From the NCBI RefSeq assembly GCF_024734405.1, contig NZ_CP059556.1, forward strand, positions 1,426,001 through 1,490,000: 64,000 nt of DNA. Direction: 5' to 3'. The notes under the pieces are model-generated. The model worked only from the letters and a program-made list of their open reading frames with translations, was not told the origin of the DNA and searched no databases. Positions 1 through 64,000 of the stretch are shown piece by piece; the first letter of the stretch is position 1, and each line of letters starts with the position of its first letter. The stretch comes from Saccharopolyspora gregorii (lineage in GTDB: Bacteria; Actinomycetota; Actinomycetes; Mycobacteriales; Pseudonocardiaceae). The translations under genes were made by a program, and so were the position numbers.

Positions 1-33
1 GACCGCCGCCGCGCGCCGCTCGTCCGGCCGGGT

Positions 34-678
34 TCAGACCAGGCCGGCGTCGTGGGTGACGATCGCGACCTGGGTGCGGTTCGCGGCGCCGAGCTTGCCC
101 ATGATCCGGCCGAGGTGGACCTTCACCGTGGACGGGCTCATGTACAGGTGCGCGGCGATCTCCGCGTTGCTCAGGCCCTGCGCCACCGAGACCGCCACCT
201 CCCGCTCGCGCGGGGTCAGCTGGTCGATCCTCCGGCGCGCGTCCGAGTTCTCCTTGCCCGCCGCGAACGCGCCGAGCAGCCGCTTGGTGATCCGCGGCGA
301 GAGCATCGCCTCCCCGGAGGCCACCGTGTGCACCGCCGCCGCCAGCTCCCGCGGCGGGGTGTCCTTGAGCAGGAACCCGGACGCCCCCGCCTGCAGCGCG
401 GCGTGCACGTACTCGTCCACGTCGAACGTCGTGAGCACCAGCACCGCGGGCGGATCCGGCAGCGCGGCGACCCGCTTGGTCACCTCCAGGCCGTCGACCC
501 GCGGCATCTGGATGTCGGTGACCACCACGTCCGGGCGGTGCTTCGCGATCAGCTCCACCACCCCCGAACCGTCGGCGGCCTCCGCGGCCACCTCGATGCC
601 CGGGTCGGATTCGAGGATGAGCCGGATCCCGCCGCGCACCAGTTCCTCGTCCTCCAGCAGGACCACCCTGATGCCCAC
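34..678 (-). CDS. NarL/FixJ-family response regulator
   Basis: This is a 214-residue two-component response regulator that binds DNA when phosphorylated. The receiver domain covers about residues 3-120, with the acidic pocket at Glu9/Asp10, the likely phospho-acceptor Asp55 in a VVTDIQMP context, and the conserved Lys105 in GFLLKD. A LuxR-type helix-turn-helix covers about residues 150-210 (LTPREREV, SNAEIAAHL, TVKVHLGRI). The length is normal for the family. The GTG start at 678 follows a GGGGGAG ribosome site. It lies 88 bases downstream of the sensor kinase gene on the same strand, so the two form a cognate pair and probable operon. The signal and regulon cannot be read from sequence. Confidence 0.95.
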   Translation of the reverse strand: MGIRVVLLEDEELVRGGIRLILESDPGIEVAAEAADGSGVVELIAKHRPDVVVTDIQMPRVDGLEVTKRVAALPDPPAVLVLTTFDVDEYVHAALQAGASGFLLKDTPPRELAAAVHTVASGEAMLSPRITKRLLGAFAAGKENSDARRRIDQLTPREREVAVSVAQGLSNAEIAAHLYMSPSTVKVHLGRIMGKLGAANRTQVAIVTHDAGLV

Positions 679-766
679 GTGACTCCCCCGTGCCCGACTG
701 CGTTGCCGGGCCCACGGTATCCAAGTCCGGTCCGCACCGGATCACGGTGTCCCGGGACCGGGCGCG

Positions 767-1999
767 TCAGGACGCGGCGGCGGGCTCCAGCACCGGGAAC
801 TCCGCCCGCACCCGGTAGCCGTCCTCGTCGGTGCGGCCCACCTGCAAGGTGCCGCCGGCGAGGGTGACCCGCTCGCGCATGCCGATCAGGCCGTAGCCGG
901 AGCCCTCCACCACCGTGGTGCCCGTGCCGCGCGCGTTCACCACCTCCACCGCGAGCCCGTCCGGCCCGACGGCGACCGACGCGCGCACCGGCGAACCGGG
1001 GGCGTGCTTGCCCGCGTTCGTCAAGGCCTCCTGCACCACCCGGTAGGCGGCGCGGCCGACGGCGGTGGAGGCCTCCGGCAGCTCCGCCGGCATGTCCAGC
1101 GTGATGTCCGCGCCCGCCGCCACCGAATCCGCGACCAGCTCGCGCACCCCCTCCAAGGTGGGGGCCGCGTGGTCGCCGCCCGGGTTCTCGGCGTCGTCGC
1201 GCAGCGCGCGCAGCATCTCCCGCAGCTCGCTGAGCGCGGCCGAGCTCGACACCCGGATCACCTCGGCGACCTGCTCGGTGCGCTCGTCCGCGGCGGTCAT
1301 CGTGAGCGCGCCCGCCTGCAGCGAGATGACGCTGACCCGGTGCGCCACCACGTCGTGCATCTCGCGGGCGATGCGGCGGCGTTCGGCGCCGACCGCGCGC
1401 TCCGCCAGCAGGTCCCGCTCCCGCTCGGCCTGCACCGCCCGCTCCCGCAGCGAGCGCAGCAGGTCCCGGCGCTGGTACAGCCACAAGCCCAGCAGCGTCG
1501 GCATCCCGACGAAGCCGGTCAGCATCGCGCCCAACCCCAGCAGCACGCCCAGCATGCCGCTCGACCACAGGCTCTCGTTGGCCATGAGCAGCATGCGGGT
1601 CAGCTGCGCCACCGCGACGATCGCCGCCGCGCCCCAGGTGGAGGCGACCGGGCCGCGCTGCTTCGCCATCGTGTACAGCGCGATCACGACGGCCATGCTC
1701 TGGTCCGCCGTCCCGGACAGCACCGAGATGGCGGCCGCCGCCAGCACCGCGATCCACGGGAAGCGCCTGCGCACCAGCAGTCCGGCGAACAGCACCGCGT
1801 TCGCCGGTACCAGCACCCACTGCTGCCAGATCTCCGGATCGTCGGGCATGGCCACCGCCGCCACCGCGATCAGCAGATCGAGCAGCAGGGATCTGAACTT
1901 GCCGTCCCACCAGGCCAGCCGGCTGGCCCACTTCCCTCGTTCGCGCACCCGACCACGGTAGGCGTCGTCTTCGTCGTCCGGCACCAGGTGTCCGATCAT
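767..1999 (-). CDS. Sensor histidine kinase, HisKA_3 (NarL-partner) type
   Basis: This is a 410-residue membrane sensor kinase that should autophosphorylate and pass phosphate to the regulator encoded just downstream. Four to six hydrophobic segments fill about residues 38-175. A dimerisation/phosphoacceptor helix follows, with the expected histidine at 215 in the context IAREMHDVVAH. The C-terminal HATPase domain (about 310-405) carries the N-box (EALTNAGKHA) and a glycine-rich lid (GSGYGLIGMRERV). There is no large extracytoplasmic domain, so it probably senses a membrane-associated cue. The ATG start follows GAGAGGAG. This architecture is typical of actinobacterial DesK/LiaS-like kinases; the ligand is unknown. 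Confidence 0.93.
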   Translation of the reverse strand: MIGHLVPDDEDDAYRGRVRERGKWASRLAWWDGKFRSLLLDLLIAVAAVAMPDDPEIWQQWVLVPANAVLFAGLLVRRRFPWIAVLAAAAISVLSGTADQSMAVVIALYTMAKQRGPVASTWGAAAIVAVAQLTRMLLMANESLWSSGMLGVLLGLGAMLTGFVGMPTLLGLWLYQRRDLLRSLRERAVQAERERDLLAERAVGAERRRIAREMHDVVAHRVSVISLQAGALTMTAADERTEQVAEVIRVSSSAALSELREMLRALRDDAENPGGDHAAPTLEGVRELVADSVAAGADITLDMPAELPEASTAVGRAAYRVVQEALTNAGKHAPGSPVRASVAVGPDGLAVEVVNARGTGTTVVEGSGYGLIGMRERVTLAGGTLQVGRTDEDGYRVRAEFPVLEPAAAS

Positions 2000-2226
2000 G
2001 CTGCTCCTCTCCGGTGACGAGGTTGGCCGACGGGCTCCGCCGATCGCGTCCCGCTTCCGGTCAGGGCGGCGTACTACTTCGGGCCAAGTCGGGACGAGCC
2101 GGTTCGACGACGTGCGCGGGCCTCCTCGCGGCGCACCATGGATCTCGTCGGCGAACGGCGGAAGTCGAGCCGGCGGGCACCGCGACCGCGGTCCGCTCCC
2201 GAAGCACTCCCGGAAGGACGAATCCG

Positions 2227-2547
2227 ATGTTGAAGTCCGAGGTCACCCGTTCCCTCGCCCAGACCGCCGCCGAGCAGCCCTCGCAGGTGTGGGGCTGGGT
2301 GGTGCTGGCGGTCGGCGCGCTGATCGCGCTCGGCCTGGCCGCGCTGGTCATCGGCGCGCTGGTGAGCTTGTACCGCGCCGAGGCGGACGGCACGACGAAG
2401 GCGGTGTGGGTGCTGATCGTCGTGATGGCGCCGCTGCTGGGCGCGGCCCTGTGGTTCGTGATCGGCCGCTCCCAGGCCCGCAAGAACGCGCTCCGGCCGG
2501 CGGAGGGCCCGGCGCCGCGGCTGGACGGCGACCAGGCCACCGCGTGA
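2227..2547 (+). CDS. Small PLDc_N-type membrane protein
   Basis: This 106-residue protein has two membrane segments (about residues 22-45 and 56-80). Between and within the second is the pattern typical of the phospholipase D/cardiolipin synthase N-terminal module (KAVWVLIVVMAPLLGAALWF, then R). No catalytic HKD motif is present, so it is a free-standing membrane module, not an enzyme. The ATG at 2227 is chosen because GGAAGGA lies about 10 bases upstream; a longer frame back to 2014 has no such site. It is transcribed divergently from the histidine kinase. Proteins of this type are often annotated as negative regulators of sigma-Y (YxlE-like), but nothing here tests that. Confidence 0.8.
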   Translation: MLKSEVTRSLAQTAAEQPSQVWGWVVLAVGALIALGLAALVIGALVSLYRAEADGTTKAVWVLIVVMAPLLGAALWFVIGRSQARKNALRPAEGPAPRLDGDQATA

Positions 2548-2560
2548 CCGCCCGCGGCCA

Positions 2561-2629
2561 CGACCGCGCCGCCGCTGCGCGCGCTCCCCGGCTCCGGGGA
2601 CGCGGGGGACCGGCGGCGCAGCGGTCGTC
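2561..2629. terminator. Imperfect GC-rich hairpin between convergent genes
   Basis: The left arm CGACCGCGCCGCCG pairs with the right arm CGGCGGCGCAGCGGTCG apart from a three-base bulge. It lies between the stop at 2547 (+) and the stop at 2702 (-). It could serve as a bidirectional terminator, although no U-tract follows. Confidence 0.45.
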
Positions 2630-2701
2630 CGGGGCTCCGCGGGAGCGGCGTTCACCGTCCGAAGTGGACCGCGCGGCCCCCGTCGTCGAGCGGGCGGCGG
2701 A

Positions 2702-3808
2702 TCAGCGGTCGGTCGCGGTGAGCGCGCGGGCGTCCACCAGCTCGGTGCCCGCGACCTTCCCGCTCAACCCGCGGCACCGCGCGCTGCGCGGCACGGCCAG
2801 CGCGTGCACCGCGCACCACACCACCGCGACCGGGAGCCCCGCCACGGGCCACAGCACCGCGAGCACGCCCTCGACGAGGGCCAGACCGCCCAGGCCCACC
2901 AGCCAGCGCCGCAGCACCGCGCGCCACCCGGGGCGCCGCCCGTCGACGACGACGCGCAGCAGCACCGCGTGCTGGCCGAGCGAGCTGCCGCGCCCCGCCG
3001 CGGTGGCGATCAGGAGCAGCACGGCGGGCGCGAACCACAGCGCCGCCGCCTCCGACCAGGCCTGCGCCGCGACGGGCGGCCGCACCTCGGCGACCCGCAG
3101 CAGCAGGTCCGCGCCGCGGGCCAGCGCCAGGCCCAGCCACCACAGCAGCAGCAGGTCGCAGAGCATCCCCAGCAACCGGCGGTAGCTCCCGACCGGCCGC
3201 GGCTCCCCGGACCCGGCGGCGCCGCGCTGACCGGGGACCAGCCGCAGCACCGGTGCCAGCAGCGCCCCCAGCACCGCGCCCGAGGTGTTCGCGATCAGGT
3301 CGTCCACGTCGAACAGCCGGTACGGGCACGGGTACAGGAACCAGATCCCGGTGAGCTGGGTGAGCTCCACCGCCAGCGACACCATGAACCCGGCGAGCGC
3401 GGTGCCGCCGAAGCCCTCCCGCAGCAGGTAGCGCACGAACATGCCCAGCGGCACGAACAGCAGCACGTTGAACCCGAACTGCTGCACCGCGGGATCCGCG
3501 ACCAGCCCGGTCAGCTCGGTCAGGCCGCCGGGCCGCCGGACCTCGTCGAACCCGGCGAAGGGCCGCCACTGCGGCCGCAGGTCGCCGAACGCCTCGCAGA
3601 ACCCGGGGCCGATCGGCGGCAGCGGCACCAGCACGTACGCCACCAGGCCGAGCGCGTAGAGCACCGCGGCCACGAACAGCAGCAGCGCGCCGGGCCGCAG
3701 CTCGCCGCGCTTGCGGTGCTCGCGGGCCACGTAGGGCACGAACAGCAGCACCACCAGCGCCACCGCCACCAGGACGGCGGCCACCGCGGGCAGCACCCGG
3801 ATGCTCAC
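2702..3808 (-). CDS. VanZ-like / RDD-like fusion membrane protein
   Basis: This 368-residue integral membrane protein has two halves. Residues about 1-185 match the VanZ-like family: several helices with NVLLFVPLGMFVRYLL, then VELTQLTG and the acidic signature DVDDLIANTSGAVLG. Residues about 205-345 look like an RDD-type three-helix domain (GSYRRLLGMLCDLLLLWWLG, then a late helix pair). VanZ proteins are associated with glycopeptide or cell-envelope phenotypes; RDD domains are proposed ion or solute transporters. The GTG start follows GGAGG. It is 19 bases downstream of the PEBP gene on the same strand, so the two may be cotranscribed. The function is not assignable beyond the envelope. Confidence 0.85.
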   Translation of the reverse strand: MSIRVLPAVAAVLVAVALVVLLFVPYVAREHRKRGELRPGALLLFVAAVLYALGLVAYVLVPLPPIGPGFCEAFGDLRPQWRPFAGFDEVRRPGGLTELTGLVADPAVQQFGFNVLLFVPLGMFVRYLLREGFGGTALAGFMVSLAVELTQLTGIWFLYPCPYRLFDVDDLIANTSGAVLGALLAPVLRLVPGQRGAAGSGEPRPVGSYRRLLGMLCDLLLLWWLGLALARGADLLLRVAEVRPPVAAQAWSEAAALWFAPAVLLLIATAAGRGSSLGQHAVLLRVVVDGRRPGWRAVLRRWLVGLGGLALVEGVLAVLWPVAGLPVAVVWCAVHALAVPRSARCRGLSGKVAGTELVDARALTATDR

Positions 3809-3827
3809 CGGGACCTCCTGGTGGCGG

Positions 3828-4373
3828 TCAGTGCGCGTAGGTGGTGGACAGCACCGCGCGGCCCAGGACGTGGCCGAGCGCGGTGAAGTTGACGACCGCG
3901 GGCGTCACCTGGTCGTTCAGCCCCAGCGTGGGCACGTCCAGCGCGAGCACCGCGAACAGGTAGCGGTGCGGCCGGTCTCCGGGCGGCGGCGCGGCGCCCG
4001 CGTAGGCGCGCTCGCCGAGGTCGTTCGGCACCTGGAACGCGCCGGCGGGCACGCCCGAGCCCGTGGCGGAACCGGCGTCGGTGGCCAGCTCGGTCACCGC
4101 GGCGGGCACGTCCACCAGCGTCCAGTGCCAGAACCCGCCCGGGATCGGGGCGTCCGGGTCGAAGCAGGTGACCACGAAGCTCTGCGTCCCGGCGGGGAAG
4201 CCCTCCCAGCTCAGCTGCGGGGAGCGGTTCCCGCCGCCCGCTCCCATCCCGCTGTGGACGTGCGCGAGGTCCAGCTGCTCGTCGGCGGCGACGTCCTTGG
4301 AGGTGAGCGTGAACGCGGGGACCTCGGGCAGCAGCGAGTACGGGTCCGGGTCGATCGGGCGTTGCAGGCTCAT
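3828..4373 (-). CDS. YbhB/YbcL-family PEBP (Raf kinase inhibitor-like) protein
   Basis: This 181-residue cytosolic protein belongs to the phosphatidylethanolamine-binding family. Family landmarks are visible in order: SPQLSW near residue 65, CFDPDAP near 82, FWHWTLVDVPA near 90, and the late PHRYLFAVLALD segment. The ATG at 4373 is preferred over an upstream start because GAGGAGGAG lies directly upstream and residues before it are low-complexity. Bacterial members bind small anionic ligands, and their cellular role is poorly defined. It probably leads a two-gene transcript with the VanZ/RDD protein. Confidence 0.9.
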   Translation of the reverse strand: MSLQRPIDPDPYSLLPEVPAFTLTSKDVAADEQLDLAHVHSGMGAGGGNRSPQLSWEGFPAGTQSFVVTCFDPDAPIPGGFWHWTLVDVPAAVTELATDAGSATGSGVPAGAFQVPNDLGERAYAGAAPPPGDRPHRYLFAVLALDVPTLGLNDQVTPAVVNFTALGHVLGRAVLSTTYAH

Positions 4374-4854
4374 TCGTCTCCTCCTCGGCGGGCGCGGCGG
4401 GGTCGGACGATCTTCGGGATCGTCCGGTCGCAGCCTAGTGGGGCCTGCGCGGGCACGTGCGCGGCCTCGCGCGCGGGGCGATCCGCGCCACTCCGTCACC
4501 CCCTTGATGCAACCCGTGCAAGCGTTCACTTGATCGAGTTATTGTCGCTGCCCGCCAGGCTCGGGATCATGGTCCGGTGCGCGCCGATCTCCACGTCGGC
4601 GACCGCGGTCGAGCGGATCCGGGACAATTTCGGGCGGACGTCCCACAACGACGATGACCGGTTCTTCGAGCGGCTACCGGAAACCGCTCGGAAGCCGAAT
4701 GCGAGAATCGGTCGGCCGGATTCGGAACAGCAGGGGAAACCGCCCCCGAAACCGGTGGTGGACCTGTCCAATGCGCCGTCGTCGCCGGTACCGGAAAAGT
4801 CCGGGTTCCGCCGATGCCGGCCCAGGGATGTCGATGCTGGGGGATAGCGCAGTC
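4374..4854. other. Long intergenic region upstream of the XRE regulator
   Basis: About 480 bases separate the divergent PEBP gene and the XRE regulator. The stretch around 4500-4560 is distinctly AT-richer than its surroundings and probably holds promoters, though no convincing paired -35/-10 could be fixed. The only candidate gene is the weak 92-codon frame at 4569-4847, listed separately. Confidence 0.5.
4569..4847 (+). CDS. Doubtful small hypothetical protein
   Basis: A 92-codon frame opens with ATG at 4569 and ends with TAG at 4847, seven bases before the start of the XRE regulator. Third positions are mostly G or C, as in real genes here, but the product (polar, Arg/Pro-rich, no membrane segment) matches nothing recognised and no good ribosome site precedes the ATG. 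It could be a real upstream partner of the regulator or a chance open frame. Confidence 0.25.
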   Translation: MVRCAPISTSATAVERIRDNFGRTSHNDDDRFFERLPETARKPNARIGRPDSEQQGKPPPKPVVDLSNAPSSPVPEKSGFRRCRPRDVDAGG

Positions 4855-5700
4855 ATGCCGGGAAATCGCCACACTTCGGTCCGTTCGCGCCAGGTGGCCG
4901 CGGAACTCCGCCGCCACCGCGAGCGCGCCGGGCTCAGCTGCACGGCGGCGGGGGCCCGGCTGGGCGTCTCGGGCAGCAAGATCAGCCGGATCGAGACCGG
5001 CGCCAGCGGGGTGCAGCTCGACGACGTCACCGCGCTGCTGCGGCTCTACCAGGTGGGGGAGCGGGAGCGCACCGCGCTGGTGGAGCTGGCGCGCAACGCG
5101 GGCCGCTCCGCCTGGTGGCAGCGGCCGTCCGCGGCCCCCGCCCGCTGGCGGGATTTCCTCGACTACGAGAGCAAAGCGGTCCGGATGCACAGTTTCGAAC
5201 CGATGCTGATCCCGGGCCTGCTGCAGACCGCGGAATACGCGCGGGCCGTCATCTCGGGGATGGAACCCGGGCGTTGCGAGGACGAACTGGACGATCTGAT
5301 CGCGACCCGGATGGCGCGGCAGATCATTCTGAGCCGTTCCCGCGCGCCGTTGTTCCACGCGGTGCTGGAGGAATCCGCGTTGCGCCGCCCGATCGGCGGC
5401 CGGGGGGTGATGAAGCGGCAGCTGCTGCACCTGCTGGTGATGATGGAATCCGATCACGTCTGCCTGCGAGTGGTGCCGCGTTCCGTGGGCGCCTATCCGG
5501 GATTGCAGGGGTCATTCCTTCTTCTGGAATATGACGGAGAGCCGGACGTGGTGTACGTGGAGAACCAGCACGGTCCCGCATTCCTGGATTCCGAGCGGAC
5601 CGTGAGTTCCTACCGGGAGGTGCTGCGGGACATCGTGCGGCTCGCCCACGCCCCCGACGCGGCGGGCGACCTGATCCGCGAGGTCCTCGCCGAGCACTGA
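4855..5700 (+). CDS. XRE-family regulator with DUF5753
   Basis: This 281-residue protein has an N-terminal helix-turn-helix at about residues 10-70 (QVAAELRRHRERAGLS, then GVSGSKISRIETG). A C-terminal DUF5753 domain covers about 90-275, with the typical EPMLIPGLLQTAEYAR entry and a VVYVENQ segment near 230. Such proteins are abundant in streptomycetes and Pseudonocardiales and usually sit beside a DUF397 gene, often linked to development or antibiotic regulation. Here no DUF397 follows; the next frame is an unrelated 59-codon ORF. The ATG at 4855 is chosen for the GGGGGA site about 12 bases upstream and because upstream codons are not domain-like. Confidence 0.9.
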   Translation: MPGNRHTSVRSRQVAAELRRHRERAGLSCTAAGARLGVSGSKISRIETGASGVQLDDVTALLRLYQVGERERTALVELARNAGRSAWWQRPSAAPARWRDFLDYESKAVRMHSFEPMLIPGLLQTAEYARAVISGMEPGRCEDELDDLIATRMARQIILSRSRAPLFHAVLEESALRRPIGGRGVMKRQLLHLLVMMESDHVCLRVVPRSVGAYPGLQGSFLLLEYDGEPDVVYVENQHGPAFLDSERTVSSYREVLRDIVRLAHAPDAAGDLIREVLAEH

Positions 5701-5766
5701 CCGCGCTCGTGCGCCGGAAATCCGCTCCGCCGCCGGTTCGCGCGGCGCCGGGACTACGCCGGTCCG

Positions 5767-5946
5767 GTGATCTTCTCCGTCGCGCGGGTGACTCCGAACC
5801 GGCTGCGGCGGGCCGAGGAGATGGGCGCCGAAGGGGGGACGGGTGATCCGGTGGAACTGCTGGAGCGGGTCGCCGCCGTGGCCCGCAGGCTGCGCGAACA
5901 CCGGCCGGTGCCGCCCGTGCGACCGTCCGAAGTGGACTTGGTCTGA
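5767..5946 (+). CDS. Small hypothetical protein downstream of XRE regulator
   Basis: A GTG-initiated frame of 59 codons ends at TGA 5946. Third positions are almost all G or C, the pattern of real genes here. The product has a basic, amphipathic N-terminal half followed by a probable helix (PVELLERVAAVARRLREH) and a proline-rich end. It starts 66 bases after the XRE regulator, in the slot where DUF397 genes usually lie, but lacks the DUF397 WRKSSYS pattern. No ribosome site is obvious. Function unknown. Confidence 0.4.
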   Translation: MIFSVARVTPNRLRRAEEMGAEGGTGDPVELLERVAAVARRLREHRPVPPVRPSEVDLV

Positions 5947-5979
5947 TGCTGCCGCCGAGCGGTTTTCTCCCGATGCATC

Positions 5980-5991
5980 ACCTGATCAGGT
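5980..5991. promoter_or_regulatory. Perfect 12-bp palindrome, possible operator
   Basis: ACCTGATCAGGT is a perfect palindrome, followed by AACG, about 115 bases before the protease start. It resembles the ACCTG half-sites of the 20-bp palindrome at 50055-50074. It may be a regulator binding site for the downstream protease gene. Evidence is symmetry only. Confidence 0.35.
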
Positions 5992-6105
5992 AACGACGTT
6001 CGGCCGTTGTGGACGATGACCGGGCCGTGATCGGCTCCCTCCGCGACACTGGCACGAGCCGGAGGCGGGCCGGTCACCCCGACCGCGCCGCAGGGGCTCC
6101 GGGGG

Positions 6106-6945
6106 ATGGAGAGCAGCGGGATGACACGCACACGGCGGACCCACACCCGGTGGTGGTCGGCAGCCGGAACACTCGCCGCGGCCGCGCTGGCCACTGTCGC
6201 GATCACGACCCCCGCCGGGGCCGGGACCGCCGCCGACGAGCCCGCCGCCGCGCCGATCAGCACCCGGATCGTCGGCGGCGAGTACGCCAGCACCAGCGAG
6301 TACCCGTGGGTCGTGTACCTCACCGACTCGGCGGGCAACCAGTTCTGCGGCGGCACCATCGCGGCCGCGAACAAGGTCATCACCGCCGCGCACTGCGTCA
6401 CCGGGGGTGCGCCGCCGGAGATCACCGTCGTCTCCGGCCGCGACGACAAGAACAGCGACGAGGGCACCGAGACCGCCGTCCGGGACGTGTGGGTGCACCC
6501 CGACTTCCAGAACGCCAGCAGCGGTGCCGACGTCGCCGTGCTCACGCTGGACCGCGACGTCACCGCGACCCCGCTGCCCATCGCGACGGCGGGCGACCTC
6601 CCCGAGTACCGGCCGGGCGGAGCCACCACCGTCCTGGGCTGGGGGACCACCACCGAAGGCGGCTCGCCGTCCAGCACGCTCCGCCAGGCGCACCCGCCGA
6701 TCACCAGCGACCAGGACTGCAGCCGCGCCTACGGCGGGCAGTACGACCCGCGAGGCCAGGTGTGCGCCGGGCTCCCCGGAGGCGGGGAGGACAGCTGCCA
6801 GGGCGACTCCGGCGGACCGCTCGTGGCCGGGGACAAGCTGATCGGCATCGTGTCCTGGGGCAACGGCTGCGCCCGCCCCGGCCAGCCCGGCGTCTACACG
6901 AGGCTCGGCGCCTACCACGACGAAGTCCAGGCCCAGCTCCGCTGA
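6106..6945 (+). CDS. Secreted trypsin-like serine protease (S1)
   Basis: This 279-residue precursor has a signal peptide over about residues 1-40 (basic start, hydrophobic core, AGA), a short propeptide, and a chymotrypsin-fold domain beginning at the activation site IVGG, residues 55-58. The catalytic triad is visible: His96 in TAAHC, Asp142 in GADVAVL, and Ser235 in CQGDSGGP. Asp229, six residues before the serine, predicts cleavage after Arg/Lys. Conserved cysteines pair as in bacterial trypsins. An internal ATG at 6121 is an equally possible start. A paralogue of the same type lies at 7949, beyond a LysE gene on the opposite strand. Confidence 0.94.
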   Translation: MESSGMTRTRRTHTRWWSAAGTLAAAALATVAITTPAGAGTAADEPAAAPISTRIVGGEYASTSEYPWVVYLTDSAGNQFCGGTIAAANKVITAAHCVTGGAPPEITVVSGRDDKNSDEGTETAVRDVWVHPDFQNASSGADVAVLTLDRDVTATPLPIATAGDLPEYRPGGATTVLGWGTTTEGGSPSSTLRQAHPPITSDQDCSRAYGGQYDPRGQVCAGLPGGGEDSCQGDSGGPLVAGDKLIGIVSWGNGCARPGQPGVYTRLGAYHDEVQAQLR

Positions 6946-6967
6946 TCCCCCCCCACCACCGAGGCGC

Positions 6968-7006
6968 ACGGCCCGTTCGACCGCACCGCGCGGTCGAGCG
7001 GGCCGT
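6968..7006. terminator. Bidirectional terminator, 17-bp stem
   Basis: The arm ACGGCCCGTTCGACCGC pairs with GCGGTCGAGCGGGCCGT (one G-U), with a five-base loop. It sits between the convergent protease and LysE genes. Confidence 0.85.
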
Positions 7007-7018
7007 TCTGCTGCGGGG

Positions 7019-7645
7019 TCAGGCCGCGACGAGACCCGCGGAGATGGTGAGGAAGGCCGCCGCGCTGATCACGTCCAGGGAGCGGGCGAAGCGCGGGCGG
7101 CGCAGCCGGTCGGCGATGCGGGCCGCGCCCAGCACGATGGTGACCTCCCAGATCGCCGCCAGCACCAGGAACACCGCGCCCAGCAGCACCAGTTGCAGCG
7201 TCGGGTTCGCCGCCGAACCCACGAACTGCGGCAGGAAGGCCAGGCTGAACAGCAGCATCTTCGGGTTCGTGATGTTGCTCAGCAGGCCCTGCCAGAACGG
7301 CCGGGTCGTGGCGCCGCCTCCGGAGAGGCCGTCGCCGGTCTCGGCGCGGGTGAGCCACAACCCGCGCACGATCATCGCGGCGAGGTACACCAGGTACGCG
7401 GCGCCGGCCCACTTCAGCGCCGCCAGCACCGCCGGGTGGCTGGTGATCACCGCGCCGAGCCCGCAGATCACCAGCGCCACCTGCAGGATGCTCGCCGCGT
7501 GGATGCCCGCCAGCGCTCGCAGCCCGGCGCCGATCCCCTGCCGCAGCGACGTCCGCAAGATCAGGAACGCGTCCACCCCGGGCGTCAGCACCACCACTGC
7601 GCTGGCGAGCAGGAACGCCGGCAGGGTCGTGGGGTCCAGCAGCAT
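7019..7645 (-). CDS. LysE-family amino-acid exporter
   Basis: This 208-residue polytopic protein has about six membrane segments and the RhtB/LysE signatures: PGVDAFLILRTSLRQG near residue 22, a GxGxG-like G-G-A pattern in helix 2, and NITNPKMLLFSLAFLPQF near 125. LysE translocators export amino acids or related metabolites by proton antiport. The ATG at 7645 is chosen because AAGGAG precedes it by about 10 bases; the frame upstream is non-domain. It lies alone between two convergent or divergent protease genes. The substrate is not predictable from sequence. Confidence 0.9.
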   Translation of the reverse strand: MLLDPTTLPAFLLASAVVVLTPGVDAFLILRTSLRQGIGAGLRALAGIHAASILQVALVICGLGAVITSHPAVLAALKWAGAAYLVYLAAMIVRGLWLTRAETGDGLSGGGATTRPFWQGLLSNITNPKMLLFSLAFLPQFVGSAANPTLQLVLLGAVFLVLAAIWEVTIVLGAARIADRLRRPRFARSLDVISAAAFLTISAGLVAA

Positions 7646-7948
7646 GACGAGTTCGCTCCTTGCCTGGTCGACGCGCGCGCGGAGGCGCCGGTGAGCGCGC
7701 GGCCCACTGGTCGAGGTTTCACCGGATCGGGGGTGATCTCGGTTCCGCGTCGTCGCGGGCACCGGAGATCTTGACTGAGTGGGCGGGACGAACCACCTCT
7801 GCCGAAGCAGTGTTCCGAATTTTTTCCCGCCTAAGTCCATCTTAACGAAAAATTATCATGAGCCGATGTGAGCTCGCCCTCGTCATCCCGGCGTGATCGG
7901 GCCGCTACCGTGTGCCGCCGAACGACGCCGCACGTCCAGGAGGCAGCC
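7646..7948. promoter_or_regulatory. Divergent intergenic region with AT-rich island
   Basis: About 300 bases lie between the LysE gene (-) and the second protease (+). Positions 7815-7860 are strikingly AT-rich for this genome, including a TATCAT box at 7854-7859 and runs of A and T. This is the likely site of one or both promoters. No gene was seen in it. Confidence 0.5.
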
Positions 7949-8728
7949 GTGCCCGACCGATCCAGCCCGCTCGCCCGGATCGCCGCCGGAGGCGCTGCCG
8001 CCGCCACCGCGGCCACCGCCGCGCTCGCCGCACCGGCCGCCGCCGACCCCGCGCAGGAACGCGTGCTCGGCGGCACCGACGAACGCGCGGCGCCCTGGGT
8101 GGTCGCGCTCACCGACCAGGCCGGGCGCCAGTTCTGCGGCGGCACCCTCGTCACCGAGATCAAGGTGGTCACCGCCGCGCACTGCGTGGACGGCCACGAC
8201 GCGGCGGAGCTGCGCGCCGTCACCGGCCGCCCCGACCTGCGCACCACCGGCGGCGCCGACACGCCCGTCGGCGACGTCTGGGTGCATCCCGAGTTCCGCG
8301 ACGTCACCGGCGGGCACGACGTGGCGGTGCTGACGCTGGCCGCACCGGTGCGCGAACGACCGCTGCCGATGGCCGGGGCCGACGAGACCGCCCGCTACCG
8401 GCCCGGCACCCCGGCGCGGGTGCACGGCTGGGGGCGCACCACCGAGAACGGGCCCACCTCGGCGACGCTGCAGTCCGTCGAGGTGCCGATCAGCGCGGAC
8501 GCCGACTGCCGCGCCGCCTACCCGGGCTACGAGCCGGGGACGCGGGTCTGCGCGGGCCCGCCCGAAGGCGGCCGGGACGCGTGCGCCGGGGACTCCGGCG
8601 GACCGCTCGTCGCCGACGGCAGGCTGATCGGCGTCGTCTCCTACGGCACTGGCTGCGGACGTCCCGGAACACCCGGCGTGTACACCCGGATCTCCGGGGT
8701 CGCCGACGACGTCGCCGCGCGGCTCTGA
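7949..8728 (+). CDS. Second secreted trypsin-like serine protease (S1)
   Basis: This 259-residue precursor is a paralogue of the protease at 6106. A signal peptide covers about residues 1-33 and the mature domain starts at VLGG, residues 39-42. The triad is His78 (TAAHC), Asp124 (GHDVAVL) and Ser216 (CAGDSGGP), with Asp210 in the specificity position, again predicting trypsin-like cleavage. The GTG at 7949 is chosen because AGGAGG lies seven bases upstream; a longer frame from 7868 would place non-signal sequence before the leader. The VLGG activation site instead of IVGG is a mild variation. Confidence 0.92.
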   Translation: MPDRSSPLARIAAGGAAAATAATAALAAPAAADPAQERVLGGTDERAAPWVVALTDQAGRQFCGGTLVTEIKVVTAAHCVDGHDAAELRAVTGRPDLRTTGGADTPVGDVWVHPEFRDVTGGHDVAVLTLAAPVRERPLPMAGADETARYRPGTPARVHGWGRTTENGPTSATLQSVEVPISADADCRAAYPGYEPGTRVCAGPPEGGRDACAGDSGGPLVADGRLIGVVSYGTGCGRPGTPGVYTRISGVADDVAARL

Positions 8729-8734
8729 ACCCGG

Positions 8735-8753
8735 CGTCCCGCACCGCGGGACG
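8735..8753 (+). terminator. Short hairpin after protease gene
   Basis: CGTCCCGC and GCGGGACG form an 8-bp perfect stem with a three-base loop, seven bases after the protease stop codon. It is a candidate terminator without a U-tract. Confidence 0.5.
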
Positions 8754-8916
8754 GGCCGGTGCCGCCCGGTGCTCGCGCCGCGGCGGTGCACCGGTCGCCG
8801 TGCGCAGCACCGACCCGCTCCGAGGCCCGCGCGCCCGGGCGCGCGGGACGTGGTGTGCGCTACTTCCACCGCAGGTGACCCCGGGTGTCGTAGCCGGAAT
8901 GTGATATCCCGTTGGG

Positions 8917-9384
8917 GTGACCCTGCAACCGCTCGCCACCGCCGTCCACCGCGCCTACACGGCCGACCTCGACGCCGAGGACTTCTACCGCATGCTCCGC
9001 TTGCGCGTGGACGTGTTCGTGGTCGAGCAGCAGTGCGCCTACCCGGAACTGGACGGCCGGGACCTGGAGACCACCACCAGGCACTTCTGGATCGACTCCG
9101 CCGACGGCTACGTGCTCGGCTACCTGCGCCTGCTCGAAGACCCCGACGGCACCTTCCGCATCGGCCGCGTCGCCACCGCCAAGGACGCCCGCGGCCTCGG
9201 GCTCGGGCGCAAGCTGATGCGCGCCGCGCTCGCCGAGATCCAGCGCGCGCCGGCGACGCTGTCCGCGCAGACCTACGCGCTGGAGTTCTACCGCGGATTC
9301 GGGTTCGAACCCTCGGGTGAGGAGTATCTCGAAGACGGCATCCCGCACGTCGACATGCACCGATACCCGGGTTCGCCGCGCTGA
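8917..9384 (+). CDS. ElaA-like GNAT N-acetyltransferase
   Basis: This 155-residue protein belongs to the GNAT acetyltransferase superfamily, ElaA branch. Visible landmarks are the N-terminal [19 protein letters not shown] segment typical of ElaA, the beta-4 strand [21 protein letters not shown] containing the acetyl-CoA binding R/Q-x-x-G-x-G/A loop near residue 95, and the C-terminal FYRGFGF pattern. The length matches the family. The GTG start is at 8917. The substrate of ElaA proteins is not established. It is immediately upstream of, but probably not cotranscribed with, the riboswitch-controlled cobalamin genes. Confidence 0.9.
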
Positions 9385-9431
9385 GCGAGCCGCGCCGGTT
9401 CCTCGCCCGTCGCGGGGATGCGACGATGCTC

Positions 9432-9640
9432 GCTGGTCCCAGCCAGGGCAGGTCAGGAAACCGGTGCGACACCGGTGCGGTCGGCGCCACTGTGACCGGG
9501 GAGCGGATCTCCCCCGCGAGCCACCGGGCGCTGCCGCCTGGGAAGGCCGGAGTTCCGCGCTGATCCGGGAGCCAGGACACTGCCTCGCCCAGGCGCAGCC
9601 GACATCGGGGCGTCCGAGACCCGAGGAAGGAACACCTGGC
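9432..9640 (+). promoter_or_regulatory. Cobalamin riboswitch controlling chlID-cobO-cobB
   Basis: The conserved core of the B12 aptamer is readable: GGAAACCGGTGCGACACCGG near 9454-9473, then GCCACTGTGACCGG near 9487-9500, an AAGGCCGGAG helix near 9543, and the B12 box AGCCAGGACACTGCCT at 9570-9585. Downstream, a CGGG/CCCG helix abuts the ribosome site CCGAGGAAGG at 9621-9630, so ligand binding probably hides this site and reduces translation of the gene at 9641. The same core and expression platform recur upstream of cobN. Confidence 0.93.
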
Positions 9641-11788
9641 ATGACTGCTCCCGCGAGCCCGCGGTACCCGTTCACGGCCGTGGTCGGGCACGACGACATG
9701 CGGCTGGCGCTGCTGCTCAACGCGGTGCACCCGCGCATCGGCGGGGTGCTGGTGCGGGGTGAGAAGGGCACCGCGAAGTCGACGGTGGTGCGCGCGCTCG
9801 CTTCGCTGCTGCCCGCGCTGGACGTCGTGCCCGGCTGCCGCTTCGGCTGCGAACCGCGGCGACCCGACCCGCGGTGCCCGGACGGCCCGCACGCCGAGGT
9901 CTCCGGGACGACACGCCCCGCGGAACTCGTGGAACTTCCGGTCGGCGCCACCGAGGACCGGCTCGTCGGCTCACTCGACCTGGAACGCGCGCTCACCGAA
10001 GGCGTCAGCGCCTACCAGCCCGGGCTGCTGGCCGCGGCGCACCGCGGCGTGCTCTACGTGGACGAGGTCAACCTGCTGCACGACCACCTGGTGGACCTGC
10101 TGCTGGACGCCGCCGCGATGGGCCGCGCGCACGTGGAGCGGGAAGGCGTGTCGGTGACGCACGCCGCCTCGTTCCTGCTCGTCGGCACCATGAACCCGGA
10201 GGAGGGCGAGCTGCGCCCGCAGCTGCTCGACCGGTTCGGCCTCACCGTGCAGGTCGCCGCCTCCCGCGACGTCACCACCCGCACCGAAGTGGTGCGCAGG
10301 CGCCTCGCCTTCGAAGCGGACCCGGCCGGCTTCGCCGAGCGGTGGGCCGCCGAGGACGCCGCGCTCGCCCGCCGCATCGCCGACGCCCGGTCCACAGTGG
10401 AATCGGTGCGGCTGCCCGACGCCGAGCTGCGGCGGATCTCCGCGCTGTGCGCCGCGTTCGACGTGGACGGGATGCGCGCCGACCTGGTGCTAGCCCGCAC
10501 CGCCGTGGCGCACGCCGCGTGGCGCGGCGCCGACGAGGTCGCCGAAGCCGACGTGGAGGCCGCGGCCCGGCTCGCGCTGCCGCACCGGCGCCGCCGCGAC
10601 CCGTTCGACGAACCCGGCGTCGAGGAGGACCAGCTGCAGCAGGCCCTCGAAGACGCCGCCCAGCACGCCGAGCAGGAACCGGCCGACGACCGGAACGCCG
10701 GCGACGATCAGGACTCCGCCGACGATCAGGACTCCGGCGACGAACCGCCGGAAGGTCCCGACGACGGCCCCGGCGGAGGCGGTGGTGGGGCGCCCGACGG
10801 CGGACCGGACGACGGACCCGACGGGCCCGGTGGCGGCGAAGCCCCCACTCCGCCGGACTCGCCCGCGCCGAACGGCGACGGCGGTTCCCGGCGCGAGGAC
10901 GGCCCCGGCCAGGCTCCCGCGAACAAGCCCCCGGCCGCGCCCGCGCCCGCGTTCCGCGCCCGGCTGCTCGAAGTCCCCGGCGTCGGCGAAGGCGCCCCCG
11001 GCCGGCGGTCCCGCGCCCGCTCCCGCAGCGGGCAGACCGTTCGGGCCTCCACAGTGGACGGTCATGGCGTGCACCTGCCCGCCACCCTGATCGCCGCCGC
11101 CCCGCACCAGCGCACCCGCGGCCGCAGCGGCCCCGGCCTCGTGCTGCACCGCGACGACGTCCGGCGCTCCGTCCGCGAAGGACGCGAAGGCAACCTCGTG
11201 CTCTTCGCCGTCGACGCCTCCGGCTCCATGGCCGCCCGCGAACGCATGTCCGCCGTCAGCGGCGCCGTGCTCTCGCTGCTGCGCGACGCCTACCAGCGCC
11301 GGGACAAGGTCGGCGTGGTCACCTTCCGCGGCGACCAGGCCGAACTCGCGCTGCCGCCCACCTCCTCCGTGGAGATCGCCGCCACCCGGATGCGCGACCT
11401 GCGCACCGGCGGCCGCACCCCGCTCGCCACCGGTCTGCTCAAGGTCCACCAGGTCATCGGCACCGAACGCACCCGGGACCCGCGGCGGCGCCCGCTGCTG
11501 GTGCTGCTCACCGACGGCAAGGCCACGGTTCCCGCCGGTGACGGCGGAACCGGGCGCGCCCGCGCGAAGCGCGCGGTGCAGGACTCCATGCGCGCCGCCG
11601 GACTGCTCGCCGGGCTCGGCGTCGCCTCCGTCGTCGTCGACTGCGAGCAGGGCGTGGTGCGGCTCGGCCTCGCCGCCAAGGTCGCGACCGCGCTCGGCGG
11701 GGCCTGCCTCCGGCTCGACGAGCTCTCCGCCGACGCCGTCGCCGGAGTCGTCCGCGCCGCCCGCGGCACCACCGCCGGCGCAGCTTGA
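9641..11788 (+). CDS. Fused ChlI-ChlD-type chelatase subunit (cobalt insertion AAA+ partner)
   Basis: This 715-residue protein fuses an AAA+ ATPase (ChlI-like, about residues 5-330) to an acidic, Pro/Gly-rich linker (about 340-450) and a von Willebrand A domain (ChlD-like, about 510-705). Walker A is GEKGTAKST at 40-48, Walker [10 protein letters not shown] at 136-144, and the MIDAS motif DASGSM starts near 524. With the large subunit CobN, such proteins form the ATP-driven chelatase that inserts cobalt into hydrogenobyrinate diamide, replacing CobS/CobT. The B12 riboswitch and downstream cobO support cobalt over magnesium. The ATG at 9641 follows GAGGAAGG in the riboswitch platform. Confidence 0.92.
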
Positions 11789-11844
11789 TTCCGATTCGAT
11801 TACGACACCGGCCGGGCGGAGTAGGAATATCCCGATGTAGTTGG

Positions 11845-11850
11845 TAAGGT
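11845..11850 (+). promoter_or_regulatory. Candidate -10 element TAAGGT of the small RNA
   Basis: TAAGGT, a common actinobacterial -10 hexamer, lies directly upstream of the two-hairpin RNA. No good -35 was found at 17-18 bases, so the assignment rests on the -10 and its position. Confidence 0.5.
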
Positions 11851-11853
11851 GTT

Positions 11854-11945
11854 CTTCGTCCACCTGACCCCCAGGGGTGGACCACGAAGCGCCCTCGCGC
11901 TCCCGATGACCCCCAGGTCGGTCGAGCGCGGGGGCGCTTTCTATT
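11854..11945 (+). ncRNA. 6C-type small RNA with intrinsic terminator
   Basis: Two consecutive hairpins can be folded. Hairpin 1 (11854-11889) pairs CTTCGT and CCACC with GGTGG and ACGAAG, with a three-base bulge. Hairpin 2 (11887-11940) pairs AAGCGCCCTCGCGCTC with GAGCGCGGGGGCGCTT, plus an inner CCGA/TCGG. Both expose the identical 11-base loop TGACCCCCAGG. Two stem-loops with C-rich loops, the second acting as a terminator before TCTATT, is the architecture of the 6C RNA family of Actinobacteria; here each loop has five C's. Members in mycobacteria act on mRNAs through these C-rich loops. Confidence 0.82.
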
Positions 11946-11981
11946 GCTTGGGGGGTCGTGGTCGTTTTGCTCGGGGGGCGG

Positions 11982-12135
11982 GTGGCGGAACCTCAGCTGT
12001 TCCCTCGCTGCGGGATCGTTTTCACCGGTGGCTCCGCCACAGGAGAAAACGCTGTCCTCGCGAGGAAACAGCTGAGAACCCGCTGCGGTGCCGGTTGCTC
12101 GGGTGGTCGGCAGGTCAGCGGCTTCGCCGCTGAGA
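11982..12135. repeat. Dispersed intergenic hairpin repeat, copy 1
   Basis: This is a nested palindrome. The outer arms are CTCAGCTGTTCCCTCGC (11992-12008) and GCGAGGAAACAGCTGAG (12060-12076). The inner arms are CGTTTTC and GAAAACG (12017-12051) around GTGGCTCCGCCAC, and a second small hairpin CAGCGGCTTCGCCGCTG lies near 12116-12132. A second copy lies at 50745-50905 with the same architecture and compensatory arm changes. It contains no gene. It sits between the small RNA and cobO. A short tandem repeat of GATCAACT follows at 12137-12160. Confidence 0.85.
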
Positions 12136-12246
12136 GGATCAACTGATCAACTGATCAATCGGTCGACTGGTTGGGGTCGGTCGGTGGTGGTGAGGTCTGC
12201 GACAGCGGGGTGGGGTGGTCCTGGGGGTGGCTTAGGGTCTGGGGTC

Positions 12247-12861
12247 ATGCCTCAGGGAAAGCCGAACGTCGTTCCGCAGGACGGTCTCACCACGCGGCAG
12301 CGTCGCAACCGTCCGCTGCTGCTCGTGCACACCGGGGAGATGAAGGGCAAGTCCACCAGCGCCTTCGGGCTCGCGCTGCGCGGCTGGAACCAGGGCTGGT
12401 CCATCGGGGTGTTCCAGTTCGTGAAGTCGGCGAAGTGGAAGGTCGGCGAGGAGAGCGCGTTCCGCGCCCTGGGCAAGCTGCACGACGAGACCGGTGAAGG
12501 CGGCCCCGTCGAATGGCACAAGATGGGCGAAGGCTGGTCCTGGGCCCGCAAGCAGGGCAGCGAAGAGGACCACGCCGCCGCCGCGCTCGAAGGCTGGCGG
12601 GAGATCGCCCGCCGCCTCGGCGAGGAACGGCACGGCATGTACGTCCTCGACGAGTTCACCTACCCGCTGCACTGGGGCTGGATCGACGTCGGCGAAGTCG
12701 TCCGGACGCTGCGCGACCGGCCCGGCCACCAGCACGTCGTGATCACCGGCCGCAACGCTCCCCAGGAGCTCGTCGACGCCGCCGACCTGGTCCTGGAGAC
12801 CACGAAGGTCAAGCACCCGATGGACGCCGGGCAGAAGGGCCAGAAGGGCATCGAGTGGTGA
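12247..12861 (+). CDS. cobO: Cob(I)yrinic acid a,c-diamide adenosyltransferase (CobO/BtuR type)
   Basis: This 204-residue CobO/BtuR-family enzyme transfers adenosyl from ATP to the Co(I) of corrinoids. The family P-loop GEMKGKST lies at residues 30-37, followed by ALRGWNQGWSIGVFQFVK; YVLDEFTYPLHWGWID (near 130) is the Walker B-like DEF/T motif, and ITGRNAP and TTKVKHP close the domain. The length is typical. The ATG start at 12247 is chosen by the conserved N-terminal length; the upstream frame runs through the hairpin repeat. The stop overlaps the GTG of cobB by four bases, indicating translational coupling. Confidence 0.95.
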   Translation: MPQGKPNVVPQDGLTTRQRRNRPLLLVHTGEMKGKSTSAFGLALRGWNQGWSIGVFQFVKSAKWKVGEESAFRALGKLHDETGEGGPVEWHKMGEGWSWARKQGSEEDHAAAALEGWREIARRLGEERHGMYVLDEFTYPLHWGWIDVGEVVRTLRDRPGHQHVVITGRNAPQELVDAADLVLETTKVKHPMDAGQKGQKGIEW

Positions 12862-14249
12862 GCCCGCGCGTCGTCATCGCCGCGCCCGGCTCGGGGCAGG
12901 GCAAGACGACGGTGGCGACCGGTCTGCTCGGCGCGCTGCGCCGCCGGTCGCTGCGGGTCGCGCCGTTCAAGGTCGGCCCCGACTACATCGACCCCGGCTA
13001 CCACCACGTCGCCTCCGGGCTGCCCGGCCGGAACCTGGACCCGGTGCTGGTGGGGGAGGAGCGGATCGCGCCGCTGTTCCGGCACGGCAGCGCCGGTGCC
13101 GACCTGGCCGTCGCCGAAGGCGTGATGGGCCTGTTCGACGGCAAGATCGACGGGCCGGGTCCGGGCGACGAACCGGCCTTCGGCTCCACCGCGCACGTCG
13201 CGGGCCTGCTGCGCGCCCCGGTGGTGCTCGTCGTCGACGCGCAGGGGCAGTCGCAGAGCATCGCCGCGCTGCTGCACGGGTTCCGCAGCTTCCAGCCCGG
13301 GGTGCGGCTGGCCGGCGTGATCCTCAACCGGGTCGGTTCGCCGCGCCACGAGCAGGTGCTGCGGGACGCGGCGGACTCGGTGGGGCTTCCGGTGCTCGGC
13401 GCGCTCGGCCGCACCGGCGGGCTCAGCGTCCCGTCCCGGCACCTCGGGCTGGTCACCGCCACCGAGCACGGCGGCGCCGCCACCGACGCCGTCGAAGCCA
13501 TGTCGGACGCGGTCGAGTCCGGGGTGGACCTGGACGCGGTGATCGCGCTCGCGCGCAGCGCCCCCGCCCTGGACGGGCCCGCGTGGGACGCCGCCGCCGA
13601 AGTGGTGCCCGTCCCGGACCGCCCGGTGATCGCCGTGGCGGGCGGGCCCGCGTTCACCTTCGCCTACACCGAGCACGTCGAACTGCTCACCGCCGCCGGA
13701 GCCGAGGTCGCGGTGCTCGACCCGCTGCGCGACGAGGAGCTGCCCGCGGGCACCCGCGGGCTCGTGCTGCCCGGCGGGTTCCCCGAGCAGCACGCCGCGG
13801 CGCTGTCCGCGAACTCCGCGCTGCGGGCGGAGATCACCCGGTTCGCGGCCACCGGCGCCCCGATCCACGCCGAGTGCGGCGGGCTGCTGTACCTCGCCGA
13901 GGAGCTCGACGGGCATCCGCTGTGCGGGGTGATCCCGGCGCGCGCGGAGATGTCACCGCGGCTCACCCTCGGCTACCGGGATGCCGTCGCCGCCACCGAC
14001 TCCGCGCTGAGCAGCGCCGGAACCCGGTTCACCGGCCACGAATTCCACCGCACCCGGCTCGAACCGGGCAGCGGCGGGCAGCCCGCCTGGTACTGGCGGG
14101 ACGGCGCGGCCGTCGCGGAAGGATTCGTGCGCGGCGGGCTGCACGCTTCTTACCTGCACACCCATCCGGCCGGTGCGCCGGAGGCGGTGTCGCGGTTCGT
14201 GACCCGCTGTTCCCGGACGGTGACGGGCGGTGCGGGTACGGCCGTGTAG
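12858..14249 (+). CDS. cobB: Cobyrinate/hydrogenobyrinate a,c-diamide synthase
   Basis: This 463-residue CobB/CbiA amidates the a and c side chains using ATP and glutamine. The N-terminal synthetase domain starts with the P-loop APGSGQGKTTVATG (residues 9-22) and has KVGPDYIDPGYH near 40 and EGVMGLFDG near 90. The C-terminal class I glutamine amidotransferase domain holds the nucleophile Cys340 in HAECGGLLYL, and a late SYLHTHP supplies the triad histidine. The GTG at 12858 overlaps the cobO stop (GTGA). It shares the riboswitch-controlled operon with chlID and cobO. Confidence 0.94.
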   Translation: MSPRVVIAAPGSGQGKTTVATGLLGALRRRSLRVAPFKVGPDYIDPGYHHVASGLPGRNLDPVLVGEERIAPLFRHGSAGADLAVAEGVMGLFDGKIDGPGPGDEPAFGSTAHVAGLLRAPVVLVVDAQGQSQSIAALLHGFRSFQPGVRLAGVILNRVGSPRHEQVLRDAADSVGLPVLGALGRTGGLSVPSRHLGLVTATEHGGAATDAVEAMSDAVESGVDLDAVIALARSAPALDGPAWDAAAEVVPVPDRPVIAVAGGPAFTFAYTEHVELLTAAGAEVAVLDPLRDEELPAGTRGLVLPGGFPEQHAAALSANSALRAEITRFAATGAPIHAECGGLLYLAEELDGHPLCGVIPARAEMSPRLTLGYRDAVAATDSALSSAGTRFTGHEFHRTRLEPGSGGQPAWYWRDGAAVAEGFVRGGLHASYLHTHPAGAPEAVSRFVTRCSRTVTGGAGTAV

Positions 14250-14439
14250 CCCGCCGCGATCAACAGGTACGGTCGTCACCTGTGCGGCCACGGTGGGCGA
14301 CGGGGTTCCGGTGCCAGCGGACCGGTCGATCCCCCGCCCGACCTGGCCATCGAGCCGGTGCCCCCTCCCTCGGTGTGGTCCGATGTGGACGGTTCGGCGC
14401 GGCGAGCCGTACCGGTGACGCGGAAGAGGAGAGCGAACA

Positions 14440-16023
14440 GTGAGTGGCCGGATCTCGTTCATCGGTGCCGGACCCGGCGCCGCGGACCTCATCACGGTCC
14501 GCGCCGCGCGACGCATCGCCGAAGCCGACGTCGTGGTGTGGTCCGCCAGCGTGCTCGCCCCCGAATGCGTGCGGGAGCACGCGAGCCCCGACGCGGAGCT
14601 GCTCGACTCCTCCCAGCTCACCCACGAGCAGGCGGTCGAGGTGTACCGCCGCGCCGAGCGGGACGAGCTGCGGGTCGTGCGGCTGCACGCCGGTGACCCG
14701 GCGCTGTGGGGTTCCGTGCAGGAGCAGCACGACGCCTGCGCCAAGATGGAGCTGGACGTGGAGATCGTGCCCGGCGTCAACGGCTTCTCCGCCGCCGCCG
14801 CGGCCGTCGGCCGCGAGCTGACCACCGCGGACACCGCGCGATCCGTGCTGGTCACCCGCCTCGGCGCCGGGAACCCGGACGCCGAGCAGGTGCGCGAACT
14901 GGCGCGGCACCAGGCGACGATGGCGGTGACGCTGCCCGCCTCCCGCGCGGCCCAGCTGGTGGAGGAGCTGCGCGCCGGTGGCTGCGCCGACGAGGTGCCC
15001 GTGCTCGTCGCCTACAAGGTGAGCTGGCCGGACGAGGTGCTGCTGAGCACCACCGTCGGCGAGCTGGAGCAGGCGGTGAAGCAGCGCAAGCTGTGGGGCA
15101 CCGCGCTGTTCCTCGTCGGCAAGGCGCTCGGCGCGAGCGGCCGGTCCCGCGGTTACGGCGAGTCCGGCTACCGCCGGACCGAGACCTCCGGGCGCCGCCG
15201 CGGCTACCGGTCGGCGCGGCGGCACGACGCGGCCGAGCGCTCCGGCTCCGACCAGGAGGACGCCCCCGGCTCGCGTGCGGCGTTCCACGTGGGCACCGGC
15301 CCCGCCGTCGAGCGCCCGCGGCCCGAACCGGCGGCCGAACCGGCGGCGCCCGCGCCCGACCCGGTGCCCGGGCGCGGTTCCGACGGTGCGACCGCGGTGC
15401 CGAACATCGCCTGGTGGGCGGTGCGTGAGTGGCAGGAGGCCGCTCGCGGTGCCGCCCGGGGGCAGGCGCGGCAGCGGCGCACCGAGGACCCGGCGCAGCC
15501 GGAGCTGTTCGGCGGCGGGCCGGAAGCCGAGACCGCACCGGCGGCCGCCGCGGCGTCCGAGACCACCGCGGCATCCCCGGAACCCGAGGGCACCGAGGCG
15601 CCGGTGCGCGCGGCGGAGACCGCCGCACCGGACCCGGCCACCGCGGACTCCGAAGTGGACGAACCGGCGCGGCCCGCGCTCGCGGTCGTCCGCGACTCCG
15701 GTGCCGGGACCGGAGCGGCCGGTTCGTCCGGCAAGGGCGACGAGAGCACCGGATCGGACGGCGGCGCCGAGCCGGCAGCCGCGACCGGCGAGCAGACCGG
15801 GACCGCGGGCACCGCGCGCACCTCGGCGGCGGAGACCACCGGCACCCCCCGCGCCACCGCGAAGACCCGCACCCGGGCGAAGTCGCAGACCAAGGCCCAG
15901 ACGAAGGCCCAGACGAAGGCCCAGACGAAGGCGCAGACGAAGTCGCAGACCAAGACCGCGGGCACCCGGACCCGCACCGGGGGCGCGAAGTCGACCAAGA
16001 ACAAGGGCGACGCGTCGAGCTGA
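14440..16023 (+). CDS. CobM/CbiF-like precorrin-4 C11-methyltransferase with long basic tail
   Basis: Residues 1-235 form a tetrapyrrole methylase (GAGPGAADLITVRAARRI SAM-loop region at 9-26, AGDPALWGS near 87, VPGVNGFSAAAAA near 110) of the precorrin-4 C11 type. Residues 236-527 are an unusual extension: an Arg/Gly/Tyr segment, a long Ala/Glu/Pro-rich stretch, and a Lys-rich end with KAQT repeats. The GTG start follows GAGGAG. Normal CobM is about 250 residues, and a canonical, unextended CobM is encoded at 50986-51729. This copy may be redundant, act on a cobalt-containing intermediate with the cbiG and CobL-like genes that follow, or have a further role through its tail. Confidence 0.82.
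   Translation: MSGRISFIGAGPGAADLITVRAARRIAEADVVVWSASVLAPECVREHASPDAELLDSSQLTHEQAVEVYRRAERDELRVVRLHAGDPALWGSVQEQHDACAKMELDVEIVPGVNGFSAAAAAVGRELTTADTARSVLVTRLGAGNPDAEQVRELARHQATMAVTLPASRAAQLVEELRAGGCADEVPVLVAYKVSWPDEVLLSTTVGELEQAVKQRKLWGTALFLVGKALGASGRSRGYGESGYRRTETSGRRRGYRSARRHDAAERSGSDQEDAPGSRAAFHVGTGPAVERPRPEPAAEPAAPAPDPVPGRGSDGATAVPNIAWWAVREWQEAARGAARGQARQRRTEDPAQPELFGGGPEAETAPAAAAASETTAASPEPEGTEAPVRAAETAAPDPATADSEVDEPARPALAVVRDSGAGTGAAGSSGKGDESTGSDGGAEPAAATGEQTGTAGTARTSAAETTGTPRATAKTRTRAKSQTKAQTKAQTKAQTKAQTKSQTKTAGTRTRTGGAKSTKNKGDASS
15879..15956 (+). repeat. 12-bp tandem repeats encoding KAQT/KSQT
   Basis: About six copies of a 12-base unit (AAG GCC CAG ACG and variants) encode a Lys-Ala-Gln-Thr repeat at the C-terminus of the CobM-like protein. 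The repeat gives a histone-like basic tail and is a likely site of length variation. Confidence 0.85.
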
Positions 16024-16116
16024 GCGCGAGCGCATCCCCAGACGTGGCAAGGTGAACCGGGCTCGTGATCCGCGGGTCCGGCCGGTGCAGCGGCGTGGCA
16101 GGACGAGGTGGAAGAC

Positions 16117-17322
16117 GTGACGGTCACGGTGATCGGGATCGACGGGGCGGAGCTGCCCGCGGGCGCCGCCGAGGTGCTGGGTTCGGCGCGGCTCGTGGTG
16201 GGCTCGCGCAGACACCTCGACGCGCACGCCCCGCAGCAGGCCCGGTCGCTGGACCTCGCGCAGTGGAGCCAGGCGCTGGGCGCGCTGACCTCGCTGGCGG
16301 GTGAGGAGACCGGGGTCGTGCTCGTCGACGGCGATCCGGGTTTCTTCGGCGTGCTGCGGGAGTTGCGGGAGCGCGGGGTGCGCTGCGCCGTCACCCCGGC
16401 CGCGCCGAACGTGGCCCGGCTGATGGCCCGCCTCGGCAGGCCGTGGGACTCGGTGCCGGTGGCGGCGGCGAGCGAGGATGACCTGCCCCGCGTGCTGAAC
16501 CTGTGCCGGGCGCGACCGGCGGTGCTGGTGCTCAGCGGCCCGGGGGCCGGCCCGGCGCGGCTGGCTTCCGGATTGACCGGCTGGCGGCGCACGCTCGTCG
16601 TCGGCGAGGACCTCGGCGGCGAGGGCGAGAAGATCACCACCGCCACCCCGGAGGAGGCCGCGCAGCGCAGCTGGCGCCCGGACGCGGTGGTGCTGTGCGC
16701 GGCGGAACCGAAGGAGGTCGGCGCCCGGGGCTGGCTCGCCGGCGGTGAGGTGCTGCCGCCCGCGAACGGCTGGGCGCTGTCCGAGGACGAGTTCTCGCAC
16801 CGCGACGGCGAAGTGACGCCCGCCGAGGTCCGGGCGGTGGCGCTGGCGGATCTCGCGGCCCGCCCCGGCGCGCTGATCTGGGACGTCGGCGCCGGCTCCG
16901 GTTCGGTCGCCGTCGAGTGCGCCCGGCTCGGCGCCGCCACGATCGCCGTCGAGTCCGACGAGACCCAGGTGGTGCGGCTGATCACCAACGCCGCCGGGCA
17001 CGGCGTGGACGTGCGGGTCGTGGAGCGCGCCGCGCCGGACTCGTTGCGGGAGCTGCCGAAACCGGACGGCGTCTTCGTCGGTGGCGGCGGGCCGGACGTG
17101 GTCGCGGCCTGCGCGCACGCGGGCGCGGCGCGGATCGTGGTGGAGCTGACCGAGCTGGAGCGGGTCGGGCCGACCCGGGAGGCGCTGCGCACCGCGGGCT
17201 ACCAGGTCCGCGGGGTGCAGCTGGCCGCGAGCAGGCTGGTGGAGCTCGCCGACGGCGGCTCCAAGCTGGAACCCACGGCGCCGGTGGTGCTGGTGTCCGG
17301 GCACCGCAAGGCCGACTCGTGA
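16117..17322 (+). CDS. CobL-like (CbiE-CbiT) precorrin-6Y methyltransferase, second copy
   Basis: This 401-residue protein has a CbiE-like N-terminal domain (about 1-200, with RLVVGSRRHLDA and DGDPGFFG) and a CbiT-like C-terminal domain (about 225-395, with SAM site WDVGAGSGSVAVE and FVGGGG). In CobL this pairing methylates C5 and C15 and decarboxylates precorrin-6Y. A canonical CobL is encoded at 51726-52940. Compared with it, the CbiE half here is divergent after GDPGFFG and lacks the usual PAVSS segment (AAPNVARL instead). The GTG at 16117 has GGACGAGG upstream; GTG 16108 is possible. The stop overlaps the cbiG start (GTGA). Confidence 0.85.
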   Translation: MTVTVIGIDGAELPAGAAEVLGSARLVVGSRRHLDAHAPQQARSLDLAQWSQALGALTSLAGEETGVVLVDGDPGFFGVLRELRERGVRCAVTPAAPNVARLMARLGRPWDSVPVAAASEDDLPRVLNLCRARPAVLVLSGPGAGPARLASGLTGWRRTLVVGEDLGGEGEKITTATPEEAAQRSWRPDAVVLCAAEPKEVGARGWLAGGEVLPPANGWALSEDEFSHRDGEVTPAEVRAVALADLAARPGALIWDVGAGSGSVAVECARLGAATIAVESDETQVVRLITNAAGHGVDVRVVERAAPDSLRELPKPDGVFVGGGGPDVVAACAHAGAARIVVELTELERVGPTREALRTAGYQVRGVQLAASRLVELADGGSKLEPTAPVVLVSGHRKADS

Positions 17323-18635
17323 TCGGTCTGTTCCCGCGCACCCCGCAGGAGCAGCGCACCGCGAACGAGCTGGCCGCCCGGTGGGGGCCGGACGCGGTGC
17401 TGGTCGACGGCGGACCGGGCCCGGCGCTGCGCCGGATGTGGTCCTCGCTGGACGCGGTGGTGCTGTTCCTGCCGGTGGGCGCGGCGGTGCGGCTGATCGC
17501 GCCGCTGCTGCGCGCCGAACGCACCGATCCGGAGGTGGTGTGCGTGGACGAGCACTTCGCCGTCACCGTCTCCGGTGGGGCGCAGGCGATCGCGCCGCGG
17601 ATCGCGGAGGTGCTGGGGCGGATCCCGGTGCTCACCGCGGGCGCGGCGGCCACCGAGCTGGACGAGCTCGTGGACCGGCTCGGGGCCACCGCGGACGGTG
17701 ATCTCACCGGGTGCGCGCGGGCGATCGACGACGAGGAACCGGTGCTGCTGGTGAACCCGCACGGGTTCCCGCTCCCCGCGCTGCCGGAGAACGTGTCGCC
17801 GGACCGGGAGGATCCGGCCTGGACGGTGGTGGTCGACGACCGGCGGCCCGGGGAAGATCTCGGCGACCGCGTGGTGCGGTTGATCCCGCCGACGCTGGTG
17901 GTGGGCGTCGGTGCCGTGCGGGGCGTGTCGCGGACCGCGGTGACCGGGCTGATGTCCCGGCTCGACCGGGAGCACGGGCTGGACCCGCGCGCGATCCGGG
18001 CGTTCGCCACCGCGGAGGCGAAGGCGGAGGAGCGCGGCATCCTGGACGCGGTGCAGGACCTGGGTTTCTGGCACTCGGCGGACGCCGAGGAGCTACCGCT
18101 GCGCTCCTACCCGGCGGCCGAGCTCGCCGAGGAGGACGTGCCGAACCCGAGCGAACGGGTGCGGGCCGAGGTGGGCACCGCGTCCGTCGCGGAGGCCGCC
18201 GCGCTGCGCGCCGCCCGCGAGTTCGCCGGGGAGGACGCCGAGGTGCGGCTGGTCGTGCCGAAGCTGGGCGCCGACGGCGTCACCGTCGCCGCCGCCCGGA
18301 TCCGCCCGCGCGGCCGGATCACCACGATCGGTCTCGGCCCGGGGCCGGCGGACCTGCGCACCCCGCGCGCGGACGCGGAACTGCGCCACGCCGCCGCCGT
18401 CGTCGGCGGGGCGCCGGAGCTGGAGCTGATCCGCGACCTGCTGCACCCGGGCGCCGTGACCCGCCGCGTCGGGTCCGCCGAGGAAGGTGCGCGCGCCGCC
18501 GCCGAACTGGCGGCCGGGGGCCGCACCGTGGCCCTCGTCGGCCCGGACGACGCGGCACCGCTGCGCGCCGCCGTCCAGGACGAACCGGCCTGCCGGGCCG
18601 TGCACGCCGAATGGATCCCCGGCGTGCGCGGCTGA
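17319..18635 (+). CDS. cbiG: CbiG-like cobalt-precorrin-5A hydrolase with C-terminal methylase remnant
   Basis: This 438-residue protein has a CbiG-like region over about residues 1-330: N-terminal LFPRT segment, central VVLFLPVGAAVRLIAPLL and VDEHFAVTVSGG, and the CbiG C-terminal GVGAVRGVSRTAV plus AIRAFATAEAKAEERGI. CbiG opens the delta-lactone and releases acetaldehyde in the cobalt-early pathway. After residue 335 comes TTIGLGPGPADLRTPRADAEL, the start of a tetrapyrrole methylase, but only about 105 residues remain of the usual 230, so that domain looks truncated. The GTG start overlaps the previous stop. Its presence beside a CobN/CobG system is unusual. Confidence 0.84.
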   Translation: MIGLFPRTPQEQRTANELAARWGPDAVLVDGGPGPALRRMWSSLDAVVLFLPVGAAVRLIAPLLRAERTDPEVVCVDEHFAVTVSGGAQAIAPRIAEVLGRIPVLTAGAAATELDELVDRLGATADGDLTGCARAIDDEEPVLLVNPHGFPLPALPENVSPDREDPAWTVVVDDRRPGEDLGDRVVRLIPPTLVVGVGAVRGVSRTAVTGLMSRLDREHGLDPRAIRAFATAEAKAEERGILDAVQDLGFWHSADAEELPLRSYPAAELAEEDVPNPSERVRAEVGTASVAEAAALRAAREFAGEDAEVRLVVPKLGADGVTVAAARIRPRGRITTIGLGPGPADLRTPRADAELRHAAAVVGGAPELELIRDLLHPGAVTRRVGSAEEGARAAAELAAGGRTVALVGPDDAAPLRAAVQDEPACRAVHAEWIPGVRG

Positions 18636-18646
18636 CGGCCGGATCG

Positions 18647-18673
18647 TCGCCCCGGGAGCACCGGGGGCCGCGA
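18647..18673. terminator. Weak hairpin between convergent cbiG and DUF1876 genes
   Basis: CCCCGG and CCGGGG pair around GAGCA, extended by imperfect GTCG/CGAC flanks. It lies between convergent stops at 18635 and 18676. Confidence 0.45.
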
Positions 18674-18675
18674 CC

Positions 18676-18945
18676 TCACGCCATGAGGTGCACGCGCCGG
18701 TGCTGGCGGGTGCCGATGTCCGCCGCGGCGGTGTCGAGCAGCTTGTGGCCGAGTTCGAACAGCGCCCTGGCGAGCGCGATCTCATCTCCGATCTGCGGCA
18801 CGTCCGGGTCGTCCGGGTGCCGCCGCGCGGCGCCGTGCCCGTGCAGCGCCCTGCCGTCGCCGGTGACCATCCCGACGTCCGCGGTGGTCTTCATGCCGGC
18901 TTCGACGACCTGCATGTCCAGTGTGAGCGTCCGGTTCGCGTGCAT
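18676..18945 (-). CDS. DUF1876-family protein
   Basis: This 89-residue protein shows the DUF1876 pattern: early TLTLDMQVVE strand, GHGAARRHPDDPDVPQIGDE in the middle, and ALARALFELGHKLLDTAAADI at the end. The family is common in actinobacteria, has a small alpha-beta fold, and has no established function. The ATG at 18945 follows GGGAGG at the proper distance. It interrupts the cobalamin block on the opposite strand and is probably unrelated to it. Confidence 0.9.
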   Translation of the reverse strand: MHANRTLTLDMQVVEAGMKTTADVGMVTGDGRALHGHGAARRHPDDPDVPQIGDEIALARALFELGHKLLDTAAADIGTRQHRRVHLMA

Positions 18946-19280
18946 GGCCGCCTCCCTGGTTCGCCTGTCCCCAGGATGCGCCGCCGAGGACCGCGCGGCA
19001 AAGCGGTCCGGGCGGCGGTTGCGCTGGTGAGAGAGGTCACCGCAGGTTTGACCTCCGTTCCGGGGCGGGTGACGATACTGCGGTCGGTCGAGGCGCCCCC
19101 CCGGATCGTTCGGCGGCGGCCCCGGCGGCACCCCGTGGCAGGATGGTCCGGCGCCGCGCTCGGCAGGCGCCCCGCCCCGGCGGATCGGACCCGGCGACGG
19201 GTCGAGGTGACGCAGCGGCGTCCCGCGCTCAGGCCACGGCAACGGCGCCGCGGTGAACATCGACACGAACGACGGACGGC
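18946..19280. other. Intergenic region upstream of cobA
   Basis: About 335 bases between divergent genes hold no open frame of coding character. TTGACC at 19048-19053 and GATACT at 19074-19079 recall -35/-10 boxes but are 20 bases apart, so the promoter assignment is weak. No B12 aptamer core was seen here. Confidence 0.4.
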
Positions 19281-20525
19281 ATGACCACGCACTCATCTGC
19301 GCAGCACACCTCGGGCGAACACCACTACTTCGCGGGACTCGACCTCACCGGCAGGCGGGTGGTGGTGGTCGGTGCGGGCGGCGTCGCGCAGCGGCGCGTG
19401 CCCCGGCTGATCGGCGCGGGCGCGCGCGTGGAGGTCATCTCGCCGGAGGCGACGCCCGCGGTCGAGGCGATGGCCCAGGCCGGGGAGATCACCTGGCACC
19501 GCAGGCCGTACGCGGACGGCGATCTGGACGGCGCCTGGTACGCGGTGGCGTGCGCGACGGGCCACGAGGTCAACGCCGCCGTCTCCGCCGAAGCCGAGCG
19601 CCGCCGGGTGTTCTGCGTGCGCGCCGACGACGCCGCGCAGGGCACCGCGGTGACCCCGGCCGTCGCCGAGCACGGCGGGCTGCTGCTCGGCGTGCTCGCC
19701 GGGGGAGCGCACCGGCGTTCCGCCGCGGTGCGGGACGCGCTGGTCACCGCGCTGCGCTCCGGGGTCGTGGCCGAGCACGCGGAGCGGCCCGCACCGGGCG
19801 TCGCGCTCGTCGGCGGCGGCCCCGGCGCCCCGGACCTGATCACGGTGCGCGGCAGGCAGCTGCTCGGCCGGGCCGACGTGGTGATCACCGACCGGCTGGC
19901 CCCGCGCGAGCTGCTGGAGGAGCTCGGCCCGCACGTGGAGGTCGTGGACGCCTCCAAGATCCCGTACGGCCGCGCCGCCAACCAGGACGTGATCAACGAG
20001 CTGCTGGTGGAGCACGCGCGCGCCGGGAAGTTCGTGGTGCGGCTCAAGGGCGGCGACCCGTACCTGTTCGGCCGCGGCTACGAGGAACTGCTGGCCTGCG
20101 TGGCCGCCGGGGTGCCGGTCACCTCGGTCCCCGGCATCACCAGCGCGTTCTCCGTGCCCGCCGCGGCCGACGTGCCGGTCACGCATCGCGGGGTGGCGCA
20201 CGAGGTCGTGGTGGTGTCCGGGCACGTCGGTCCGCACGACGAGACCTCGCTGGTGGACTGGCCCGCGCTGGCGCGGCTGCGCGGCACGCTGGTGCTGATG
20301 ATGGCGGTCAAGCGCATCGGCGAGTTCGCCGCGGTGCTGATCGAGCACGGCCGCGACCCGAAGTCGCCGGTCGCGATCGTGCAGGAGGGGACCATGCGCA
20401 CCCAGCGGGCCGTGCGCACCACGCTCGCCGAGGCCGCCGACGCGGTCCGCACCCACGAGGTGGCCCCGCCCGCGGTGATCATCGTCGGCCCGGTCGCCGA
20501 CCTCACCCCGCCCGAACGCCGCTGA
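19281..20525 (+). CDS. cobA: CysG-like fused precorrin-2 dehydrogenase / uroporphyrinogen-III C-methyltransferase
   Basis: This 414-residue fusion has an N-terminal NAD-dependent dehydrogenase-like domain (about 15-165; GAGGVA at 31-36). This is followed by uroporphyrinogen-III C2,C7-methyltransferase (about 170-410), with VGGGPGAPDLITVRG, VRLKGGDPYLFGRG, the VPGITSAFSVPA loop, and QEGTMRTQR. The methylase makes precorrin-2, the branch point to corrins and sirohaem. The N-terminal half could oxidise precorrin-2 to sirohydrochlorin, which would feed sirohaem or a cobalt-early route. A ferrochelatase activity cannot be judged. The ATG is at 19281. It ends the first cobalamin block. Confidence 0.93.
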   Translation: MTTHSSAQHTSGEHHYFAGLDLTGRRVVVVGAGGVAQRRVPRLIGAGARVEVISPEATPAVEAMAQAGEITWHRRPYADGDLDGAWYAVACATGHEVNAAVSAEAERRRVFCVRADDAAQGTAVTPAVAEHGGLLLGVLAGGAHRRSAAVRDALVTALRSGVVAEHAERPAPGVALVGGGPGAPDLITVRGRQLLGRADVVITDRLAPRELLEELGPHVEVVDASKIPYGRAANQDVINELLVEHARAGKFVVRLKGGDPYLFGRGYEELLACVAAGVPVTSVPGITSAFSVPAAADVPVTHRGVAHEVVVVSGHVGPHDETSLVDWPALARLRGTLVLMMAVKRIGEFAAVLIEHGRDPKSPVAIVQEGTMRTQRAVRTTLAEAADAVRTHEVAPPAVIIVGPVADLTPPERR

Positions 20526-20570
20526 CGTTCGAACGCCGCCGTCGAGCGCGGGAACCGATGACCGCGCGAG

Positions 20571-20598
20571 AACGGCCCACCCGGGCTGGTGGGCCGTT
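20571..20598. terminator. Bidirectional terminator between cobA and metG
   Basis: AACGGCCCACC pairs perfectly with GGTGGGCCGTT around a six-base loop, between convergent stops. Confidence 0.85.
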
Positions 20599-20618
20599 CG
20601 TGGCGTCGTCCGCGCGGG

Positions 20619-22337
20619 TCAGCTCTCGTCGGGGGCGCCGCCGAAACGGGCCCGGTAGTCCGCCAGGTCGTCCTCGGTGACCTTCGCGAACAGCACCGGC
20701 GGGATGGTGAAGTCGGTGCCCGCCGGGACGAGCTCGAAGGACCGCGCCTCCTCGACCGACACCCAGCTGCGCTGCGGGTCGTCGGAGGCGAACGCCGCGC
20801 GCATCGCCTTCGCCGCGCCCGGGATCAGCGGTTCGGACACCACCGCGTACAGGTAGATCAGGTTCATCGCGGTGCGCAGCGTCAGCGCGGCCGCGTCCTG
20901 GTCGGTGCGGATCTGGATCCAGGGCGCCTTCTCCTCCAGGTAGGAGTTGCCCGCGCTCCACATGGACCGCAGCGCCTGGGCGGCCTTGCGGAACTGCTTG
21001 GCCTCCAAGTGGGTCTGGTAGTCGGCGAGCAGTCCGCCGATCTCCGCGGCGAGCCGCTGCTCCGGTTCCCCGGCGGCGTCCCCGGCGGGCACCTGGTCGC
21101 CGAACCGCTTGCGGGAGAACGACAACACCCGGTTCACGAAGTTGCCGAGGGTGTCGGCGAGGTCCTTGTTCACCACGGAGGCGAACAGCTCCCAGGAGAA
21201 CGAGGAGTCGTCGGACTCCGGCGCGCTCGCGATGAGGAAGTAGCGCCAGTAGTCGGCGGGCAGCAGCTCCAGCGCCTGGTCGGTGAAGATCCCGCGCTGG
21301 TCGCTGGTGGAGAACTTCCCGCCGTAGTAGGTCAGCCAGTTGAACGACTGGACGAAGTCGACCATCTTCCACGGCTCGCGGGTGCCCAGCTCGGTCGCCG
21401 GGAACATCACGGTGTGGAACGGGACGTTGTCCTTGGCCATGAACTCGGTGTAGGTGACGTCCTCGGCCTCGTACCACCAGGACTTCCAGTCCCGCTCGGC
21501 CGGTGCGAGGTCGGACCACTCCTTGGTGGCGCCGATGTAGCCGATCGGCGCGTCGAACCAGACGTAGAAGACCTTGCCCTCGGCGGCCAGCTCCGGCCAG
21601 GTGTCGGCGGGCACCGGGACGCCCCAGTCGAGGTCGCGGGTGATGGAGCGGTCCCGCAGCCCCTCGGTGATCCACTTCCGGGCGATGGAGGAGGACAGGT
21701 TCGGCCACTCGCCGCTCGCCTCGTCCAGCCAGCCCTCCACCTCGTCGGTCAGCTTCGACTGGGTGAGGAACAGGTGCTTGGTCTCGCGGACCTCCAGTTC
21801 GGTGCTGCCGCTGATCGCCGACCGCGGTTCCACGAGGTCGGTCGGGTCGAGCACCCGGGTGCAGTTCTCGCACTGGTCGCCGCGGGCCTTCTCGTAGCCG
21901 CAGTGCGGGCAGGTGCCGATGATGTAGCGGTCCGGCAGGAACCGGCCGTCGGCGGGCGAGTAGACCTGCCGGATCGACTGCTGCTCGATGAAGCCGTGCT
22001 CGTGCAGCTTCCGCGCGAAGTGCTGGGTGATCTCGCGGTTCTGCTCCGAGGAGGTGCGTCCGAAGTGGTCGAAGGAGAGCTCGAAACCGCGGTAGATCTC
22101 GGCCTGCGCCCGGTGCTGCTGCTCGCAGAACTCCGCGACCGGCAGCCCGGCGTCGGCGGCGGCCAGCTCGGCCGGGGTGCCGTGCTCGTCGGTGGCGCAG
22201 ATGTAGAGCACCTCGTGCCCGCGCTGGCGCAAGTACCGGGAGTAGACGTCGGCGGGGAGCATGGAGCCGACCATGTTGCCCAGGTGCTTGATGCCGTTGA
22301 TGTACGGGAGCGCACTGGTTACCAGGTGGCGGGTCAT
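20619..22337 (-). CDS. metG: Methionyl-tRNA synthetase
   Basis: This 572-residue class I synthetase charges tRNA-Met. The HIGH-like motif is KHLGN (residues 17-21), and the zinc knuckle is [17 protein letters not shown] near 130. The KMSKS-loop equivalent reads KFSTSDQRG near residue 343, not KMSKS, a variant that also occurs in other MetRS lineages. The C-terminal anticodon-binding region is present; there is no appended tRNA-binding domain. The ATG at 22337 follows GGAG and gives the standard start [15 protein letters not shown]. Whether this is the only MetRS of the organism or a second, inhibitor-tolerant copy cannot be told from the window. Confidence 0.95.
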
Positions 22338-22708
22338 TCGAGAATGCTCCAATAGCGTTGTTTCGGTGCAGACCCCGCTGAATCCGGCCGACGCCGGCGC
22401 GCGCATGGGTGCTGACGAACACCGTTGACCAGGGAGATGCTACCGGCACGGGATCGTCGGCACGGCTCGCCCTCGCCCGGCCGGACGCGGTCCGCGAGGG
22501 GGTCGTCCGGCCGGGCGGGTGCTGGTCACCGCACGGGGGAGGACGGTGCGCCGGGCTGCTCGATCTCCCAGGTCGCCGAGGTCGGCGACGAACCGGTCGC
22601 GGCCGTCGCCGGTGCGGGACGTGCGCGAGGTGCTGGCCGGTGCGCCTCCCGGTCGCCGTCCCCGGGGCCCGTTCGACCGCTGGCCGAACGGGCCGTTCCG
22701 GGTCGGGA
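22338..22708. other. Intergenic region upstream of metG
   Basis: About 370 bases without a coding frame of native character. It holds a hairpin at 22476-22515 (CCCGGCCGGAC with GTCCGGCCGGG) of unknown role in the metG leader zone, and a terminator at 22666-22694 for the upstream reductase. Confidence 0.5.
22666..22694 (-). terminator. Terminator of the flavin reductase gene
   Basis: GGCCCGTTCG pairs perfectly with CGAACGGGCC, 15 bases past the reductase stop codon on the minus strand. Confidence 0.65.
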
Positions 22709-23944
22709 TCAGGCGGGGACGGCCTCCAGCGCGGCGACGGCCTCGTCCCACGGCCGCGGGTCGGCGACCAGGGTCCGGAGCGCGCGGGTGGGTTTCGGGG
22801 GCACACCGATGGTGAGCGCCCCGCAGGCCGTGCTGCCACGGCGGTAGAGGGCCGCGGCCTTCGGCGCCGCCGGATCGGCGCCGTCGAGCACGCGCAGCCG
22901 CACCTCGTCCGGTTCGGCCAGGTCGCCGAACGCCTGCACCTTGAACCGGTACTGGTCGGACCAGAAGTACGGCACCGGGGCGAACGGGCTCCGCTCCCCG
23001 AAGCGTTCCGGCGCCAGTTCGGCCAGCAGGTTCCGCGCGGCCGCCATGCCCTGCTCGGTGGCGTTCATCCGGTGCTCCACCCGGACCGGGCGGCCCAGCA
23101 CCGGGTGCGGCCAGCGCGCCACGTCCCCGGCCGCGTAGACACCGGGGGCCGCCGCGCAGAACTCGTCGCAGCCGACGCCGTCGGCGAGGTCCAGCCCGCT
23201 GCCCGCGAGCCAGTCCACCGATGGTGTGGAGCCGATCGCGACCAGCACCGCGTCCCCGGTGATCTCCTCGCCACCGGCCAGCCGCACGCCGCGGGTGCGG
23301 CCCTCGTCGTGGACGAGCCCGGCGACGGATTCGCCGAGCCGCAGCTCGACGCCGTGCGCCCGGTGCGCGGCGGCCAGCAGCGCGCCCGCCTCGGTGCCGA
23401 TGGCGCGTTCCATCGGCACCGGTTCCGGCGCGACCAGCACCACTTCGTGCCCGAGTTCGCGGGCGACCGCGGCGACCTCGACGCCGAGCACCCCGGCACC
23501 GACGACGACCAGCCGCCGCCCGGGGAACGCCAGCGGTGCGCGCAGCGCCAGCGCGTCGTCGAGGGTGCGCAGCACGTGCGCCCCCGGCGACTGCTCCGGC
23601 AGCGCGCGGGCAGCGACACCGGTCGCGATGATCACCCCGTCGCAGTCCAGCGCGTCCGCGCCGAGCAGCACCCGGCGATCGGCCACGTCCAGCCCGGTCG
23701 CCCGGGTTCCCAGCCGCAGGTCCAGGTCGAGCCCGTCGAGCGCGTCGGCGGCGCGCAGCCCGGTGCGGTCCGGTTCCCACGCGCCGGACAGCACCTGCTT
23801 GGACAGCGGCGGCCGGTCGTAGGGCAGGTGCGGTTCCGCGCCGACCAGCGCGATCTCCCCGTCCCAGCCGCTGCGGCGCAGCTGCTCCGCCGCGGTGAGC
23901 CCGGCGGCGGAGGCGCCGATCACCGCGATGCGCCCGGCGCTCAT
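22709..23944 (-). CDS. FAD-dependent ferredoxin reductase-like oxidoreductase
   Basis: This 411-residue pyridine nucleotide-disulfide oxidoreductase family member transfers electrons from NAD(P)H to a small iron-sulfur protein. The FAD site is IAVIGASAAGLTAAEQL near residue 6, the NAD site VVVGAGVLGVEVAAVARE near 143, and the second FAD motif VYAAGDVARWP near 265. A C-terminal reductase domain follows (ERSPFAPVPYFWSDQY). This matches rubredoxin/ferredoxin reductases that serve cytochromes P450 or dioxygenases. Its ATG overlaps the stop of the preceding 42-codon ferredoxin remnant (ATGA), so its natural partner seems to have been that ferredoxin. Confidence 0.92.
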   Translation of the reverse strand: MSAGRIAVIGASAAGLTAAEQLRRSGWDGEIALVGAEPHLPYDRPPLSKQVLSGAWEPDRTGLRAADALDGLDLDLRLGTRATGLDVADRRVLLGADALDCDGVIIATGVAARALPEQSPGAHVLRTLDDALALRAPLAFPGRRLVVVGAGVLGVEVAAVARELGHEVVLVAPEPVPMERAIGTEAGALLAAAHRAHGVELRLGESVAGLVHDEGRTRGVRLAGGEEITGDAVLVAIGSTPSVDWLAGSGLDLADGVGCDEFCAAAPGVYAAGDVARWPHPVLGRPVRVEHRMNATEQGMAAARNLLAELAPERFGERSPFAPVPYFWSDQYRFKVQAFGDLAEPDEVRLRVLDGADPAAPKAAALYRRGSTACGALTIGVPPKPTRALRTLVADPRPWDEAVAALEAVPA

Positions 23945-24069
23945 CCGCGGGCCCGGATCGCCGCTGCCGGGCACCCGGCCGCGGCCGCCCGGCCCGTCTC
24001 GTGCACCTCGGGCGGGGGTGTGCTGTCCAGCAGCACCACGACGCCGTTCTCCTCGATCGTGATCTCCAT
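23941..24069 (-). pseudogene. N-terminally truncated ferredoxin, coupled to the reductase
   Basis: A 42-codon frame starts with ATG at 24069, after AAGGAAG, and ends in an ATGA overlap with the reductase. Residues from about 8 on (ENGVVVLLDSTPPPEVHE, then AAAAGCPAAAIRA) match the C-terminal half of P450-type 3Fe-4S/4Fe-4S ferredoxins, including the final cluster cysteine of CPA. The N-terminal half with the other cluster cysteines is missing: an in-frame TAA lies four codons upstream, and no Cys-rich sequence is found in other frames up to 24188. It probably arose by internal deletion, keeping start, ribosome site and coupling. It cannot bind a cluster alone. Confidence 0.65.
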
Positions 24070-24147
24070 GCTTCTTCCTTACCCCTCGACGGGTTCCGGC
24101 GTCACCACGGGATGCGAAGCGGCTTGGACCACCTCTGGATGTCAGGG

Positions 24148-24190
24148 GAGCGGCCCGCTCGACCAGTGCCACGGGGAGAACGGGCCGCTC
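24148..24190 (-). terminator. Hairpin at the end of the AlkZ-like gene
   Basis: GAGCGGCCCG pairs perfectly with CGGGCCGCTC, overlapping the stop codon of the minus-strand gene at 24189. The loop is 23 bases. Confidence 0.55.
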
Positions 24191-25280
24191 ACCTGGGGAG
24201 GTGCACGTCGTCGTGCTGTCCGGCCGAGAGGAACAGCGCGAGCTCCCGGCCCTCGTCGGCGACGGCGGACCGTTCGGCGGCGGTGAGGCGGCGCAGCGGA
24301 TCGACCCGCAGCGCGTCCGCCTCCGCCCGCCAGGTTCCCGCGACCCGGCCGTCGACCAGCACCACCCGCTCGCCCGCCACGGACAGGCCGCGGTGCTCGT
24401 CGGCCACGATCCGGCTCCGGTCGTGGTAGCCGAGGAGCGCGTTGTCGAACGCGGGCAGGAACCGCACCGGTGCGGGCACGTCCGGGTCGGGGCGCGGTGC
24501 GTCCGGCAGGTCGAGCAGCTCGCGGCCCCGCTCGTCGCGGAACGACACCAGTTCCGGGCGAAGCTCGGCCACCGCGCCCGGCAGCCCGGCGAGCCCCGAC
24601 CAGGCGCGCACGTCGGCGGTCGCCGCCGGGCCGAACGCGGCCAGGTAGCGGCGCACCAGCTCCCGCCCCACCGGATCGGAACCCGGCGGCGACGGCGGGT
24701 CGACCTCGCGACCCAGCCAGTCCGCGAGCGGCACCACCCGCACCCCGCCACCGCTGCGCCACAACCCGCGCGGCGGGAGCTGCACCGCTGGGACCAGCGC
24801 CGCCACCAGCACTTCGCCCAGCGCGCGCCGGGACGGGCCCGGCCAGCGGTCGGTGAGCTCCGCCGCCAGCTCCGCCATCGCGCGCGGTTCGCCGTCGGCC
24901 AGCACCGCCCGGCCCGCCGCGGCCAGCTCGTCCAGGTCGATCCCGTCGAAGTCGCGGCGGTAGGCCGCGAGGCCGCGCTGCCGCAGCATCGCGTCGTGCC
25001 GGGACCGCCAGCCGAGCGCGTCCTCGGCGGTGAGCAGGTGCACGGTGCGGCGCATCAGGTGCGTGCGCACCAGCCGCCGCCGCACCAGCAGGTCGGAGAG
25101 CTCTCCGGGGTCGAATCCGCGCAGCCGGGCGAACAATCCCGCGAACGGGGCCTGCGGTTCCTGCGCCTGCATACCGCACAGGTGGGCCACGGCCCCGGCC
25201 ACCGGCAGGTCGGCGCGGTCCAGCAGCAGTTGCCGGGCGAGCGTCGCGCGGTTGAGCGCGCGGGTTCCGAGGACGGTCAT
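24189..25280 (-). CDS. AlkZ-like winged-helix DNA-binding protein (HTH_42)
   Basis: This 363-residue protein belongs to the winged-helix HTH_42 family that includes the DNA glycosylase AlkZ. The N-terminal region carries GMQAQEPQAPF near residue 36, the Q-x-Q motif used by AlkZ for excision of alkylated or crosslinked bases. It is followed by LVRTHLMRRTVHLL and, in the C-terminal half, the tandem winged-helix segment ending FDNALLGYHDR and EADALRVDPLRRL. Many relatives in actinomycetes protect against self-made DNA-damaging products, but most are housekeeping or uncharacterised. It is 25 bases downstream of the DinB gene on the same strand. Confidence 0.82.
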   Translation of the reverse strand: MTVLGTRALNRATLARQLLLDRADLPVAGAVAHLCGMQAQEPQAPFAGLFARLRGFDPGELSDLLVRRRLVRTHLMRRTVHLLTAEDALGWRSRHDAMLRQRGLAAYRRDFDGIDLDELAAAGRAVLADGEPRAMAELAAELTDRWPGPSRRALGEVLVAALVPAVQLPPRGLWRSGGGVRVVPLADWLGREVDPPSPPGSDPVGRELVRRYLAAFGPAATADVRAWSGLAGLPGAVAELRPELVSFRDERGRELLDLPDAPRPDPDVPAPVRFLPAFDNALLGYHDRSRIVADEHRGLSVAGERVVLVDGRVAGTWRAEADALRVDPLRRLTAAERSAVADEGRELALFLSAGQHDDVHLPR

Positions 25281-25305
25281 CTCGTGTCCTGTTCGCGGGA
25301 GGGGA

Positions 25306-25866
25306 TCAGAAGCCGCGGCGGCCGTCGATGGTCTCCCGCAGGATGTCGGCGTGCCCGGCGTGCTGGGTGGTCTCGGCGATCACGTGGATCAGCACCCGGC
25401 GCGCGCTGCGCACCTCGCCCGGCGGGTTCCACGGCACCTCCGGCAGCGGGTGCGCGACGTCCAGGTCGGGCAGCGCGGACACGACCTCCGCGGTGCGCGC
25501 GGCGACCTCCTGGTAGCGGGCGAGGACGTCGGCGAGGGTGTCGCCGGGCCGCATCCGGAAATCCTCCTGGAACTCGACCATGCGCTGCGGCAGCGTCGTC
25601 GCCGTCCCCGCCATCAGGTCCTCCCAGGTGACGCCGTCGGGCAGTTCGACGGCCATCGCGGCGGTGCCTTCGAGGATGAAGCGCACCCAGTTGCGCTCCA
25701 CGGACGTCACGTGCTTGATCAGACCGCCCAGGCACAGCTCGCTGACCGTCGGCCGCAGCCCGAGCTGCTCGTCGTCCAGCCCGTCGGTGGTGGTGATCAG
25801 CGCCGTGCGGGCGGCGTCGAGCTCGGCGAGCAGGTCGGCGCGCTCGGCGTCGAGGGTGGTGGTCAC
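25306..25866 (-). CDS. DinB-family (DUF664) protein
   Basis: This 186-residue four-helix protein of the DinB/DUF664 superfamily has the early segment ERADLLAELDAARTALI, then CLGGLIKHVTSVERNWV with the family's conserved histidine near residue 50, and near the end RVLIHVIAETTQHAGHADILRE, whose histidines would complete a metal site. Actinobacterial members are suspected mycothiol-dependent transferases, but substrates are unknown. The GTG start at 25866 follows GGAAGGA. It is transcribed divergently from a WYL regulator across a region with a strong palindrome, and it heads a likely two-gene unit with the AlkZ-like protein. Confidence 0.88.
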   Translation of the reverse strand: MTTTLDAERADLLAELDAARTALITTTDGLDDEQLGLRPTVSELCLGGLIKHVTSVERNWVRFILEGTAAMAVELPDGVTWEDLMAGTATTLPQRMVEFQEDFRMRPGDTLADVLARYQEVAARTAEVVSALPDLDVAHPLPEVPWNPPGEVRSARRVLIHVIAETTQHAGHADILRETIDGRRGF

Positions 25867-25907
25867 GGTGGTCCTTCCGGTCGTGCTTCGTCGTCGTGGG
25901 CCCCACC

Positions 25908-25940
25908 TTGACACCGGTAGCGGACAGGGTGCGTCCGCTA
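25908..25940. promoter_or_regulatory. Operator (8-7-8 inverted repeat) with TTGACA box between DinB and WYL genes
   Basis: TAGCGGAC (25918-25925), AGGGTGC, and GTCCGCTA (25933-25940) form a perfect inverted repeat, 20 bases before the WYL regulator start and 52 bases before the DinB start. TTGACA lies at 25908-25913. It is the likely binding site of the adjacent regulator. Confidence 0.7.
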
Positions 25941-25959
25941 CTCCGGGCACGATGGGGTC

Positions 25960-26967
25960 GTGCCGAAGACCTCCGCGCGGTTGCTGTCGTTGCTGTCCCT
26001 GCTGCAGGCCCGCCGGGACTGGCCGGGCGCGCTGCTCGCCGAACGCCTCGACGTCAGCCCGCGCACGGTGCGCCGCGACGTGGACCGGTTGCGGGAGCTC
26101 GGTTATCCGATCGCGGCGAGCAAGGGGCCGGACGGCGGTTACCGGCTGGGCGCGGGCAGCGAATTGCCGCCGCTGCTGTTCGACGACGACCAGGCCGTGG
26201 CGCTCACCCTCGCGCTCCAGCTCGCCGGCACCTCGGGGGCGGGGCTGGAGGAGGCGGCGCAGCGCGCGCTGCACACCATCCGCCAGGTGCTGCCCGCCCG
26301 GCTGCGGCACCGCGTGGACACGGTCCGGGTGACCGCGGTTCCGCAGCCGGAGGCGCGGGTGCGGGTGGAGCGCGGCGTGCTGGTGGCGCTCAGCGCCGCG
26401 GTGCACGCCCGCGAAGAGCTGCGCTTCGACTACCTGCACCCGAGGCGGGAGGGACCGCCGCGGCGGGTGCAGCCGCACCACCTGATCACCTGGGGCGGGC
26501 GTTGGTACCTGGTGGCGTGGGACCTGGACCGGGCGGACTGGCGCACCTTCCGCGCCGACCGGATCGCACCCCGCACACCGACCGGCCCGCGCTTCGCGCC
26601 GCGCGAGGTGCCCGGGGGCGACGTGGCGCGGTTCGTCACCGAGAAGTTCCGGGGCGCGCAGGGCTGGCCGTGCCGCGGGGAGGTGGTGCTGCACCGGCCG
26701 GCGGAGGAGGTCGCCGAGTTCCTGTCGGACGACCTGGTGGAACCGCTCGACGAGGGGCGCTGCCGGTTGCTGGCCGGTTCCTGGTCGTGGTCCGGGCTGG
26801 CGGCGGCGATCGCGCGGTTCGGGGTGGACTTCGAGGTGGTCGGGCCGCCGGAGCTGCGCGCCGCGGTCGCCGACCTGGGGCGCCGCTGCGCGGCGTCGAT
26901 CGACCAGCCACCGGCGGCATCGCCACCGGCGGCGGACGTCCCGTCGAGGAGAGCGCCGAAGTCGTGA
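25960..26967 (+). CDS. YafY-type HTH/WYL-domain transcriptional regulator
   Basis: This 335-residue regulator has an N-terminal DeoR-like winged helix (about residues 5-60: RLLSLLSLLQARRDWPGALLAERLDVSPRTVRRDVDRL, read in two parts). A WYL domain (about 140-215) follows, with HHLITWGGRWYLVAWDLDR and the conserved FRADRI, then a C-terminal WCX extension near 230-320. WYL proteins respond to nucleic acid or small ligands and often control stress genes. It is divergent from the DinB gene, with a palindrome between the starts, which suggests autoregulation and control of the DinB/AlkZ-like pair. The GTG start is at 25960. Confidence 0.9.
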   Translation: MPKTSARLLSLLSLLQARRDWPGALLAERLDVSPRTVRRDVDRLRELGYPIAASKGPDGGYRLGAGSELPPLLFDDDQAVALTLALQLAGTSGAGLEEAAQRALHTIRQVLPARLRHRVDTVRVTAVPQPEARVRVERGVLVALSAAVHAREELRFDYLHPRREGPPRRVQPHHLITWGGRWYLVAWDLDRADWRTFRADRIAPRTPTGPRFAPREVPGGDVARFVTEKFRGAQGWPCRGEVVLHRPAEEVAEFLSDDLVEPLDEGRCRLLAGSWSWSGLAAAIARFGVDFEVVGPPELRAAVADLGRRCAASIDQPPAASPPAADVPSRRAPKS

Positions 26968-27067
26968 CCCGGACGGCCACCACCGGGCCGGACGGTCCCA
27001 CCGGCCGGACGGCGAGCTCGGCTGGTGACCCCGCGAGCCGGGGCCACCACCGAGGCCGTCCGTGGTG

Positions 27068-27259
27068 TCAGCGGTCGTAGCGCCCGGTCTTCACCGCGGT
27101 GAGGAACTCGGACCACCGCGGAAGATCGGTGAGCAAGTACCCGGCCGCGCGATTCTTGGTGTCGCGGATGGCGGCACGGCCGTCCGCGCGCCCGATCTCG
27201 ACGCAGTTGGTCTGGTTGCCGCTGTAGCTCGATTTCCGCCAGCGGAAGGCCTTGCTCAT
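27068..27259 (-). CDS. DUF397 protein
   Basis: This 63-residue protein has the family hallmark FRWRKSSYSGNQTNCVEIGR, then AIRDTKNRAAGYLL and WSEFL. DUF397 proteins pair with XRE/DUF5753 regulators in actinobacteria and are proposed to act like antitoxin or modulator partners; this is not settled. Its ATG overlaps the stop of the upstream regulator by four bases, so the two are cotranslated. Confidence 0.93.
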   Translation of the reverse strand: MSKAFRWRKSSYSGNQTNCVEIGRADGRAAIRDTKNRAAGYLLTDLPRWSEFLTAVKTGRYDR

Positions 27260-28098
27260 TTCTCTTTCTCCATCTGATCGGTGATCTCAGCGACGAGAGC
27301 CGCCGAGGCTTCGCGGCTCATCGCCATCCCGCGAAGTCTCTCGGCTGCGTTCCGGTAGTCCTGCACGTCCTTGGCATCGGTGATGGTCGTACTGGAGCGG
27401 TAGTGCTCGAGGTGCACCACCGGCTTGTCCCGATTGAACTCGATCAGCACGAACGGGCCTTCGAGCGCGGGCGAATATCCGCCGCCGAGCGGCAGGACCT
27501 GGACCTCGACGTTGTCCCGCTGAGCCCACTCCGCGAGATGTCGGAGTTGTTCGACCATCACGGCGGGTTCGCACGGCGGATAGCGGAGGGCGTGTTCACC
27601 GATGATCGCGTTCAAGGTGACCGGTGTGCGGCGGCTGAGCACATCTCGGCGCCCCAGTCGATAGGTCACGCGCTTGTCCGCTTCGCCGCGGGTGGCGCCC
27701 GCTCCGAGCATGATCGAACGTGCGTAGTTCCCGGTCTGCAGCAGTCCTGGGATGAGCAGTGGTTCGACATCGGTGATGCGCTGCGCGGTGCGCTCGTACT
27801 CGGTCAGCACGGTCAGCTGTTTGCCGACTCCTGGCGCTACCCAGTTCGGATCTCCGGCATCCCGGGCGAGTTGCAGCAAGCGTTCGCGCTCGTCGCCGGT
27901 GACGCCGAGGATTCCCAGCACGGCGCCGACATCGGCCTCGCGCGGCGTCAGTTTGCCGTTCTCCCAACGGGAAACATGGGTGTGGCTTCGCCCGAGCCGA
28001 GTTCCCAGTTCGCTGGTGGACAACCCTGCTGCTTTGCGCGCTGCGCGTAGCTCCGCTCCGAGCTGTCGCGCTCGAGGTGTGTCAGCTGTGCTGGGCAT
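27256..28098 (-). CDS. XRE-family regulator with DUF5753
   Basis: This 280-residue protein has a helix-turn-helix at about residues 10-65 (LGAELRAARKAAGLSTSEL and RSHTHVSRWENGKL), then DUF5753 (about 90-275: EPLLIPGLLQTGNYAR, VVHLEHYRS). It is coupled to DUF397 by ATGA. The ATG at 28098 is preferred over a TTG two codons upstream because AGGA sits at the correct distance. Its base composition is lower in GC than its neighbours. It is divergent from a small Cys-rich gene across a symmetrical regulatory region with repeated TGCACAA motifs. Confidence 0.92.
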   Translation of the reverse strand: MPSTADTPRARQLGAELRAARKAAGLSTSELGTRLGRSHTHVSRWENGKLTPREADVGAVLGILGVTGDERERLLQLARDAGDPNWVAPGVGKQLTVLTEYERTAQRITDVEPLLIPGLLQTGNYARSIMLGAGATRGEADKRVTYRLGRRDVLSRRTPVTLNAIIGEHALRYPPCEPAVMVEQLRHLAEWAQRDNVEVQVLPLGGGYSPALEGPFVLIEFNRDKPVVHLEHYRSSTTITDAKDVQDYRNAAERLRGMAMSREASAALVAEITDQMEKEK

Positions 28099-28215
28099 GC
28101 ACAAATCCTAGCCAGAGCCCTGTCCCGCTCCCGCTTCACCCGAAGGAGATCTTGGCATTTGTGCATGCACAAGTTTATGGTTCTTGCACAAGCGGGAGCG
28201 GGATGGCGACAACGA
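28099..28215. promoter_or_regulatory. Symmetric divergent control region with TGCACAA repeats
   Basis: A 14-base inverted repeat (TCCCGCTCCCGCTT at 28123-28136, AAGCGGGAGCGGGA at 28190-28203) brackets the centre of the region. Inside is a perfect palindrome TTGTGCATGCACAA (28159-28172) and a further TTGCACAA at 28185-28192. A third TGCACAA (28098-28104) overlaps the regulator start. The three shared heptamers are the obvious binding sites for the adjacent XRE regulator. Confidence 0.65.
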
Positions 28216-28443
28216 ATGGAACGATCGATGGCACGGGTGTTCATGGCCTCGGAGCGGGAATCGGTGTGGCACGTGGTGGAGCTGCGCACCGGTGGCGCAC
28301 GGCCGATCGCCCGCTGCGGCCACGTGATCCGCGGCCGGGTGCACCGCCGCCTCGGCTGCCCGGAGCGGCCGCGCGGGATGTGCGACCCGTGTGCTTCGGA
28401 CGTGAACGGCCGAGAACCGCGCCCCACGCCGGAGGTCTCCTGA
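28216..28443 (+). CDS. Small Cys-containing protein divergent from XRE regulator
   Basis: This 75-residue protein begins with ATG at 28216 (ATG 28228 is possible). Cysteines in RCGH, GCPERPRGMC and DPC could bind zinc. Small proteins of this kind are frequently seen next to DUF5753/DUF397 pairs in Pseudonocardiales; no function is known. The GGGATGG sequence about 10 bases upstream could serve as ribosome site. It shares the symmetric control region with the regulator at 27256. Confidence 0.6.
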   Translation: MERSMARVFMASERESVWHVVELRTGGARPIARCGHVIRGRVHRRLGCPERPRGMCDPCASDVNGREPRPTPEVS

Positions 28444-28578
28444 GATTTCCAGCAGGCCCTCGGTGCCGACCGCCCGAGGGCCGGGCCGGTCCGCGTCCCC
28501 GACCCCCGACCGGGCGTGGACCGGTTCCCGGCCGGGTCGCCCTGCGCCCCTCCCCGAGCGCGGTGGCCCGGCCGGACC

Positions 28579-28613
28579 CCGGTGGCGGGCGGAGCACCTC
28601 CGCCCGCCACCGG
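28579..28613. terminator. Strong bidirectional terminator, 16-bp stem
   Basis: CCGGTGGCGGGCGGAG pairs perfectly with CTCCGCCCGCCACCGG around CAC. It lies between the convergent genes ending at 28443 and 28630. Confidence 0.88.
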
Positions 28614-28629
28614 ACGACCCCGTGGCGGA

Positions 28630-29568
28630 TCAGGCGGTGTTGACGGAGGTCTCCATCGGGGCGCCGCGCCATGCGACGGAGTCGCGGAGGGCGGCGGCGA
28701 TGTCGGGGGCGGTGCCGGTCAGGTCGGCGTAGGCGCGGTGCAGGTTCGCGACGATGCGCTCGGCGTCGGCCCAGTCCGCGAACTCGCCGAGGTCGGCTTC
28801 CTGCGCGGCCCGCAACGGCGGGATCCCGGCGTCCGCCCCGGACTTCGCGAGGTCCAGCACCAGCCGGTAGTAGCGCTCGTGCTCGGCGAGCACGCCCGGC
28901 AGGTCCGCGGCCTCGATCACCGGCCCGTGCCCGGGCACCACGCGCTGCGGCTCGAACTCGGCGATCCAGTTCAGCGCCCGCGCCGCGCCCGCCGGCGAAC
29001 CCATGAACACCAGCGGAGTGAGCCCGTGGAACAGCAGATCGCCGCTGAACAGCACGCGCTCCTCCGGCAGCCAGGCCACCACGTCGCCGCCGGTGTGCGC
29101 CGCGTGCCCGGGGTGGCGCAGCTCGACGGTGCGGCCACCGACGTGCACCGACAGCTCGGACCGGAAGGTCACCGACGGCACGCGCCGCACCACGTTCCCC
29201 CAGTCCGGGACGGGCGACCAGAACGGCGGGCAACCGTCGATCATCGGGTCGGCCGCCAGCGCGGCCCGCATGTGCTCGTGTCCGAACAGGACGGTCTCGG
29301 CGGGCAGCAGCGAGTTGCCGTAGGAGTGGTCGCCGTGCTCGTGGGTGTTCACCGCCCACCGGATCGGCGAATCCGGTGCGGTGCGGGCGATCTCGGCCAG
29401 GAACCGGCGGGTGCGCTGCTCGGTGGCGCAGGTGTCCACGACGAGCAGCCCGTCGTCCCCCGAGATCACCCCGGCGTTGTTCACCCACCAGGTCCCGTCC
29501 GGCTGCACCCACGCCCACACCCCGTCGGCGAGCGGTTCGAGGCGGGGCTGCGCGTCGTTCGTGTGCAT
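28630..29568 (-). CDS. MBL-fold metallo-hydrolase
   Basis: This 312-residue metallo-beta-lactamase-fold enzyme has the metal motif HEHGDH at residues 76-81 (the H-x-H-x-D-H pattern), a following metal histidine in HPGHAAHTGGD, an aspartate in FSGDLLF, and a last histidine in VVPGHGP. A C-terminal helical extension (about 235-305) resembles that of quinoprotein-relay or lactonase-like MBL proteins. The substrate is unknown. The ATG at 29568 is chosen by the position of the first beta-strand; residues encoded further upstream are not domain-like. No signal peptide, so cytosolic. Confidence 0.9.
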   Translation of the reverse strand: MHTNDAQPRLEPLADGVWAWVQPDGTWWVNNAGVISGDDGLLVVDTCATEQRTRRFLAEIARTAPDSPIRWAVNTHEHGDHSYGNSLLPAETVLFGHEHMRAALAADPMIDGCPPFWSPVPDWGNVVRRVPSVTFRSELSVHVGGRTVELRHPGHAAHTGGDVVAWLPEERVLFSGDLLFHGLTPLVFMGSPAGAARALNWIAEFEPQRVVPGHGPVIEAADLPGVLAEHERYYRLVLDLAKSGADAGIPPLRAAQEADLGEFADWADAERIVANLHRAYADLTGTAPDIAAALRDSVAWRGAPMETSVNTA

Positions 29569-29741
29569 GCGAGCAGTGTGCACCGGCGGCCCGAGTCCGT
29601 CCCGACCCGTCTCCGGGCGGGTTCGTGGGGGGAAGGCCGCTGCAGTACCCGGCACGCGCGGAATTCGTCCGGTCACCCGGCGTCCGGCTCTACGCTCCGA
29701 TTTCCCGGCCAGGTGAGCCGGACAGGTGAGGAGGCCGTGTC

Positions 29742-30068
29742 GTGCAGGTGAAGAAGTTCCTCGGTGCGCTGGTGCTGGCGGGCGGTGTCGCGGTGGCGGC
29801 CCCGGCGGTGGCGCTGGCGGCGGACCCGCCGCCGGACCAGACCGTCCCCGGCAATGGCGACGCCGACGAGACCACGCCCGGTTCCGGCGGTACCAGCGAC
29901 GGCACCGTGCCCGGCTCGGGCGGGGTGGGCACGATCGCCCTGGCGCAGGGCGACGGCGGTTCCGGCATCGGCGACAGCGGCGGCGGTTCCGGCATCGGCA
30001 ACAGCGGTGACGACACCGGCTCGGGCATCGGCGACAGCGGCGGCGGCTCGGGCATCGGCCAGAGCTGA
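29742..30068 (+). CDS. Small secreted Gly/Ser-rich repeat protein
   Basis: This 108-residue precursor has a clean signal peptide (KKFLGALVLAGGVAVAAP, cleavage near ALA-AD, about residue 26). The mature part is low-complexity, with TTPGSGGT/TVPGSGGV repeats and then three copies of a GSGIGDSG-type octapeptide. There are no cysteines and few hydrophobic residues, so it is probably disordered or cell-wall associated. The GTG start at 29742 follows GAGGAGG. It resembles nothing characterised; short secreted repeat proteins of this type could be surface or aerial-mycelium components, which is a guess. Confidence 0.72.
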   Translation: MQVKKFLGALVLAGGVAVAAPAVALAADPPPDQTVPGNGDADETTPGSGGTSDGTVPGSGGVGTIALAQGDGGSGIGDSGGGSGIGNSGDDTGSGIGDSGGGSGIGQS

Positions 30069-30083
30069 CCCGATCGCCCGCGC

Positions 30084-30123
30084 GGAACGGCCCGCCCGAC
30101 CGTCCGGTCGGGCGGGCCGTTCC
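30084..30123 (+). terminator. Terminator with perfect 18-bp stem
   Basis: GGAACGGCCCGCCCGACC pairs perfectly with GGTCGGGCGGGCCGTTCC around GTCC, 16 bases after the secreted peptide gene. Confidence 0.88.
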
Positions 30124-30142
30124 GTCCTCGATGGGGAGAGGT

Positions 30143-30179
30143 CAGGACCCCTGCGGCCCGTCCTCCAGGTCGCCTTCGG
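30143..30179 (-). repeat. Remnant of the cobN 3' end (direct repeat copy 1)
   Basis: On the minus strand this reads EGDLEDGPQGS then TGA, matching the last residues of CobN (EGDLEDGPQKS then TGA). Positions 30151-30179 are identical over 29 bases to 32573-32601. Beyond 30179 the similarity stops. It lies 2.4 kb from the real cobN end, in the same orientation. Confidence 0.9.
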
Positions 30180-30350
30180 CACCGGGAAACCACCTCTTCG
30201 GTCGTCCGCGCGGGATCGCGCGGGTGACTGGGGTCCGTTCAGGAAGTCCTCGATGAGATCGTCGAATCCGCCTCGCACCGGCTCGTTGGTCTCTTACGGT
30301 ACCTGTCACGGGGTGTGGTCCCGTGTACGCGGAGAAAAGGGGGTGCGGTT

Positions 30351-30664
30351 TTGGACTGGGAAGAGTTGCGGCGCACGGCTGATGCTCTTGATGAGCAGGC
30401 CGGCTGATTCGCGAAGCCCGAGAAGAGCAGGAGACGCTGCGGTTCCGCGGCTCGTCGGAGAGCGGAGTCGCGACCGCGACCTGCACCGGAAGAGGCGCTC
30501 TGCTCGAACTCGACATCCGAGCCGGTGCGCTCGCTTCGAGTCGACCCGAGATGATTTCGCGCGACCTGGTGGAGTCCATCCAAGCTGCGCGCCGGTCGGC
30601 TGGTGAGGCGGTCGGCGAACGGCTCCAGCAGCTAGCGCCAGGATTCACCTCGGAGGCCGAGTGA
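30351..30664 (+). pseudogene. Frameshifted YbaB/EbfC-like gene
   Basis: A TTG (or later) start at 30351 after AAGGGGG opens a frame reading DWEELRRTADALDEQAG, which hits TGA at 30405. In the next frame from about 30398 the protein continues RLIREAREEQ, TATCTGRGALLELDI, and ISRDLVESIQAARRSAGEAV to TGA 30664. Together they form a complete YbaB/EbfC-like protein of about 104 residues. One missing base, or loss of one CCGG unit in the GCCGGCTG stretch near 30399-30406, explains the break. The TGA overlaps the ATG of the next YbaB gene, so coupling would be lost on the first frame. Sequencing error or programmed frameshift are alternatives. Confidence 0.7.
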
Positions 30665-30951
30665 TGCAGGAGATCGAGGACCTGGTCGCTGAGATCGGTC
30701 GGCGCACCGAAGAAGTGGCGGAGGTCGGGAGGTCGCTCTCAGAACGACGAATATCAGTTGATGTTCCAGGGGGGATCGGCACCGTCTCCGTGAGCGGTCA
30801 CGGTCAGTTGATCGACATCGAGCTCGATCGGGAGAACCTCTGGCGTACCAACGAATCGTCGCTCGGTCGGCTCGTCGTAGACGCGCTCGCGGACGCCGAA
30901 CGGCAGGCTGCCGAATTGCGCGAACGCGATTTCCAGAACGGTCAGGGGTGA
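30664..30951 (+). CDS. YbaB/EbfC-family nucleoid-associated-like protein
   Basis: This 95-residue protein has an N-terminal helix (EDLVAEIGRRTEEVAEVGRS), a central beta segment (ISVDVPGGIGTVSVSG, IDIELD), and a C-terminal helix (LGRLVVDALADAERQAAEL). This is the alpha-beta-alpha plan of YbaB/EbfC DNA-binding proteins. In Pseudonocardiales such genes often precede WXG-type secretion genes instead of dnaX/recR. The ATG at 30664 overlaps the preceding stop (TGATG). The stop overlaps the next start (GTGA). Its role in this module is unknown. Confidence 0.75.
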   Translation: MQEIEDLVAEIGRRTEEVAEVGRSLSERRISVDVPGGIGTVSVSGHGQLIDIELDRENLWRTNESSLGRLVVDALADAERQAAELRERDFQNGQG

Positions 30952-31265
30952 GCGGCGTGGCCGGGTTCGACGTGGTGATCGAGGCATTACGCGGGAACGT
31001 GATGTTCTTGCAGGAGGCCCAGGACAGCTGGGAAGAGGCGCACAACAAGGTCAAGGGGAAGACCTTGGAGGAGGACGACCTCGGCCTCTTGGGGAAGCAG
31101 GGCGACATTCCCGGTGCTTACAACGGCGCTGCGGAGAACCTCTTCGCCGGCCTGTTGAAGGGTGTCGAGAACCTGGGGAAGGCGGCCGCTTCCCTGCGTG
31201 CGGTGGTCGACGACCAGGCCGAACGCGAAGAAGAGATCGAAGCAGAGCTGCGGAAGACCCAGTAG
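30948..31265 (+). CDS. EspC-like (type VII secretion target family) protein
   Basis: This 105-residue, almost entirely helical protein resembles the EspC/DUF2580-type small helical partners of ESX (type VII) substrates: an N-terminal helix from FDVVIEALRG, a middle DIPGAYNGAAENLFAGLLKGVENL, and a charged C-terminal helix. The GTG start overlaps the upstream stop. Codon 14 is TTA (30987-30989), very rare in such genomes and a possible developmental (bldA-type) control point. No ESX core genes (EccC, MycP) are in the window. Confidence 0.6.
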   Translation: MSGVAGFDVVIEALRGNVMFLQEAQDSWEEAHNKVKGKTLEEDDLGLLGKQGDIPGAYNGAAENLFAGLLKGVENLGKAAASLRAVVDDQAEREEEIEAELRKTQ

Positions 31266-31278
31266 GAGGTGGTGCAGC

Positions 31279-31935
31279 ATGACGGCAGCGTTGACTGCGT
31301 TCCCTGATCGGGAAGCCGCCATCGTCGTCGAGTACGCCGAGAAGACCGGACGGTACGTGATCGTCCGGGTCATCGATGAGATCCGTGACTGGCTCGGCCA
31401 TCCCGAGGTGGTCATGGATATCGCCCAGGCCTGGTCTCCCGCTGCCAAGGCAGGTCTGCTGCACGCCGACGACACCATCGTCGAGGCGCGCACGTCCATC
31501 AGCGGAAACTGGTCCGGGCCGGCGGCCACCAGCTATCTGACCTACTTGGATCACGTTTCCAAGGTGATGCTGGCGACCGGTGAGCTGTTCGACGAGTTCT
31601 CCGGGAAGATGCTCGACATCCGGCAGCACATCACCGACGCCTACAAGGAGGCGATCGGCATCATCGGCAACACCGGGGCGGAGATCCTGAGCATGACCGG
31701 TGGGATCGTCGCCGGTGCGAAGGAGTTGCTCTTCGGGGTGGCGGACGCCGTGCTCGAGGCGTTGGCGAACTTCCTGCGGCTGATCACCTCGACGGCGCAG
31801 AACATCGTGCAGATCATGACGGATTTCCAGCGCAGCGGGCTGGAACTCGCGCAGCGGGCGGCAGATCTGCAGATCCCGGAGGCATTGCCGTCGGTGGTCG
31901 CGGATTCCGGGAACTGGAAGGCGGGGTCCGCATGA
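31279..31935 (+). CDS. WXG100-like putative type VII secreted protein
   Basis: This 218-residue alpha-helical protein carries the WXG turn in SISGNWSGPAATSYLTYLDH (near residue 75), between two long helices. It continues with DIRQHITDAYKEAIGII and hydrophobic helices (about 130-190) containing TGGIVAGAKELLFGVAD. WXG proteins are exported by ESX systems as helical hairpins; the longer C-terminal part recalls actinobacterial WXG/PPE-like effectors. The ATG at 31279 follows AGGAGGTGG. It overlaps the lipoprotein gene (ATGA). The base composition is less GC-rich than the genome. Confidence 0.7.
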   Translation: MTAALTAFPDREAAIVVEYAEKTGRYVIVRVIDEIRDWLGHPEVVMDIAQAWSPAAKAGLLHADDTIVEARTSISGNWSGPAATSYLTYLDHVSKVMLATGELFDEFSGKMLDIRQHITDAYKEAIGIIGNTGAEILSMTGGIVAGAKELLFGVADAVLEALANFLRLITSTAQNIVQIMTDFQRSGLELAQRAADLQIPEALPSVVADSGNWKAGSA

Positions 31936-32504
31936 TCGGGGCCTGGCAGCGGGGTATCGGGGTCGCTGCTCTGCTGGTGTGCGCGGCGGGATGCGCGAGC
32001 AACCCGGGAACCGACCCGGCGAACGACGAGTTCCAGGAATCCCCGGAGGCGTGCTCGTTGCTGACCACGCAGGCGGTCGGAGACGCGCTCGGCGCCCCGC
32101 AGGTCACTCCGGAACCAGCGGGGAACGGGTGCACCTGGTCGTTCCGGGGTGCAGCGGAAATCGGACCGGGGCCGGCGTTGCGGACCCTTTCAGTGCGGAA
32201 CACCGTGCACCGCAGCAACGGCGAGACCTCCGGCTCGGATCTCGCGCTCGCGGCGGTGCAGCGGGCCGGGCGGGATTCCGGTGGGCGGATGCAGGGCATC
32301 AGCGGAGTCGGCGACGCCGGGGTTCGCGGATCGGCCGCGGGAAGCGCGGAGTACGTGTTCGCCGTCGGCAACATCAGCGTCGCGCTCACCGTCGAAGGCC
32401 AGGACTTCGACGGTGCGAACGCGCAGCCGATCCCCGCGGACGCGGCGAGCCGGGCGGGCTCGCGGATCGGCCAGCAGATCACGACGGCGCTGCGCCGGGG
32501 CTGA
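31932..32504 (+). CDS. DUF3558 lipoprotein
   Basis: This 190-residue precursor has a type II signal peptide whose lipobox ends in AAGC, with lipidated Cys21. The body has the DUF3558 pattern: SPEACSLLTTQAVGDALGAP, then NGCTWSF, with two cysteines likely disulfide-linked, and VFAVGNISVALTV near the end. DUF3558 lipoproteins are exported envelope proteins of mycobacteria and Pseudonocardiales with no known activity. The ATGA overlap couples it to the WXG gene, suggesting a shared surface function. Confidence 0.88.
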   Translation: MIGAWQRGIGVAALLVCAAGCASNPGTDPANDEFQESPEACSLLTTQAVGDALGAPQVTPEPAGNGCTWSFRGAAEIGPGPALRTLSVRNTVHRSNGETSGSDLALAAVQRAGRDSGGRMQGISGVGDAGVRGSAAGSAEYVFAVGNISVALTVEGQDFDGANAQPIPADAASRAGSRIGQQITTALRRG

Positions 32505-32518
32505 CCGGGTCTTCCAGG

Positions 32519-32550
32519 GGCCCGTCCGCCGGATTTCCGGCGGACGGGCC
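32519..32550. terminator. Bidirectional terminator between DUF3558 gene and cobN
   Basis: GGCCCGTCCGCCGG pairs perfectly with CCGGCGGACGGGCC around ATTT. It lies between convergent genes. Confidence 0.88.
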
Positions 32551-32563
32551 GCTCACCCGGCGG

Positions 32564-35500
32564 TCAGCTCTTCTGCGGCCCGTCCTCCAGGTCGCCTTCG
32601 GTCTGCAGGTAGATCTCGTGCAGGGCGGTGATCGTCTCCGGGTTCGGGGACTCCCACATGTTCCGGTTCGCCGCTTCCAGCAGGCGTTCCGCGATGCCGT
32701 GCAGCGCCCACGGGTTGGACTCGGTGAGGAACTTCTGGTTCTCCTCGTCCAGCACGTAGGTCTCGGCGAGCTTCTCGTACATCCAGTCGCCGACGACACC
32801 GGTCGTGGCGTCGTAGCCGAACAGGTAGTCCACGGTGGCGGCCAGTTCGAACGCGCCCTTGTAGCCGTGCTTGCGCATCGCGGCGAGCCAGCGCGGGTTC
32901 ACCACGCGGGCGCGGAACACCCGCGAGGTCTCCTCGGTCAGCGAGCGGGTCCGGATGGCGTCCGGGCGGCTGCTGTCGCCGATGTAGGCCGCCGGTGCCT
33001 TGCCGGTCAGCGCGCGCACCGTGGCGATCATGCCGCCGTGGTACTGGAAGTAGTCGTCCGAGTCGGCGATGTCGTGCTCGCGGGTGTCGACGTTCTTCGC
33101 CGCCACCGAGATCCGCTTGTAGGCGGATTCCATGTCGCCGCGTGCCTCGGTGCCCTCCAGGCCGCGGCCGTAGGCGTAGCCGCCCCACACCGCGTACACC
33201 TCGGCGAGGTCGGTGTCGTCGCGCCAGTTCTTGCTGTCCATCAGCGGCAGCAGGCCGGCCCCGTAGGCGCCGGGCTTCGAACCGAAGATGCGCGTGGTGG
33301 CGCGGCGTTCGTCGCCGTGCCCGGCCAGGTCGGCCTGCGCGTGGGCGCGCACGAAGTTCTGCTCGTGCGGCTCGTCGAGCGCGGCGACCTTGCGGACCGC
33401 GTCGTCGAGCAGCGTCACCACGTGCGGGAACGCGTCGCGGAAGAACCCGCTGATGCGCACCGTCACGTCCACCCGCGGGCGGCCCAGCTCGTCGAGCGGG
33501 ATCACTTCGAGCCCGTTGACGCGCCGCGACGCCTCGTCCCAGGTGGGCCGGACGCCCAGCAGCGCCAGCACTTCCGCGATGTCGTCACCGGAGGTGCGCA
33601 TCGCCGAGGTGCCCCACACCGACAGGCCCACCGAACGCGGGTACTCGCCGGTGTCGGCGAGGTAGCGCTCGATCAGCGAATCGGCGATGGCGTGCCCGGT
33701 CTCCCAGGCGAGCCTGCTCGGCACCGCCTTCGGGTCCACCGAGTAGAAGTTCCGGCCCGTCGGCAGCACGTTGATCAGGCCGCGCAGCGGGGAACCGCTC
33801 GGGCCCGCGGGCACGTAGCCGCCGTCGAGGGCGTGCAGCGTCGCGGTCATCTCGTCGGTGGTGGCGTCCAGCCGCGGCACCACCTCGGTGACGGCGAACT
33901 CCAGCACCCGCACCACGTCGTCCGGCGCGTCGCCCAGCACCGAGCGGCACACCTCGACGACCGCGCCGAGCTCCCAGCCGCGCTCCTCCATGCCCGCGAC
34001 GAGCGCGTGCGCGGAGCTCTCCACGTCGTCCACGGTGCCGCGGGCGACGCTGCCGTCCTCCAGCATGCCCAGCGCCTCGCGCAGGCCGGGCAGGGCGCCG
34101 CTCTGGCCGCCCCACACCTGCCGGGCGCGCAGCATCGCCAGCACCAGGTTCACCCGCGCCTCCCCGGTCGGGGCGGCGCCGAGGACGTGCAGGCCGTCGC
34201 GGATCTGCGCGTCCTTGATCTCGCACAGCCAGCCGTCGACGTGCAGCAGCATGTCGTCGAACTCGGCCTCGTGCGGGCGCTCGTCCAGACCGAGGTCGTG
34301 GTCGAGCTTCGCGGCCTGCATCAACGTCCAGATCTGGCTGCGGATCGCGGGCAGCTTCGCCGGGTCCATCGCCGAGATCTGCGCGTGCTCGTCGAGCAGC
34401 TGCTCCAGCTTCGCGATGTCGCCGTAGCTCTCCGCGCGCGCCATCGGCGGCACCAGGTGGTCCACCAGCGTCGCGTGCACCCGGCGCTTCGCCTGGGTGC
34501 CCTCGCCCGGGTCGTTGACCAGGAACGGGTACACCAGCGGCAGGTCCGCCAGCGCCGCGTCCGGTGCGCAGGACGCCGACATGCCCGCGGTCTTGCCGGG
34601 CAGCCACTCCAGGTTGCCGTGCTTGCCGAGGTGCACCATCGCGTGCGCGCCGAACTCGTCGGTCATCCAGCGGTAGGCGGCCAGGTAGTGGTGGCTCGGC
34701 GGCAGGTCCGGGTCGTGGTAGATCGCGATCGGGTTCTCGCCGAAGCCGCGCGGCGGCTGCACCACGACGACGACGTTCCCGGCGCGCAGCGCGGCCACCA
34801 CGATCTCGCCGTCCGGGTCGTGCGAGCGGTCCACGAACTGCTCGCCCGGCGGCGGGCCCCAGTGCTGCTCGACGCTCTCCCGCAGGTCCTGCGGCAGCGT
34901 GGCGAACCAGTCGGCGTAGCGCTTCGCGGGGATGCGCACCGGGTTGCCGGACAGCTGCTCCTCGGTCAGCCAGTCCGGGTCCTGGCCACCGGCGGCGATC
35001 AGCGCGTGCACCAGCGCGTCGCCGTCCTGCGCGGCCACGCCGGGCAGCGCGTCCGGGCCGTCCTCCGGGCCGATGTCGTAGCCGGCCTCGCGCAGCCGCC
35101 GCAGCAGGCCCACCGCGCTCGCCGGGGTGTCCAGGCCGACGGCGTTGCCGATCCGGGAGTGCTTCGTCGGGTACGCCGACAGCATCAGCACCAGGCGCTT
35201 GTCCGCGGCGGGCACGTGCCGCAGCCGCGCGTGCTTCACCGCGATCCCGGCGACGCGGGCCGCGCGCTCCGGGTCGGCGACGTACACCGGGAGGCCTTCG
35301 GCGTCGTTCTCCTTGAACGAGAACGGCACCGTGATCAGGCGGCCGTCGAACTCGGGCACCGCGACCTGGGTGGCCATGTCCAGCGGGGACAGGCCCTCGT
35401 CGTTGTCCTCCCACGCCTCGCGGCTGGAGGTCAGGGTGAGGCCCTGCAGGATCGGCACGTCCAGCGCGGCGAGCGCGCCCACGTCCCACGCCTCGTCGTC

Positions 35501-36178
35501 ACCACCGGCCGAGGCCGTCGCCGGCTTCGTGCCGCCCGCGGCCAGCACCGTCACGATCAGCGCGTCCGCCTCGCGCAGCGTGTCCAGCAGACCCGGCTCC
35601 GGGGCGCGCAGCGAGGCGCAGAACACCGGCAGCGCCTGGCCGCCCGCGTCCTCGATCGCCTCGGACAGGGCGTGCGCGAACGCGGTGTTGCCCGCCATGT
35701 GGTGCGCGCGGTAGTAGAGCACCGCGACCTTCGGACCCTCGGTCCGGCGCGGGGTGCGCTCCAGCAGGCCCCACTTCGGCGTCTCCACCGGCGGTTCGAA
35801 GCCGTGGCCGGTGAGCAGCACCGTGTCGGACAGGAAGTTGAACAGCTGCGCCAGGTTCTCCGGCCCGCCCTGCGCGAGGTAGCCGTGCGCCTGCGAGCAG
35901 ACGCCGCCGGGCACCGTGGAGCACTCCATCAGCTCGGCGTCCGGGGCCTGCTCACCGCCGAGCACCACGACCGGGCGCGGTCCGGCGAGCAGCGCGTCCA
36001 AGCCCTCCTCCCACGCGCGGCGGCCGCCGAGCAGCCGCACCACCACGAGGTCGGCGCCCTCCAGCAGCGGCGGCAGGTCGTCCACGCCGAGCCGAGCCGG
36101 GTTGCCGAGGCGGAAGTCCGCACCGCTGGCGCGTGCGCTGAGCAGATCGGTGTCCGATGTGGACAGCAGCAGGATCAT
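32564..36178 (-). CDS. cobN: Cobaltochelatase large subunit CobN
   Basis: This 1204-residue subunit binds hydrogenobyrinate a,c-diamide and cobalt in the ATP-dependent late cobalt insertion step. Full family length is present. Landmarks include VLYYRAHHMAGNTAF near residue 155, PTKHSRIGNAVGLDTP near 345, the conserved MVHLGKHGNLEWLPGK near 525, and, in the C-terminal third, FGSKPGAYGAGLL and YFQYHGGMIATVRAL. The AAA+/vWA partner is the fused ChlID protein at 9641. The ATG at 36178 overlaps the stop of a 17-codon leader ORF (ATGA), itself just below a B12 riboswitch, so translation depends on the leader. Confidence 0.96.
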   Translation of the reverse strand: MILLLSTSDTDLLSARASGADFRLGNPARLGVDDLPPLLEGADLVVVRLLGGRRAWEEGLDALLAGPRPVVVLGGEQAPDAELMECSTVPGGVCSQAHGYLAQGGPENLAQLFNFLSDTVLLTGHGFEPPVETPKWGLLERTPRRTEGPKVAVLYYRAHHMAGNTAFAHALSEAIEDAGGQALPVFCASLRAPEPGLLDTLREADALIVTVLAAGGTKPATASAGGDDEAWDVGALAALDVPILQGLTLTSSREAWEDNDEGLSPLDMATQVAVPEFDGRLITVPFSFKENDAEGLPVYVADPERAARVAGIAVKHARLRHVPAADKRLVLMLSAYPTKHSRIGNAVGLDTPASAVGLLRRLREAGYDIGPEDGPDALPGVAAQDGDALVHALIAAGGQDPDWLTEEQLSGNPVRIPAKRYADWFATLPQDLRESVEQHWGPPPGEQFVDRSHDPDGEIVVAALRAGNVVVVVQPPRGFGENPIAIYHDPDLPPSHHYLAAYRWMTDEFGAHAMVHLGKHGNLEWLPGKTAGMSASCAPDAALADLPLVYPFLVNDPGEGTQAKRRVHATLVDHLVPPMARAESYGDIAKLEQLLDEHAQISAMDPAKLPAIRSQIWTLMQAAKLDHDLGLDERPHEAEFDDMLLHVDGWLCEIKDAQIRDGLHVLGAAPTGEARVNLVLAMLRARQVWGGQSGALPGLREALGMLEDGSVARGTVDDVESSAHALVAGMEERGWELGAVVEVCRSVLGDAPDDVVRVLEFAVTEVVPRLDATTDEMTATLHALDGGYVPAGPSGSPLRGLINVLPTGRNFYSVDPKAVPSRLAWETGHAIADSLIERYLADTGEYPRSVGLSVWGTSAMRTSGDDIAEVLALLGVRPTWDEASRRVNGLEVIPLDELGRPRVDVTVRISGFFRDAFPHVVTLLDDAVRKVAALDEPHEQNFVRAHAQADLAGHGDERRATTRIFGSKPGAYGAGLLPLMDSKNWRDDTDLAEVYAVWGGYAYGRGLEGTEARGDMESAYKRISVAAKNVDTREHDIADSDDYFQYHGGMIATVRALTGKAPAAYIGDSSRPDAIRTRSLTEETSRVFRARVVNPRWLAAMRKHGYKGAFELAATVDYLFGYDATTGVVGDWMYEKLAETYVLDEENQKFLTESNPWALHGIAERLLEAANRNMWESPNPETITALHEIYLQTEGDLEDGPQKS
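32573..32601 (-). repeat. Direct repeat copy 2 (authentic cobN 3' end)
   Basis: These 29 bases, inside the last codons of cobN, are identical to 30151-30179. Both copies read on the same strand and flank the type VII-like module. Confidence 0.92.
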
Positions 36179-36228
36179 GCGGCACGCTCCCGGCTGAGCA
36201 GGGACGCGGGCGTGCGGACAGGACGCAT
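36175..36228 (-). CDS. 17-residue leader peptide between riboswitch and cobN
   Basis: An ATG at 36228, preceded by the riboswitch-controlled ribosome site GAGGAAGG, opens an 18-codon frame (MRPVRTPASLLSRERAA) whose TGA overlaps the cobN ATG. No strong ribosome site lies before cobN itself within the leader, apart from GGGAG near its end. The riboswitch probably controls leader translation, and cobN follows by coupling. Alternatively a start merging with cobN is excluded because the frames differ. Confidence 0.6.
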   Translation of the reverse strand: MRPVRTPASLLSRERAA

Positions 36229-36455
36229 GGTCAACCTTCCTCGGGGTCCTCGCCCCGGAGTCGTCGGCACCCGGTGTGGCACCGGGCGGTGGCGGCGCCG
36301 GAGTGTCCTGGCTCCCGGATCGGCGCTCGCTCCGGCCTTCCCACCCGCGCGGCGCGCGGGCAGTGGCCTCGTACTCGGAGTCCGCTCCCCGGTGACAGTG
36401 GCGGGACCGCGCCGGACTCGCACCGGCTTCCTCCGCACGTCGCCGCCGACAACTC
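36229..36455 (-). promoter_or_regulatory. Cobalamin riboswitch controlling cobN
   Basis: Read on the minus strand, the aptamer core is clear: GGAAGCCGGTGCGAGTCCGG, CCCGCCACTGTCACCGG, AAGGCCGGAG, and the B12 box AGCCAGGACACTC (near 36300-36314). A closing helix pairs GGCGGCG (near 36445) with CGCCGCC (near 36290). The platform CCGGGG, GCGAGGA, CCCCGAGGAAGG puts the ribosome site in a hairpin, as in the riboswitch at 9432. It should reduce cobN expression when adenosylcobalamin or a related corrinoid is abundant. Confidence 0.94.
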
Positions 36456-36686
36456 TCCGCAACGGGGCGATCGTTCGTCAAGTGGCCGATCGTGCGCACG
36501 CGGGAGAGATCCCGCACTCGGCCGGTCCGGCCGCCCGGTGAGGCGCATCGCGTTTTGCGGACGGGATCCGGGCGGGACGTAGTATCGACGGTCGCCGGTG
36601 CGCCCCCGAGTCCGCGCACCCCGGACAGCGGCGCCGTGCGCTGCGAGTTCCGGACCAGACCACGATCGACGAGAGCGGGGACGAGC
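36456..36686 (+). promoter_or_regulatory. Divergent promoter region upstream of cobG
   Basis: No gene here. TTGCGG (36555-36560) and TAGTAT (36580-36585), 19 bases apart, are the best -35/-10 candidates for the cobG-cobH-cobIJ transcript; spacing is longer than ideal. No aptamer core was found on the plus strand, so only cobN appears riboswitch-controlled from this region. Confidence 0.35.
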
Positions 36687-37940
36687 GTGCCGCGACGAGC
36701 CGGACCCGACGCGTGCCCCGGCGCGCTGCGGGTGCACGAGGCCGCCGACGGGGGACTGGCCCGCGTCCGGGTGCCCGGCGGGCGGCTCGCGGCGCGGCAG
36801 GTGCGGGCGCTGGCGACCGCGGCCGCGCTGGGTGACGGCGGCTGGGAACTCACCTCGCGGGCGAACGTCCAGGTCCGCGGGCTGTCCGCGGCGGCGGTGC
36901 CGGAGTTCGCCGACCTGCTCGGCGCGGCCGGGCTGCTGCCGTCGCCGACGCACGAGCGGGTGCGCAACGTCGTCGCCTCGCCGCGCACCCGCCCGGGGGC
37001 GCTGGACGTGCGCGCGGTGGCGGTGGAGCTGGACGAGGGGCTGCGCGCCGACCCGGAGCTGGCGGAGCTGCCCGGCCGGTTCCTGTTCACCGCGGACGAC
37101 GGCGGCGGCGAGGTGACCGCGCTGGGCGCGGACGTCGCGCTGCACCCGGCGGACGGCGCGGTGGCGGTGCTGCTCGCCGGGGCCGACCTCGGGCTGCGGG
37201 TGCCCGCGGCCGACGCGGCCCGCGCCGCGGTGCTCGCGGCCGCCGCGTTCCTCGCGGAGCGGGACCGGCTGGGTGCGGAGAGCTGGCGGCTCGCGGAACT
37301 GCCCGGCGGCGCGGAGCGGATCGCCGGCCGCGTCCGGGAGGAATTCCCCTGCACCCCGGCGGAATCCGTGGTCACGCCCGGTGATCCGGTGCGCACGCAC
37401 GCCGAGCTGGGCGTGCTGGCCCGCGACGACGACCGGGTCGACCTCGCCCTCGGCGCACCGCTGGGACGGCTCGACGCCGCGCAGGTCGCGGTGCTGGCCG
37501 CGCAGGCCGAGGACATCGCCGCGCAGCTCGAAGGCAGCGCCGCGCAGGCCGAGGGCGTCGCCGCGCCGCCGCACCCGCTGCGGCTCACGCCGTGGCGCGC
37601 GCTGCTGCTCACCGACGTCCCCGCGGCCGAGGCGCCGCGCAGGCTCGCCGAGCTGGCCGCCGCCGGATTCCTCACCGACTCGGGCGCGCCGCTGGCCGGG
37701 GTGACCGCCTGCACGGGCAGCCCCGGCTGCGCGAAGTCCCTCGCCGACGTGCGCGGGGACGCGCTGCGCACCACCCGGCCCGGCCCGCTGCCGGTGCACT
37801 GGGCGGGTTGCGCGCGCCGCTGCGGCCGACCGGCCGGACCAGGAGTGGAAGTGCTGGCCACCGAGGCCGGCTACGAGGTCGGCGGCCGTGCCGCCGGTGA
37901 TACGTCCGCCGCGCTCGACGCGGCACGGAGGGCAGTGTGA
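36687..37940 (+). CDS. cobG: Precorrin-3B synthase CobG
   Basis: This 417-residue enzyme resembles sulfite/nitrite reductase halves and carries out the oxygen-dependent ring oxidation of precorrin-3A to 3B. The ferredoxin-like repeat (about 20-130, including [14 protein letters not shown]) precedes the iron-sulfur ligand pattern [10 protein letters not shown] near 345 and [10 protein letters not shown] near 375, giving the four cysteines for a 4Fe-4S cluster. The GTG at 36687 is chosen because residues before it are not conserved-like. The stop overlaps the cobH start (GTGA). It is a marker of the aerobic cobalamin route. Confidence 0.92.
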
Positions 37941-38584
37941 ACACCGCAGACAGCACCGGCGGCTACGAGTACGTGCGCGACGGGGCGGAGATCTACCGCC
38001 GCTCGTTCGCCACGATCCGCGCCGAAGCGGAACTCGACGGCATGCCACCGGAAGTCGCCCAGGTCGCCGTCCGCATGATCCACGCCTGCGGCATGGTGGA
38101 CCTGGCCCGCGACATCGCCTGGTCGCCGCGCGCGGTGCTCGCCGCCCGCGAGGCGCTGCGCGGTGGCGCCCCGGTGTTCTGCGACGCCGCCATGGTCGCC
38201 GCGGGCGTCACCCGGCGCAGGCTGCCCGCCGACAACGACATCCTCTGCACCCTCGGCGACGAGCGGGTCCCCGGCCTCGCCGCGGAACTCGGCACGACCC
38301 GCAGCGCGGCCGCGATGGAGCTGTGGCGGGACCGGCTGGAAGGGTCCGTGGTGGCCGTCGGGAACGCGCCGACCGCGTTGTTCCGGCTGCTGGAGATGGT
38401 CGACGCGGGCGCGGGCAGGCCCGCCGCCGTGCTCGGGCTCCCCGTCGGGTTCATCGGCGCCGCCGAATCGAAGCAGGCCCTGGCCGACCACCCGGCGCTG
38501 GAGCACCTGGTGGTGCACGGCCGCCGCGGCGGCAGCGCGATGGCCGTGGCCGCCATCAACGCGATCGCGAGCGAACAGGAGTGA
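37937..38584 (+). CDS. cobH: Precorrin-8X methylmutase CobH
   Basis: This 215-residue CobH/CbiC moves the C11 methyl group to C12, giving hydrogenobyrinate. The N-terminal [16 protein letters not shown] and [13 protein letters not shown] (catalytic histidine in MIHACGM near residue 49) are family hallmarks, as are [17 protein letters not shown] and [13 protein letters not shown], and [16 protein letters not shown] near 167. The length is normal. It is coupled to cobG upstream and to cobIJ downstream by GTGA overlaps. Confidence 0.95.
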
Positions 38585-40140
38585 GCAGCACCGTGGAGCA
38601 GGCAGGCAGGTTGTTCGGCGTCGGGCTCGGCCCGGGAGATCCGGAGCTGGTGACGGTCAAGGCCGCCCGGCTGATCGGCGAAGCCGACGTGATCGCCTAC
38701 CACAGCGCCCGGCACGGCCGCAGCATCGCGCGTTCCGTCGCCGCCCCGTACCTGCGGGACGGCCAGGTCGAGGAACCGCTGGTGTACCCGGTGACGACCG
38801 AGACCACCGACCACCCGGGCGGCTACCAGGGCGCCATCGACGAGTTCTACGCCGACGCGGCCGAACGCCTCGCCGCGCACCTGGCCGCGGGCCGCACCGT
38901 GGCGCTGCTGTGCGAGGGCGACCCGTTCTTCTACGGCTCCTACATGCACATGCACAAGCGGCTGGTGGGCCGGTTCGAGGTGGCCGCGATCCCCGGCGTG
39001 ACCTCGGTGAGCGGGGCGGCGGCGATGCTCGGCAGGCCGTTGGCGGAACGCGACGAGGTGCTGACGGTGCTGCCCGGCACGCTCGACCCGGACGTGCTCG
39101 CGGAGAAGCTGGCGGGCACCGACGCGGCGGCGGTCATGAAGCTGGGCCGCACCTTCGACGGCGTGAAGGCGGCGTTCGAGAAGGCGGGCCGGCTCGACGA
39201 GGCCTACTTCGTGGAGCGCGCCACCACCGACCGGCAGCGGTTGCTGCCGCTCGGCGAGGTGGATCCGGCGTCGGTGCCGTACTTCTCGCTGGCGCTGCTG
39301 CCGAGCCCGGTGAACGCGGACAGCCCGCTGAACCTGACCGACGCGTCCGGGGTGCCCGTTTCCGCTGCGGCGCAACGGGAAACTCCCGAGCCCGCACCGA
39401 CGGCGAGCACCGGCGAGGTCGTGGTCGTCGGCCTCGGCCCGGCCGGTCCGCAGTGGACCACGCCGGAGGCGCACACCGCCGTCGCCGCCGCCGACGACCT
39501 CGTCGGCTACGGCCCCTACCTGGACCGGTTGCCGACGAACCCGCGGCAGCGCAAGCACGCCTCGGACAACCGGGTGGAGGCCGAGCGCGCCGAGTTCGCC
39601 CTGGACCTGGCGCGGCGCGGTTCCCGCGTCGTCGTGGTGTCCTCGGGCGATCCGGGCGTGTTCGCGATGGCCAGCGCCGTGCTGGAGGTCGCCACCGAGG
39701 AGCGGTTCGCGGAGGTGCCGGTGCGGGTGCTGCCCGGTCTCACCGCGGCGCAGGCGGTGGCGAGCCGGATCGGCGCGCCGCTGGGCCACGACTACTGCGT
39801 GCTGTCCCTGTCGGACCGGTTGAAGCCGTGGGAGGTCATCGTCGAGCGGCTGGCCGCGGCGGCGAAGGCCGACCTGGCGATGGCCATCTACAACCCGGCG
39901 TCGCGCAGCCGCACCTGGCAGGTCGGCGCCGCCCGCGACGTGCTGCTGGAGCACCGCTCGCCGGAGACGCCGGTGGTGATCGGCCGCGACGTGGGCGGGC
40001 CGCAGGAGTCGGTGCGGGTGGTGCCGCTCGGCGAACTCGATCCGTCCGATGTGGACATGCGCTGCCTGCTGCTGATCGGCTCGTCCACCACGCGTTCGGC
40101 CGGCGGGACGGTGTTCACGCCGCGCCGCTATCCGGCGTGA
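38581..40140 (+). CDS. cobIJ: Fused CobI-CobJ: precorrin-2 C20- and precorrin-3B C17-methyltransferase
   Basis: This 519-residue fusion joins two tetrapyrrole methylases. CobI (about 1-240) has [34 protein letters not shown] and [13 protein letters not shown] Pro/Ala/Thr linker follows (about 250-280). CobJ (about 280-515) has [30 protein letters not shown] and [22 protein letters not shown]. CobI makes precorrin-3A and CobJ contracts the ring after CobG, so the fusion flanks the CobG step. This fusion is typical of actinobacteria. The GTG start overlaps cobH. The 3' end overlaps that of convergent cobK by 13 bases. Confidence 0.95.
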
Positions 40141-40865
40141 CGCAGCCGCGCCACGGCGGCGGCCACGGTCTCGACCACGGGCACCGGTGGTTCCGGCGGC
40201 CGCCGCACCAGCACCACCGCGACGCCCAGCAGCCGGGCCGCGTCCAGCTTCGGGCGGGTCATCGGGCCGCCGCTGTCCTTCGTGACCAGCACGTCGATGC
40301 GGTGCTCGCGCAGCAGCGCCACCTCGTCGTCGAACGCGAACGGCCCGCGGGCCAGCAGCAGTTCGGTGCGCGGCGGCAGCGGCGGTTCCGGCGGGTCCAC
40401 GGCGCGCACCAGGAACCGCAGGTCCAGGTGCGCGAACCGGTGCACGCCCTGGCGCCCGGTGCTGAGGAAGATCCGCTCGCCCAGGCCGGGCAGCGCGGCG
40501 GCGGCCTCGTCGAGCGAATCCACCAGGTGCCAGTGCGGTTCCGGTTCCCAGCCGGGCCTGCGCAGCACCAGCAGCGGCAGACCCGCCAGTGCGCAGGCGC
40601 GCACCGCGTTCGCGGTCATCGCGGCGGCGAACGGGTGCGTCGCGTCCACCACCTCGTCGATGCGTTCGGCGCGCAGCCACGCGGCGAGGCCGTCGGCGCC
40701 GCCGAAACCGCCGATCCGCACCTCGCCGTCGGGCAGCCGCGGATCGCGCACCCGCCCCGCCAGCGAGGAGATCACGTGCACCGCCGGTTCGCCGCCGAGC
40801 CGGGCGGCGAGCTCGCGGGCCTCCGCGGTGCCGCCGAGCACCAGCACCCGCCGCACCTCGACCAT
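40128..40865 (-). CDS. cobK: Precorrin-6A reductase CobK
   Basis: This 245-residue NADPH-dependent reductase converts precorrin-6A to 6B. The N-terminal VLVLGGTAEARELAARL (residues about 7-23) is the family signature, followed by SSLAGRV, GEVRIGGFGGADGLAAWL, and VVDATHPFAAAMTANAVRA near 85. LVTKDSGGPMTRPKLDAARLLGV closes the substrate site near 205. The length matches CobK/CbiJ. It is transcribed against its neighbours: its 3' end overlaps cobIJ and its start is 23 bases from divergent cbiD. Confidence 0.94.
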   Translation of the reverse strand: MVEVRRVLVLGGTAEARELAARLGGEPAVHVISSLAGRVRDPRLPDGEVRIGGFGGADGLAAWLRAERIDEVVDATHPFAAAMTANAVRACALAGLPLLVLRRPGWEPEPHWHLVDSLDEAAAALPGLGERIFLSTGRQGVHRFAHLDLRFLVRAVDPPEPPLPPRTELLLARGPFAFDDEVALLREHRIDVLVTKDSGGPMTRPKLDAARLLGVAVVLVRRPPEPPVPVVETVAAAVARLRHAG

Positions 40866-40888
40866 GCGGCCAGCCTAGGCGGTGCGCC

Positions 40889-41971
40889 GTGACCGGCTCG
40901 GCGCTGCGCTACGGCTGGACGACCGGCGCCTGCGCCACCGCGTCCACCGCCGCCGCCTACACGGCGCTGCTCACCGGCGGTTTCCCCGATCCGGTGGGCA
41001 TCGTGCTGCCGAAGGGCCACCGGCCCGAGTTCGCCCTCGCCAAGGAACGGCTCACCGGCGGGTCGGCGATGGCCGCGATCGTGAAGGACGCCGGGGACGA
41101 CCCGGACGTGACGCACGGCGCGCTGGTGTCCGCGACGGTGCGCCCCGCCGATCCCGGTGCGGGAGTGGTGTTCCGCGCCGGCCCGGGCGTGGGCACCGTG
41201 ACGAAACCGGGCCTGCCGCTACCGGTGGGCGAACCGGCGATCAACCCGGTGCCGCGCGAACTGATCCGCGGCGTCGTGCGGCAGGTCGCCGCCGAGCACG
41301 GCGGCAGCGGGGACGTGGTCGTGGAGATCTCCGTGGAGGACGGGGCGGAACTGGCCCGGCGCACCTGGAACCCGCGGCTCGGCATCCTCGGCGGGCTGTC
41401 CATCCTCGGCACGACCGGCGTGGTGGTCCCGTACTCGTGCTCGGCGTGGATCGACAGCATCCGCCGCGGCGTGGACGTGGCGCGCGCCGCCGGGCTGGAG
41501 CACGTCGCCGGGTGCACCGGCAGCACCTCGGAGAAGCTCGTCGACCGCACCTACGGCCTCGCCCCGGAGGCGATGCTGGACATGGGCGACTTCGCGGGCG
41601 CGGTGCTGAAGTACCTGCGGCGCCACCCGGTGCCGCGGCTGACGATCGCGGGCGGCATCGGCAAGCTCGCCAAGCTCGCCGACGGGCACCTGGACCTGCA
41701 TTCGAAGCGGTCGCAGGTGAACTTCGCGCTGCTGGCCGGGATCGTGCGCGACGCGGGGGCCTCCGCCGAGTTCGCCGAGAGCATCCGCGGCGCGAACACG
41801 GCGCTGGACGCGCTCACCCGCTGCCAGGCCGAGGGCATCCCGCTCGGCGACCTCGTCGCCGCCCGGTCCCGCGACTTCTGCCTGACCACCCTCCAGGGCG
41901 CCCCGATCGACGTGGAGGTCCTGGTCATCGACCGCGCGGGCACCCTCGTCGGCCACGCCCCGTTCCGCTGA
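40889..41971 (+). CDS. cbiD: CbiD: cobalt-precorrin-5B C1-methyltransferase family
   Basis: This 360-residue protein has the CbiD hallmark LRYGWTTGACATASTAAAY at its N-terminus, GAGVVFRAGPGVGTVTKPGL, NPVPRELI near 130, and LSILGTTGVVVPYSCSAWIDSI near 170. CbiD is an unusual SAM-dependent methylase of the cobalt-early pathway; in CobF-lacking actinobacteria it is thought to supply the C1-methylation otherwise done by CobF. The GTG at 40889 is the only start giving the right length. It ends 7 bases before the convergent PIN toxin gene. Confidence 0.94.
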   Translation: MTGSALRYGWTTGACATASTAAAYTALLTGGFPDPVGIVLPKGHRPEFALAKERLTGGSAMAAIVKDAGDDPDVTHGALVSATVRPADPGAGVVFRAGPGVGTVTKPGLPLPVGEPAINPVPRELIRGVVRQVAAEHGGSGDVVVEISVEDGAELARRTWNPRLGILGGLSILGTTGVVVPYSCSAWIDSIRRGVDVARAAGLEHVAGCTGSTSEKLVDRTYGLAPEAMLDMGDFAGAVLKYLRRHPVPRLTIAGGIGKLAKLADGHLDLHSKRSQVNFALLAGIVRDAGASAEFAESIRGANTALDALTRCQAEGIPLGDLVAARSRDFCLTTLQGAPIDVEVLVIDRAGTLVGHAPFR

Positions 41972-41978
41972 CCGTCGC

Positions 41979-42539
41979 CTACCGCATCGAGCGCCGGGCG
42001 GCTTCGGCGAAATCGGGGACGACTTCGCCGAGCTGTGCCGGCAACGAGTCGATCGGGTCCGGCGGCCTGCGCCTGGCGAGCACGGCGTCCCGCAGGCATT
42101 GCGAGATCAACTCGGGATCTTCGTCGAGCAGGTCCACCAGGAACGCGTCGGGATGTGTGGCCGCAACGCCGTGTTCCCTCAGGTCGCGGGGCCGGAAATC
42201 GTCCAGGTTCGCGGTGACGATGACCTCAGCGCCGCCGTGCACCGCTGCGGCGAGCACGTGTCGATCCTCAGGCGCGTTGGTGAGCACGGGCATCAACCAC
42301 TCGTAGTCGGTGCCCTCGGCCTGCGGGAAGGCGGTGCGCATCGCGGCGACGCGCCTAGTGGCTCTCTCCGGAGTGATGGTCGCGCTGGCTCGCGGGAGGT
42401 TGCGACGCACTTCGTCGAGAACCTGCGCGGACCAGAGCGGGCGGAAGGCGTGCAGGCCGGCCGGCCGGAGTAGCACGTCCGTGAGGTTGACCGGGATGAG
42501 CACGCAGGCGTCGAGGAAGGCGGGCGCGGTCACGATCAC
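41979..42539 (-). CDS. PIN-domain toxin
   Basis: This 186-residue PIN-domain ribonuclease has its first catalytic aspartate, Asp10, in PAFLDACVLIP. Further acidic positions are in LDEVRRNL near 45 and NAPEDRHVLAAAV, with VIVTANLDDF as the usual third acidic motif near 128. It is of the longer PIN type with a C-terminal helical part. The GTG at 42539 overlaps the stop of the helix-turn-helix gene upstream (GTGA). The two form a likely type II toxin-antitoxin module. Confidence 0.88.
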   Translation of the reverse strand: MIVTAPAFLDACVLIPVNLTDVLLRPAGLHAFRPLWSAQVLDEVRRNLPRASATITPERATRRVAAMRTAFPQAEGTDYEWLMPVLTNAPEDRHVLAAAVHGGAEVIVTANLDDFRPRDLREHGVAATHPDAFLVDLLDEDPELISQCLRDAVLARRRPPDPIDSLPAQLGEVVPDFAEAARRSMR

Positions 42540-43009
42540 CGAGTGTGCATGAAGCCCATGTCGTCGTCGGCACTGCCGTCGGCTGCGGTCTCCCGAGTCA
42601 TCTCGTCCAGCACCGCCTGTCGTTCTTGCCGGGACTCGCGTTCGTAGGACAGCACGTCGGCGAGGCGGACGCGACGGTGGCTCGAGCGCTGCTCGAAGGG
42701 GATCCGGCCGGACTCCAGCAGCCTGACCAGCGTAGGTCGGGAAATGTTCAGCAGGTCGGCCGCTTGCTGAGTGGTCAGCACCGCGTGGAGAGGTGCGACG
42801 CTGACGGCGAGGCCGCGGGACATCGCCGTGACCACTTCGCGGAGCACGGCGTGGACCTCGGCGGGCATCTCCAGAACGTCTCCATCCGGGCCGATCAGCT
42901 TCGCCTGCTGAACACGGTCCGTGTTGAACGATGCGGCGAGCTCGCGAAGCGCCGCGTGCGCCGATTCGTCGGGAGGGAGCACCGTTCGCCGTTCGAGCGA
43001 GGCGGTCAT
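42536..43009 (-). CDS. Excisionase-family HTH antitoxin
   Basis: This 157-residue protein has an excisionase-type helix-turn-helix (about 80-130): LTTQQAADLLNISRPTLVRLLESGRIPFEQ, read in two halves, followed by HRRVRLADVLSYER. The N-terminal part is an alpha-helical domain, and the acidic tail (ADGSADDDMG) may wrap the toxin. The gene precedes and overlaps the PIN gene, the standard antitoxin position. AAGGAG precedes the ATG. Direct repeats and an inverted repeat upstream (43103-43155) are possible autoregulatory sites. Confidence 0.87.
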   Translation of the reverse strand: MTASLERRTVLPPDESAHAALRELAASFNTDRVQQAKLIGPDGDVLEMPAEVHAVLREVVTAMSRGLAVSVAPLHAVLTTQQAADLLNISRPTLVRLLESGRIPFEQRSSHRRVRLADVLSYERESRQERQAVLDEMTRETAADGSADDDMGFMHTR

Positions 43010-43393
43010 CGTCGGGCTCCTTCTGGCTAGGAGGTTGTGCTCGGTTTCTCATGGTAGCCGAAGGGGCCCAACGAATCGAACGAAACGAAAGGCTGATTCG
43101 TCGGGATGAACGTCCCGCGCGTGGGACGTGGTCTCCCCTGCGAACGGGATGAACGACGGGAGGTCTCGACGTCCCCCGGCCCGCCGCTTGAGGTGGCGAG
43201 CGAGGCGAACGGCCGCGCCCGCGTGGCGCCGCGAGGTCGTGCGACGCGGCGTTCGGCCGCTGCGGATGTTCGGGAGTCCCGGGAGAGCGGGAGACGGCGG
43301 TGGGGCAGGGCGGGTGTTCTGCACAGCGGGACGCATCCGATCCGGAGGCGGAGCGCGTCGCGGGAGGTGATCGGGAGCGGGATGTCCCGGGGG
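43010..43393. promoter_or_regulatory. Upstream region of the toxin-antitoxin genes
   Basis: No convincing gene. Two copies of CGGGATGAACG (43103-43113 and 43145-43155) are spaced 42 bases apart, and ACGTCCC/GGGACGT form an inverted repeat at 43110-43129 between them. They could be operator sites for the antitoxin, though they lie 95-145 bases from its start. The remainder shows nothing recognisable. Confidence 0.45.
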
Positions 43394-43675
43394 TCAGGAA
43401 GGCAGGCCGAGGGCGGCGGTGGTGACCGCATCGGGGTGCCCGGCCTGCCGCCAGTGCACCCGGGCCGGGAGGTCGAGGAGGGAGCGGTGCGGGTCGATTC
43501 CGCTCGCGCGGTAGGCGACGGCCTCGTCGTGGGAGTACACGATCACGACGTCGACGACGCCGGACGGCCAGTGCCGCACGTACAGCAGGGCGTCCAGCCG
43601 GCCGCCGTCGTCGTGCACCGGAACTCCCCGGAATCCCCGCGCTACGAGGCAGTGCAGGTTGTCGATCGCGTTCAT
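43394..43675 (-). CDS. Hypothetical protein
   Basis: This 93-residue protein has no membrane segment or known motif. The sequence alternates beta-like (DALLYVRHWPSGVVDVVIVYS) and helical parts and begins NAIDNLHCLVARGF. The ATG at 43675 follows GGAG. It is probably a small cytosolic protein of unknown role, divergent from the XRE regulator at 43984; such genes are frequent partners near DUF5753/DUF397 pairs. Confidence 0.65.
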   Translation of the reverse strand: MNAIDNLHCLVARGFRGVPVHDDGGRLDALLYVRHWPSGVVDVVIVYSHDEAVAYRASGIDPHRSLLDLPARVHWRQAGHPDAVTTAALGLPS

Positions 43676-43983
43676 GGCGCGAACTCCGTTCGAGGGGTGT
43701 CGAGGCTGGTCGGTCTCGGTGCGGGCGGGGTTCGGGACCGGGGAGGGGAACCGGTGGGGTCGGGCCGCGTCGGGGCGGGCCGGTCCGGCGGCACCGGGCG
43801 GGGAGCGGTGGGGGAGAGGAGAACCGCTCTTCCGCCCGGTGCGGCGGTGAGCACCGGAATCGGGCACCGATGTGGAGCACGCTACTTTTGCGGCCCGCTC
43901 CGAACTAGATCCCTGATCGGGTGATGATGTTGGTGGCGCAGTCCGGGCACACTCCTAACGCCACGACAGGAGAAGGGCAGCGG
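43676..43983. other. Divergent intergenic region upstream of XRE regulator
   Basis: About 308 bases without a convincing gene. The segment 43880-43930 (CTACTTTTGCGG, then CTAGATCCCTGATCGGG) is AT-richer than the rest and is the probable promoter zone for one or both flanking genes. Confidence 0.4.
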
Positions 43984-44850
43984 GTGAGCACGAGTCCGAC
44001 GGCGCTGAAGCGCTGGATCGCCGGGGAGCTGGCACGGCTCCGGGAGCGCAAGGGGGCCTCCAGGGCCGAAGCGGCCAAGGCGATCCGCGGCAGCATCCAG
44101 AACATCGGCCACTTCGAAGTCGGCCGCCGCATGCCGAAACCCCTGGAACTCGAAACCCTGCTCCGGTTCTACGGGGTGCCGGACCGGATCGACTTCTTCC
44201 TCTCGCTGCGGGACCGCAGCCGCAAGAGCACCGACTGGTGGGTCCGGTTCGATTCGGAGGAAGCGCTGCCCGACTACCTCAAGCTGTTCCTCGGCATCGA
44301 GATCATGGCGGACAAGATCGAGAGCTGGGACACGCACGTGGTGCCGGGCTTGTTCCAGACCAGGGCGTACGCGGACGCGATCATGCAGGGCGGTGCGCCG
44401 AAGCTGCGCAAGAAGGACCGGGAACGCCGCGTCGAGCTCCGGATGGGCCGGCAGCAGGAAGTGCTCGGTAACGGGAGGACGCCCGTGGTGCACGCCGTCC
44501 TCAGCGAGGCGTGCCTCCGGCACGTCAACGGCGGCCGCGCGGTGCACGTCGAGCAGCTGGCCGCACTGCTGGAGTGGATCGACGAACCGAACGTGGAGAT
44601 CCAGGTGCTGCCCTTCGAAGCCGGCCTGCTCACCGGCGTTGACGGCGCGTTCATGCTCCTGACCTATCCACGGGAGTTCGACCACGAGCTCGGGACCGCG
44701 TACGTGGAGAACCGCATCGAAGTGCTCTATTACGAGGAACCGGGGGCCGTCGCGCCGTTCCGGACGGCTTTCGACCAGCTGAAGGTGCAGGCGCTGAAGC
44801 CATCGGATTCCCGGGACCTGATCAAACGAGTGCTGGAGGAACACGCATGA
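43984..44850 (+). CDS. XRE-family regulator with DUF5753
   Basis: This 288-residue regulator has a helix-turn-helix at about residues 8-65 (GELARLRERKGASRAEAA, QNIGHFEVGRRMPKP) and DUF5753 at about 95-285 (WDTHVVPGLFQTRAYAD, NVEIQVLPFEAGLL, AYVENRIEVLYYEE). The GTG at 43984 is chosen over 43921 because AGGAGAAGGG lies upstream of it. The stop overlaps the following DUF397 gene (ATGA). It is the third DUF5753 protein in the window and is most divergent in its HTH. Confidence 0.92.
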   Translation: MSTSPTALKRWIAGELARLRERKGASRAEAAKAIRGSIQNIGHFEVGRRMPKPLELETLLRFYGVPDRIDFFLSLRDRSRKSTDWWVRFDSEEALPDYLKLFLGIEIMADKIESWDTHVVPGLFQTRAYADAIMQGGAPKLRKKDRERRVELRMGRQQEVLGNGRTPVVHAVLSEACLRHVNGGRAVHVEQLAALLEWIDEPNVEIQVLPFEAGLLTGVDGAFMLLTYPREFDHELGTAYVENRIEVLYYEEPGAVAPFRTAFDQLKVQALKPSDSRDLIKRVLEEHA

Positions 44851-45044
44851 CCGGCCGCGTCACCGACTGGCGGAAGTCCACCCGCAGCCATGCCGCGAAC
44901 GGGTGCGTCGAAGTCGGTTCCGCCGCGGATCGGGTCGGTGTCCGGGACTCCAAGCTCGGCGCCGGGAGCCCGGTGCTGGTGTTCACGGCCGCGGAGTGGG
45001 CGTCGTTCACCGCGGGCGCCCGCCGCGGCGCCTTCGACCGCTGA
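44847..45044 (+). CDS. DUF397 protein
   Basis: This 65-residue protein has the pattern DWRKSTRSHAANGCVEVGS, VGVRDSKLG and FTAAEWASF typical of DUF397. It is translationally coupled to the XRE/DUF5753 gene by ATGA. It is the second such pair in the window; the partner pairing by adjacency is nearly universal for the family. Confidence 0.93.
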   Translation: MTGRVTDWRKSTRSHAANGCVEVGSAADRVGVRDSKLGAGSPVLVFTAAEWASFTAGARRGAFDR

Positions 45045-45071
45045 GGTTCCGCCGCCGGAGCTCGCGGGCGG

Positions 45072-45815
45072 TCAAGTGGCGAAGCCGCCGTCCGCGTTGA
45101 GGGTGGCTCCGGTGACGAACGCGGCGTCCGGGCTCGCCAGGTGGGCGACGAGGCTGGCGATCTCCTCCGGGGTGCCGTACCGGCCCAGCGGGGTGGCGGA
45201 CCGCAGGCCCTCGGCGCGCGGCCCGGCGGCCGGGTTCATCGCGGTGTCGACGGCGCCGGGCTGCACGTCGTTCACGGTGATGCCGCGCGGGCCTAGGTCG
45301 CGGGCCGCGCTGCGGGTGAGCCCGGCGAGGGCCGTCTTGCTGGTGATGTAGGCGATCTTGTCCTGGAACGGCAGGTGGTCGGCCAGCGAGGTGCCGATGT
45401 TGATGATCCGCCCGCCCTCCGGCAGGTGCTTAGACGCCTCCTGGATGGCGACGAACGGGCCGCGCACGTTCACCGCCAGCGCGCGGTCGAAGTCCGCCAG
45501 CGGCAGCTCGTCCAGGTGCCCGGACTCGACCGTTCCGGCGTTGTTGACCAGGATGTCCAGCCCGCCGAACTCGGCGACGGTGGCGACCACGGCGGCCCGG
45601 ACCTGCTCGGGGTCACCGGCGTCGGAGCGCAGCACCAGCGCGCGCCCGCCGGAGACCGCGATCTCGGCGGCCACCTGCTCCGCGGCCGCCGCCGAGTCGG
45701 AATGGGTGAGCGCGACGGCCGCGCCGTCGGCGGCGAGGCGGCGGGCGATGGCGGCACCGATGCCGCGGGAGGCACCTGTCACCAGTGCGGATCGTCCGGC
45801 GAGCGGTTGCGGCAT
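45072..45815 (-). CDS. SDR-family oxidoreductase (3-oxoacyl-ACP reductase-like)
   Basis: This 247-residue short-chain dehydrogenase has the nucleotide motif TGASRGIG at residues 13-20, NNAG at 91-94, and the catalytic Ser143, Tyr156 and Lys160 (YxxxK in YITSK). Thr and His residues near the cofactor phosphate site suggest NADPH. The length and PG motif (NDVQPGAVDT) fit FabG-like reductases acting on carbonyls. AAGGAG precedes the ATG. Many paralogues exist in actinomycetes, so the substrate cannot be given. Confidence 0.92.
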   Translation of the reverse strand: MPQPLAGRSALVTGASRGIGAAIARRLAADGAAVALTHSDSAAAAEQVAAEIAVSGGRALVLRSDAGDPEQVRAAVVATVAEFGGLDILVNNAGTVESGHLDELPLADFDRALAVNVRGPFVAIQEASKHLPEGGRIINIGTSLADHLPFQDKIAYITSKTALAGLTRSAARDLGPRGITVNDVQPGAVDTAMNPAAGPRAEGLRSATPLGRYGTPEEIASLVAHLASPDAAFVTGATLNADGGFAT

Positions 45816-45943
45816 GCGGAGCTCCTTCCCGGGCCGTGCCTCGATTGCAGCAGGCGCGGGCCGCGCGCGGTACCGCCGCGCGAGCTCCCCGATCGGCGCG
45901 CGGAGGTTCCGCGCCGACCGATAGGTCCACTGTGGACGGAAGG

Positions 45944-46378
45944 TCAGCGCGGGGCGAGCGACAGGACCGGGAACACGCGCTCCGTCTTCGCCTGGTACCC
46001 GGCGAAGTAGGGGAACAGGGCCGTCAGCTGCGCGAACTTGACGTCCCGCAGCACGCCGGTGATCTCCCGGGCGCGGACGTCCAGCACGTCGGGGCCCACC
46101 TCGATGCGGGCGTCCGGGTTCGCGCGCAGGTTGAAGTACCAGTCGGGGTGCACGTCGGCCCCCGCTTTCGAGGCGAACACCAGGTACCGGCCGTCCTCCT
46201 CCAGGTAGGCCAACGGGGTGACGTGCGCGCGGCCGGTGCGGGCGCCGGTGCTGGTCAGGAGCAGCAGTGCGGCCCCGGCGAAGGCTCCGCCCACCACGCC
46301 CGCGTTGGCGCGGAACTCCGCGATCACGGGTGCGTTGTACCGGGCCGCGACGGTCGCGGTGATCTCGTTCCCCTCCAC
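45944..46378 (-). CDS. Deazaflavin-dependent nitroreductase-like protein
   Basis: This 144-residue protein belongs to the Ddn/DUF385 split-barrel family, which uses coenzyme F420. Landmarks are VIAEFRANAGVVGGAFAG, LLLLTSTGARTGRAHVTPL, YLVFASKAGADVHPDWYFNLRANP and IEVGPDVLDVRAREI. Members reduce quinones and nitro compounds. The GTG at 46378 is preferred because AGAGGA lies 11 bases upstream; an ATG at 46432 or 46441 would add a non-conserved leader. A close paralogue is at 48500. Confidence 0.9.
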   Translation of the reverse strand: MEGNEITATVAARYNAPVIAEFRANAGVVGGAFAGAALLLLTSTGARTGRAHVTPLAYLEEDGRYLVFASKAGADVHPDWYFNLRANPDARIEVGPDVLDVRAREITGVLRDVKFAQLTALFPYFAGYQAKTERVFPVLSLAPR

Positions 46379-46545
46379 TGGGCGGGTTCCTCTCCGTGCG
46401 CGGTGGGTGTCCGCGTCCGCCACCGCGGACATCATGATCACGATAGGGAACTCGGGCGCCCGGAGGAAACTCGGGAACCCCGACCGGCGCGCGGTCGAGG
46501 GGTCGGGGTGCGGGTGGCGCTGCGGCCTTCCCGCTATGCGGACGC

Positions 46546-46582
46546 CCGGCGGTCCCGCCCCGTCGCGGAGCGGGACCGCCGG
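46546..46582 (-). terminator. Terminator of the CocE-like gene, 13-bp stem
   Basis: CCGGCGGTCCCGC pairs perfectly with GCGGGACCGCCGG, 10 bases beyond the stop of the minus-strand gene at 46593. Confidence 0.78.
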
Positions 46583-46592
46583 TCGGCCGGGA

Positions 46593-48296
46593 TCAGGGCA
46601 GGGTGAACGTCGGGTCGGCCGGCGGCAGGGGTGCGGTGAACATCGCGAGGTAGGTGTCCAGGTACGGCGCCCGCGCGCCGGGCTGCGCCACGTCGTCGGC
46701 CGGATCGTCCAGCGCGAGGTCGAGCCGGGCGCCGCGCACCTGCACGGTCTCCCGCGAGGGCGCGTCGATCCAGTCGCGGAACGGGGTCTGGACGCCGCCG
46801 GGTTCGACCGTGCCGATCTCCACGGCCAGCGAGTGCCCGGCGGGCAGCGTCCAGTCGGTCGACTTGAGGTCGAACTCGGTGGTGCCGGAGCGCAGCACCG
46901 CGACCTGCTCGTCGAACATGACCGCCGTGCCGTCCGGCGCGACGTCGTGCAGCTGCACCATCACGTTCCCGCGGCCCTCGGTCTCCAGCGAGATGCGCGG
47001 CGTCCCGGTGATCCGGGTGTCCCGCGCGACCGGCTCGGAGCGCTCGACGATGCCGCCGGTGGGCCCGTCGTCACCGCCGTCGTCCACGTAGGACCCGCCG
47101 GAGAGCTCGACCCGCGCGGAGCGGTCGGGCATCGGCCAGCTGTCCTGCCCGCGCCAGGCCCCGCTGCCGTCCTGCACGGCGAAGGCCGGGTACCGGACGG
47201 GCGGTGCGATGCCCTTGAGGTGCTCGTCGTAGAAGGACATCGCCTCCGCGAACCAGCCGTCGCGGCCCATCGCGAGCCGCCCGTCCGCGGTCCGCTCGTC
47301 GCCGCGGACGTGGTCCCACGGCCCGATCCACCCGCGCTCCGGACCCTCGTGGTCGTCCAGGAACTCCTGCACCGCCTCCGGTTCGGTGTTCCACTCCAGC
47401 AGGCCCTGGGTGAGGAACAGCGGGGTGTCGGTGCCCTTCGCGAGCTCCGGCAGGTCCCGCGCCCGCCAGTGCTCGGAATCCGGGTTGCCGTTCAGGTAGC
47501 CGGCCTGGTTGTCGATGAGGCACTCCGGGTGCGCCTGCTCGTACGCGGAGTTCGCCCGGTAGTGCGGGTCGTCGTCGGGCAGCTGCGGCAGCGCCGCCAG
47601 CCCGTTGTAGGTGCCGGCCACGTTGACGGCCGTCGTCCGCGGCACCCCGTTGGAGTGGGTGTTGCGGTACGGGTCCCAGATCGGTTCCTGCGCGATGACG
47701 CCCTTCAGCGCGTCCTGGTCGAGGCCGACGCCGATCAAGCCGGTGATCGCGTCGTAGGACTTGCCGTACATGCCGACGGATCCGGTGGACCACGGCATGT
47801 TCGCCGCCCAGTCGATGGCCGCCCGGACGTCCGCCTGCTCGCCGGGGCCCGCGTAGTCGAGGCAGCCGGTCGAGCCGCCGAACCCGCGGGTGTCGACCCG
47901 CACGAACGCGTAGCCGCGCTCGAACAGGTTCGTGCCCTCGATGAACTCGTCGAACCGGCCGGAGGGGCCGGTGTGCTCGAAGCCCTCGTCGGTGAGCTGC
48001 CCGGAGTGCCCGAAGTACGGCCCGGCGGAGAGGATCACCGGCACCTGCTCGCCCGGCGCGAGCCCTTCCGGCAGCAGCACGTCGGCGTGCAGCTCGGTGC
48101 CGGAGTCGTCCGCGGACGGGAAGTAGTGCTGCGTCCAGGCCGCGCCTTCGGGGACGCGGTCGTTCTGCTCGTGGGTCACGGGTTCGTCGGCGGTGGCGAC
48201 CTAGGCGGTGCCCGCCGCGGAAGCGGCGGCGCCGGTCAGGGCGAGTGCTGCGGCGAGCGCGGAGGCGGCGCCGACGGCCGCGCGGTACCTCGTCAC
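46593..48296 (-). pseudogene. Secreted CocE/NonD-type (X-Pro dipeptidyl-peptidase S15) hydrolase interrupted by amber codon
   Basis: The full gene starts with GTG at 48296 after a strong GGAGGA site. It encodes a signal peptide (TRYRAAVGAASALAAALAL, TGAAASAAG), then TAG at codon 32 (48201-48203), and continues in frame VATADEP to the mature enzyme. The part downstream of the stop is intact: 528 residues from an in-frame GTG at 48179, with S15 alpha/beta-hydrolase motifs (VRVDTRGFGGSTG, the nucleophile elbow GMYGKSYDAITG near 138, GPWDHVRGDE near 299) and a C-terminal jelly-roll domain. Initiation at 48179 would make a cytosolic, unsecreted enzyme; otherwise the gene is inactive or the codon is read through. 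Confidence 0.8.
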
Positions 48297-48440
48297 GGTT
48301 CCTCCAGGGTGGGTGCGGTGCGGTGATCTCTGCTGCGATCAGCAGACACCCGGCCGCAGCGGCATGCTCAACACCGCACTCCCGTGAACCAGGACACACC
48401 CGGGCGCCCGCCGGGGAACAGCCGTCCGGCCCCGATCGCG

Positions 48441-48498
48441 CCGCGGCGGTGGACGTCCCTCCGCCCCCCGATCGCGCGGAGGGCGCCCACCTCCGCGG
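48441..48498 (-). terminator. Hairpin after second Ddn-like gene
   Basis: CCCTCCGC pairs with GCGGAGGG, enclosed by CCGCGG and CCGCGG, directly beyond the minus-strand stop at 48500. Confidence 0.55.
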
Positions 48499-48499
48499 C

Positions 48500-48940
48500 T
48501 CAGCCCTCGACGGGGCTCAGCGCCACGACCGGGATGACCCGGCCGGTCCCGCGCTGGTGCTCGGCCATGACCGGGAACGCCGCGACCGCCTCGGCGAACC
48601 GCTCCGCCCGCTCGGCGCCGGTGAGCTCCGCGGCCCGGACCCGCAGCCGCTCGGTGCCGACCTCGATCTCGGCGTCCGGGTTCGCCTTCAGGTTGTGGTA
48701 CCAGGCGGGGTGGGTGTCCGCCCCGGCCTTGGAGGCGAAGACGAGGTAGCCGCCCGCGTGCTCCAGGTACACCATCGGATTGGTGCGGGTCGCGCCGCTG
48801 CGCGCACCCGTGCTGTGCAGCAGCAGGATCGGCATGCCTGCGAAATCGCCGCCGACCTTCCCGCCGTTCGCGCGGAACTCCTCGATGACGGGGGAGTTGA
48901 ACCGCTCGGCCCACTCGGCCGTGACCGCGTTTCCGTCCAT
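48500..48940 (-). CDS. Deazaflavin-dependent nitroreductase-like protein
   Basis: This 146-residue Ddn/DUF385 family protein is closely similar to the one at 45944. Shared landmarks are FNSPVIEEFRANGGKVGG, ILLLHSTGARSGATRTNP, YLVFASKAGADTHPAWYHNL and IEVGTERLRVRAAEL. It likely uses reduced F420. The ATG at 48940 is chosen as GAGGAG lies at the right distance; a GTG at 48949 would put that site too close. It lies 19 bases after the OYE-family gene on the same strand, and the two probably form an oxidative or electrophile stress operon. Confidence 0.9.
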   Translation of the reverse strand: MDGNAVTAEWAERFNSPVIEEFRANGGKVGGDFAGMPILLLHSTGARSGATRTNPMVYLEHAGGYLVFASKAGADTHPAWYHNLKANPDAEIEVGTERLRVRAAELTGAERAERFAEAVAAFPVMAEHQRGTGRVIPVVALSPVEG

Positions 48941-48959
48941 CGTGGACACTCCTCTCGGA

Positions 48960-50024
48960 TCAGGCCGCCAGCGCGGGGTAATCGGTGTAGCCCTGTTCGC
49001 CGCCGCCGTAGAAGGTCGCCACGTCCGGGGTGTTGAACGGTCCGCCCGCGGCCAGCCGCGCGGGCAGGTCCGGGTTCGCGAGGAACAGCGAGCCGAAGGT
49101 CAGCGCGTCCGCCGTCCCGTCCGCCACCAGCGCCAGGTCCTCCGGGCCGGTCGGGCGGCCCGGGGTGTGCGGGTTGAGCAGGAACGCGCCGTCGTACCGG
49201 TCCCGCAGCCGCAGCGTCAGCTCCCGGTCCTCGCTCTCCAGCACGTGCAGGTAGGCGAGGCCGAGCGGGTTGATCGCGTCCACCAGCGCCGAGTAGGTCT
49301 CGTCCACCGAGTGCTCGGTGGTGTCGTTCGTGCCGGTACCCGGGGACAGCCGCAGCCCGACGCGGCGGCCGCCGATCTCCGCCGCCACGGCCCGGGCGAC
49401 CTCGACGACGAGCCGGATCCGGCCCTCGACCGAGCCGCCCCAGCCGTCGGTGCGCAGGTTCGTGCTCTCGGCCAGGAACTGGTGCAGCAGGTAGCCGTTG
49501 GCGCCGTGCAGCTCCACGCCGTCGAACCCGGCCGCCACCGCGTTGCGGGCGGCGGTGGCGAACTCCGCGATGACCTCGGCGATGCCGTCCTCGGTGAGCT
49601 CCTCCGGCGTCACCATGTCCTGCATGCCGGTGGCGGTGAAGATCTGCCCGGCGGCGCGGACCGCGGACGGTGCGACCGGGAGCCTGCCCGGGGGCAGCAC
49701 GTCGGGGTGGCTGATGCGGCCGGCGTGCATCAGCTGGGCGAAGATCGCACCGCCCTCGGCGTGCACCGCGTCGGTGACCTCCCGCCACGCGGCGACCTGC
49801 GCCTCGCTGTGCAGTCCGGCGGTGTTCGGGTAGCCCTGGCCGAGCACGGAGGGATGCACGCCCTCGGTGATGATCAGCCCGGCGGTGGCGCGCTGCCGGT
49901 AGTAGGTGGTGGTGGTCTCGTCGGGCAGGGTCCCCGCGGCACGGCTGCGCGTCATGGGGGCCATCGCGATGCGGTTGCGCAGGCGGGTTCCGGCCAGGTC
50001 CAGCGGATCGAATGCGGTGCTCAT
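48960..50024 (-). CDS. Old Yellow Enzyme-family alkene reductase
   Basis: This 354-residue FMN protein reduces activated C=C bonds with NAD(P)H. OYE landmarks are NRIAMAPMTRSRA near residue 20, THE/EGVHPS region near 52, FAQLMHAGRISHPD near 92, the substrate-binding HGANGYLLHQFLAESTNLRTDGWGGSVEGR (read in parts) near 178, and FGSLFLANPDLPARL near the end. The ATG at 50024 has GGGAGTG upstream. A perfect 20-bp palindrome lies 31 bases before the start, and a MarR-type regulator is divergent, so it is probably repressed until an electrophile appears. Confidence 0.94.
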   Translation of the reverse strand: MSTAFDPLDLAGTRLRNRIAMAPMTRSRAAGTLPDETTTTYYRQRATAGLIITEGVHPSVLGQGYPNTAGLHSEAQVAAWREVTDAVHAEGGAIFAQLMHAGRISHPDVLPPGRLPVAPSAVRAAGQIFTATGMQDMVTPEELTEDGIAEVIAEFATAARNAVAAGFDGVELHGANGYLLHQFLAESTNLRTDGWGGSVEGRIRLVVEVARAVAAEIGGRRVGLRLSPGTGTNDTTEHSVDETYSALVDAINPLGLAYLHVLESEDRELTLRLRDRYDGAFLLNPHTPGRPTGPEDLALVADGTADALTFGSLFLANPDLPARLAAGGPFNTPDVATFYGGGEQGYTDYPALAA

Positions 50025-50054
50025 GCGGATCACTCCCGGGTTGCGGACGAGCAG

Positions 50055-50074
50055 TTACCTGTTCGAACAGGTAA
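50055..50074. promoter_or_regulatory. Perfect 20-bp palindromic operator upstream of OYE gene
   Basis: TTACCTGTTCGAACAGGTAA is a perfect palindrome 31 bases before the OYE start and about 130 bases before the MarR start. It is the probable binding site of the MarR protein or another repressor. Confidence 0.75.
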
Positions 50075-50205
50075 ATGCGACGGAAGCTTCCCGAGCGGAT
50101 AAATGTGCAGTGCTGGTCACAACTACCGGTGCGCGGGCACCGCCGCGGGTTAAGGTGAACAGTTCGTTGACTGACCGATCAGGTGACCGGAAGAAGGGGG
50201 AACCG

Positions 50206-50709
50206 GTGGACTCGCACCGCGCGGAACCCGCAGCAGCGCCGCCGTGCTCCGACGCGGGGCCGCTCAGCTACGCGATCTTCCGGCTCGCCCGGGCGCACCG
50301 GATGCTCGCCGGTCAGCTGCTGCGCCGCTGCGGGCTGCACCCCGGGCAGGAACAGCTGCTGATGCACCTGTGGGACACCGGCGCGCAGCGGCAGACCGAC
50401 CTGATCACCGTGCTCGGCTCCGACTCCGCGACCATGACCCGCACCGTGCAGCGGCTGGAGCGCGCCGGGTTCGTGCGCCGCACCCGCAGCGAGCAGGACC
50501 GCCGCGCGGTGCTCGTCGAACCCACCGCCGCCGGGCTCGCGCTGCGCGACCGGGTGGAGCGGATGTGGGAGGAACTGGAACGCGCCACCTGCGGTGAACT
50601 CACCGGCGCCGAGCAGCACGCGGCCCTCGACGTCCTGGAACGGCTCGAACGCAACGTCGCCGACGTCGCCTGCCCCCTCGCCGCCGAAGACCAAGCCATC
50701 GGCACCTGA
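50206..50709 (+). CDS. MarR-family transcriptional regulator
   Basis: This 167-residue winged-helix regulator has helices ARAHRMLAGQLLRRCGL, then EQLLMHLWDTGAQRQTDLITVLG and the recognition region DSATMTRTVQRLERAGFVRRTRSEQDRRAV. The DxR wing motif is at about 103-110 (SEQDRRAVLVEPTAAG). A C-terminal helix mediates dimerisation. It is divergent from the OYE gene across the 20-bp palindrome. The GTG start follows GAAGAAGGGGG. Confidence 0.92.
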   Translation: MDSHRAEPAAAPPCSDAGPLSYAIFRLARAHRMLAGQLLRRCGLHPGQEQLLMHLWDTGAQRQTDLITVLGSDSATMTRTVQRLERAGFVRRTRSEQDRRAVLVEPTAAGLALRDRVERMWEELERATCGELTGAEQHAALDVLERLERNVADVACPLAAEDQAIGT

Positions 50710-50744
50710 GGCCGCGCCTGCTGCTTCTGCTGCCCAGTGCTGGG

Positions 50745-50905
50745 GTGGCGGAACCTCAGCGGCCTTCTCGCTGCGGGGTCGTTTTCACCGGTGGCTCCGC
50801 CACAGGAGAAAACGCCGTCCTCGCGAGAAGACCGCTGAGAACCCGCGGGTGGTCCCGTTGATCAGGTGGTCGGCGGCTCATCGGCTTCGCCGCTGACGAG
50901 AAACC
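50745..50905. repeat. Dispersed intergenic hairpin repeat, copy 2
   Basis: The architecture is the same as 11982-12135. Outer arms are CTCAGCGGCCTTCTCGC (50755-50771) and GCGAGAAGACCGCTGAG (50823-50839), the inner CGTTTTC/GAAAACG around GTGGCTCCGCCAC is identical to copy 1, and a trailing hairpin CGGCTTCGCCG lies near 50882. Where the arms differ from copy 1, both sides change so that pairing is kept, and the single mismatch sits at the same place. Confidence 0.85.
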
Positions 50906-50937
50906 GACAAGACCCGCCGGGCAGGTTCGAAGACGGT

Positions 50938-50983
50938 CAACGAGATTCCGCCACCTGCGCTCCTCGCACCGGAGGATGGCGGC
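50938..50983 (-). terminator. Bulged hairpin beyond cobM
   Basis: CAACGA/TCGTTG, CCGCCA/TGGCGG and CTCC/GGAG pair in nested order directly after the cobM stop on the minus strand. It is a possible terminator. Confidence 0.45.
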
Positions 50984-50985
50984 TA

Positions 50986-51729
50986 TCAGCTGCGGCAGCG
51001 GGTCGTTGAGTACAAGTGGCTGTCGGGGAAGGACGACGCGGTGAGCACCTCGCCGACCACCACCACCGCGGTCCGGGTGATCCCCGCCGCCCGCACCGCC
51101 GCCGCGATGTCGCCGAGCGTCCCCCGCAGCACCACCTCGTCGGCGCGGCTCGCCGCGGCCACCACCGCCACCGGGCAGTCCGCGCCGTAGTTCGGCACCA
51201 GCTGCTCCACCAGCTCCTCGATCCGGTTCACCGCCAGGTGCAGCACCATCGTCGCCCGGCTGAGCCCCAGCGTCGCCAGGTCCTCGCCCGCGGGCATCGG
51301 CGTCGCCTGCGCCGAGGTGCGGGTGAGCACCACGGTCTGCCCGACGCCCGGCACCGTGAGCTCGCGCTGCAACGCCGCCGCTGCGGCGGCGAACGCGGGC
51401 ACCCCGGGCACCACGTCGTAGGGCACCCCGGCCGCGTCGAGGCGGCGCATCTGCTCGGCGACGGCGCTGAACACCGACGGATCGCCGGAGTGCAGCCGCG
51501 CCACGTCCAGCCCCGCCTCGTGCGCGGCGACGAGCTCGGCGAGGATCGCGTCCAGGTCCAGGTTCGCGGTGTCCACCAGCCGCGCCCCGTCCGGGCAGTG
51601 CTCCAGCAGCTCCACCGGCACCAGGCTGCCCGCGTACAGGCACACCGGGGACGCGGCGAGCACGTCCCGCCCGCGCACCGTGATCAGGTCGGCGGCACCC
51701 GGACCGGCGCCGATGAAGTGCACCGTCAT
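50986..51729 (-). CDS. cobM: Precorrin-4 C11-methyltransferase CobM
   Basis: This 247-residue, canonical-length tetrapyrrole methylase methylates C11 to give precorrin-5. The SAM-binding region is FIGAGPGAADLITVRGRDVL, with YAGSLVPVELLEHCPDGA, LHSGDPSVFSAVAEQMRRL and VVPGVPAFAAAAAALQRELT, the classic CobM/CbiF order, then QTVVLTRTSAQATPMP. It ends with SHLYSTTRCRS, as in CobM. Its ATG overlaps the cobL stop (ATGA). It lacks the tail of the CobM-like gene at 14440 and appears to be the orthodox enzyme. Confidence 0.95.
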   Translation of the reverse strand: MTVHFIGAGPGAADLITVRGRDVLAASPVCLYAGSLVPVELLEHCPDGARLVDTANLDLDAILAELVAAHEAGLDVARLHSGDPSVFSAVAEQMRRLDAAGVPYDVVPGVPAFAAAAAALQRELTVPGVGQTVVLTRTSAQATPMPAGEDLATLGLSRATMVLHLAVNRIEELVEQLVPNYGADCPVAVVAAASRADEVVLRGTLGDIAAAVRAAGITRTAVVVVGEVLTASSFPDSHLYSTTRCRS

Positions 51730-52940
51730 TTCGCCACCGTCCACTGGGTGATGCGCATCGCGGGTCGCCAGCCGGTGAACCCGCCGACGGGGGAGGCGTG
51801 CTCCGCCGCGATCCGCACCAGCTCTCCGCCGCAGCGGGCGTACCAGTCCGCCACCAGGACCTCCGATTCGATCGTCACCGCGTTCACCACGAGCCTGCCG
51901 CCCGGTCGCAGCACGTCCCAGCACCGCTGCAGCACTCCTGGGACCGTCGCGCCGCCGCCGACGAACACCGCGTCGGGTGCCTCCAGGTCGGCCAGCGCGC
52001 CGGGCGCGGCACCGACGACCACGTCCAGGCCGGGCACGCCGAGGGTCATCGCGTTCGTCGTGATGCGGGCCGCCCGGTCCTCGCGGTGCTCGACGGCGAT
52101 CGCGCGGTTCGCCGGGTCGCAGCGCATCCACTCGATCGCGATGCTACCGGCGCCCGCACCCACGTCCCACAGCAGTTCACCGGGCGCCGGGGCGAGCCGG
52201 GAGACGGTGAGGGCGCGCACGTCCCGCTTGGTCAGCTGCCCGTCGTGCTGGAACGCCTCGTCCGGCAGCCCGGGCGTGCGGGGCCTGCGCTCGGCGTCGT
52301 CGTCGGGGGAGCAGTGCACGGCGATCACGTTCAGCGCCGCCACCTCCGGGTGCGGCCAGCGGGCCGCCGTCGCCGCCACCCGGGACTCGCCTGGCCCGCC
52401 GAGGTCGCCCAGCACCGCCATCGAGCTGCCGCCGAAACCCCGCGCCACCAGCAGCGCCGCCACTTGCGCCGGGGTCTGCGCGTCCGAGCTGAGCACCACC
52501 AGCCGGCGGCCCGGCTGGATCTCCGGGTGCAGCAGTTCGGCGTGCCTGCCCACCAGACTCACCACCGACACGTCCTGCTGCGCCCAGCCCATCCGGGCGC
52601 ACGCCAGCGCCACCGACGACACCTGCGGCAGCACCCGCAGCTGCTCCGCGCCCAGCACCCGCGCCAGGGTGGCGCCGACGCCGTGGAACATCGGATCGCC
52701 GCTGGCCAGCACGCAGATCGCGCGGCCCGCGTGCTCCTCGAACAGGCCGGGCAGCGCGGGCAGCATCGGCGACGGCCAGGCCACCGGTTCCGCGGTGCCG
52801 GGCGGCAGCAGGTCCAGCTGGCGGCGGCTGCCGAACACCACGTCGGCGGCGGAGATCCGCTGCCGTGCCACCTCGGTCAGGCCGTCCCAGCCGTCCGCTC
52901 CGATGCCCACCACGTCGACCGGTTCCCGCTGCTCGCTCAC
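51726..52940 (-). CDS. cobL: Precorrin-6Y C5,15-methyltransferase (decarboxylating) CobL
   Basis: This 404-residue protein has a CbiE-like N-terminal domain (about 8-215: VVGIGADGWDGL, DVVFGSRRQLDLLPPG, LASGDPMFHGVGATL, LPQVSSVALACARMGW) and a CbiT-like C-terminal domain (about 230-400: LLWDVGAGAGSIAIEWMR, DAVFVGGGATVPGVL). It adds methyls at C5 and C15 and decarboxylates the C12 acetate. All family motifs are intact, in contrast to the copy at 16117. The GTG start is at 52940. It is coupled to cobM downstream by ATGA. No riboswitch core was seen upstream. Confidence 0.95.
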   Translation of the reverse strand: MSEQREPVDVVGIGADGWDGLTEVARQRISAADVVFGSRRQLDLLPPGTAEPVAWPSPMLPALPGLFEEHAGRAICVLASGDPMFHGVGATLARVLGAEQLRVLPQVSSVALACARMGWAQQDVSVVSLVGRHAELLHPEIQPGRRLVVLSSDAQTPAQVAALLVARGFGGSSMAVLGDLGGPGESRVAATAARWPHPEVAALNVIAVHCSPDDDAERRPRTPGLPDEAFQHDGQLTKRDVRALTVSRLAPAPGELLWDVGAGAGSIAIEWMRCDPANRAIAVEHREDRAARITTNAMTLGVPGLDVVVGAAPGALADLEAPDAVFVGGGATVPGVLQRCWDVLRPGGRLVVNAVTIESEVLVADWYARCGGELVRIAAEHASPVGGFTGWRPAMRITQWTVAK

Positions 52941-52991
52941 CCCACCACCTCACCACGCGCGGCCGCGGCGAGCGCGATCAGGTGCGCGCGC

Positions 52992-53023
52992 TTGACCTTG
53001 ACGCGCGGGTCAGGGGTTAGCGT
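52992..53023 (+). promoter_or_regulatory. MerR-type promoter with long spacer
   Basis: TTGACC (52992-52997) and TAGCGT (53018-53023) are 20 bases apart, and the spacer carries an imperfect dyad (CCTTGACGCGC, GCGGGTCAGGG). Overlong spacing with a central dyad is the hallmark of MerR-activated promoters. The first gene is at 53057 and a MerR gene is second in the transcript. Confidence 0.75.
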
Positions 53024-53056
53024 CCGCGCGCTCCAGCCACGACCGGGAGGAACCCG

Positions 53057-54058
53057 ATGTCCCGCACGTCCCGCGAGGTCCGCCTCGCCGCCCCGCCCGC
53101 AGACCTGCCCACCGCGCGGGACTTCACCGTCGTCGAGACCGCCGTCCCCGAACCGGGACCGGAGGAGGTGCTGGTGCGCAACCTCGGCTTCCAGGTGTTC
53201 GGCGCGGCCGTCACCACCGCGCTCGGGCAGGACGTGGCGAACTTCCCCGGCCTGCACCCGGGCGGCGTGCCGTTCGCACCGGCCGTCGGGGAGGTCGTCG
53301 CGGGCGGCGGCGGGTTCGCCCCCGGTGACCTGGTGTCGCACGGCGCGGGCTGGCGCGAGTTCGCGGTGCTGCCCGCCGACCGGTGCGCGCCGCTCGGCGA
53401 CGCGCTGCCCGACCCGCTGCTGCACCTCTCGCACGGCTGGACCGGCTACGCCGCGCTCACCCGGATCGCGCCGGTGCGGCCGGGGGACGCGGTGTTCGTC
53501 AGCAACGCGGCCGGGGCGATCGGCTCGCTGGCCGGCCGGATCGCGCGGCTGCTCGGCGCGGGCCGGGTGGTGGGCAGCGTCGGCTCCCCGGCGAAGGCGC
53601 GGCGGCTCGTCGACGAGCTCGGCTACGACGCCGCCGTGCTGCGCGGGGAACCGCTGGGCGAGCAGCTCGCGGCGGCCGCACCGGACGGGCTGGACGTGGT
53701 CGTCGACCTCGTCGGCGGCGAGCAGCTGCGGGCCGCGGTCGAGGCCGCCCGCCCGCACGCCCGGATCGCCCTCACCGGCGCGCTCACCGCGCAGTACGCC
53801 ACCGCGGGGCCCCGGATGCGGGCACCGGTGGACCTGGACCTCGCGCAGCTGATCCTCAAGAGCGTCCGCGTCACCGGGTTCCGCGCCGACGACCACCCGG
53901 ACGCGCTGCCGGAGTGGAACGAGCGGTTCGCGAGCTGGCTGCGCAACGGCGAGATCGACTTCCCGCACACCAGGATCAGCGGAATCGACCGGGCGCCGCG
54001 GGCGTTGGAGGACCTGCTGGCCGGGCGCCACGTCGGTGCCGTGCTGGTGGAACCCTAG
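53057..54058 (+). CDS. CurA/PTGR-like NADP-dependent oxidoreductase (MDR superfamily)
   Basis: This 333-residue zinc-free medium-chain reductase resembles CurA/prostaglandin reductases, which reduce double bonds of enones. The N-terminal substrate domain (AAPPADLPTARDFTVVETAVPEPGPEEVLVR, read in parts) precedes the Rossmann domain with AAGAIGSLAGRIARLLGAGRVVGSVGS near 160. A late segment LKSVRVTGFRADDHPD matches the family. The ATG is at 53057. It lies directly behind a MerR-type promoter, with the MerR gene 36 bases downstream, so it likely answers to a reactive electrophile. Confidence 0.88.
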   Translation: MSRTSREVRLAAPPADLPTARDFTVVETAVPEPGPEEVLVRNLGFQVFGAAVTTALGQDVANFPGLHPGGVPFAPAVGEVVAGGGGFAPGDLVSHGAGWREFAVLPADRCAPLGDALPDPLLHLSHGWTGYAALTRIAPVRPGDAVFVSNAAGAIGSLAGRIARLLGAGRVVGSVGSPAKARRLVDELGYDAAVLRGEPLGEQLAAAAPDGLDVVVDLVGGEQLRAAVEAARPHARIALTGALTAQYATAGPRMRAPVDLDLAQLILKSVRVTGFRADDHPDALPEWNERFASWLRNGEIDFPHTRISGIDRAPRALEDLLAGRHVGAVLVEP

Positions 54059-54093
54059 GAAGACCGGCGCGGGGACGAGCAGGAGGAGCGCGG

Positions 54094-54510
54094 ATGCGGA
54101 TCGGCGACGCGGCGGCAGCGGCGGGCACCACCCCGCGCACCCTCCGGTTCTACGAGCAGCGCGGGCTGCTCGACCCGCCCGAGCGCACCGCCACCGGGCA
54201 GCGCACCTACCGGCAGCGGGACGTGGCGCGGGTGCGGATCGTCCGGCAGCTGCTGGCGCTCGGGCTCACCGTCGAGGACGTGGCCTCGATGGCGCGCTAC
54301 CTGCACCTGATCGAGGGGGATGCGCTGCCGGAGCGCGGAATTCCGCTCGACCTCCCCGGGCAGGAGCAGCTGCTGCGGGACGCCACCCGGGTCGCGGGCG
54401 ACCGGCTGGCCGCGCTGGACGCGGAGATCGCCCGCCTCAGCCGCTTCCGCGACCTCCTCGCCGCCTGCCACGCGCACGTCGAGCGCGCCCCGGCCACCCG
54501 CTCCGGCTGA
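54094..54510 (+). CDS. MerR-family transcriptional regulator
   Basis: This 138-residue regulator has the winged helix-turn-helix MRIGDAAAAAGTTPRTLRFY (residues 1-20) with EQRGLLDPPERTATGQRTY, then the two-helix wing RDVARVRIVRQLLALGLTVEDV and a C-terminal coiled-coil helix (about 88-128, RLAALDAEIARLSRFRDLL). It has no cysteine cluster for metal, apart from a single CHAH near the end. It belongs to the organic-effector branch. AGGAGGAG precedes the ATG. It is cotranscribed with the reductase and probably controls the shared promoter. Confidence 0.92.
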   Translation: MRIGDAAAAAGTTPRTLRFYEQRGLLDPPERTATGQRTYRQRDVARVRIVRQLLALGLTVEDVASMARYLHLIEGDALPERGIPLDLPGQEQLLRDATRVAGDRLAALDAEIARLSRFRDLLAACHAHVERAPATRSG

Positions 54511-54524
54511 GCCGGGGCACCGCG

Positions 54525-54941
54525 TCAGAGGTTGCTGAGGGCCCTGGTGACGGTGATCTCGATGACGACGCGGTTCGGGTTGGGCCGAGGCGGGCGGCCG
54601 TAGCGGGCTTCGGCGCGGGCTTCGGCGTCGGCGCGGAACTCCGGGTCGTCCCGGACCACCGCGACGCCCTCCACCGTCGCCCAGCGGCGACCGTCCACCT
54701 GGCACAGCGCCACCCGGGCCCCGGCGGCACCGGCGGCCCGGACGCGCCGCGCCTTGTGCGAACCGGCCGAGCACAGCACCCGGGCGGTGCCCGCCGAGAC
54801 GTCCAGCGTGGAGTTCACCGGCACCACGTGCGGGGTGCCGTCCGGGCGCACCGTCGTCAACGTGGCCACGTGCGGTTCCGCCCAGAACGAGCGGAAGTCC
54901 GCGCTCGCGGCGGCGAGGTCGACGGTGCGCGAGGACGCCAC
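54525..54941 (-). CDS. PPOX-class F420/FMN-dependent split-barrel protein
   Basis: This 138-residue protein is of the pyridoxamine phosphate oxidase-like split-barrel class (actinobacterial F420-dependent type). Landmarks are HVATLTTVRPDGTPHVVPVNSTLD near residue 24, VLCSAGSHKARRVRA (cofactor phosphate contacts) near 55, VALCQVDGRRWATVEGVA near 77 and a C-terminal RVVIEITVTRAL. The substrate is unknown; relatives act on F420H2-dependent reductions or bind biliverdin or haem. The GTG start is two bases past the stop of the helicase gene, so it may be cotranscribed with it. Confidence 0.88.
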   Translation of the reverse strand: MASSRTVDLAAASADFRSFWAEPHVATLTTVRPDGTPHVVPVNSTLDVSAGTARVLCSAGSHKARRVRAAGAAGARVALCQVDGRRWATVEGVAVVRDDPEFRADAEARAEARYGRPPRPNPNRVVIEITVTRALSNL

Positions 54942-54943
54942 GC

Positions 54944-56500
54944 TCAGCCCGCCCAGGACTGCCGGGAGCGCTGCGGGCGCTGCCCGCCGCGGGAGTTCGG
55001 GCCGCCGCGCCTGCTCCGGTCGCCGCCGCGCTGGTCGTCGAAGGACGGGCGGCCGCGCTGGTCGCCGCGGGCCGGCCGGTCCTCGCGGGCCGGACGTCCC
55101 TGGCCCTCGCGGCCGCGGCCCTGTCCTTCGCCGCGCGGCGGACGCGGTCCGCCCTGCCTGCGGCCGCCGCCCTTCGGGCCGCCGCCGCGCGAGGGCGTCT
55201 CCTTGCGCGGTTCGACGACGGCGACACCGCTGGGCTCGCGGGCGCCGGTCAGCCGCTCCAGTTCCGCGTCCTGCGGCGAGATCTTCGTGGTCGTCGCGTT
55301 CACCCCGGCCTTCGAGGCCATCTGCTGGAAGGCGCGCTTCTGGTCGTCGGTCACGATCGTGACGACGGTGCCGGTGGCGCCGGCGCGGGCGGTGCGGCCC
55401 GCGCGGTGCAGGTAGTCCTTCGGGTCCGCCGGCGGCTCCACGTGCACGACCAGGCTCACGTCGTCGACGTGGATGCCGCGGGCCGCGACGTTGGTGGCGA
55501 CCAGGGTTTCGGTGGTGCCCGCGCGGAACTCGTCGAGGATGCGGGTCCGGGCGTTCTGCGCCTTGCCGCCGTGCAGCGCGCCCGCGCGCACCCCCGACGC
55601 GCGCAGCTTCTTCGTGAGCCGGTCGGCGTGGTGCTTGGTGCGCACGAACATGATGGTGCGGCCGTCGCGAGCGGCGATGCGGGAGAGCACGGAGAGCTTG
55701 TCGTCCGCGGACACCAGGAACTGGTGGTGGTCCATGCTGTCCACGCTGGCCGCGGGCGGTGCCAGCGAGTGCACCACCGGGTCGTTCATGTACTCGCGCA
55801 CCAGCTTGTCCACGTCCCCGTCGAGGGTCGCGGAGAACAGCAGCCGCTGGCCGTCGGCCGGGACCAGGTCGAGGATCTCGCGGACCTGCGGCAGGAAGCC
55901 CATGTCGGCCATCTGGTCGGCCTCGTCCAGGGCGGTGCGCTCCACCTCGGACAGCACGCAGGTGCCCTGCCGCACGTGGTCGGACAGCCGGCCGGGCGTG
56001 GCGACGAGCACGTCGACGCCGCGGCGCAGCGTGTCGGCCTGGCGGTTGAACGGCATCCCGCCGACGACCTCGCGCACGTACAGGCCCAGCGACTTCGCCA
56101 GCGGCTTCAGCGCGGTGGTGACCTGCGTCGCGAGTTCGCGGGTGGGCACCAGCACCAGGCCGCGCGGGTGCAGCGGCCGGGCGCTGCCGCGCTGCATCGC
56201 CAGCAGCGGCAGGCCGAACGCGAGGGTCTTGCCGGACCCGGTCTGGCCGCGGCCGAGCACGTCACGGCCGCTGAGCGCGTCCGGGATGGTGGCGGCCTGG
56301 ATGGGGAACGCCTGCTCCAGCCCGGCTTCGGCGAGCGCGGCCACCAGCTTCTGCGGCAGGCCCAGCGAGTCGAACGGCGCCGGGTCGACCGCGGTGACGC
56401 CGACCTGGTCGAACAGGCTCGGGGCGGGTGCCGCGGCGGGCTTGGACCCGCGGCGGCGGGGACGCCGGGAACGGGCGGCGGGGGACGGATCAGGACGCAC
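54944..56500 (-). CDS. DEAD-box RNA helicase
   Basis: This 518-residue ATP-dependent RNA helicase has the Q motif FDSLGLPQ and FPIQAATIP, motif I GRGQTGSGKT (residues 83-92), PTRELA, TPGRLSD, motif II DEAD (in LDEADQMADMGF), SAT, then ARGIHVDDV and HRAGRTARAG. The C-terminal 100 residues are disordered and Arg/Gly-rich (GGGPKGGGRR, RGEGQGRGREGQGRP), an RNA-binding tail like those of RhlE/CsdA helicases. The GTG at 56500 is chosen because GGAGG lies eight bases upstream; longer frames are not conserved. A long 5' leader region precedes it. Confidence 0.94.
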   Translation of the reverse strand: MRPDPSPAARSRRPRRRGSKPAAAPAPSLFDQVGVTAVDPAPFDSLGLPQKLVAALAEAGLEQAFPIQAATIPDALSGRDVLGRGQTGSGKTLAFGLPLLAMQRGSARPLHPRGLVLVPTRELATQVTTALKPLAKSLGLYVREVVGGMPFNRQADTLRRGVDVLVATPGRLSDHVRQGTCVLSEVERTALDEADQMADMGFLPQVREILDLVPADGQRLLFSATLDGDVDKLVREYMNDPVVHSLAPPAASVDSMDHHQFLVSADDKLSVLSRIAARDGRTIMFVRTKHHADRLTKKLRASGVRAGALHGGKAQNARTRILDEFRAGTTETLVATNVAARGIHVDDVSLVVHVEPPADPKDYLHRAGRTARAGATGTVVTIVTDDQKRAFQQMASKAGVNATTTKISPQDAELERLTGAREPSGVAVVEPRKETPSRGGGPKGGGRRQGGPRPPRGEGQGRGREGQGRPAREDRPARGDQRGRPSFDDQRGGDRSRRGGPNSRGGQRPQRSRQSWAG

Positions 56501-56824
56501 TGCGAACCTCCGGGAACTGGCACGTCTCGGGGAGGTAGCGCGTCGTGCGCTGATCACAAGGACGAGCCCGGCGCATCGACGGCGCCGCTGGTGGATGTCG
56601 GAGCACCGGAGCCGGGGAGGACCGATCGCCAACGGGGGCCGGTCTCACTCGCCGGGATCGTCCCGTGCGAGCGGTTGTCCAGTGCGCCCGCAGTCTACCC
56701 GATGTGGTCATCGGATCGGCCCGGCGGGGCCGCGTTCAAGATCAACTACGGTCGCGGGGCGTGCCGCGGCGGCAGCTCTCGGTGAGCGTTCCGGTGCGCG
56801 GTCCCCGGTCGGCGGCGGGAGCGG
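56501..56824 (-). other. Long leader region of the DEAD-box helicase gene
   Basis: About 324 bases between yaaA and the helicase contain no convincing gene. A TAGACT box (minus strand, near 56695-56700) is the best -10 candidate, which would leave a 5' UTR of about 190 bases. Such long leaders are common for cold-inducible helicases. No known RNA motif was recognised. Confidence 0.4.
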
Positions 56825-57568
56825 TCAGGCGGGGACGACCACGCACAGCGCCCGCTCGGACTCCTGCTCCACCCGCATCCCGGCGCCGCGAGCCAGCCGC
56901 AGCACGCCGTCCACATCGGCCGGTTCGTCCGCGGCGGACGCCAGCACCCGGGCCAGCCGTCCCTTGTGGGACTTGTTGTGGTGGCTGACGACCTTGCGCG
57001 TCCCGTCCGCCGATTCCGACAGCACCCGCACCGACACCGCCCCCGGCAGCCGCGCCAGCTCGGCGTACGCGCCCGAGCGCAGGTCCACCACGAACTCGTC
57101 CGCGCCCTGCAGCACCGGCTCCAGCACCGGCCGCCACACCGCGCGCAGCCCGCCGAACCCGGGCAGCGCGCTGCCGCCCGACAGCCGGTAGGCGGGGATC
57201 CGGTCCGCGCCGCGCACCAGCCCGAACAGCGCCGAGGCCACCGCCAGCCGCGCGTCCGCCCGGGACCGCTCCGGCGCGGGCAGCGAGCACACGTCCAGCG
57301 CGTCGAACAGCACCCCGGTGTAGCGCTCCAGGCCCGGCGCCGTCGGCGAGTCGAACAGCGCCGCGTTGCGCTCCACTTCGGCGGTCTGCCGCGCGGAGAT
57401 GCCCAGCGCGGACAGGCTCGCGGGCACGTCCGCCGCCAGCGAGCGCAGCGCCTCCGCCAGCTTCCGCCGCGTCGGCGTCAGCTCCGGGTGCGCGAGCGCG
57501 TCCAGCTCCAGCGGCGGCCCGTCGCCGCCGGCGGCCTTGGTCTCGGAAGGGGGCAGCAGCACCAGCAC
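56825..57568 (-). CDS. yaaA: YaaA-family (DUF328) peroxide stress protein
   Basis: This 247-residue protein of the YaaA/UPF0246 family lowers intracellular free iron during peroxide stress in Escherichia coli. Landmarks are [16 protein letters not shown] at the start, [21 protein letters not shown] near 74, [27 protein letters not shown] near 115, VDLRSGAY, and [15 protein letters not shown] near 200. The GTG at 57568 gives the standard start. A TACGCT hexamer lies 9-14 bases upstream of it and no ribosome site is seen, so the mRNA may be leaderless. It is divergent from proS. Confidence 0.9.
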
Positions 57569-57705
57569 GGTCGGCCAGCGTAGTGGGCGGCCACCCGGTG
57601 CCGACCGGCGCACCGCACCGGCAATCCGCTGGCATCAGCCCCGGTAGCTGCCGATACCCTCGACGGATCGCCGCACCCCACCGACCAGCACGAGGAGCGC
57701 CCGCC

Positions 57706-59454
57706 GTGATCACGAGGATGTCGACGTTGTTCTTGCGAACCCTTCGCGAGGATCCGGCCGACGCCGAGGTGCCGAGCCACAAGCTGCTCGTGCGCGCCGG
57801 GTACGTGCGCCGCGCCGCCCCGGGCGTCTACTCGTGGCTGCCGCTGGGCCTGCGGGTGCTGCGCAGCGTCGAAGAGGTCGTGCGCCAGGAGATGGACGCC
57901 ATCGGCGCCCAGGAGATCCACTTCCCCGCGCTGCTGCCGCGGGAGCCCTACGAGCAGTCGAACCGGTGGACCGAGTACGGCCCGCTGCTGTTCCGCCTCA
58001 AGGACCGCAAGGGCGCCGACTACCTGCTGGGGCCGACGCACGAGGAGCTGTTCACCCTCACCGTCAAGGGCGAGTACAACTCCTACAAGGACTACCCGGT
58101 CATGCTGTACCAAGTGCAGACCAAGTACCGGGACGAGGAGCGCCCCCGGGCGGGCATCCTGCGCGGCCGCGAGTTCGTCATGAAGGACTCGTACTCCTTC
58201 GACCTCGACGACGAGGGCCTGGAGAACTCGTACCGGCTGCACCGGGACGCCTACATCCGGATCTTCGACCGGCTGGGCCTGCGCTACGTGATCGTCGCCG
58301 CGACCTCCGGCGCGATGGGCGGCTCCGCCTCCGAGGAGTTCCTCGCCGAGAGCCCCACCGGTGAGGACACCTTCGTGCGCAGCACCGAATCCGGCTACGC
58401 GGCCAACGTCGAAGCCGTCGTCACCCCGGTGCCCGAAGCCGAGTCCATCGAGGACAAGCCGGCCGCGCAGGTGCACCACACGCCCGGCACGCCGACCATC
58501 GAGACCCTGGTCGACCACCTCAACGGCGCCGGGCTGGGCCGCGAGTTCACCGCCGCCGACACCCTGAAGAACGTGCTGGTCAAGACCCGCGAACCGGGTG
58601 CCGAGGAGTGGAAGCTGCTGGCCATCGCGGTTCCCGGCGACCGCGAGGTCGACTTCAAGCGGCTCGAAGCCGCCGTGGAACCCGCCGAGGTCGCGCTGCT
58701 CGACGAGGCCGACTTCGCCGCGAACCCGTTCCTGGTGAAGGGCTACATCGGCCCGAAGGCGTTGCAGGACAACGGGATCCGCTTCCTCGCCGACCCGCGC
58801 ATCGTGCCCGGCACGGCGTGGGTCACCGGCGCCGACCAGGCCGACCACCACGTGGTGGACCTGGTGTGCGGCCGCGACTTCACCCCTGACGGCACCATCG
58901 AGGCCGCCGAGGTCCGGGAAGGCGACCTCGCGCCCGACGGCGGCGGCACCCTCGTCGCGGCCCGCGGCATCGAGATCGGGCACATCTTCCAGCTGGGCCG
59001 CAAGTACGCCGACGCGTTCGGGCTGGACGCGCTCGGCCAGGACGGCAAGCCGAAGCGGATCACGATGGGCTCCTACGGCATCGGCGTGTCCCGCCTGGTC
59101 GCCGCCATCGCCGAGCAGAGCCACGACGAGCTCGGCCTGGTGTGGCCGCGCGTGATCGCCCCCGCCGACGTGCACGTGGTCATCGCGGGCAAGGACGAGA
59201 CGGTCCGCGAGGGCGGCGAGCGGCTCGCCGCGGAACTCGACCGGGCCGGGGTGCGGGTGCTGCTGGACGACCGGACCTCCTCACCCGGCGTCAAGTTCGC
59301 CGACGCCGAACTCGTCGGCGTGCCCACGATCCTCGTCGTCGGCAAGGGCCTCGCGAAGGGCGTCGTCGAGGTCAAGGACCGCGCCACCGGCGAGCGCGAG
59401 GAGATCGACGTGGACAAGGCCGTCGAGCACCTGGTGAACGTCGTCCGCGGCTGA
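57706..59454 (+). CDS. proS: Prolyl-tRNA synthetase, bacterial type with editing domain
   Basis: This 582-residue class II synthetase charges tRNA-Pro. Motif 1 (about 35-75), motif 2 ([24 protein letters not shown] near 142) and motif 3 ([17 protein letters not shown] near 455) are intact. The INS editing domain lies between motifs 2 and 3 (about 220-390: [31 protein letters not shown]) and should clear Ala-tRNA-Pro. The C-terminal anticodon domain ends [30 protein letters not shown]. The GTG start follows GAGGAG. Monocistronic between divergent yaaA and a terminator. Confidence 0.96.
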
Positions 59455-59471
59455 CCGCCACCGGCGACCGG

Positions 59472-59504
59472 GCTGCGCCGTCCCCGCCGCGGGGACGGCG
59501 CAGC
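59472..59504. terminator. Bidirectional terminator between proS and STAND gene, 14-bp stem
   Basis: GCTGCGCCGTCCCC pairs perfectly with GGGGACGGCGCAGC around GCCGC, between convergent stops at 59454 and 59507. Confidence 0.9.
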
Positions 59505-59506
59505 GC

Positions 59507-62071
59507 TCACCGGCCGCGCCGCCGGCCCGACGTGGACGATCGGGACCGGAGGGAGCGGAGGAGCGCCAGCGCGCACACCACCAGCATCCCCGCGGCGACG
59601 AACGCGAGGTGCCCGGCGGGCACCGCCGTGAGCGAGTAGCCGAGCACCGCACCCACCATCGCCACGTCCGGCCACCACAGCGCGAACGGCAGCGCGACGG
59701 CGACGCGGTCCCGCACGGCCACCAGCACCGCCATCGGCACCGCGACCGCCCACCACGCCCACAGGGCCGCCGACCCGTGCCCGGACCAGACCAGCGCGAC
59801 CTGCGCCAGCACCAGCGCGGGCGGCACCACCACGGGGAACAGCGGAGGCTGCGGTCGCGCGGCCGGCGCGGGATCCGCGGGGAAGCGGGGGCTCGGCGGG
59901 GGCTCGGCAGGCAGGTCGGGCGGCTCGTCCGGGAGCGCGGCCAGCCGGTCGGCGAGCTCCTCGGCACGCCGGTGGTCGCCGGCCTCCCGGTACAGCCGCG
60001 CGCAGCGCTCGTAGTGCTGCCGCGCCCCCTCGGCATCGCCCCCGGCGAGCCGCAGGTCCGCGAGGTGGTGCACCGCGATCGCCGCGCGGTGCGGGAACCC
60101 GTGGCGCTCGGCCGAGTCCCGAGCGGCCCGGTGGCAGTCCGCGGCGCCGTCGACCTCGCCCCGGCGCGCCAGCACCACGCCCAGCGCGTTCCACGCGATC
60201 TCCGCCTGCTCCGCGAGCCCGTGCCGGTCGGCGAGCGCCCGCGCCGCCTCGTACCGGCGCGCCGCCTCGTCGAGGTCACCGCGCAGCAGCGCGACCCGGC
60301 CCAGCCCGCCCAGCGCGGCGCACCGCCCGGGCGCGTCCTCGTCGCGCCGGTGCCGGTCCAGCAGCCGCCGGTACTCGGCGGCCGCCACCTCGTGCTCGCC
60401 GGTCTCCGCCGCCAGCCGCGCGTACGTCGCCATGGTCCGGGAGAACGTGGCCGGGAAGCGGGGATCGGCGTAGCGCGCGCGGGTCAGCTCGATCGCCTGC
60501 CGCACGTACCCGGCGGCCTCGCCGGGCCGCCCGCCGGCGAGGTGCGCCTCGCACAGCGCCAGCAGCGCGCGCAGCTCGGCGTCCTGATCGCCCAGCACCC
60601 GGGCCGCGAGCAGCAGCGGTTCGGCCGCCCGCCGCGCCTCGTGCACCCGGCCGGTCCGCTCGCAGCGGACGAGCAGCGCCTCGGCGACGCGCGCCGCCGC
60701 CGCGCACAGCCGTTCCGCGTCCGCTCCGGCGGTGCCGCGCGCCACCGCGTCGGTCAGGCCCGCCAGCAGCGCGTCGTGCTCGTCGTGCAGCGTGCGCAAC
60801 CCCGCGCCGACCTGCTCGGAGGTGGCGTCCGCACCCGGCCGCAGCGGTGCCACCGCCGCGTCCGCGACGTCCGCGCAGTGCTCGGCGAACCGCAGCGCCA
60901 GCGACCGCCGGAGCCGCGCGGGCAGCGCCGCGAAGGACTCCGCCGCGCACTCGCCGGTGAGGTCGTGGAACGCGCCGCCGTCCGCGCGCGGTTCCAGCAG
61001 GTGCGCCGCGCACAACCGGTCCAGCAGCAGCCGCGCGAACCGCGGGTCGGGCTCGTCGAGCAGCACCGCCGCGCGGGCCGCGGTGAACTCGACGCCCGGC
61101 AGCAGGCCGAGCCGCTCGAACAGCGCGGCGGCGGACCGGTCCACCCGGTTCGGCGACTCCCGCAGCGCCGCCGTGGACAGCGCCACCGCCGACCGCACCT
61201 TCTCCAGCACCGACAGCCGGTGTGGCGAGCCCAGGTCCGCGGCCACCACCCGGGGTTCCCGGCGCGGGTCGCCGCGCAGCAGCTCGCCGACCACGCGCAG
61301 CGCCAGCGGCAGGTGCCCGCAGCGCTCCGCCACCAGCAGCAGGTCCTCCCGCAGCCGCGCGCGGGGGTCCGCCGGGTCGCCCCGAGCGATCTCCCGCCGC
61401 AGCAGCTCCACCGCCGACCCGGCGGGCAGCGCGCCGAGCCGGACCGGTTCCGCGTCCACGTCGAGCTCGTCGCGGGAGGTGATCAGCACCCCGTGCACCG
61501 GGTCGGACGGCAGCAGCGCGGCCACGTCCCAGTGCGGCCCCACGTCGTCCAGCACCAGCAGCAGCGGCAGCCCGGCCGCGGCGAACTCGGCGAAGCGCCG
61601 GTGCAGCAGCCCGACGCCGACCGCGTGCGCGGCGGGCACCTCCAGCAGCGCCAGTAGTTCCGCGACCGCCTCCCGCAGCCCGAACTCCCCGCGGTCCCGG
61701 TAGCCGCGGCAGGGCAGCAGCACGACCCCGCCGGGGTGCTCCCCGCGCAACCGGTCCGCCGCCGCGATCGCCAGCGCGCTCTTGCCGCAGCCGCCCATGC
61801 CGGTCAGCAGCCGCACCGGGTTCCCCGCGCCGAGCACGGCGTCCAGCTCCGCCTCGCGGCCGACCAGCCGGGCCGGTGCGCGCGGCAGCGTCGAGGCCAG
61901 CGGGCGCGGCGGCGGCACGGGAGCGGCGAAGTGCACGTCGCCGTTGATCTGCCCGGCCTGCACGACCAGGCCGTCGTTGCGGTGCACCGCGTTGCTGGTG
62001 CGGATCTCCTGCGCCGCGGTGCGCCGGGCCCCCTGCCCGGCGGAACCGTCGTGGGCGCGGTCTCCGGTCAT
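59507..62071 (-). CDS. STAND/NB-ARC-type ATPase with TPR repeats and C-terminal membrane helices
   Basis: This 854-residue signal-transduction NTPase has an N-terminal VVQAGQINGDVHFAAP segment typical of actinobacterial STAND proteins, an NB-ARC ATPase (about 65-370) with P-loop GMGGCGKS at 91-98, LLLVLDDVG (Walker B), ITSRDEL, and CGHLPLALRVVGELL. TPR-like helical repeats follow (about 430-740). The Pro-rich segment (about 745-775) is followed by three to four membrane helices. Unlike AfsR/SARP it has no DNA-binding domain. A TATACG box seven bases before the start, with GGAGG abutting the ATG, hints at a near-leaderless mRNA. The role is unknown; it may be a membrane-anchored sensor or defence ATPase. 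Confidence 0.85.
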   Translation of the reverse strand: MTGDRAHDGSAGQGARRTAAQEIRTSNAVHRNDGLVVQAGQINGDVHFAAPVPPPRPLASTLPRAPARLVGREAELDAVLGAGNPVRLLTGMGGCGKSALAIAAADRLRGEHPGGVVLLPCRGYRDRGEFGLREAVAELLALLEVPAAHAVGVGLLHRRFAEFAAAGLPLLLVLDDVGPHWDVAALLPSDPVHGVLITSRDELDVDAEPVRLGALPAGSAVELLRREIARGDPADPRARLREDLLLVAERCGHLPLALRVVGELLRGDPRREPRVVAADLGSPHRLSVLEKVRSAVALSTAALRESPNRVDRSAAALFERLGLLPGVEFTAARAAVLLDEPDPRFARLLLDRLCAAHLLEPRADGGAFHDLTGECAAESFAALPARLRRSLALRFAEHCADVADAAVAPLRPGADATSEQVGAGLRTLHDEHDALLAGLTDAVARGTAGADAERLCAAAARVAEALLVRCERTGRVHEARRAAEPLLLAARVLGDQDAELRALLALCEAHLAGGRPGEAAGYVRQAIELTRARYADPRFPATFSRTMATYARLAAETGEHEVAAAEYRRLLDRHRRDEDAPGRCAALGGLGRVALLRGDLDEAARRYEAARALADRHGLAEQAEIAWNALGVVLARRGEVDGAADCHRAARDSAERHGFPHRAAIAVHHLADLRLAGGDAEGARQHYERCARLYREAGDHRRAEELADRLAALPDEPPDLPAEPPPSPRFPADPAPAARPQPPLFPVVVPPALVLAQVALVWSGHGSAALWAWWAVAVPMAVLVAVRDRVAVALPFALWWPDVAMVGAVLGYSLTAVPAGHLAFVAAGMLVVCALALLRSLRSRSSTSGRRRGR

Positions 62072-62124
62072 CCTCCACGTATAGCGCAGGAGATCACCTC
62101 GGACACCGCGTTCGCGCGGATCGA

Positions 62125-62817
62125 TCAGCCCTGGACGGCCTTGAGCACCGCGCCGGTGTCGGTGAGGTCGGACAGCACCACGTGCGCGCCCGCGTCCCGC
62201 AGCTCCTGCTCGTCGCTGCGCCCGGTGGCCACGCCGACCGCCACCGCCCCGTGGTGCAGCGCGCCCGCCACGTCGCGCGGGGTGTCGCCGACGACGACCA
62301 CGGTCTCCGGGGCGAACTCGGCACCGTGCTTGGCGGCGGCCTTGCCGACCGCGGCGCTGATCAGGTCGTGCCGGTGCGGGGAGTCGGCGCCGAACCCGCC
62401 GATGTCGAAGTCCACGTGCCGGTGCAGGCCGAACGCGTCGAGCTTGTGGAACGCGACCTCCGGCAGGTTGCCGGTGACGAGGCTCTGCACCACGCCGGGC
62501 ACCTCGGCGAGCGCCGCCAGCGCCTCCGCCGCCCCCGGCATCGCGCTGCCGCGCAACGACAGCGAGTCCAGGTCGGCCAGCACCACGTCGGTGAGGGTGC
62601 GGAACATCGCGCGCACGGTGTCGGTGGCGGCGTCGATGCCGTGCGCGGCGAGCACTTCGCCGGTGATCGCCAGCTCGGTCTTGCCCGCCATGTCCGGCAC
62701 GTGCCGCAGCGACGTCCCGGTGACCTCGGCGAGGGTGCGCCGGTACCAGTCGACGCCGATGCCGCGCGCGTCGATCAGGGTGAGGTCCACGTCCCACAGC
62801 ACGAGTCGGGAGGTCAT
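62125..62817 (-). CDS. HAD-family hydrolase
   Basis: This 230-residue phosphatase-like protein has the nucleophile Asp9 and acid Asp11 in LVLWDVDLTLI (motif I), motif II threonine in QSLVTGNL near 120, Lys in the HKLDAFGL region, and motif IV VVVGDTPRDV near 180. A helical cap lies between. It resembles phosphoglycolate phosphatase-like HAD proteins; the substrate is unknown. The ATG at 62817 is preferred over 62838 because motif I then begins at the usual residue 6. It lies 53 bases upstream of the STAND start on the same strand. Confidence 0.9.
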   Translation of the reverse strand: MTSRLVLWDVDLTLIDARGIGVDWYRRTLAEVTGTSLRHVPDMAGKTELAITGEVLAAHGIDAATDTVRAMFRTLTDVVLADLDSLSLRGSAMPGAAEALAALAEVPGVVQSLVTGNLPEVAFHKLDAFGLHRHVDFDIGGFGADSPHRHDLISAAVGKAAAKHGAEFAPETVVVVGDTPRDVAGALHHGAVAVGVATGRSDEQELRDAGAHVVLSDLTDTGAVLKAVQG

Positions 62818-62904
62818 CGCCCCATCCTGGCACGACACCTCGCGACCATGATCAAGATGTGAGCCATCTCCGCGCCCGGCCCGGTTTCACCCGAAGAGGT
62901 GGAA

Positions 62905-63315
62905 TCAGCCTTCGACGAAGCTCAGCCGGACCCGCCGCACCGGGTTGTCCACGTTGGTGTCCACCAGGCAGACCGACTGCCAGGTGCCCAGCGCCATCCG
63001 CCCGTCCAGCACCGGCACCGTCGCGTAGGGCGGCACCAGCGCGGGCAGCACGTGATCGCGCCCGTGCCCCGGCGAACCGTGCCGGTGCCGCCACCGCCGG
63101 TCCGCGGGCAGCAGCTCCCGCAGCTGGGCCAGCAGGTCGTCGTCGCTGCCCGCACCCGTCTCGATCACCGCGAGGCCCGCCGTCGCGTGCGGCACCCACA
63201 CGTTCAGCAGGCCGTCCCCGGCCCCCGCCGACCGCAGGAACCGGTCGCACTCGGCACCCAGGTCGTAGACCACCTCGACGGAACCGGTCCGGATCTCCAC
63301 TTCCTCACTGCGCAT
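62905..63315 (-). CDS. YjbQ-family protein (secondary thiamine-phosphate synthase-like)
   Basis: This 136-residue UPF0047/YjbQ protein has the family pattern GLLNVWVPHATAGLAVIE near residue 38, with conserved His and Thr, AGSDDDLLAQL, HGSPGHGRDHVLPALVPP near 82, and LGTWQSVCLVDTN near 108. YjbQ forms trimers and has low thiamine-phosphate synthase activity in vitro; the physiological role is unsure. The ATG at 63315 is chosen by alignment length; the ribosome site is weak. It is divergent from the aminotransferase. Confidence 0.9.
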   Translation of the reverse strand: MRSEEVEIRTGSVEVVYDLGAECDRFLRSAGAGDGLLNVWVPHATAGLAVIETGAGSDDDLLAQLRELLPADRRWRHRHGSPGHGRDHVLPALVPPYATVPVLDGRMALGTWQSVCLVDTNVDNPVRRVRLSFVEG

Positions 63316-63463
63316 ACCGCCACGGTAGAACGGAGCGCCGCGCGGCCCGTCCTGCCGCTCCGGTTGCGGGGGCGCGCTTCCCCGGCCGCGCGTGGTCGGC
63401 GGTCCCGCCGGGCCGCGCATCCGGTGCTGGCGCACCGGCCACCGCGTCGACGAGGATCGGAAC

Positions 63464-64000
63464 ATGCGCACCGCCTTCGGCCTCCGGTTCGACGTCCCCG
63501 GCGGATACCTGAACACCGCGAGCATCGGCGTGCCCTCCACCGGCACCGTCGAGGCCGTCACCGCCGCGGTCGCCACCTGGGGCGCGGGCGGGGCCCGGCC
63601 CACCGACTTCGACGCCGACACCGACGCGGGACGAGAACTGTTCGGCCGGCTCGTCGGCGTGCCCGCCGACCGCGTCGCCGTCGGCGCCACGGTCTCCCAG
63701 CTGGTCGGGATCATCGCCGCCGACCTGCCGGACGGAGCCCGCGTACTGGTCGCCGAGGACGAGTTCACCAGCGTCACCTTCCCGTTCGCCGCGCAGGCCG
63801 ACCGCGGCGTGCAGGTGGAGGAGGTCCCGCTCGAAGCGATCCCGGAGAAGGCCGCCGACCACGACCTGGTGGCGGTGAGCGTCGTGCAGTCCGCCGACGG
63901 CAGGCTCGTCGACCTGGAGGCGCTGCGCGAAGCGGTGCGGGACCGGCCGACTCGGGTGCTGCTGGACACCACCCAGGCCGCGGGCTGGCTGCCGATGCGG
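63464..64000 (+). CDS. Class V aminotransferase, 5' part (runs off the window)
   Basis: The 179 codons to the window end encode a pyridoxal-phosphate fold type I enzyme. GGYLNTASIGVPS is the typical N-terminal entry, VAVGATVSQLVGIIAADLP the cofactor phosphate loop, VSVVQSADGRLVDLEAL near 140, and LLDTTQAAGWLPM contains the aspartate and glutamine that contact the pyridine ring. The lysine-bearing part lies beyond position 64000. The ATG follows GAGGATCGG. It belongs to the cysteine desulfurase-like branch; the exact substrate cannot be given from this half. Confidence 0.88.
   Translation, partial: MRTAFGLRFDVPGGYLNTASIGVPSTGTVEAVTAAVATWGAGGARPTDFDADTDAGRELFGRLVGVPADRVAVGATVSQLVGIIAADLPDGARVLVAEDEFTSVTFPFAAQADRGVQVEEVPLEAIPEKAADHDLVAVSVVQSADGRLVDLEALREAVRDRPTRVLLDTTQAAGWLPMR

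What the first reader, a model, noticed from the sequence alone, without database searches (positions are those of the whole stretch)
30143..32601. A 29-bp piece of the cobN 3' end is duplicated and brackets a type VII-like module
Positions 30151-30179 and 32573-32601 are identical, in the same orientation, and both encode the CobN C-terminus (EGDLEDGPQ) with a following Ser and stop codon. Between them lie five small genes of lower GC content: frameshifted YbaB, YbaB, EspC-like, WXG-like, DUF3558. A strong hairpin terminator lies just outside the first copy and another just inside the second. This is the layout left when an element integrates at a gene 3' end and restores it. No integrase is visible, so it may be a new kind of cargo, a satellite, or a scar.
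Basis: partly seen in the sequence, partly recalled or inferred. Interest (0 to 1): 0.75.

Follow-up and report, generated by a model that had tools for sequence, protein, structure and literature searches.

The report
Gene-end duplication scar beside acquired cassette
A small set of secretion-related genes was probably acquired next to a vitamin-B12 gene, and a leftover copy of that gene's tail marks the far edge of the insertion; this looks like a one-off recombination scar, not a new mobile element.

Summary
An exact 29-bp direct repeat (30151-30179 = 32573-32601; 36 of 40 bp when extended) carries the cobN 3' end in both copies, each with a stop codon. Between them lies a five-gene cassette: broken YbaB, YbaB, EspC-like, WXG-like, DUF3558-like. 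In all 5 other held species of the genus, cobN has one 3' end and no cassette beside it. Among 297 family genomes only this one has two cobN-end matches within 10 kb. The cassette is real and patchy, with relatives in other genera; in one genus it is present or absent at the same site. It was therefore probably acquired here.

An integrase is not favoured: none among 20 neighbouring proteins scanned, no viral match for the repeat core or the WXG gene, and none of 15 other cassette loci has flanking repeats above the null median. The last ~310 bp of cobN has a different ancestry (permutation p 0.003; six control scans p 0.10-0.77) and that tract ends at the repeat. This points to ordinary recombination at the cobN end that left a displaced tail. 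One-sided recombination, a single crossover and an old integrase event cannot be told apart. No empty site with the same left neighbour was found.

The parts
30151..30179 (-). copy 1 of the repeat: displaced cobN 3'-end remnant (homology runs to about 30140, including a stop codon)
32573..32601 (-). copy 2 of the repeat: the true cobN 3' end; the 38 nt from the repeat to the stop are identical to the cobN end of same-genus genome G002
30083..30124 (.). strong perfect hairpin between the secreted-peptide gene and copy 1; similar sequences occur elsewhere in four of the six genomes of the genus
32519..32550 (.). strong hairpin between the DUF3558-like gene and cobN
30180..30350 (.). left edge of the acquired segment; only short matches (about 50 bp at most) in 296 other family genomes
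30351..30664 (+). first YbaB-like gene, frame-broken here; open in four relatives of another genus
30664..30951 (+). second YbaB/EbfC-like gene (PF02575)
30948..31265 (+). EspC-like small protein (7 of 14 aligned members touch PF10824 at E up to 0.05; the window member does not)
31279..31935 (+). WXG100-like protein of 218 aa
31932..32504 (+). DUF3558-like protein (below Pfam cut-off) with an N-terminal Cys conserved in 6 of 6 aligned members, probable lipoprotein
32564..36178 (-). cobN (PF02514), intact
32602..32911 (-). 3' tract of cobN with different ancestry, ending at the repeat (boundaries approximate, set after looking)
29742..30068 (+). small Gly/Ser-rich protein with signal-like N-terminus, left neighbour; no relative found

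Best explanation
The five genes are a horizontally acquired chromosomal cassette linked to type VII secretion. A DNA fragment that carried a cobN 3' end, its hairpin and the cassette came from a related bacterium. It recombined with the resident cobN 3' end by the cell's own machinery: homologous pairing within the cobN tail, with the other end joined to the old cobN tail. The intact cobN now ends in copy 2. The displaced last ~40 bp of the old tail survive as copy 1 on the far side of the cassette. Shown: the repeat, single ends in relatives, absence of the cassette beside cobN in the genus, its presence elsewhere, and a mosaic tract in cobN that ends at the repeat. Inferred: the order of events, which copy is the older, the fragment's source, and host recombination instead of an integrase. 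What the genes do (YbaB-like chaperones plus EspC/WXG-like secreted partners plus a lipoprotein, served by the host's own type VII machinery) is inferred from families alone.
For: Repeat and unequal last two codons of the copies. Single cobN end in 5 of 5 same-genus species. Cassette genes not beside cobN in those 5; the EspC-like gene has no match in the 5; the WXG-like gene only weak hits in 2 of 5. Cassette order conserved in loci of other genera, best 58-60% identity in one genus. In that genus a cassette-free species (1 of 6 fetched) has the same neighbours about 180 bp apart. The last ~310 bp of cobN departs from its closest relatives at 22 of 26 informative sites against 104 of 294 before it; best split at alignment site 3281, permutation p 0.003; six control scans on three sister sequences gave p 0.10-0.77. 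No integrase or transposase family among 20 neighbouring proteins scanned. Three EccC genes over cut-off in the genome. Analogous one-sided recombination with displaced gene 3' ends is proposed for Vibrio T6SS modules (PMC5361080, passages).
Against: No relative with one cobN end and the same left neighbour was found, so no true empty site is shown. The mosaic tract boundaries were chosen after seeing the data; other short stretches of cobN (around alignment 900-1000 and 1300-1500) also look uneven; one control (G003, second coding) also had its best, non-significant split at site 3281. The final 38 nt of cobN are identical to G002's, so if the tract is donor DNA the donor must share that end. 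A single crossover or integrase inside the 29 bp would pair the flanks equally well. Homology-facilitated illegitimate recombination usually also deletes recipient DNA (PMC3240628, introduction); none is visible here.
Confidence: 0.5

Rival explanations
1. Scar of a site-specific integrating element whose attachment core is the 29-bp cobN end; the integrase was lost or acts from elsewhere.
For: Exact 29-bp identity, location at a gene 3' end, gene end restored, flanks diverge outside it. The pairing of copy 2's downstream codons with base 30180 matches an observed same-genus haplotype (G002), as a crossover inside the 29 bp would give.
Against: No integrase or transposase family among 20 neighbouring proteins scanned; no viral contig with the 24-bp core or a relative of the WXG gene; no phage match for the WXG gene; no second use of this site in 5 same-genus species or, at 3 mismatches and within 10 kb, in 296 other family genomes; none of 15 other cassette loci with flanking repeats above the null median.
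Confidence: 0.22
2. Templated filler: when the cassette's left edge was joined to the chromosome, about 30 bp were copied from the nearby cobN end during repair.
For: Copy 1 is short, single, and abuts a left edge with no long homologue.
Against: Similarity continues past the 29 bp to a matching stop codon and TGACC (7 of 11; about 1% of window 11-mers), with different codons in between, as expected of a real, diverged cobN end.
Confidence: 0.12
3. Old arrangement: cassette and duplicated end were ancestral and were lost in the other species.
For: The ~11 kb downstream of cobN holds partly different genes in the window and its relatives, so losses there are possible.
Against: Needs loss in every other held species of the genus; the 29 bp are still identical.
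Confidence: 0.06
4. Ordinary insertion followed by partial local duplication or gene conversion between two tails, with no causal link between the repeat and the insertion.
For: cobN in this genome shows uneven ancestry elsewhere too.
Against: Copy 1 lies at about the edge of the low-GC segment.
Confidence: 0.1

Closest known systems
Homology-facilitated illegitimate recombination (HFIR)
   Same: Foreign DNA anchored by homology at one end and joined illegitimately at the other; no integrase.
   Different: Described in transformable bacteria and rarely in E. coli conjugation, generally with a deletion (PMC3240628, abstract and introduction); here only anatomy, no experiment and no visible deletion.
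Vibrio cholerae T6SS effector-immunity module displacement
   Same: New module enters at a conserved stretch and shifts an old gene 3' end downstream (PMC5361080, passages).
   Different: There the displaced genes belong to the secretion cluster itself; here the anchor is an unrelated B12 gene, and there is no array.
Integration of islands at gene 3' ends by tyrosine integrases
   Same: Direct repeat of a gene 3' end around foreign genes (recalled from general knowledge, no call).
   Different: No integrase seen, no recurrent use of the site found.
Mycobacterial ESX-1 accessory genes (EspL YbaB-like, EspC, WXG100)
   Same: YbaB-like proteins and EspC- and WXG-like small proteins; EspL is predicted to have a YbaB-type domain and is proposed as a chaperone (PMC6319747, passages).
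   Different: Two YbaB-like genes, a 218-aa WXG-like protein and a DUF3558-like lipoprotein, with no secretion machinery gene among the five.

Membership tests
Site-specific integrating element at a gene 3' end | direct repeat of the gene end flanking the insert | tested here: met
Site-specific integrating element at a gene 3' end | integrase or recombinase gene in or beside the insert | tested here: not met
   the five genes have other families or none; 20 neighbouring proteins (48 ORFs were picked) had none at E 1e-5, 8 of the 20 matching no family
Site-specific integrating element at a gene 3' end | same site used in other genomes | tested here: not met
   0 of 5 same-genus species; 0 of 296 other family genomes at 3 mismatches and within 10 kb, pattern present in 119 of 297
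Site-specific integrating element at a gene 3' end | empty site in a close relative | tested here: inconclusive
   single cobN end in 5 of 5, but left neighbours differ
Homology-facilitated illegitimate recombination | tract of homologous exchange beside the insert | tested here: inconclusive
   significant tract ending at the repeat, but boundaries post hoc and its link to the insertion inferred
Homology-facilitated illegitimate recombination | microhomology at the illegitimate junction and linked deletion | not testable with these tools
   donor and empty site unknown
Type VII secretion-associated cassette | WXG100-family protein | tested here: met
   profile of 15 members matches EsxA chains (E 2.7e-7) and 14 of 15 members touch PF06013 at E up to 0.05; the window member alone touches only WXG100_2 and DUF6507, below cut-off
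Type VII secretion-associated cassette | EspC family | tested here: inconclusive
   7 of 14 members touch PF10824, best E 0.0019; the window member does not
Type VII secretion-associated cassette | secretion machinery available | tested here: met
   three EccC genes over cut-off in the genome

The most novel reading that the evidence does not exclude
A small integrase-free cassette that spreads between related bacteria by carrying the 3' end of a conserved neighbour gene (here cobN) as its homology arm, each transfer leaving a displaced gene tail as a footprint.
Probability: 0.1. Interest if true: 0.5.

Novelty: new member of a known kind. Interest (0 to 1): 0.3.

Why it matters
It gives a readable footprint of how a small accessory cassette may enter a chromosome without an integrase, and it points to a patchy five-gene, type VII-linked cassette in this bacterial family. 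The listings of the few literature searches made here (10 of 30 papers shown, one paper each) did not show it as described. It does not reveal a new class of mobile element.

Tried and rejected
Rejected: chance repeat. Rejected: cobN end as a recurrent integration hot spot. Not supported: phage, plasmid or viral origin of the WXG gene, or viral origin of the 24-bp core. The one plasmid-collection match, 22.7% identity over 95% of the WXG protein at E 4e-11, lies on a 2.66-Mb Nocardia farcinica replicon typed non-mobilizable, with no annotation there. The other cassette genes were not searched in those collections. Rejected: anti-phage defence cassette (one PADLOC match, ZorA, E 9e-4, residues 113-196 of the WXG protein, which I read as a chance helical match). 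Led nowhere: the single-sequence structure prediction of the WXG-like protein (mean pLDDT 52, not used); the one genome-contig scan, spent on the left-neighbour lactamase-like gene, whose 80 listed loci reach 70% identity at best and gave no usable locus of the window's genus; search for the donor of the left edge (only short matches) and of the cobN tract (best 93% to G004/G005); searches on DUF3558, cobN attachment sites and type VII in Amycolatopsis gave one paper each (listings only).

Limits: 4 of 243 random window pairs in the null scored 38-41 from stretches that I did not trace, so that null shows that flanking repeats are uncommon, not impossible; it looked at 2 kb on each side. The 15 cassette loci are a part of the matches listed, and three of them come from one genome (G138). 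The query was a translation out of the cobN frame; it still landed on the cobN ends, checked with the right frame. One search looked 11-12 kb downstream of cobN in the five relatives; one search was genome-wide but only at up to 3 mismatches over 23 bases. The script stopped on an index error in its last print line, after the results cited.
Full report
What is there. The 29-bp direct repeat exists exactly as described, and its 23-bp core has only two exact copies in the 6.34-Mb genome. Read on the minus strand, both copies encode EGDLEDGPQ followed by one residue, Ser and a stop: K-S in the working cobN (copy 2), G-S in copy 1. Similarity goes on beyond the 29 bp for 7 of 11 bases, including the stop and TGACC. 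About 1.0% of the window's 11-mers match that well, and 0.16% have TGACC at that offset. Copy 1 therefore looks like the tail of a slightly different cobN allele, not a bare 29-bp copy. The two hairpins are strong. Sequences like the first one occur at other places in four of the six genomes of the genus, so it is not a private mark of the insert.

The genes between. The second YbaB-like gene passes the Pfam cut-off. The others are weak on their own: nothing for the EspC-like protein, sub-threshold WXG100_2 and DUF3558. With relatives aligned, 14 of 15 WXG-like members touch PF06013 at E up to 0.05, the window member being the exception, and the profile finds EsxA structures (E 2.7e-7). Of the EspC-like members 7 of 14 touch PF10824. 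The first YbaB gene is broken by a frame shift here, while four relatives have it open. GC is 62-67% except for the DUF3558-like gene (72.6%), against 74% for the window.

The cassette is real and patchy. The WXG-like protein has a match in 57 of 297 family genomes including the window's own; in the own genus there are two weak hits (E 4e-4 and 8e-4) and 3 of 5 other species have none. The EspC-like gene has no match in the 5 same-genus species and 3 distant hits among 59 other genomes. I fetched 15 loci with good matches in other genera, three of them from one genome. Of these, 14 of 15 have the EspC-like gene next to the WXG-like gene (not seen in L178), 12 of 15 a match to the second YbaB, and 8 of 15 a match to the DUF3558-like gene at that place, one of them at only E 0.003. 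In the genus with the best matches (58-60% identity), four species carry it beside a transporter permease. I fetched six species with the permease from that genus that did not have the cassette there; in one, G303, the permease is followed after about 180 bp by the sequence that lies right of the cassette in G292, and the other five have other DNA or no such match there. So the cassette seems to be gained or lost as a unit there too. None of the 15 has a flanking direct repeat above the null median (scores 11-14, null median 14, window 29; 4 of 243 null pairs scored 38-41, untraced).

Relatives at cobN. The 5 other held species of the genus (only 6 are held) each have a single cobN 3' end within the 11-12 kb examined and none of the cassette genes nor the secreted-peptide gene there. 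The gene content downstream of cobN differs between the window and these species and partly among them; metG was reached only in G001. G003 has a relative of the lactamase-like gene about 8 kb from cobN. In 297 family genomes a 23-base cobN-end pattern at up to 3 mismatches occurs in 119; reading the listed places, only the window genome has two within 10 kb (the next closest pairs are 3-mismatch matches on the other strand 13.7 and 18.5 kb away in G001 and G003). No empty site with the same left neighbour was found in what is held; the first 60 aa of the secreted peptide had no match in 119 other genomes.

A recombined tract in cobN. Aligned with the 5 relatives, the window's cobN is closer to G001-G003 than to G004/G005 in every 300-bp block before alignment site 3300, but in the block from 3300 it is 90-91% identical to the former and 93% to the latter. 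Counting ungapped sites where G001-G003 agree and G004-G005 agree, 22 of 26 in the tract are departures by the window sequence, against 104 of 294 before it and 0 of 5 in the last 38 nt. The best split is at alignment site 3281, permutation p 0.003 (0.004 in a first version). The same scan with G001, G002 or G003 as focus, in two codings, gave p 0.10 to 0.77; one of these six also had its best split at 3281 (p 0.61). The tract covers about 32602-32911 and ends at the repeat. The boundaries were set after looking, and other uneven stretches exist, so I treat this as suggestive. Among the matches listed, best first, none is closer to the tract than G004/G005 at 93%.

Mechanism. Two histories fit the four flanks. 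(a) One-sided homologous recombination: donor cobN tail plus hairpin plus cassette paired with the resident tail, and the other end was joined to the old tail, which became copy 1. (b) A crossover inside the 29 bp with a circle that carried a G002-like tail, by RecA or by an integrase. Under (b) the haplotype of the incoming tail (base 30180 with copy 2's last codons) is one seen in G002, but the cobN tract needs a separate event; under (a) the tract is the anchor, but both haplotypes are unseen. The absence of an integrase family among 20 neighbouring proteins (8 of which match no family), of viral hits for the core or the WXG gene and of repeats at other cassettes leans towards host recombination. 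HFIR has been reported in three naturally competent species (PMC3240628: abstract, introduction and the start of the methods seen), and displacement of gene 3' ends by incoming modules has been proposed for Vibrio T6SS loci (PMC5361080, passages seen).

Function of the cassette. The genome holds three EccC genes over cut-off, so type VII machinery is present. YbaB-like EspL is proposed as a chaperone for ESX-1 substrates in mycobacteria (PMC6319747, passages seen). By analogy the YbaB-like proteins may escort the EspC- and WXG-like proteins to export, with the DUF3558-like lipoprotein at the surface; this is inference only. With one YbaB gene broken, the copy here may be decaying.

Verdict. 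It is an informative but ordinary kind of genome scar around an under-described accessory cassette.

Noticed in passing
window 11980-12133 and 50743-50896: A dispersed 154-nt direct repeat (86% identical, with a 37-bp exact core) 38.8 kb apart, not near the finding.
   Followed up: no
window 30083-30124: The perfect hairpin left of copy 1 resembles sequences at other places in this genome and three relatives, perhaps a dispersed hairpin or terminator family of the genus.
   Followed up: partly
L177, L175, L176, L178 versus L231: The type VII-linked cassette is present in four species and absent in G303 at the same permease-side site in another genus.
   Followed up: partly
window 19281-32564: The interval from cobN towards metG/cysG holds gene content that differs from that downstream of cobN in the five relatives, a region of high gene turnover.
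   Followed up: partly
window 29742-30068: A small Gly/Ser-rich protein with a signal-like start and internal repeats; its first 60 aa have no match in 119 other family genomes.
   Followed up: no
window cobN (32564-36178), around alignment sites 900-1000 and 1300-1500: Other short stretches of cobN also show uneven ancestry, hinting at repeated recombination in this gene.
   Followed up: no
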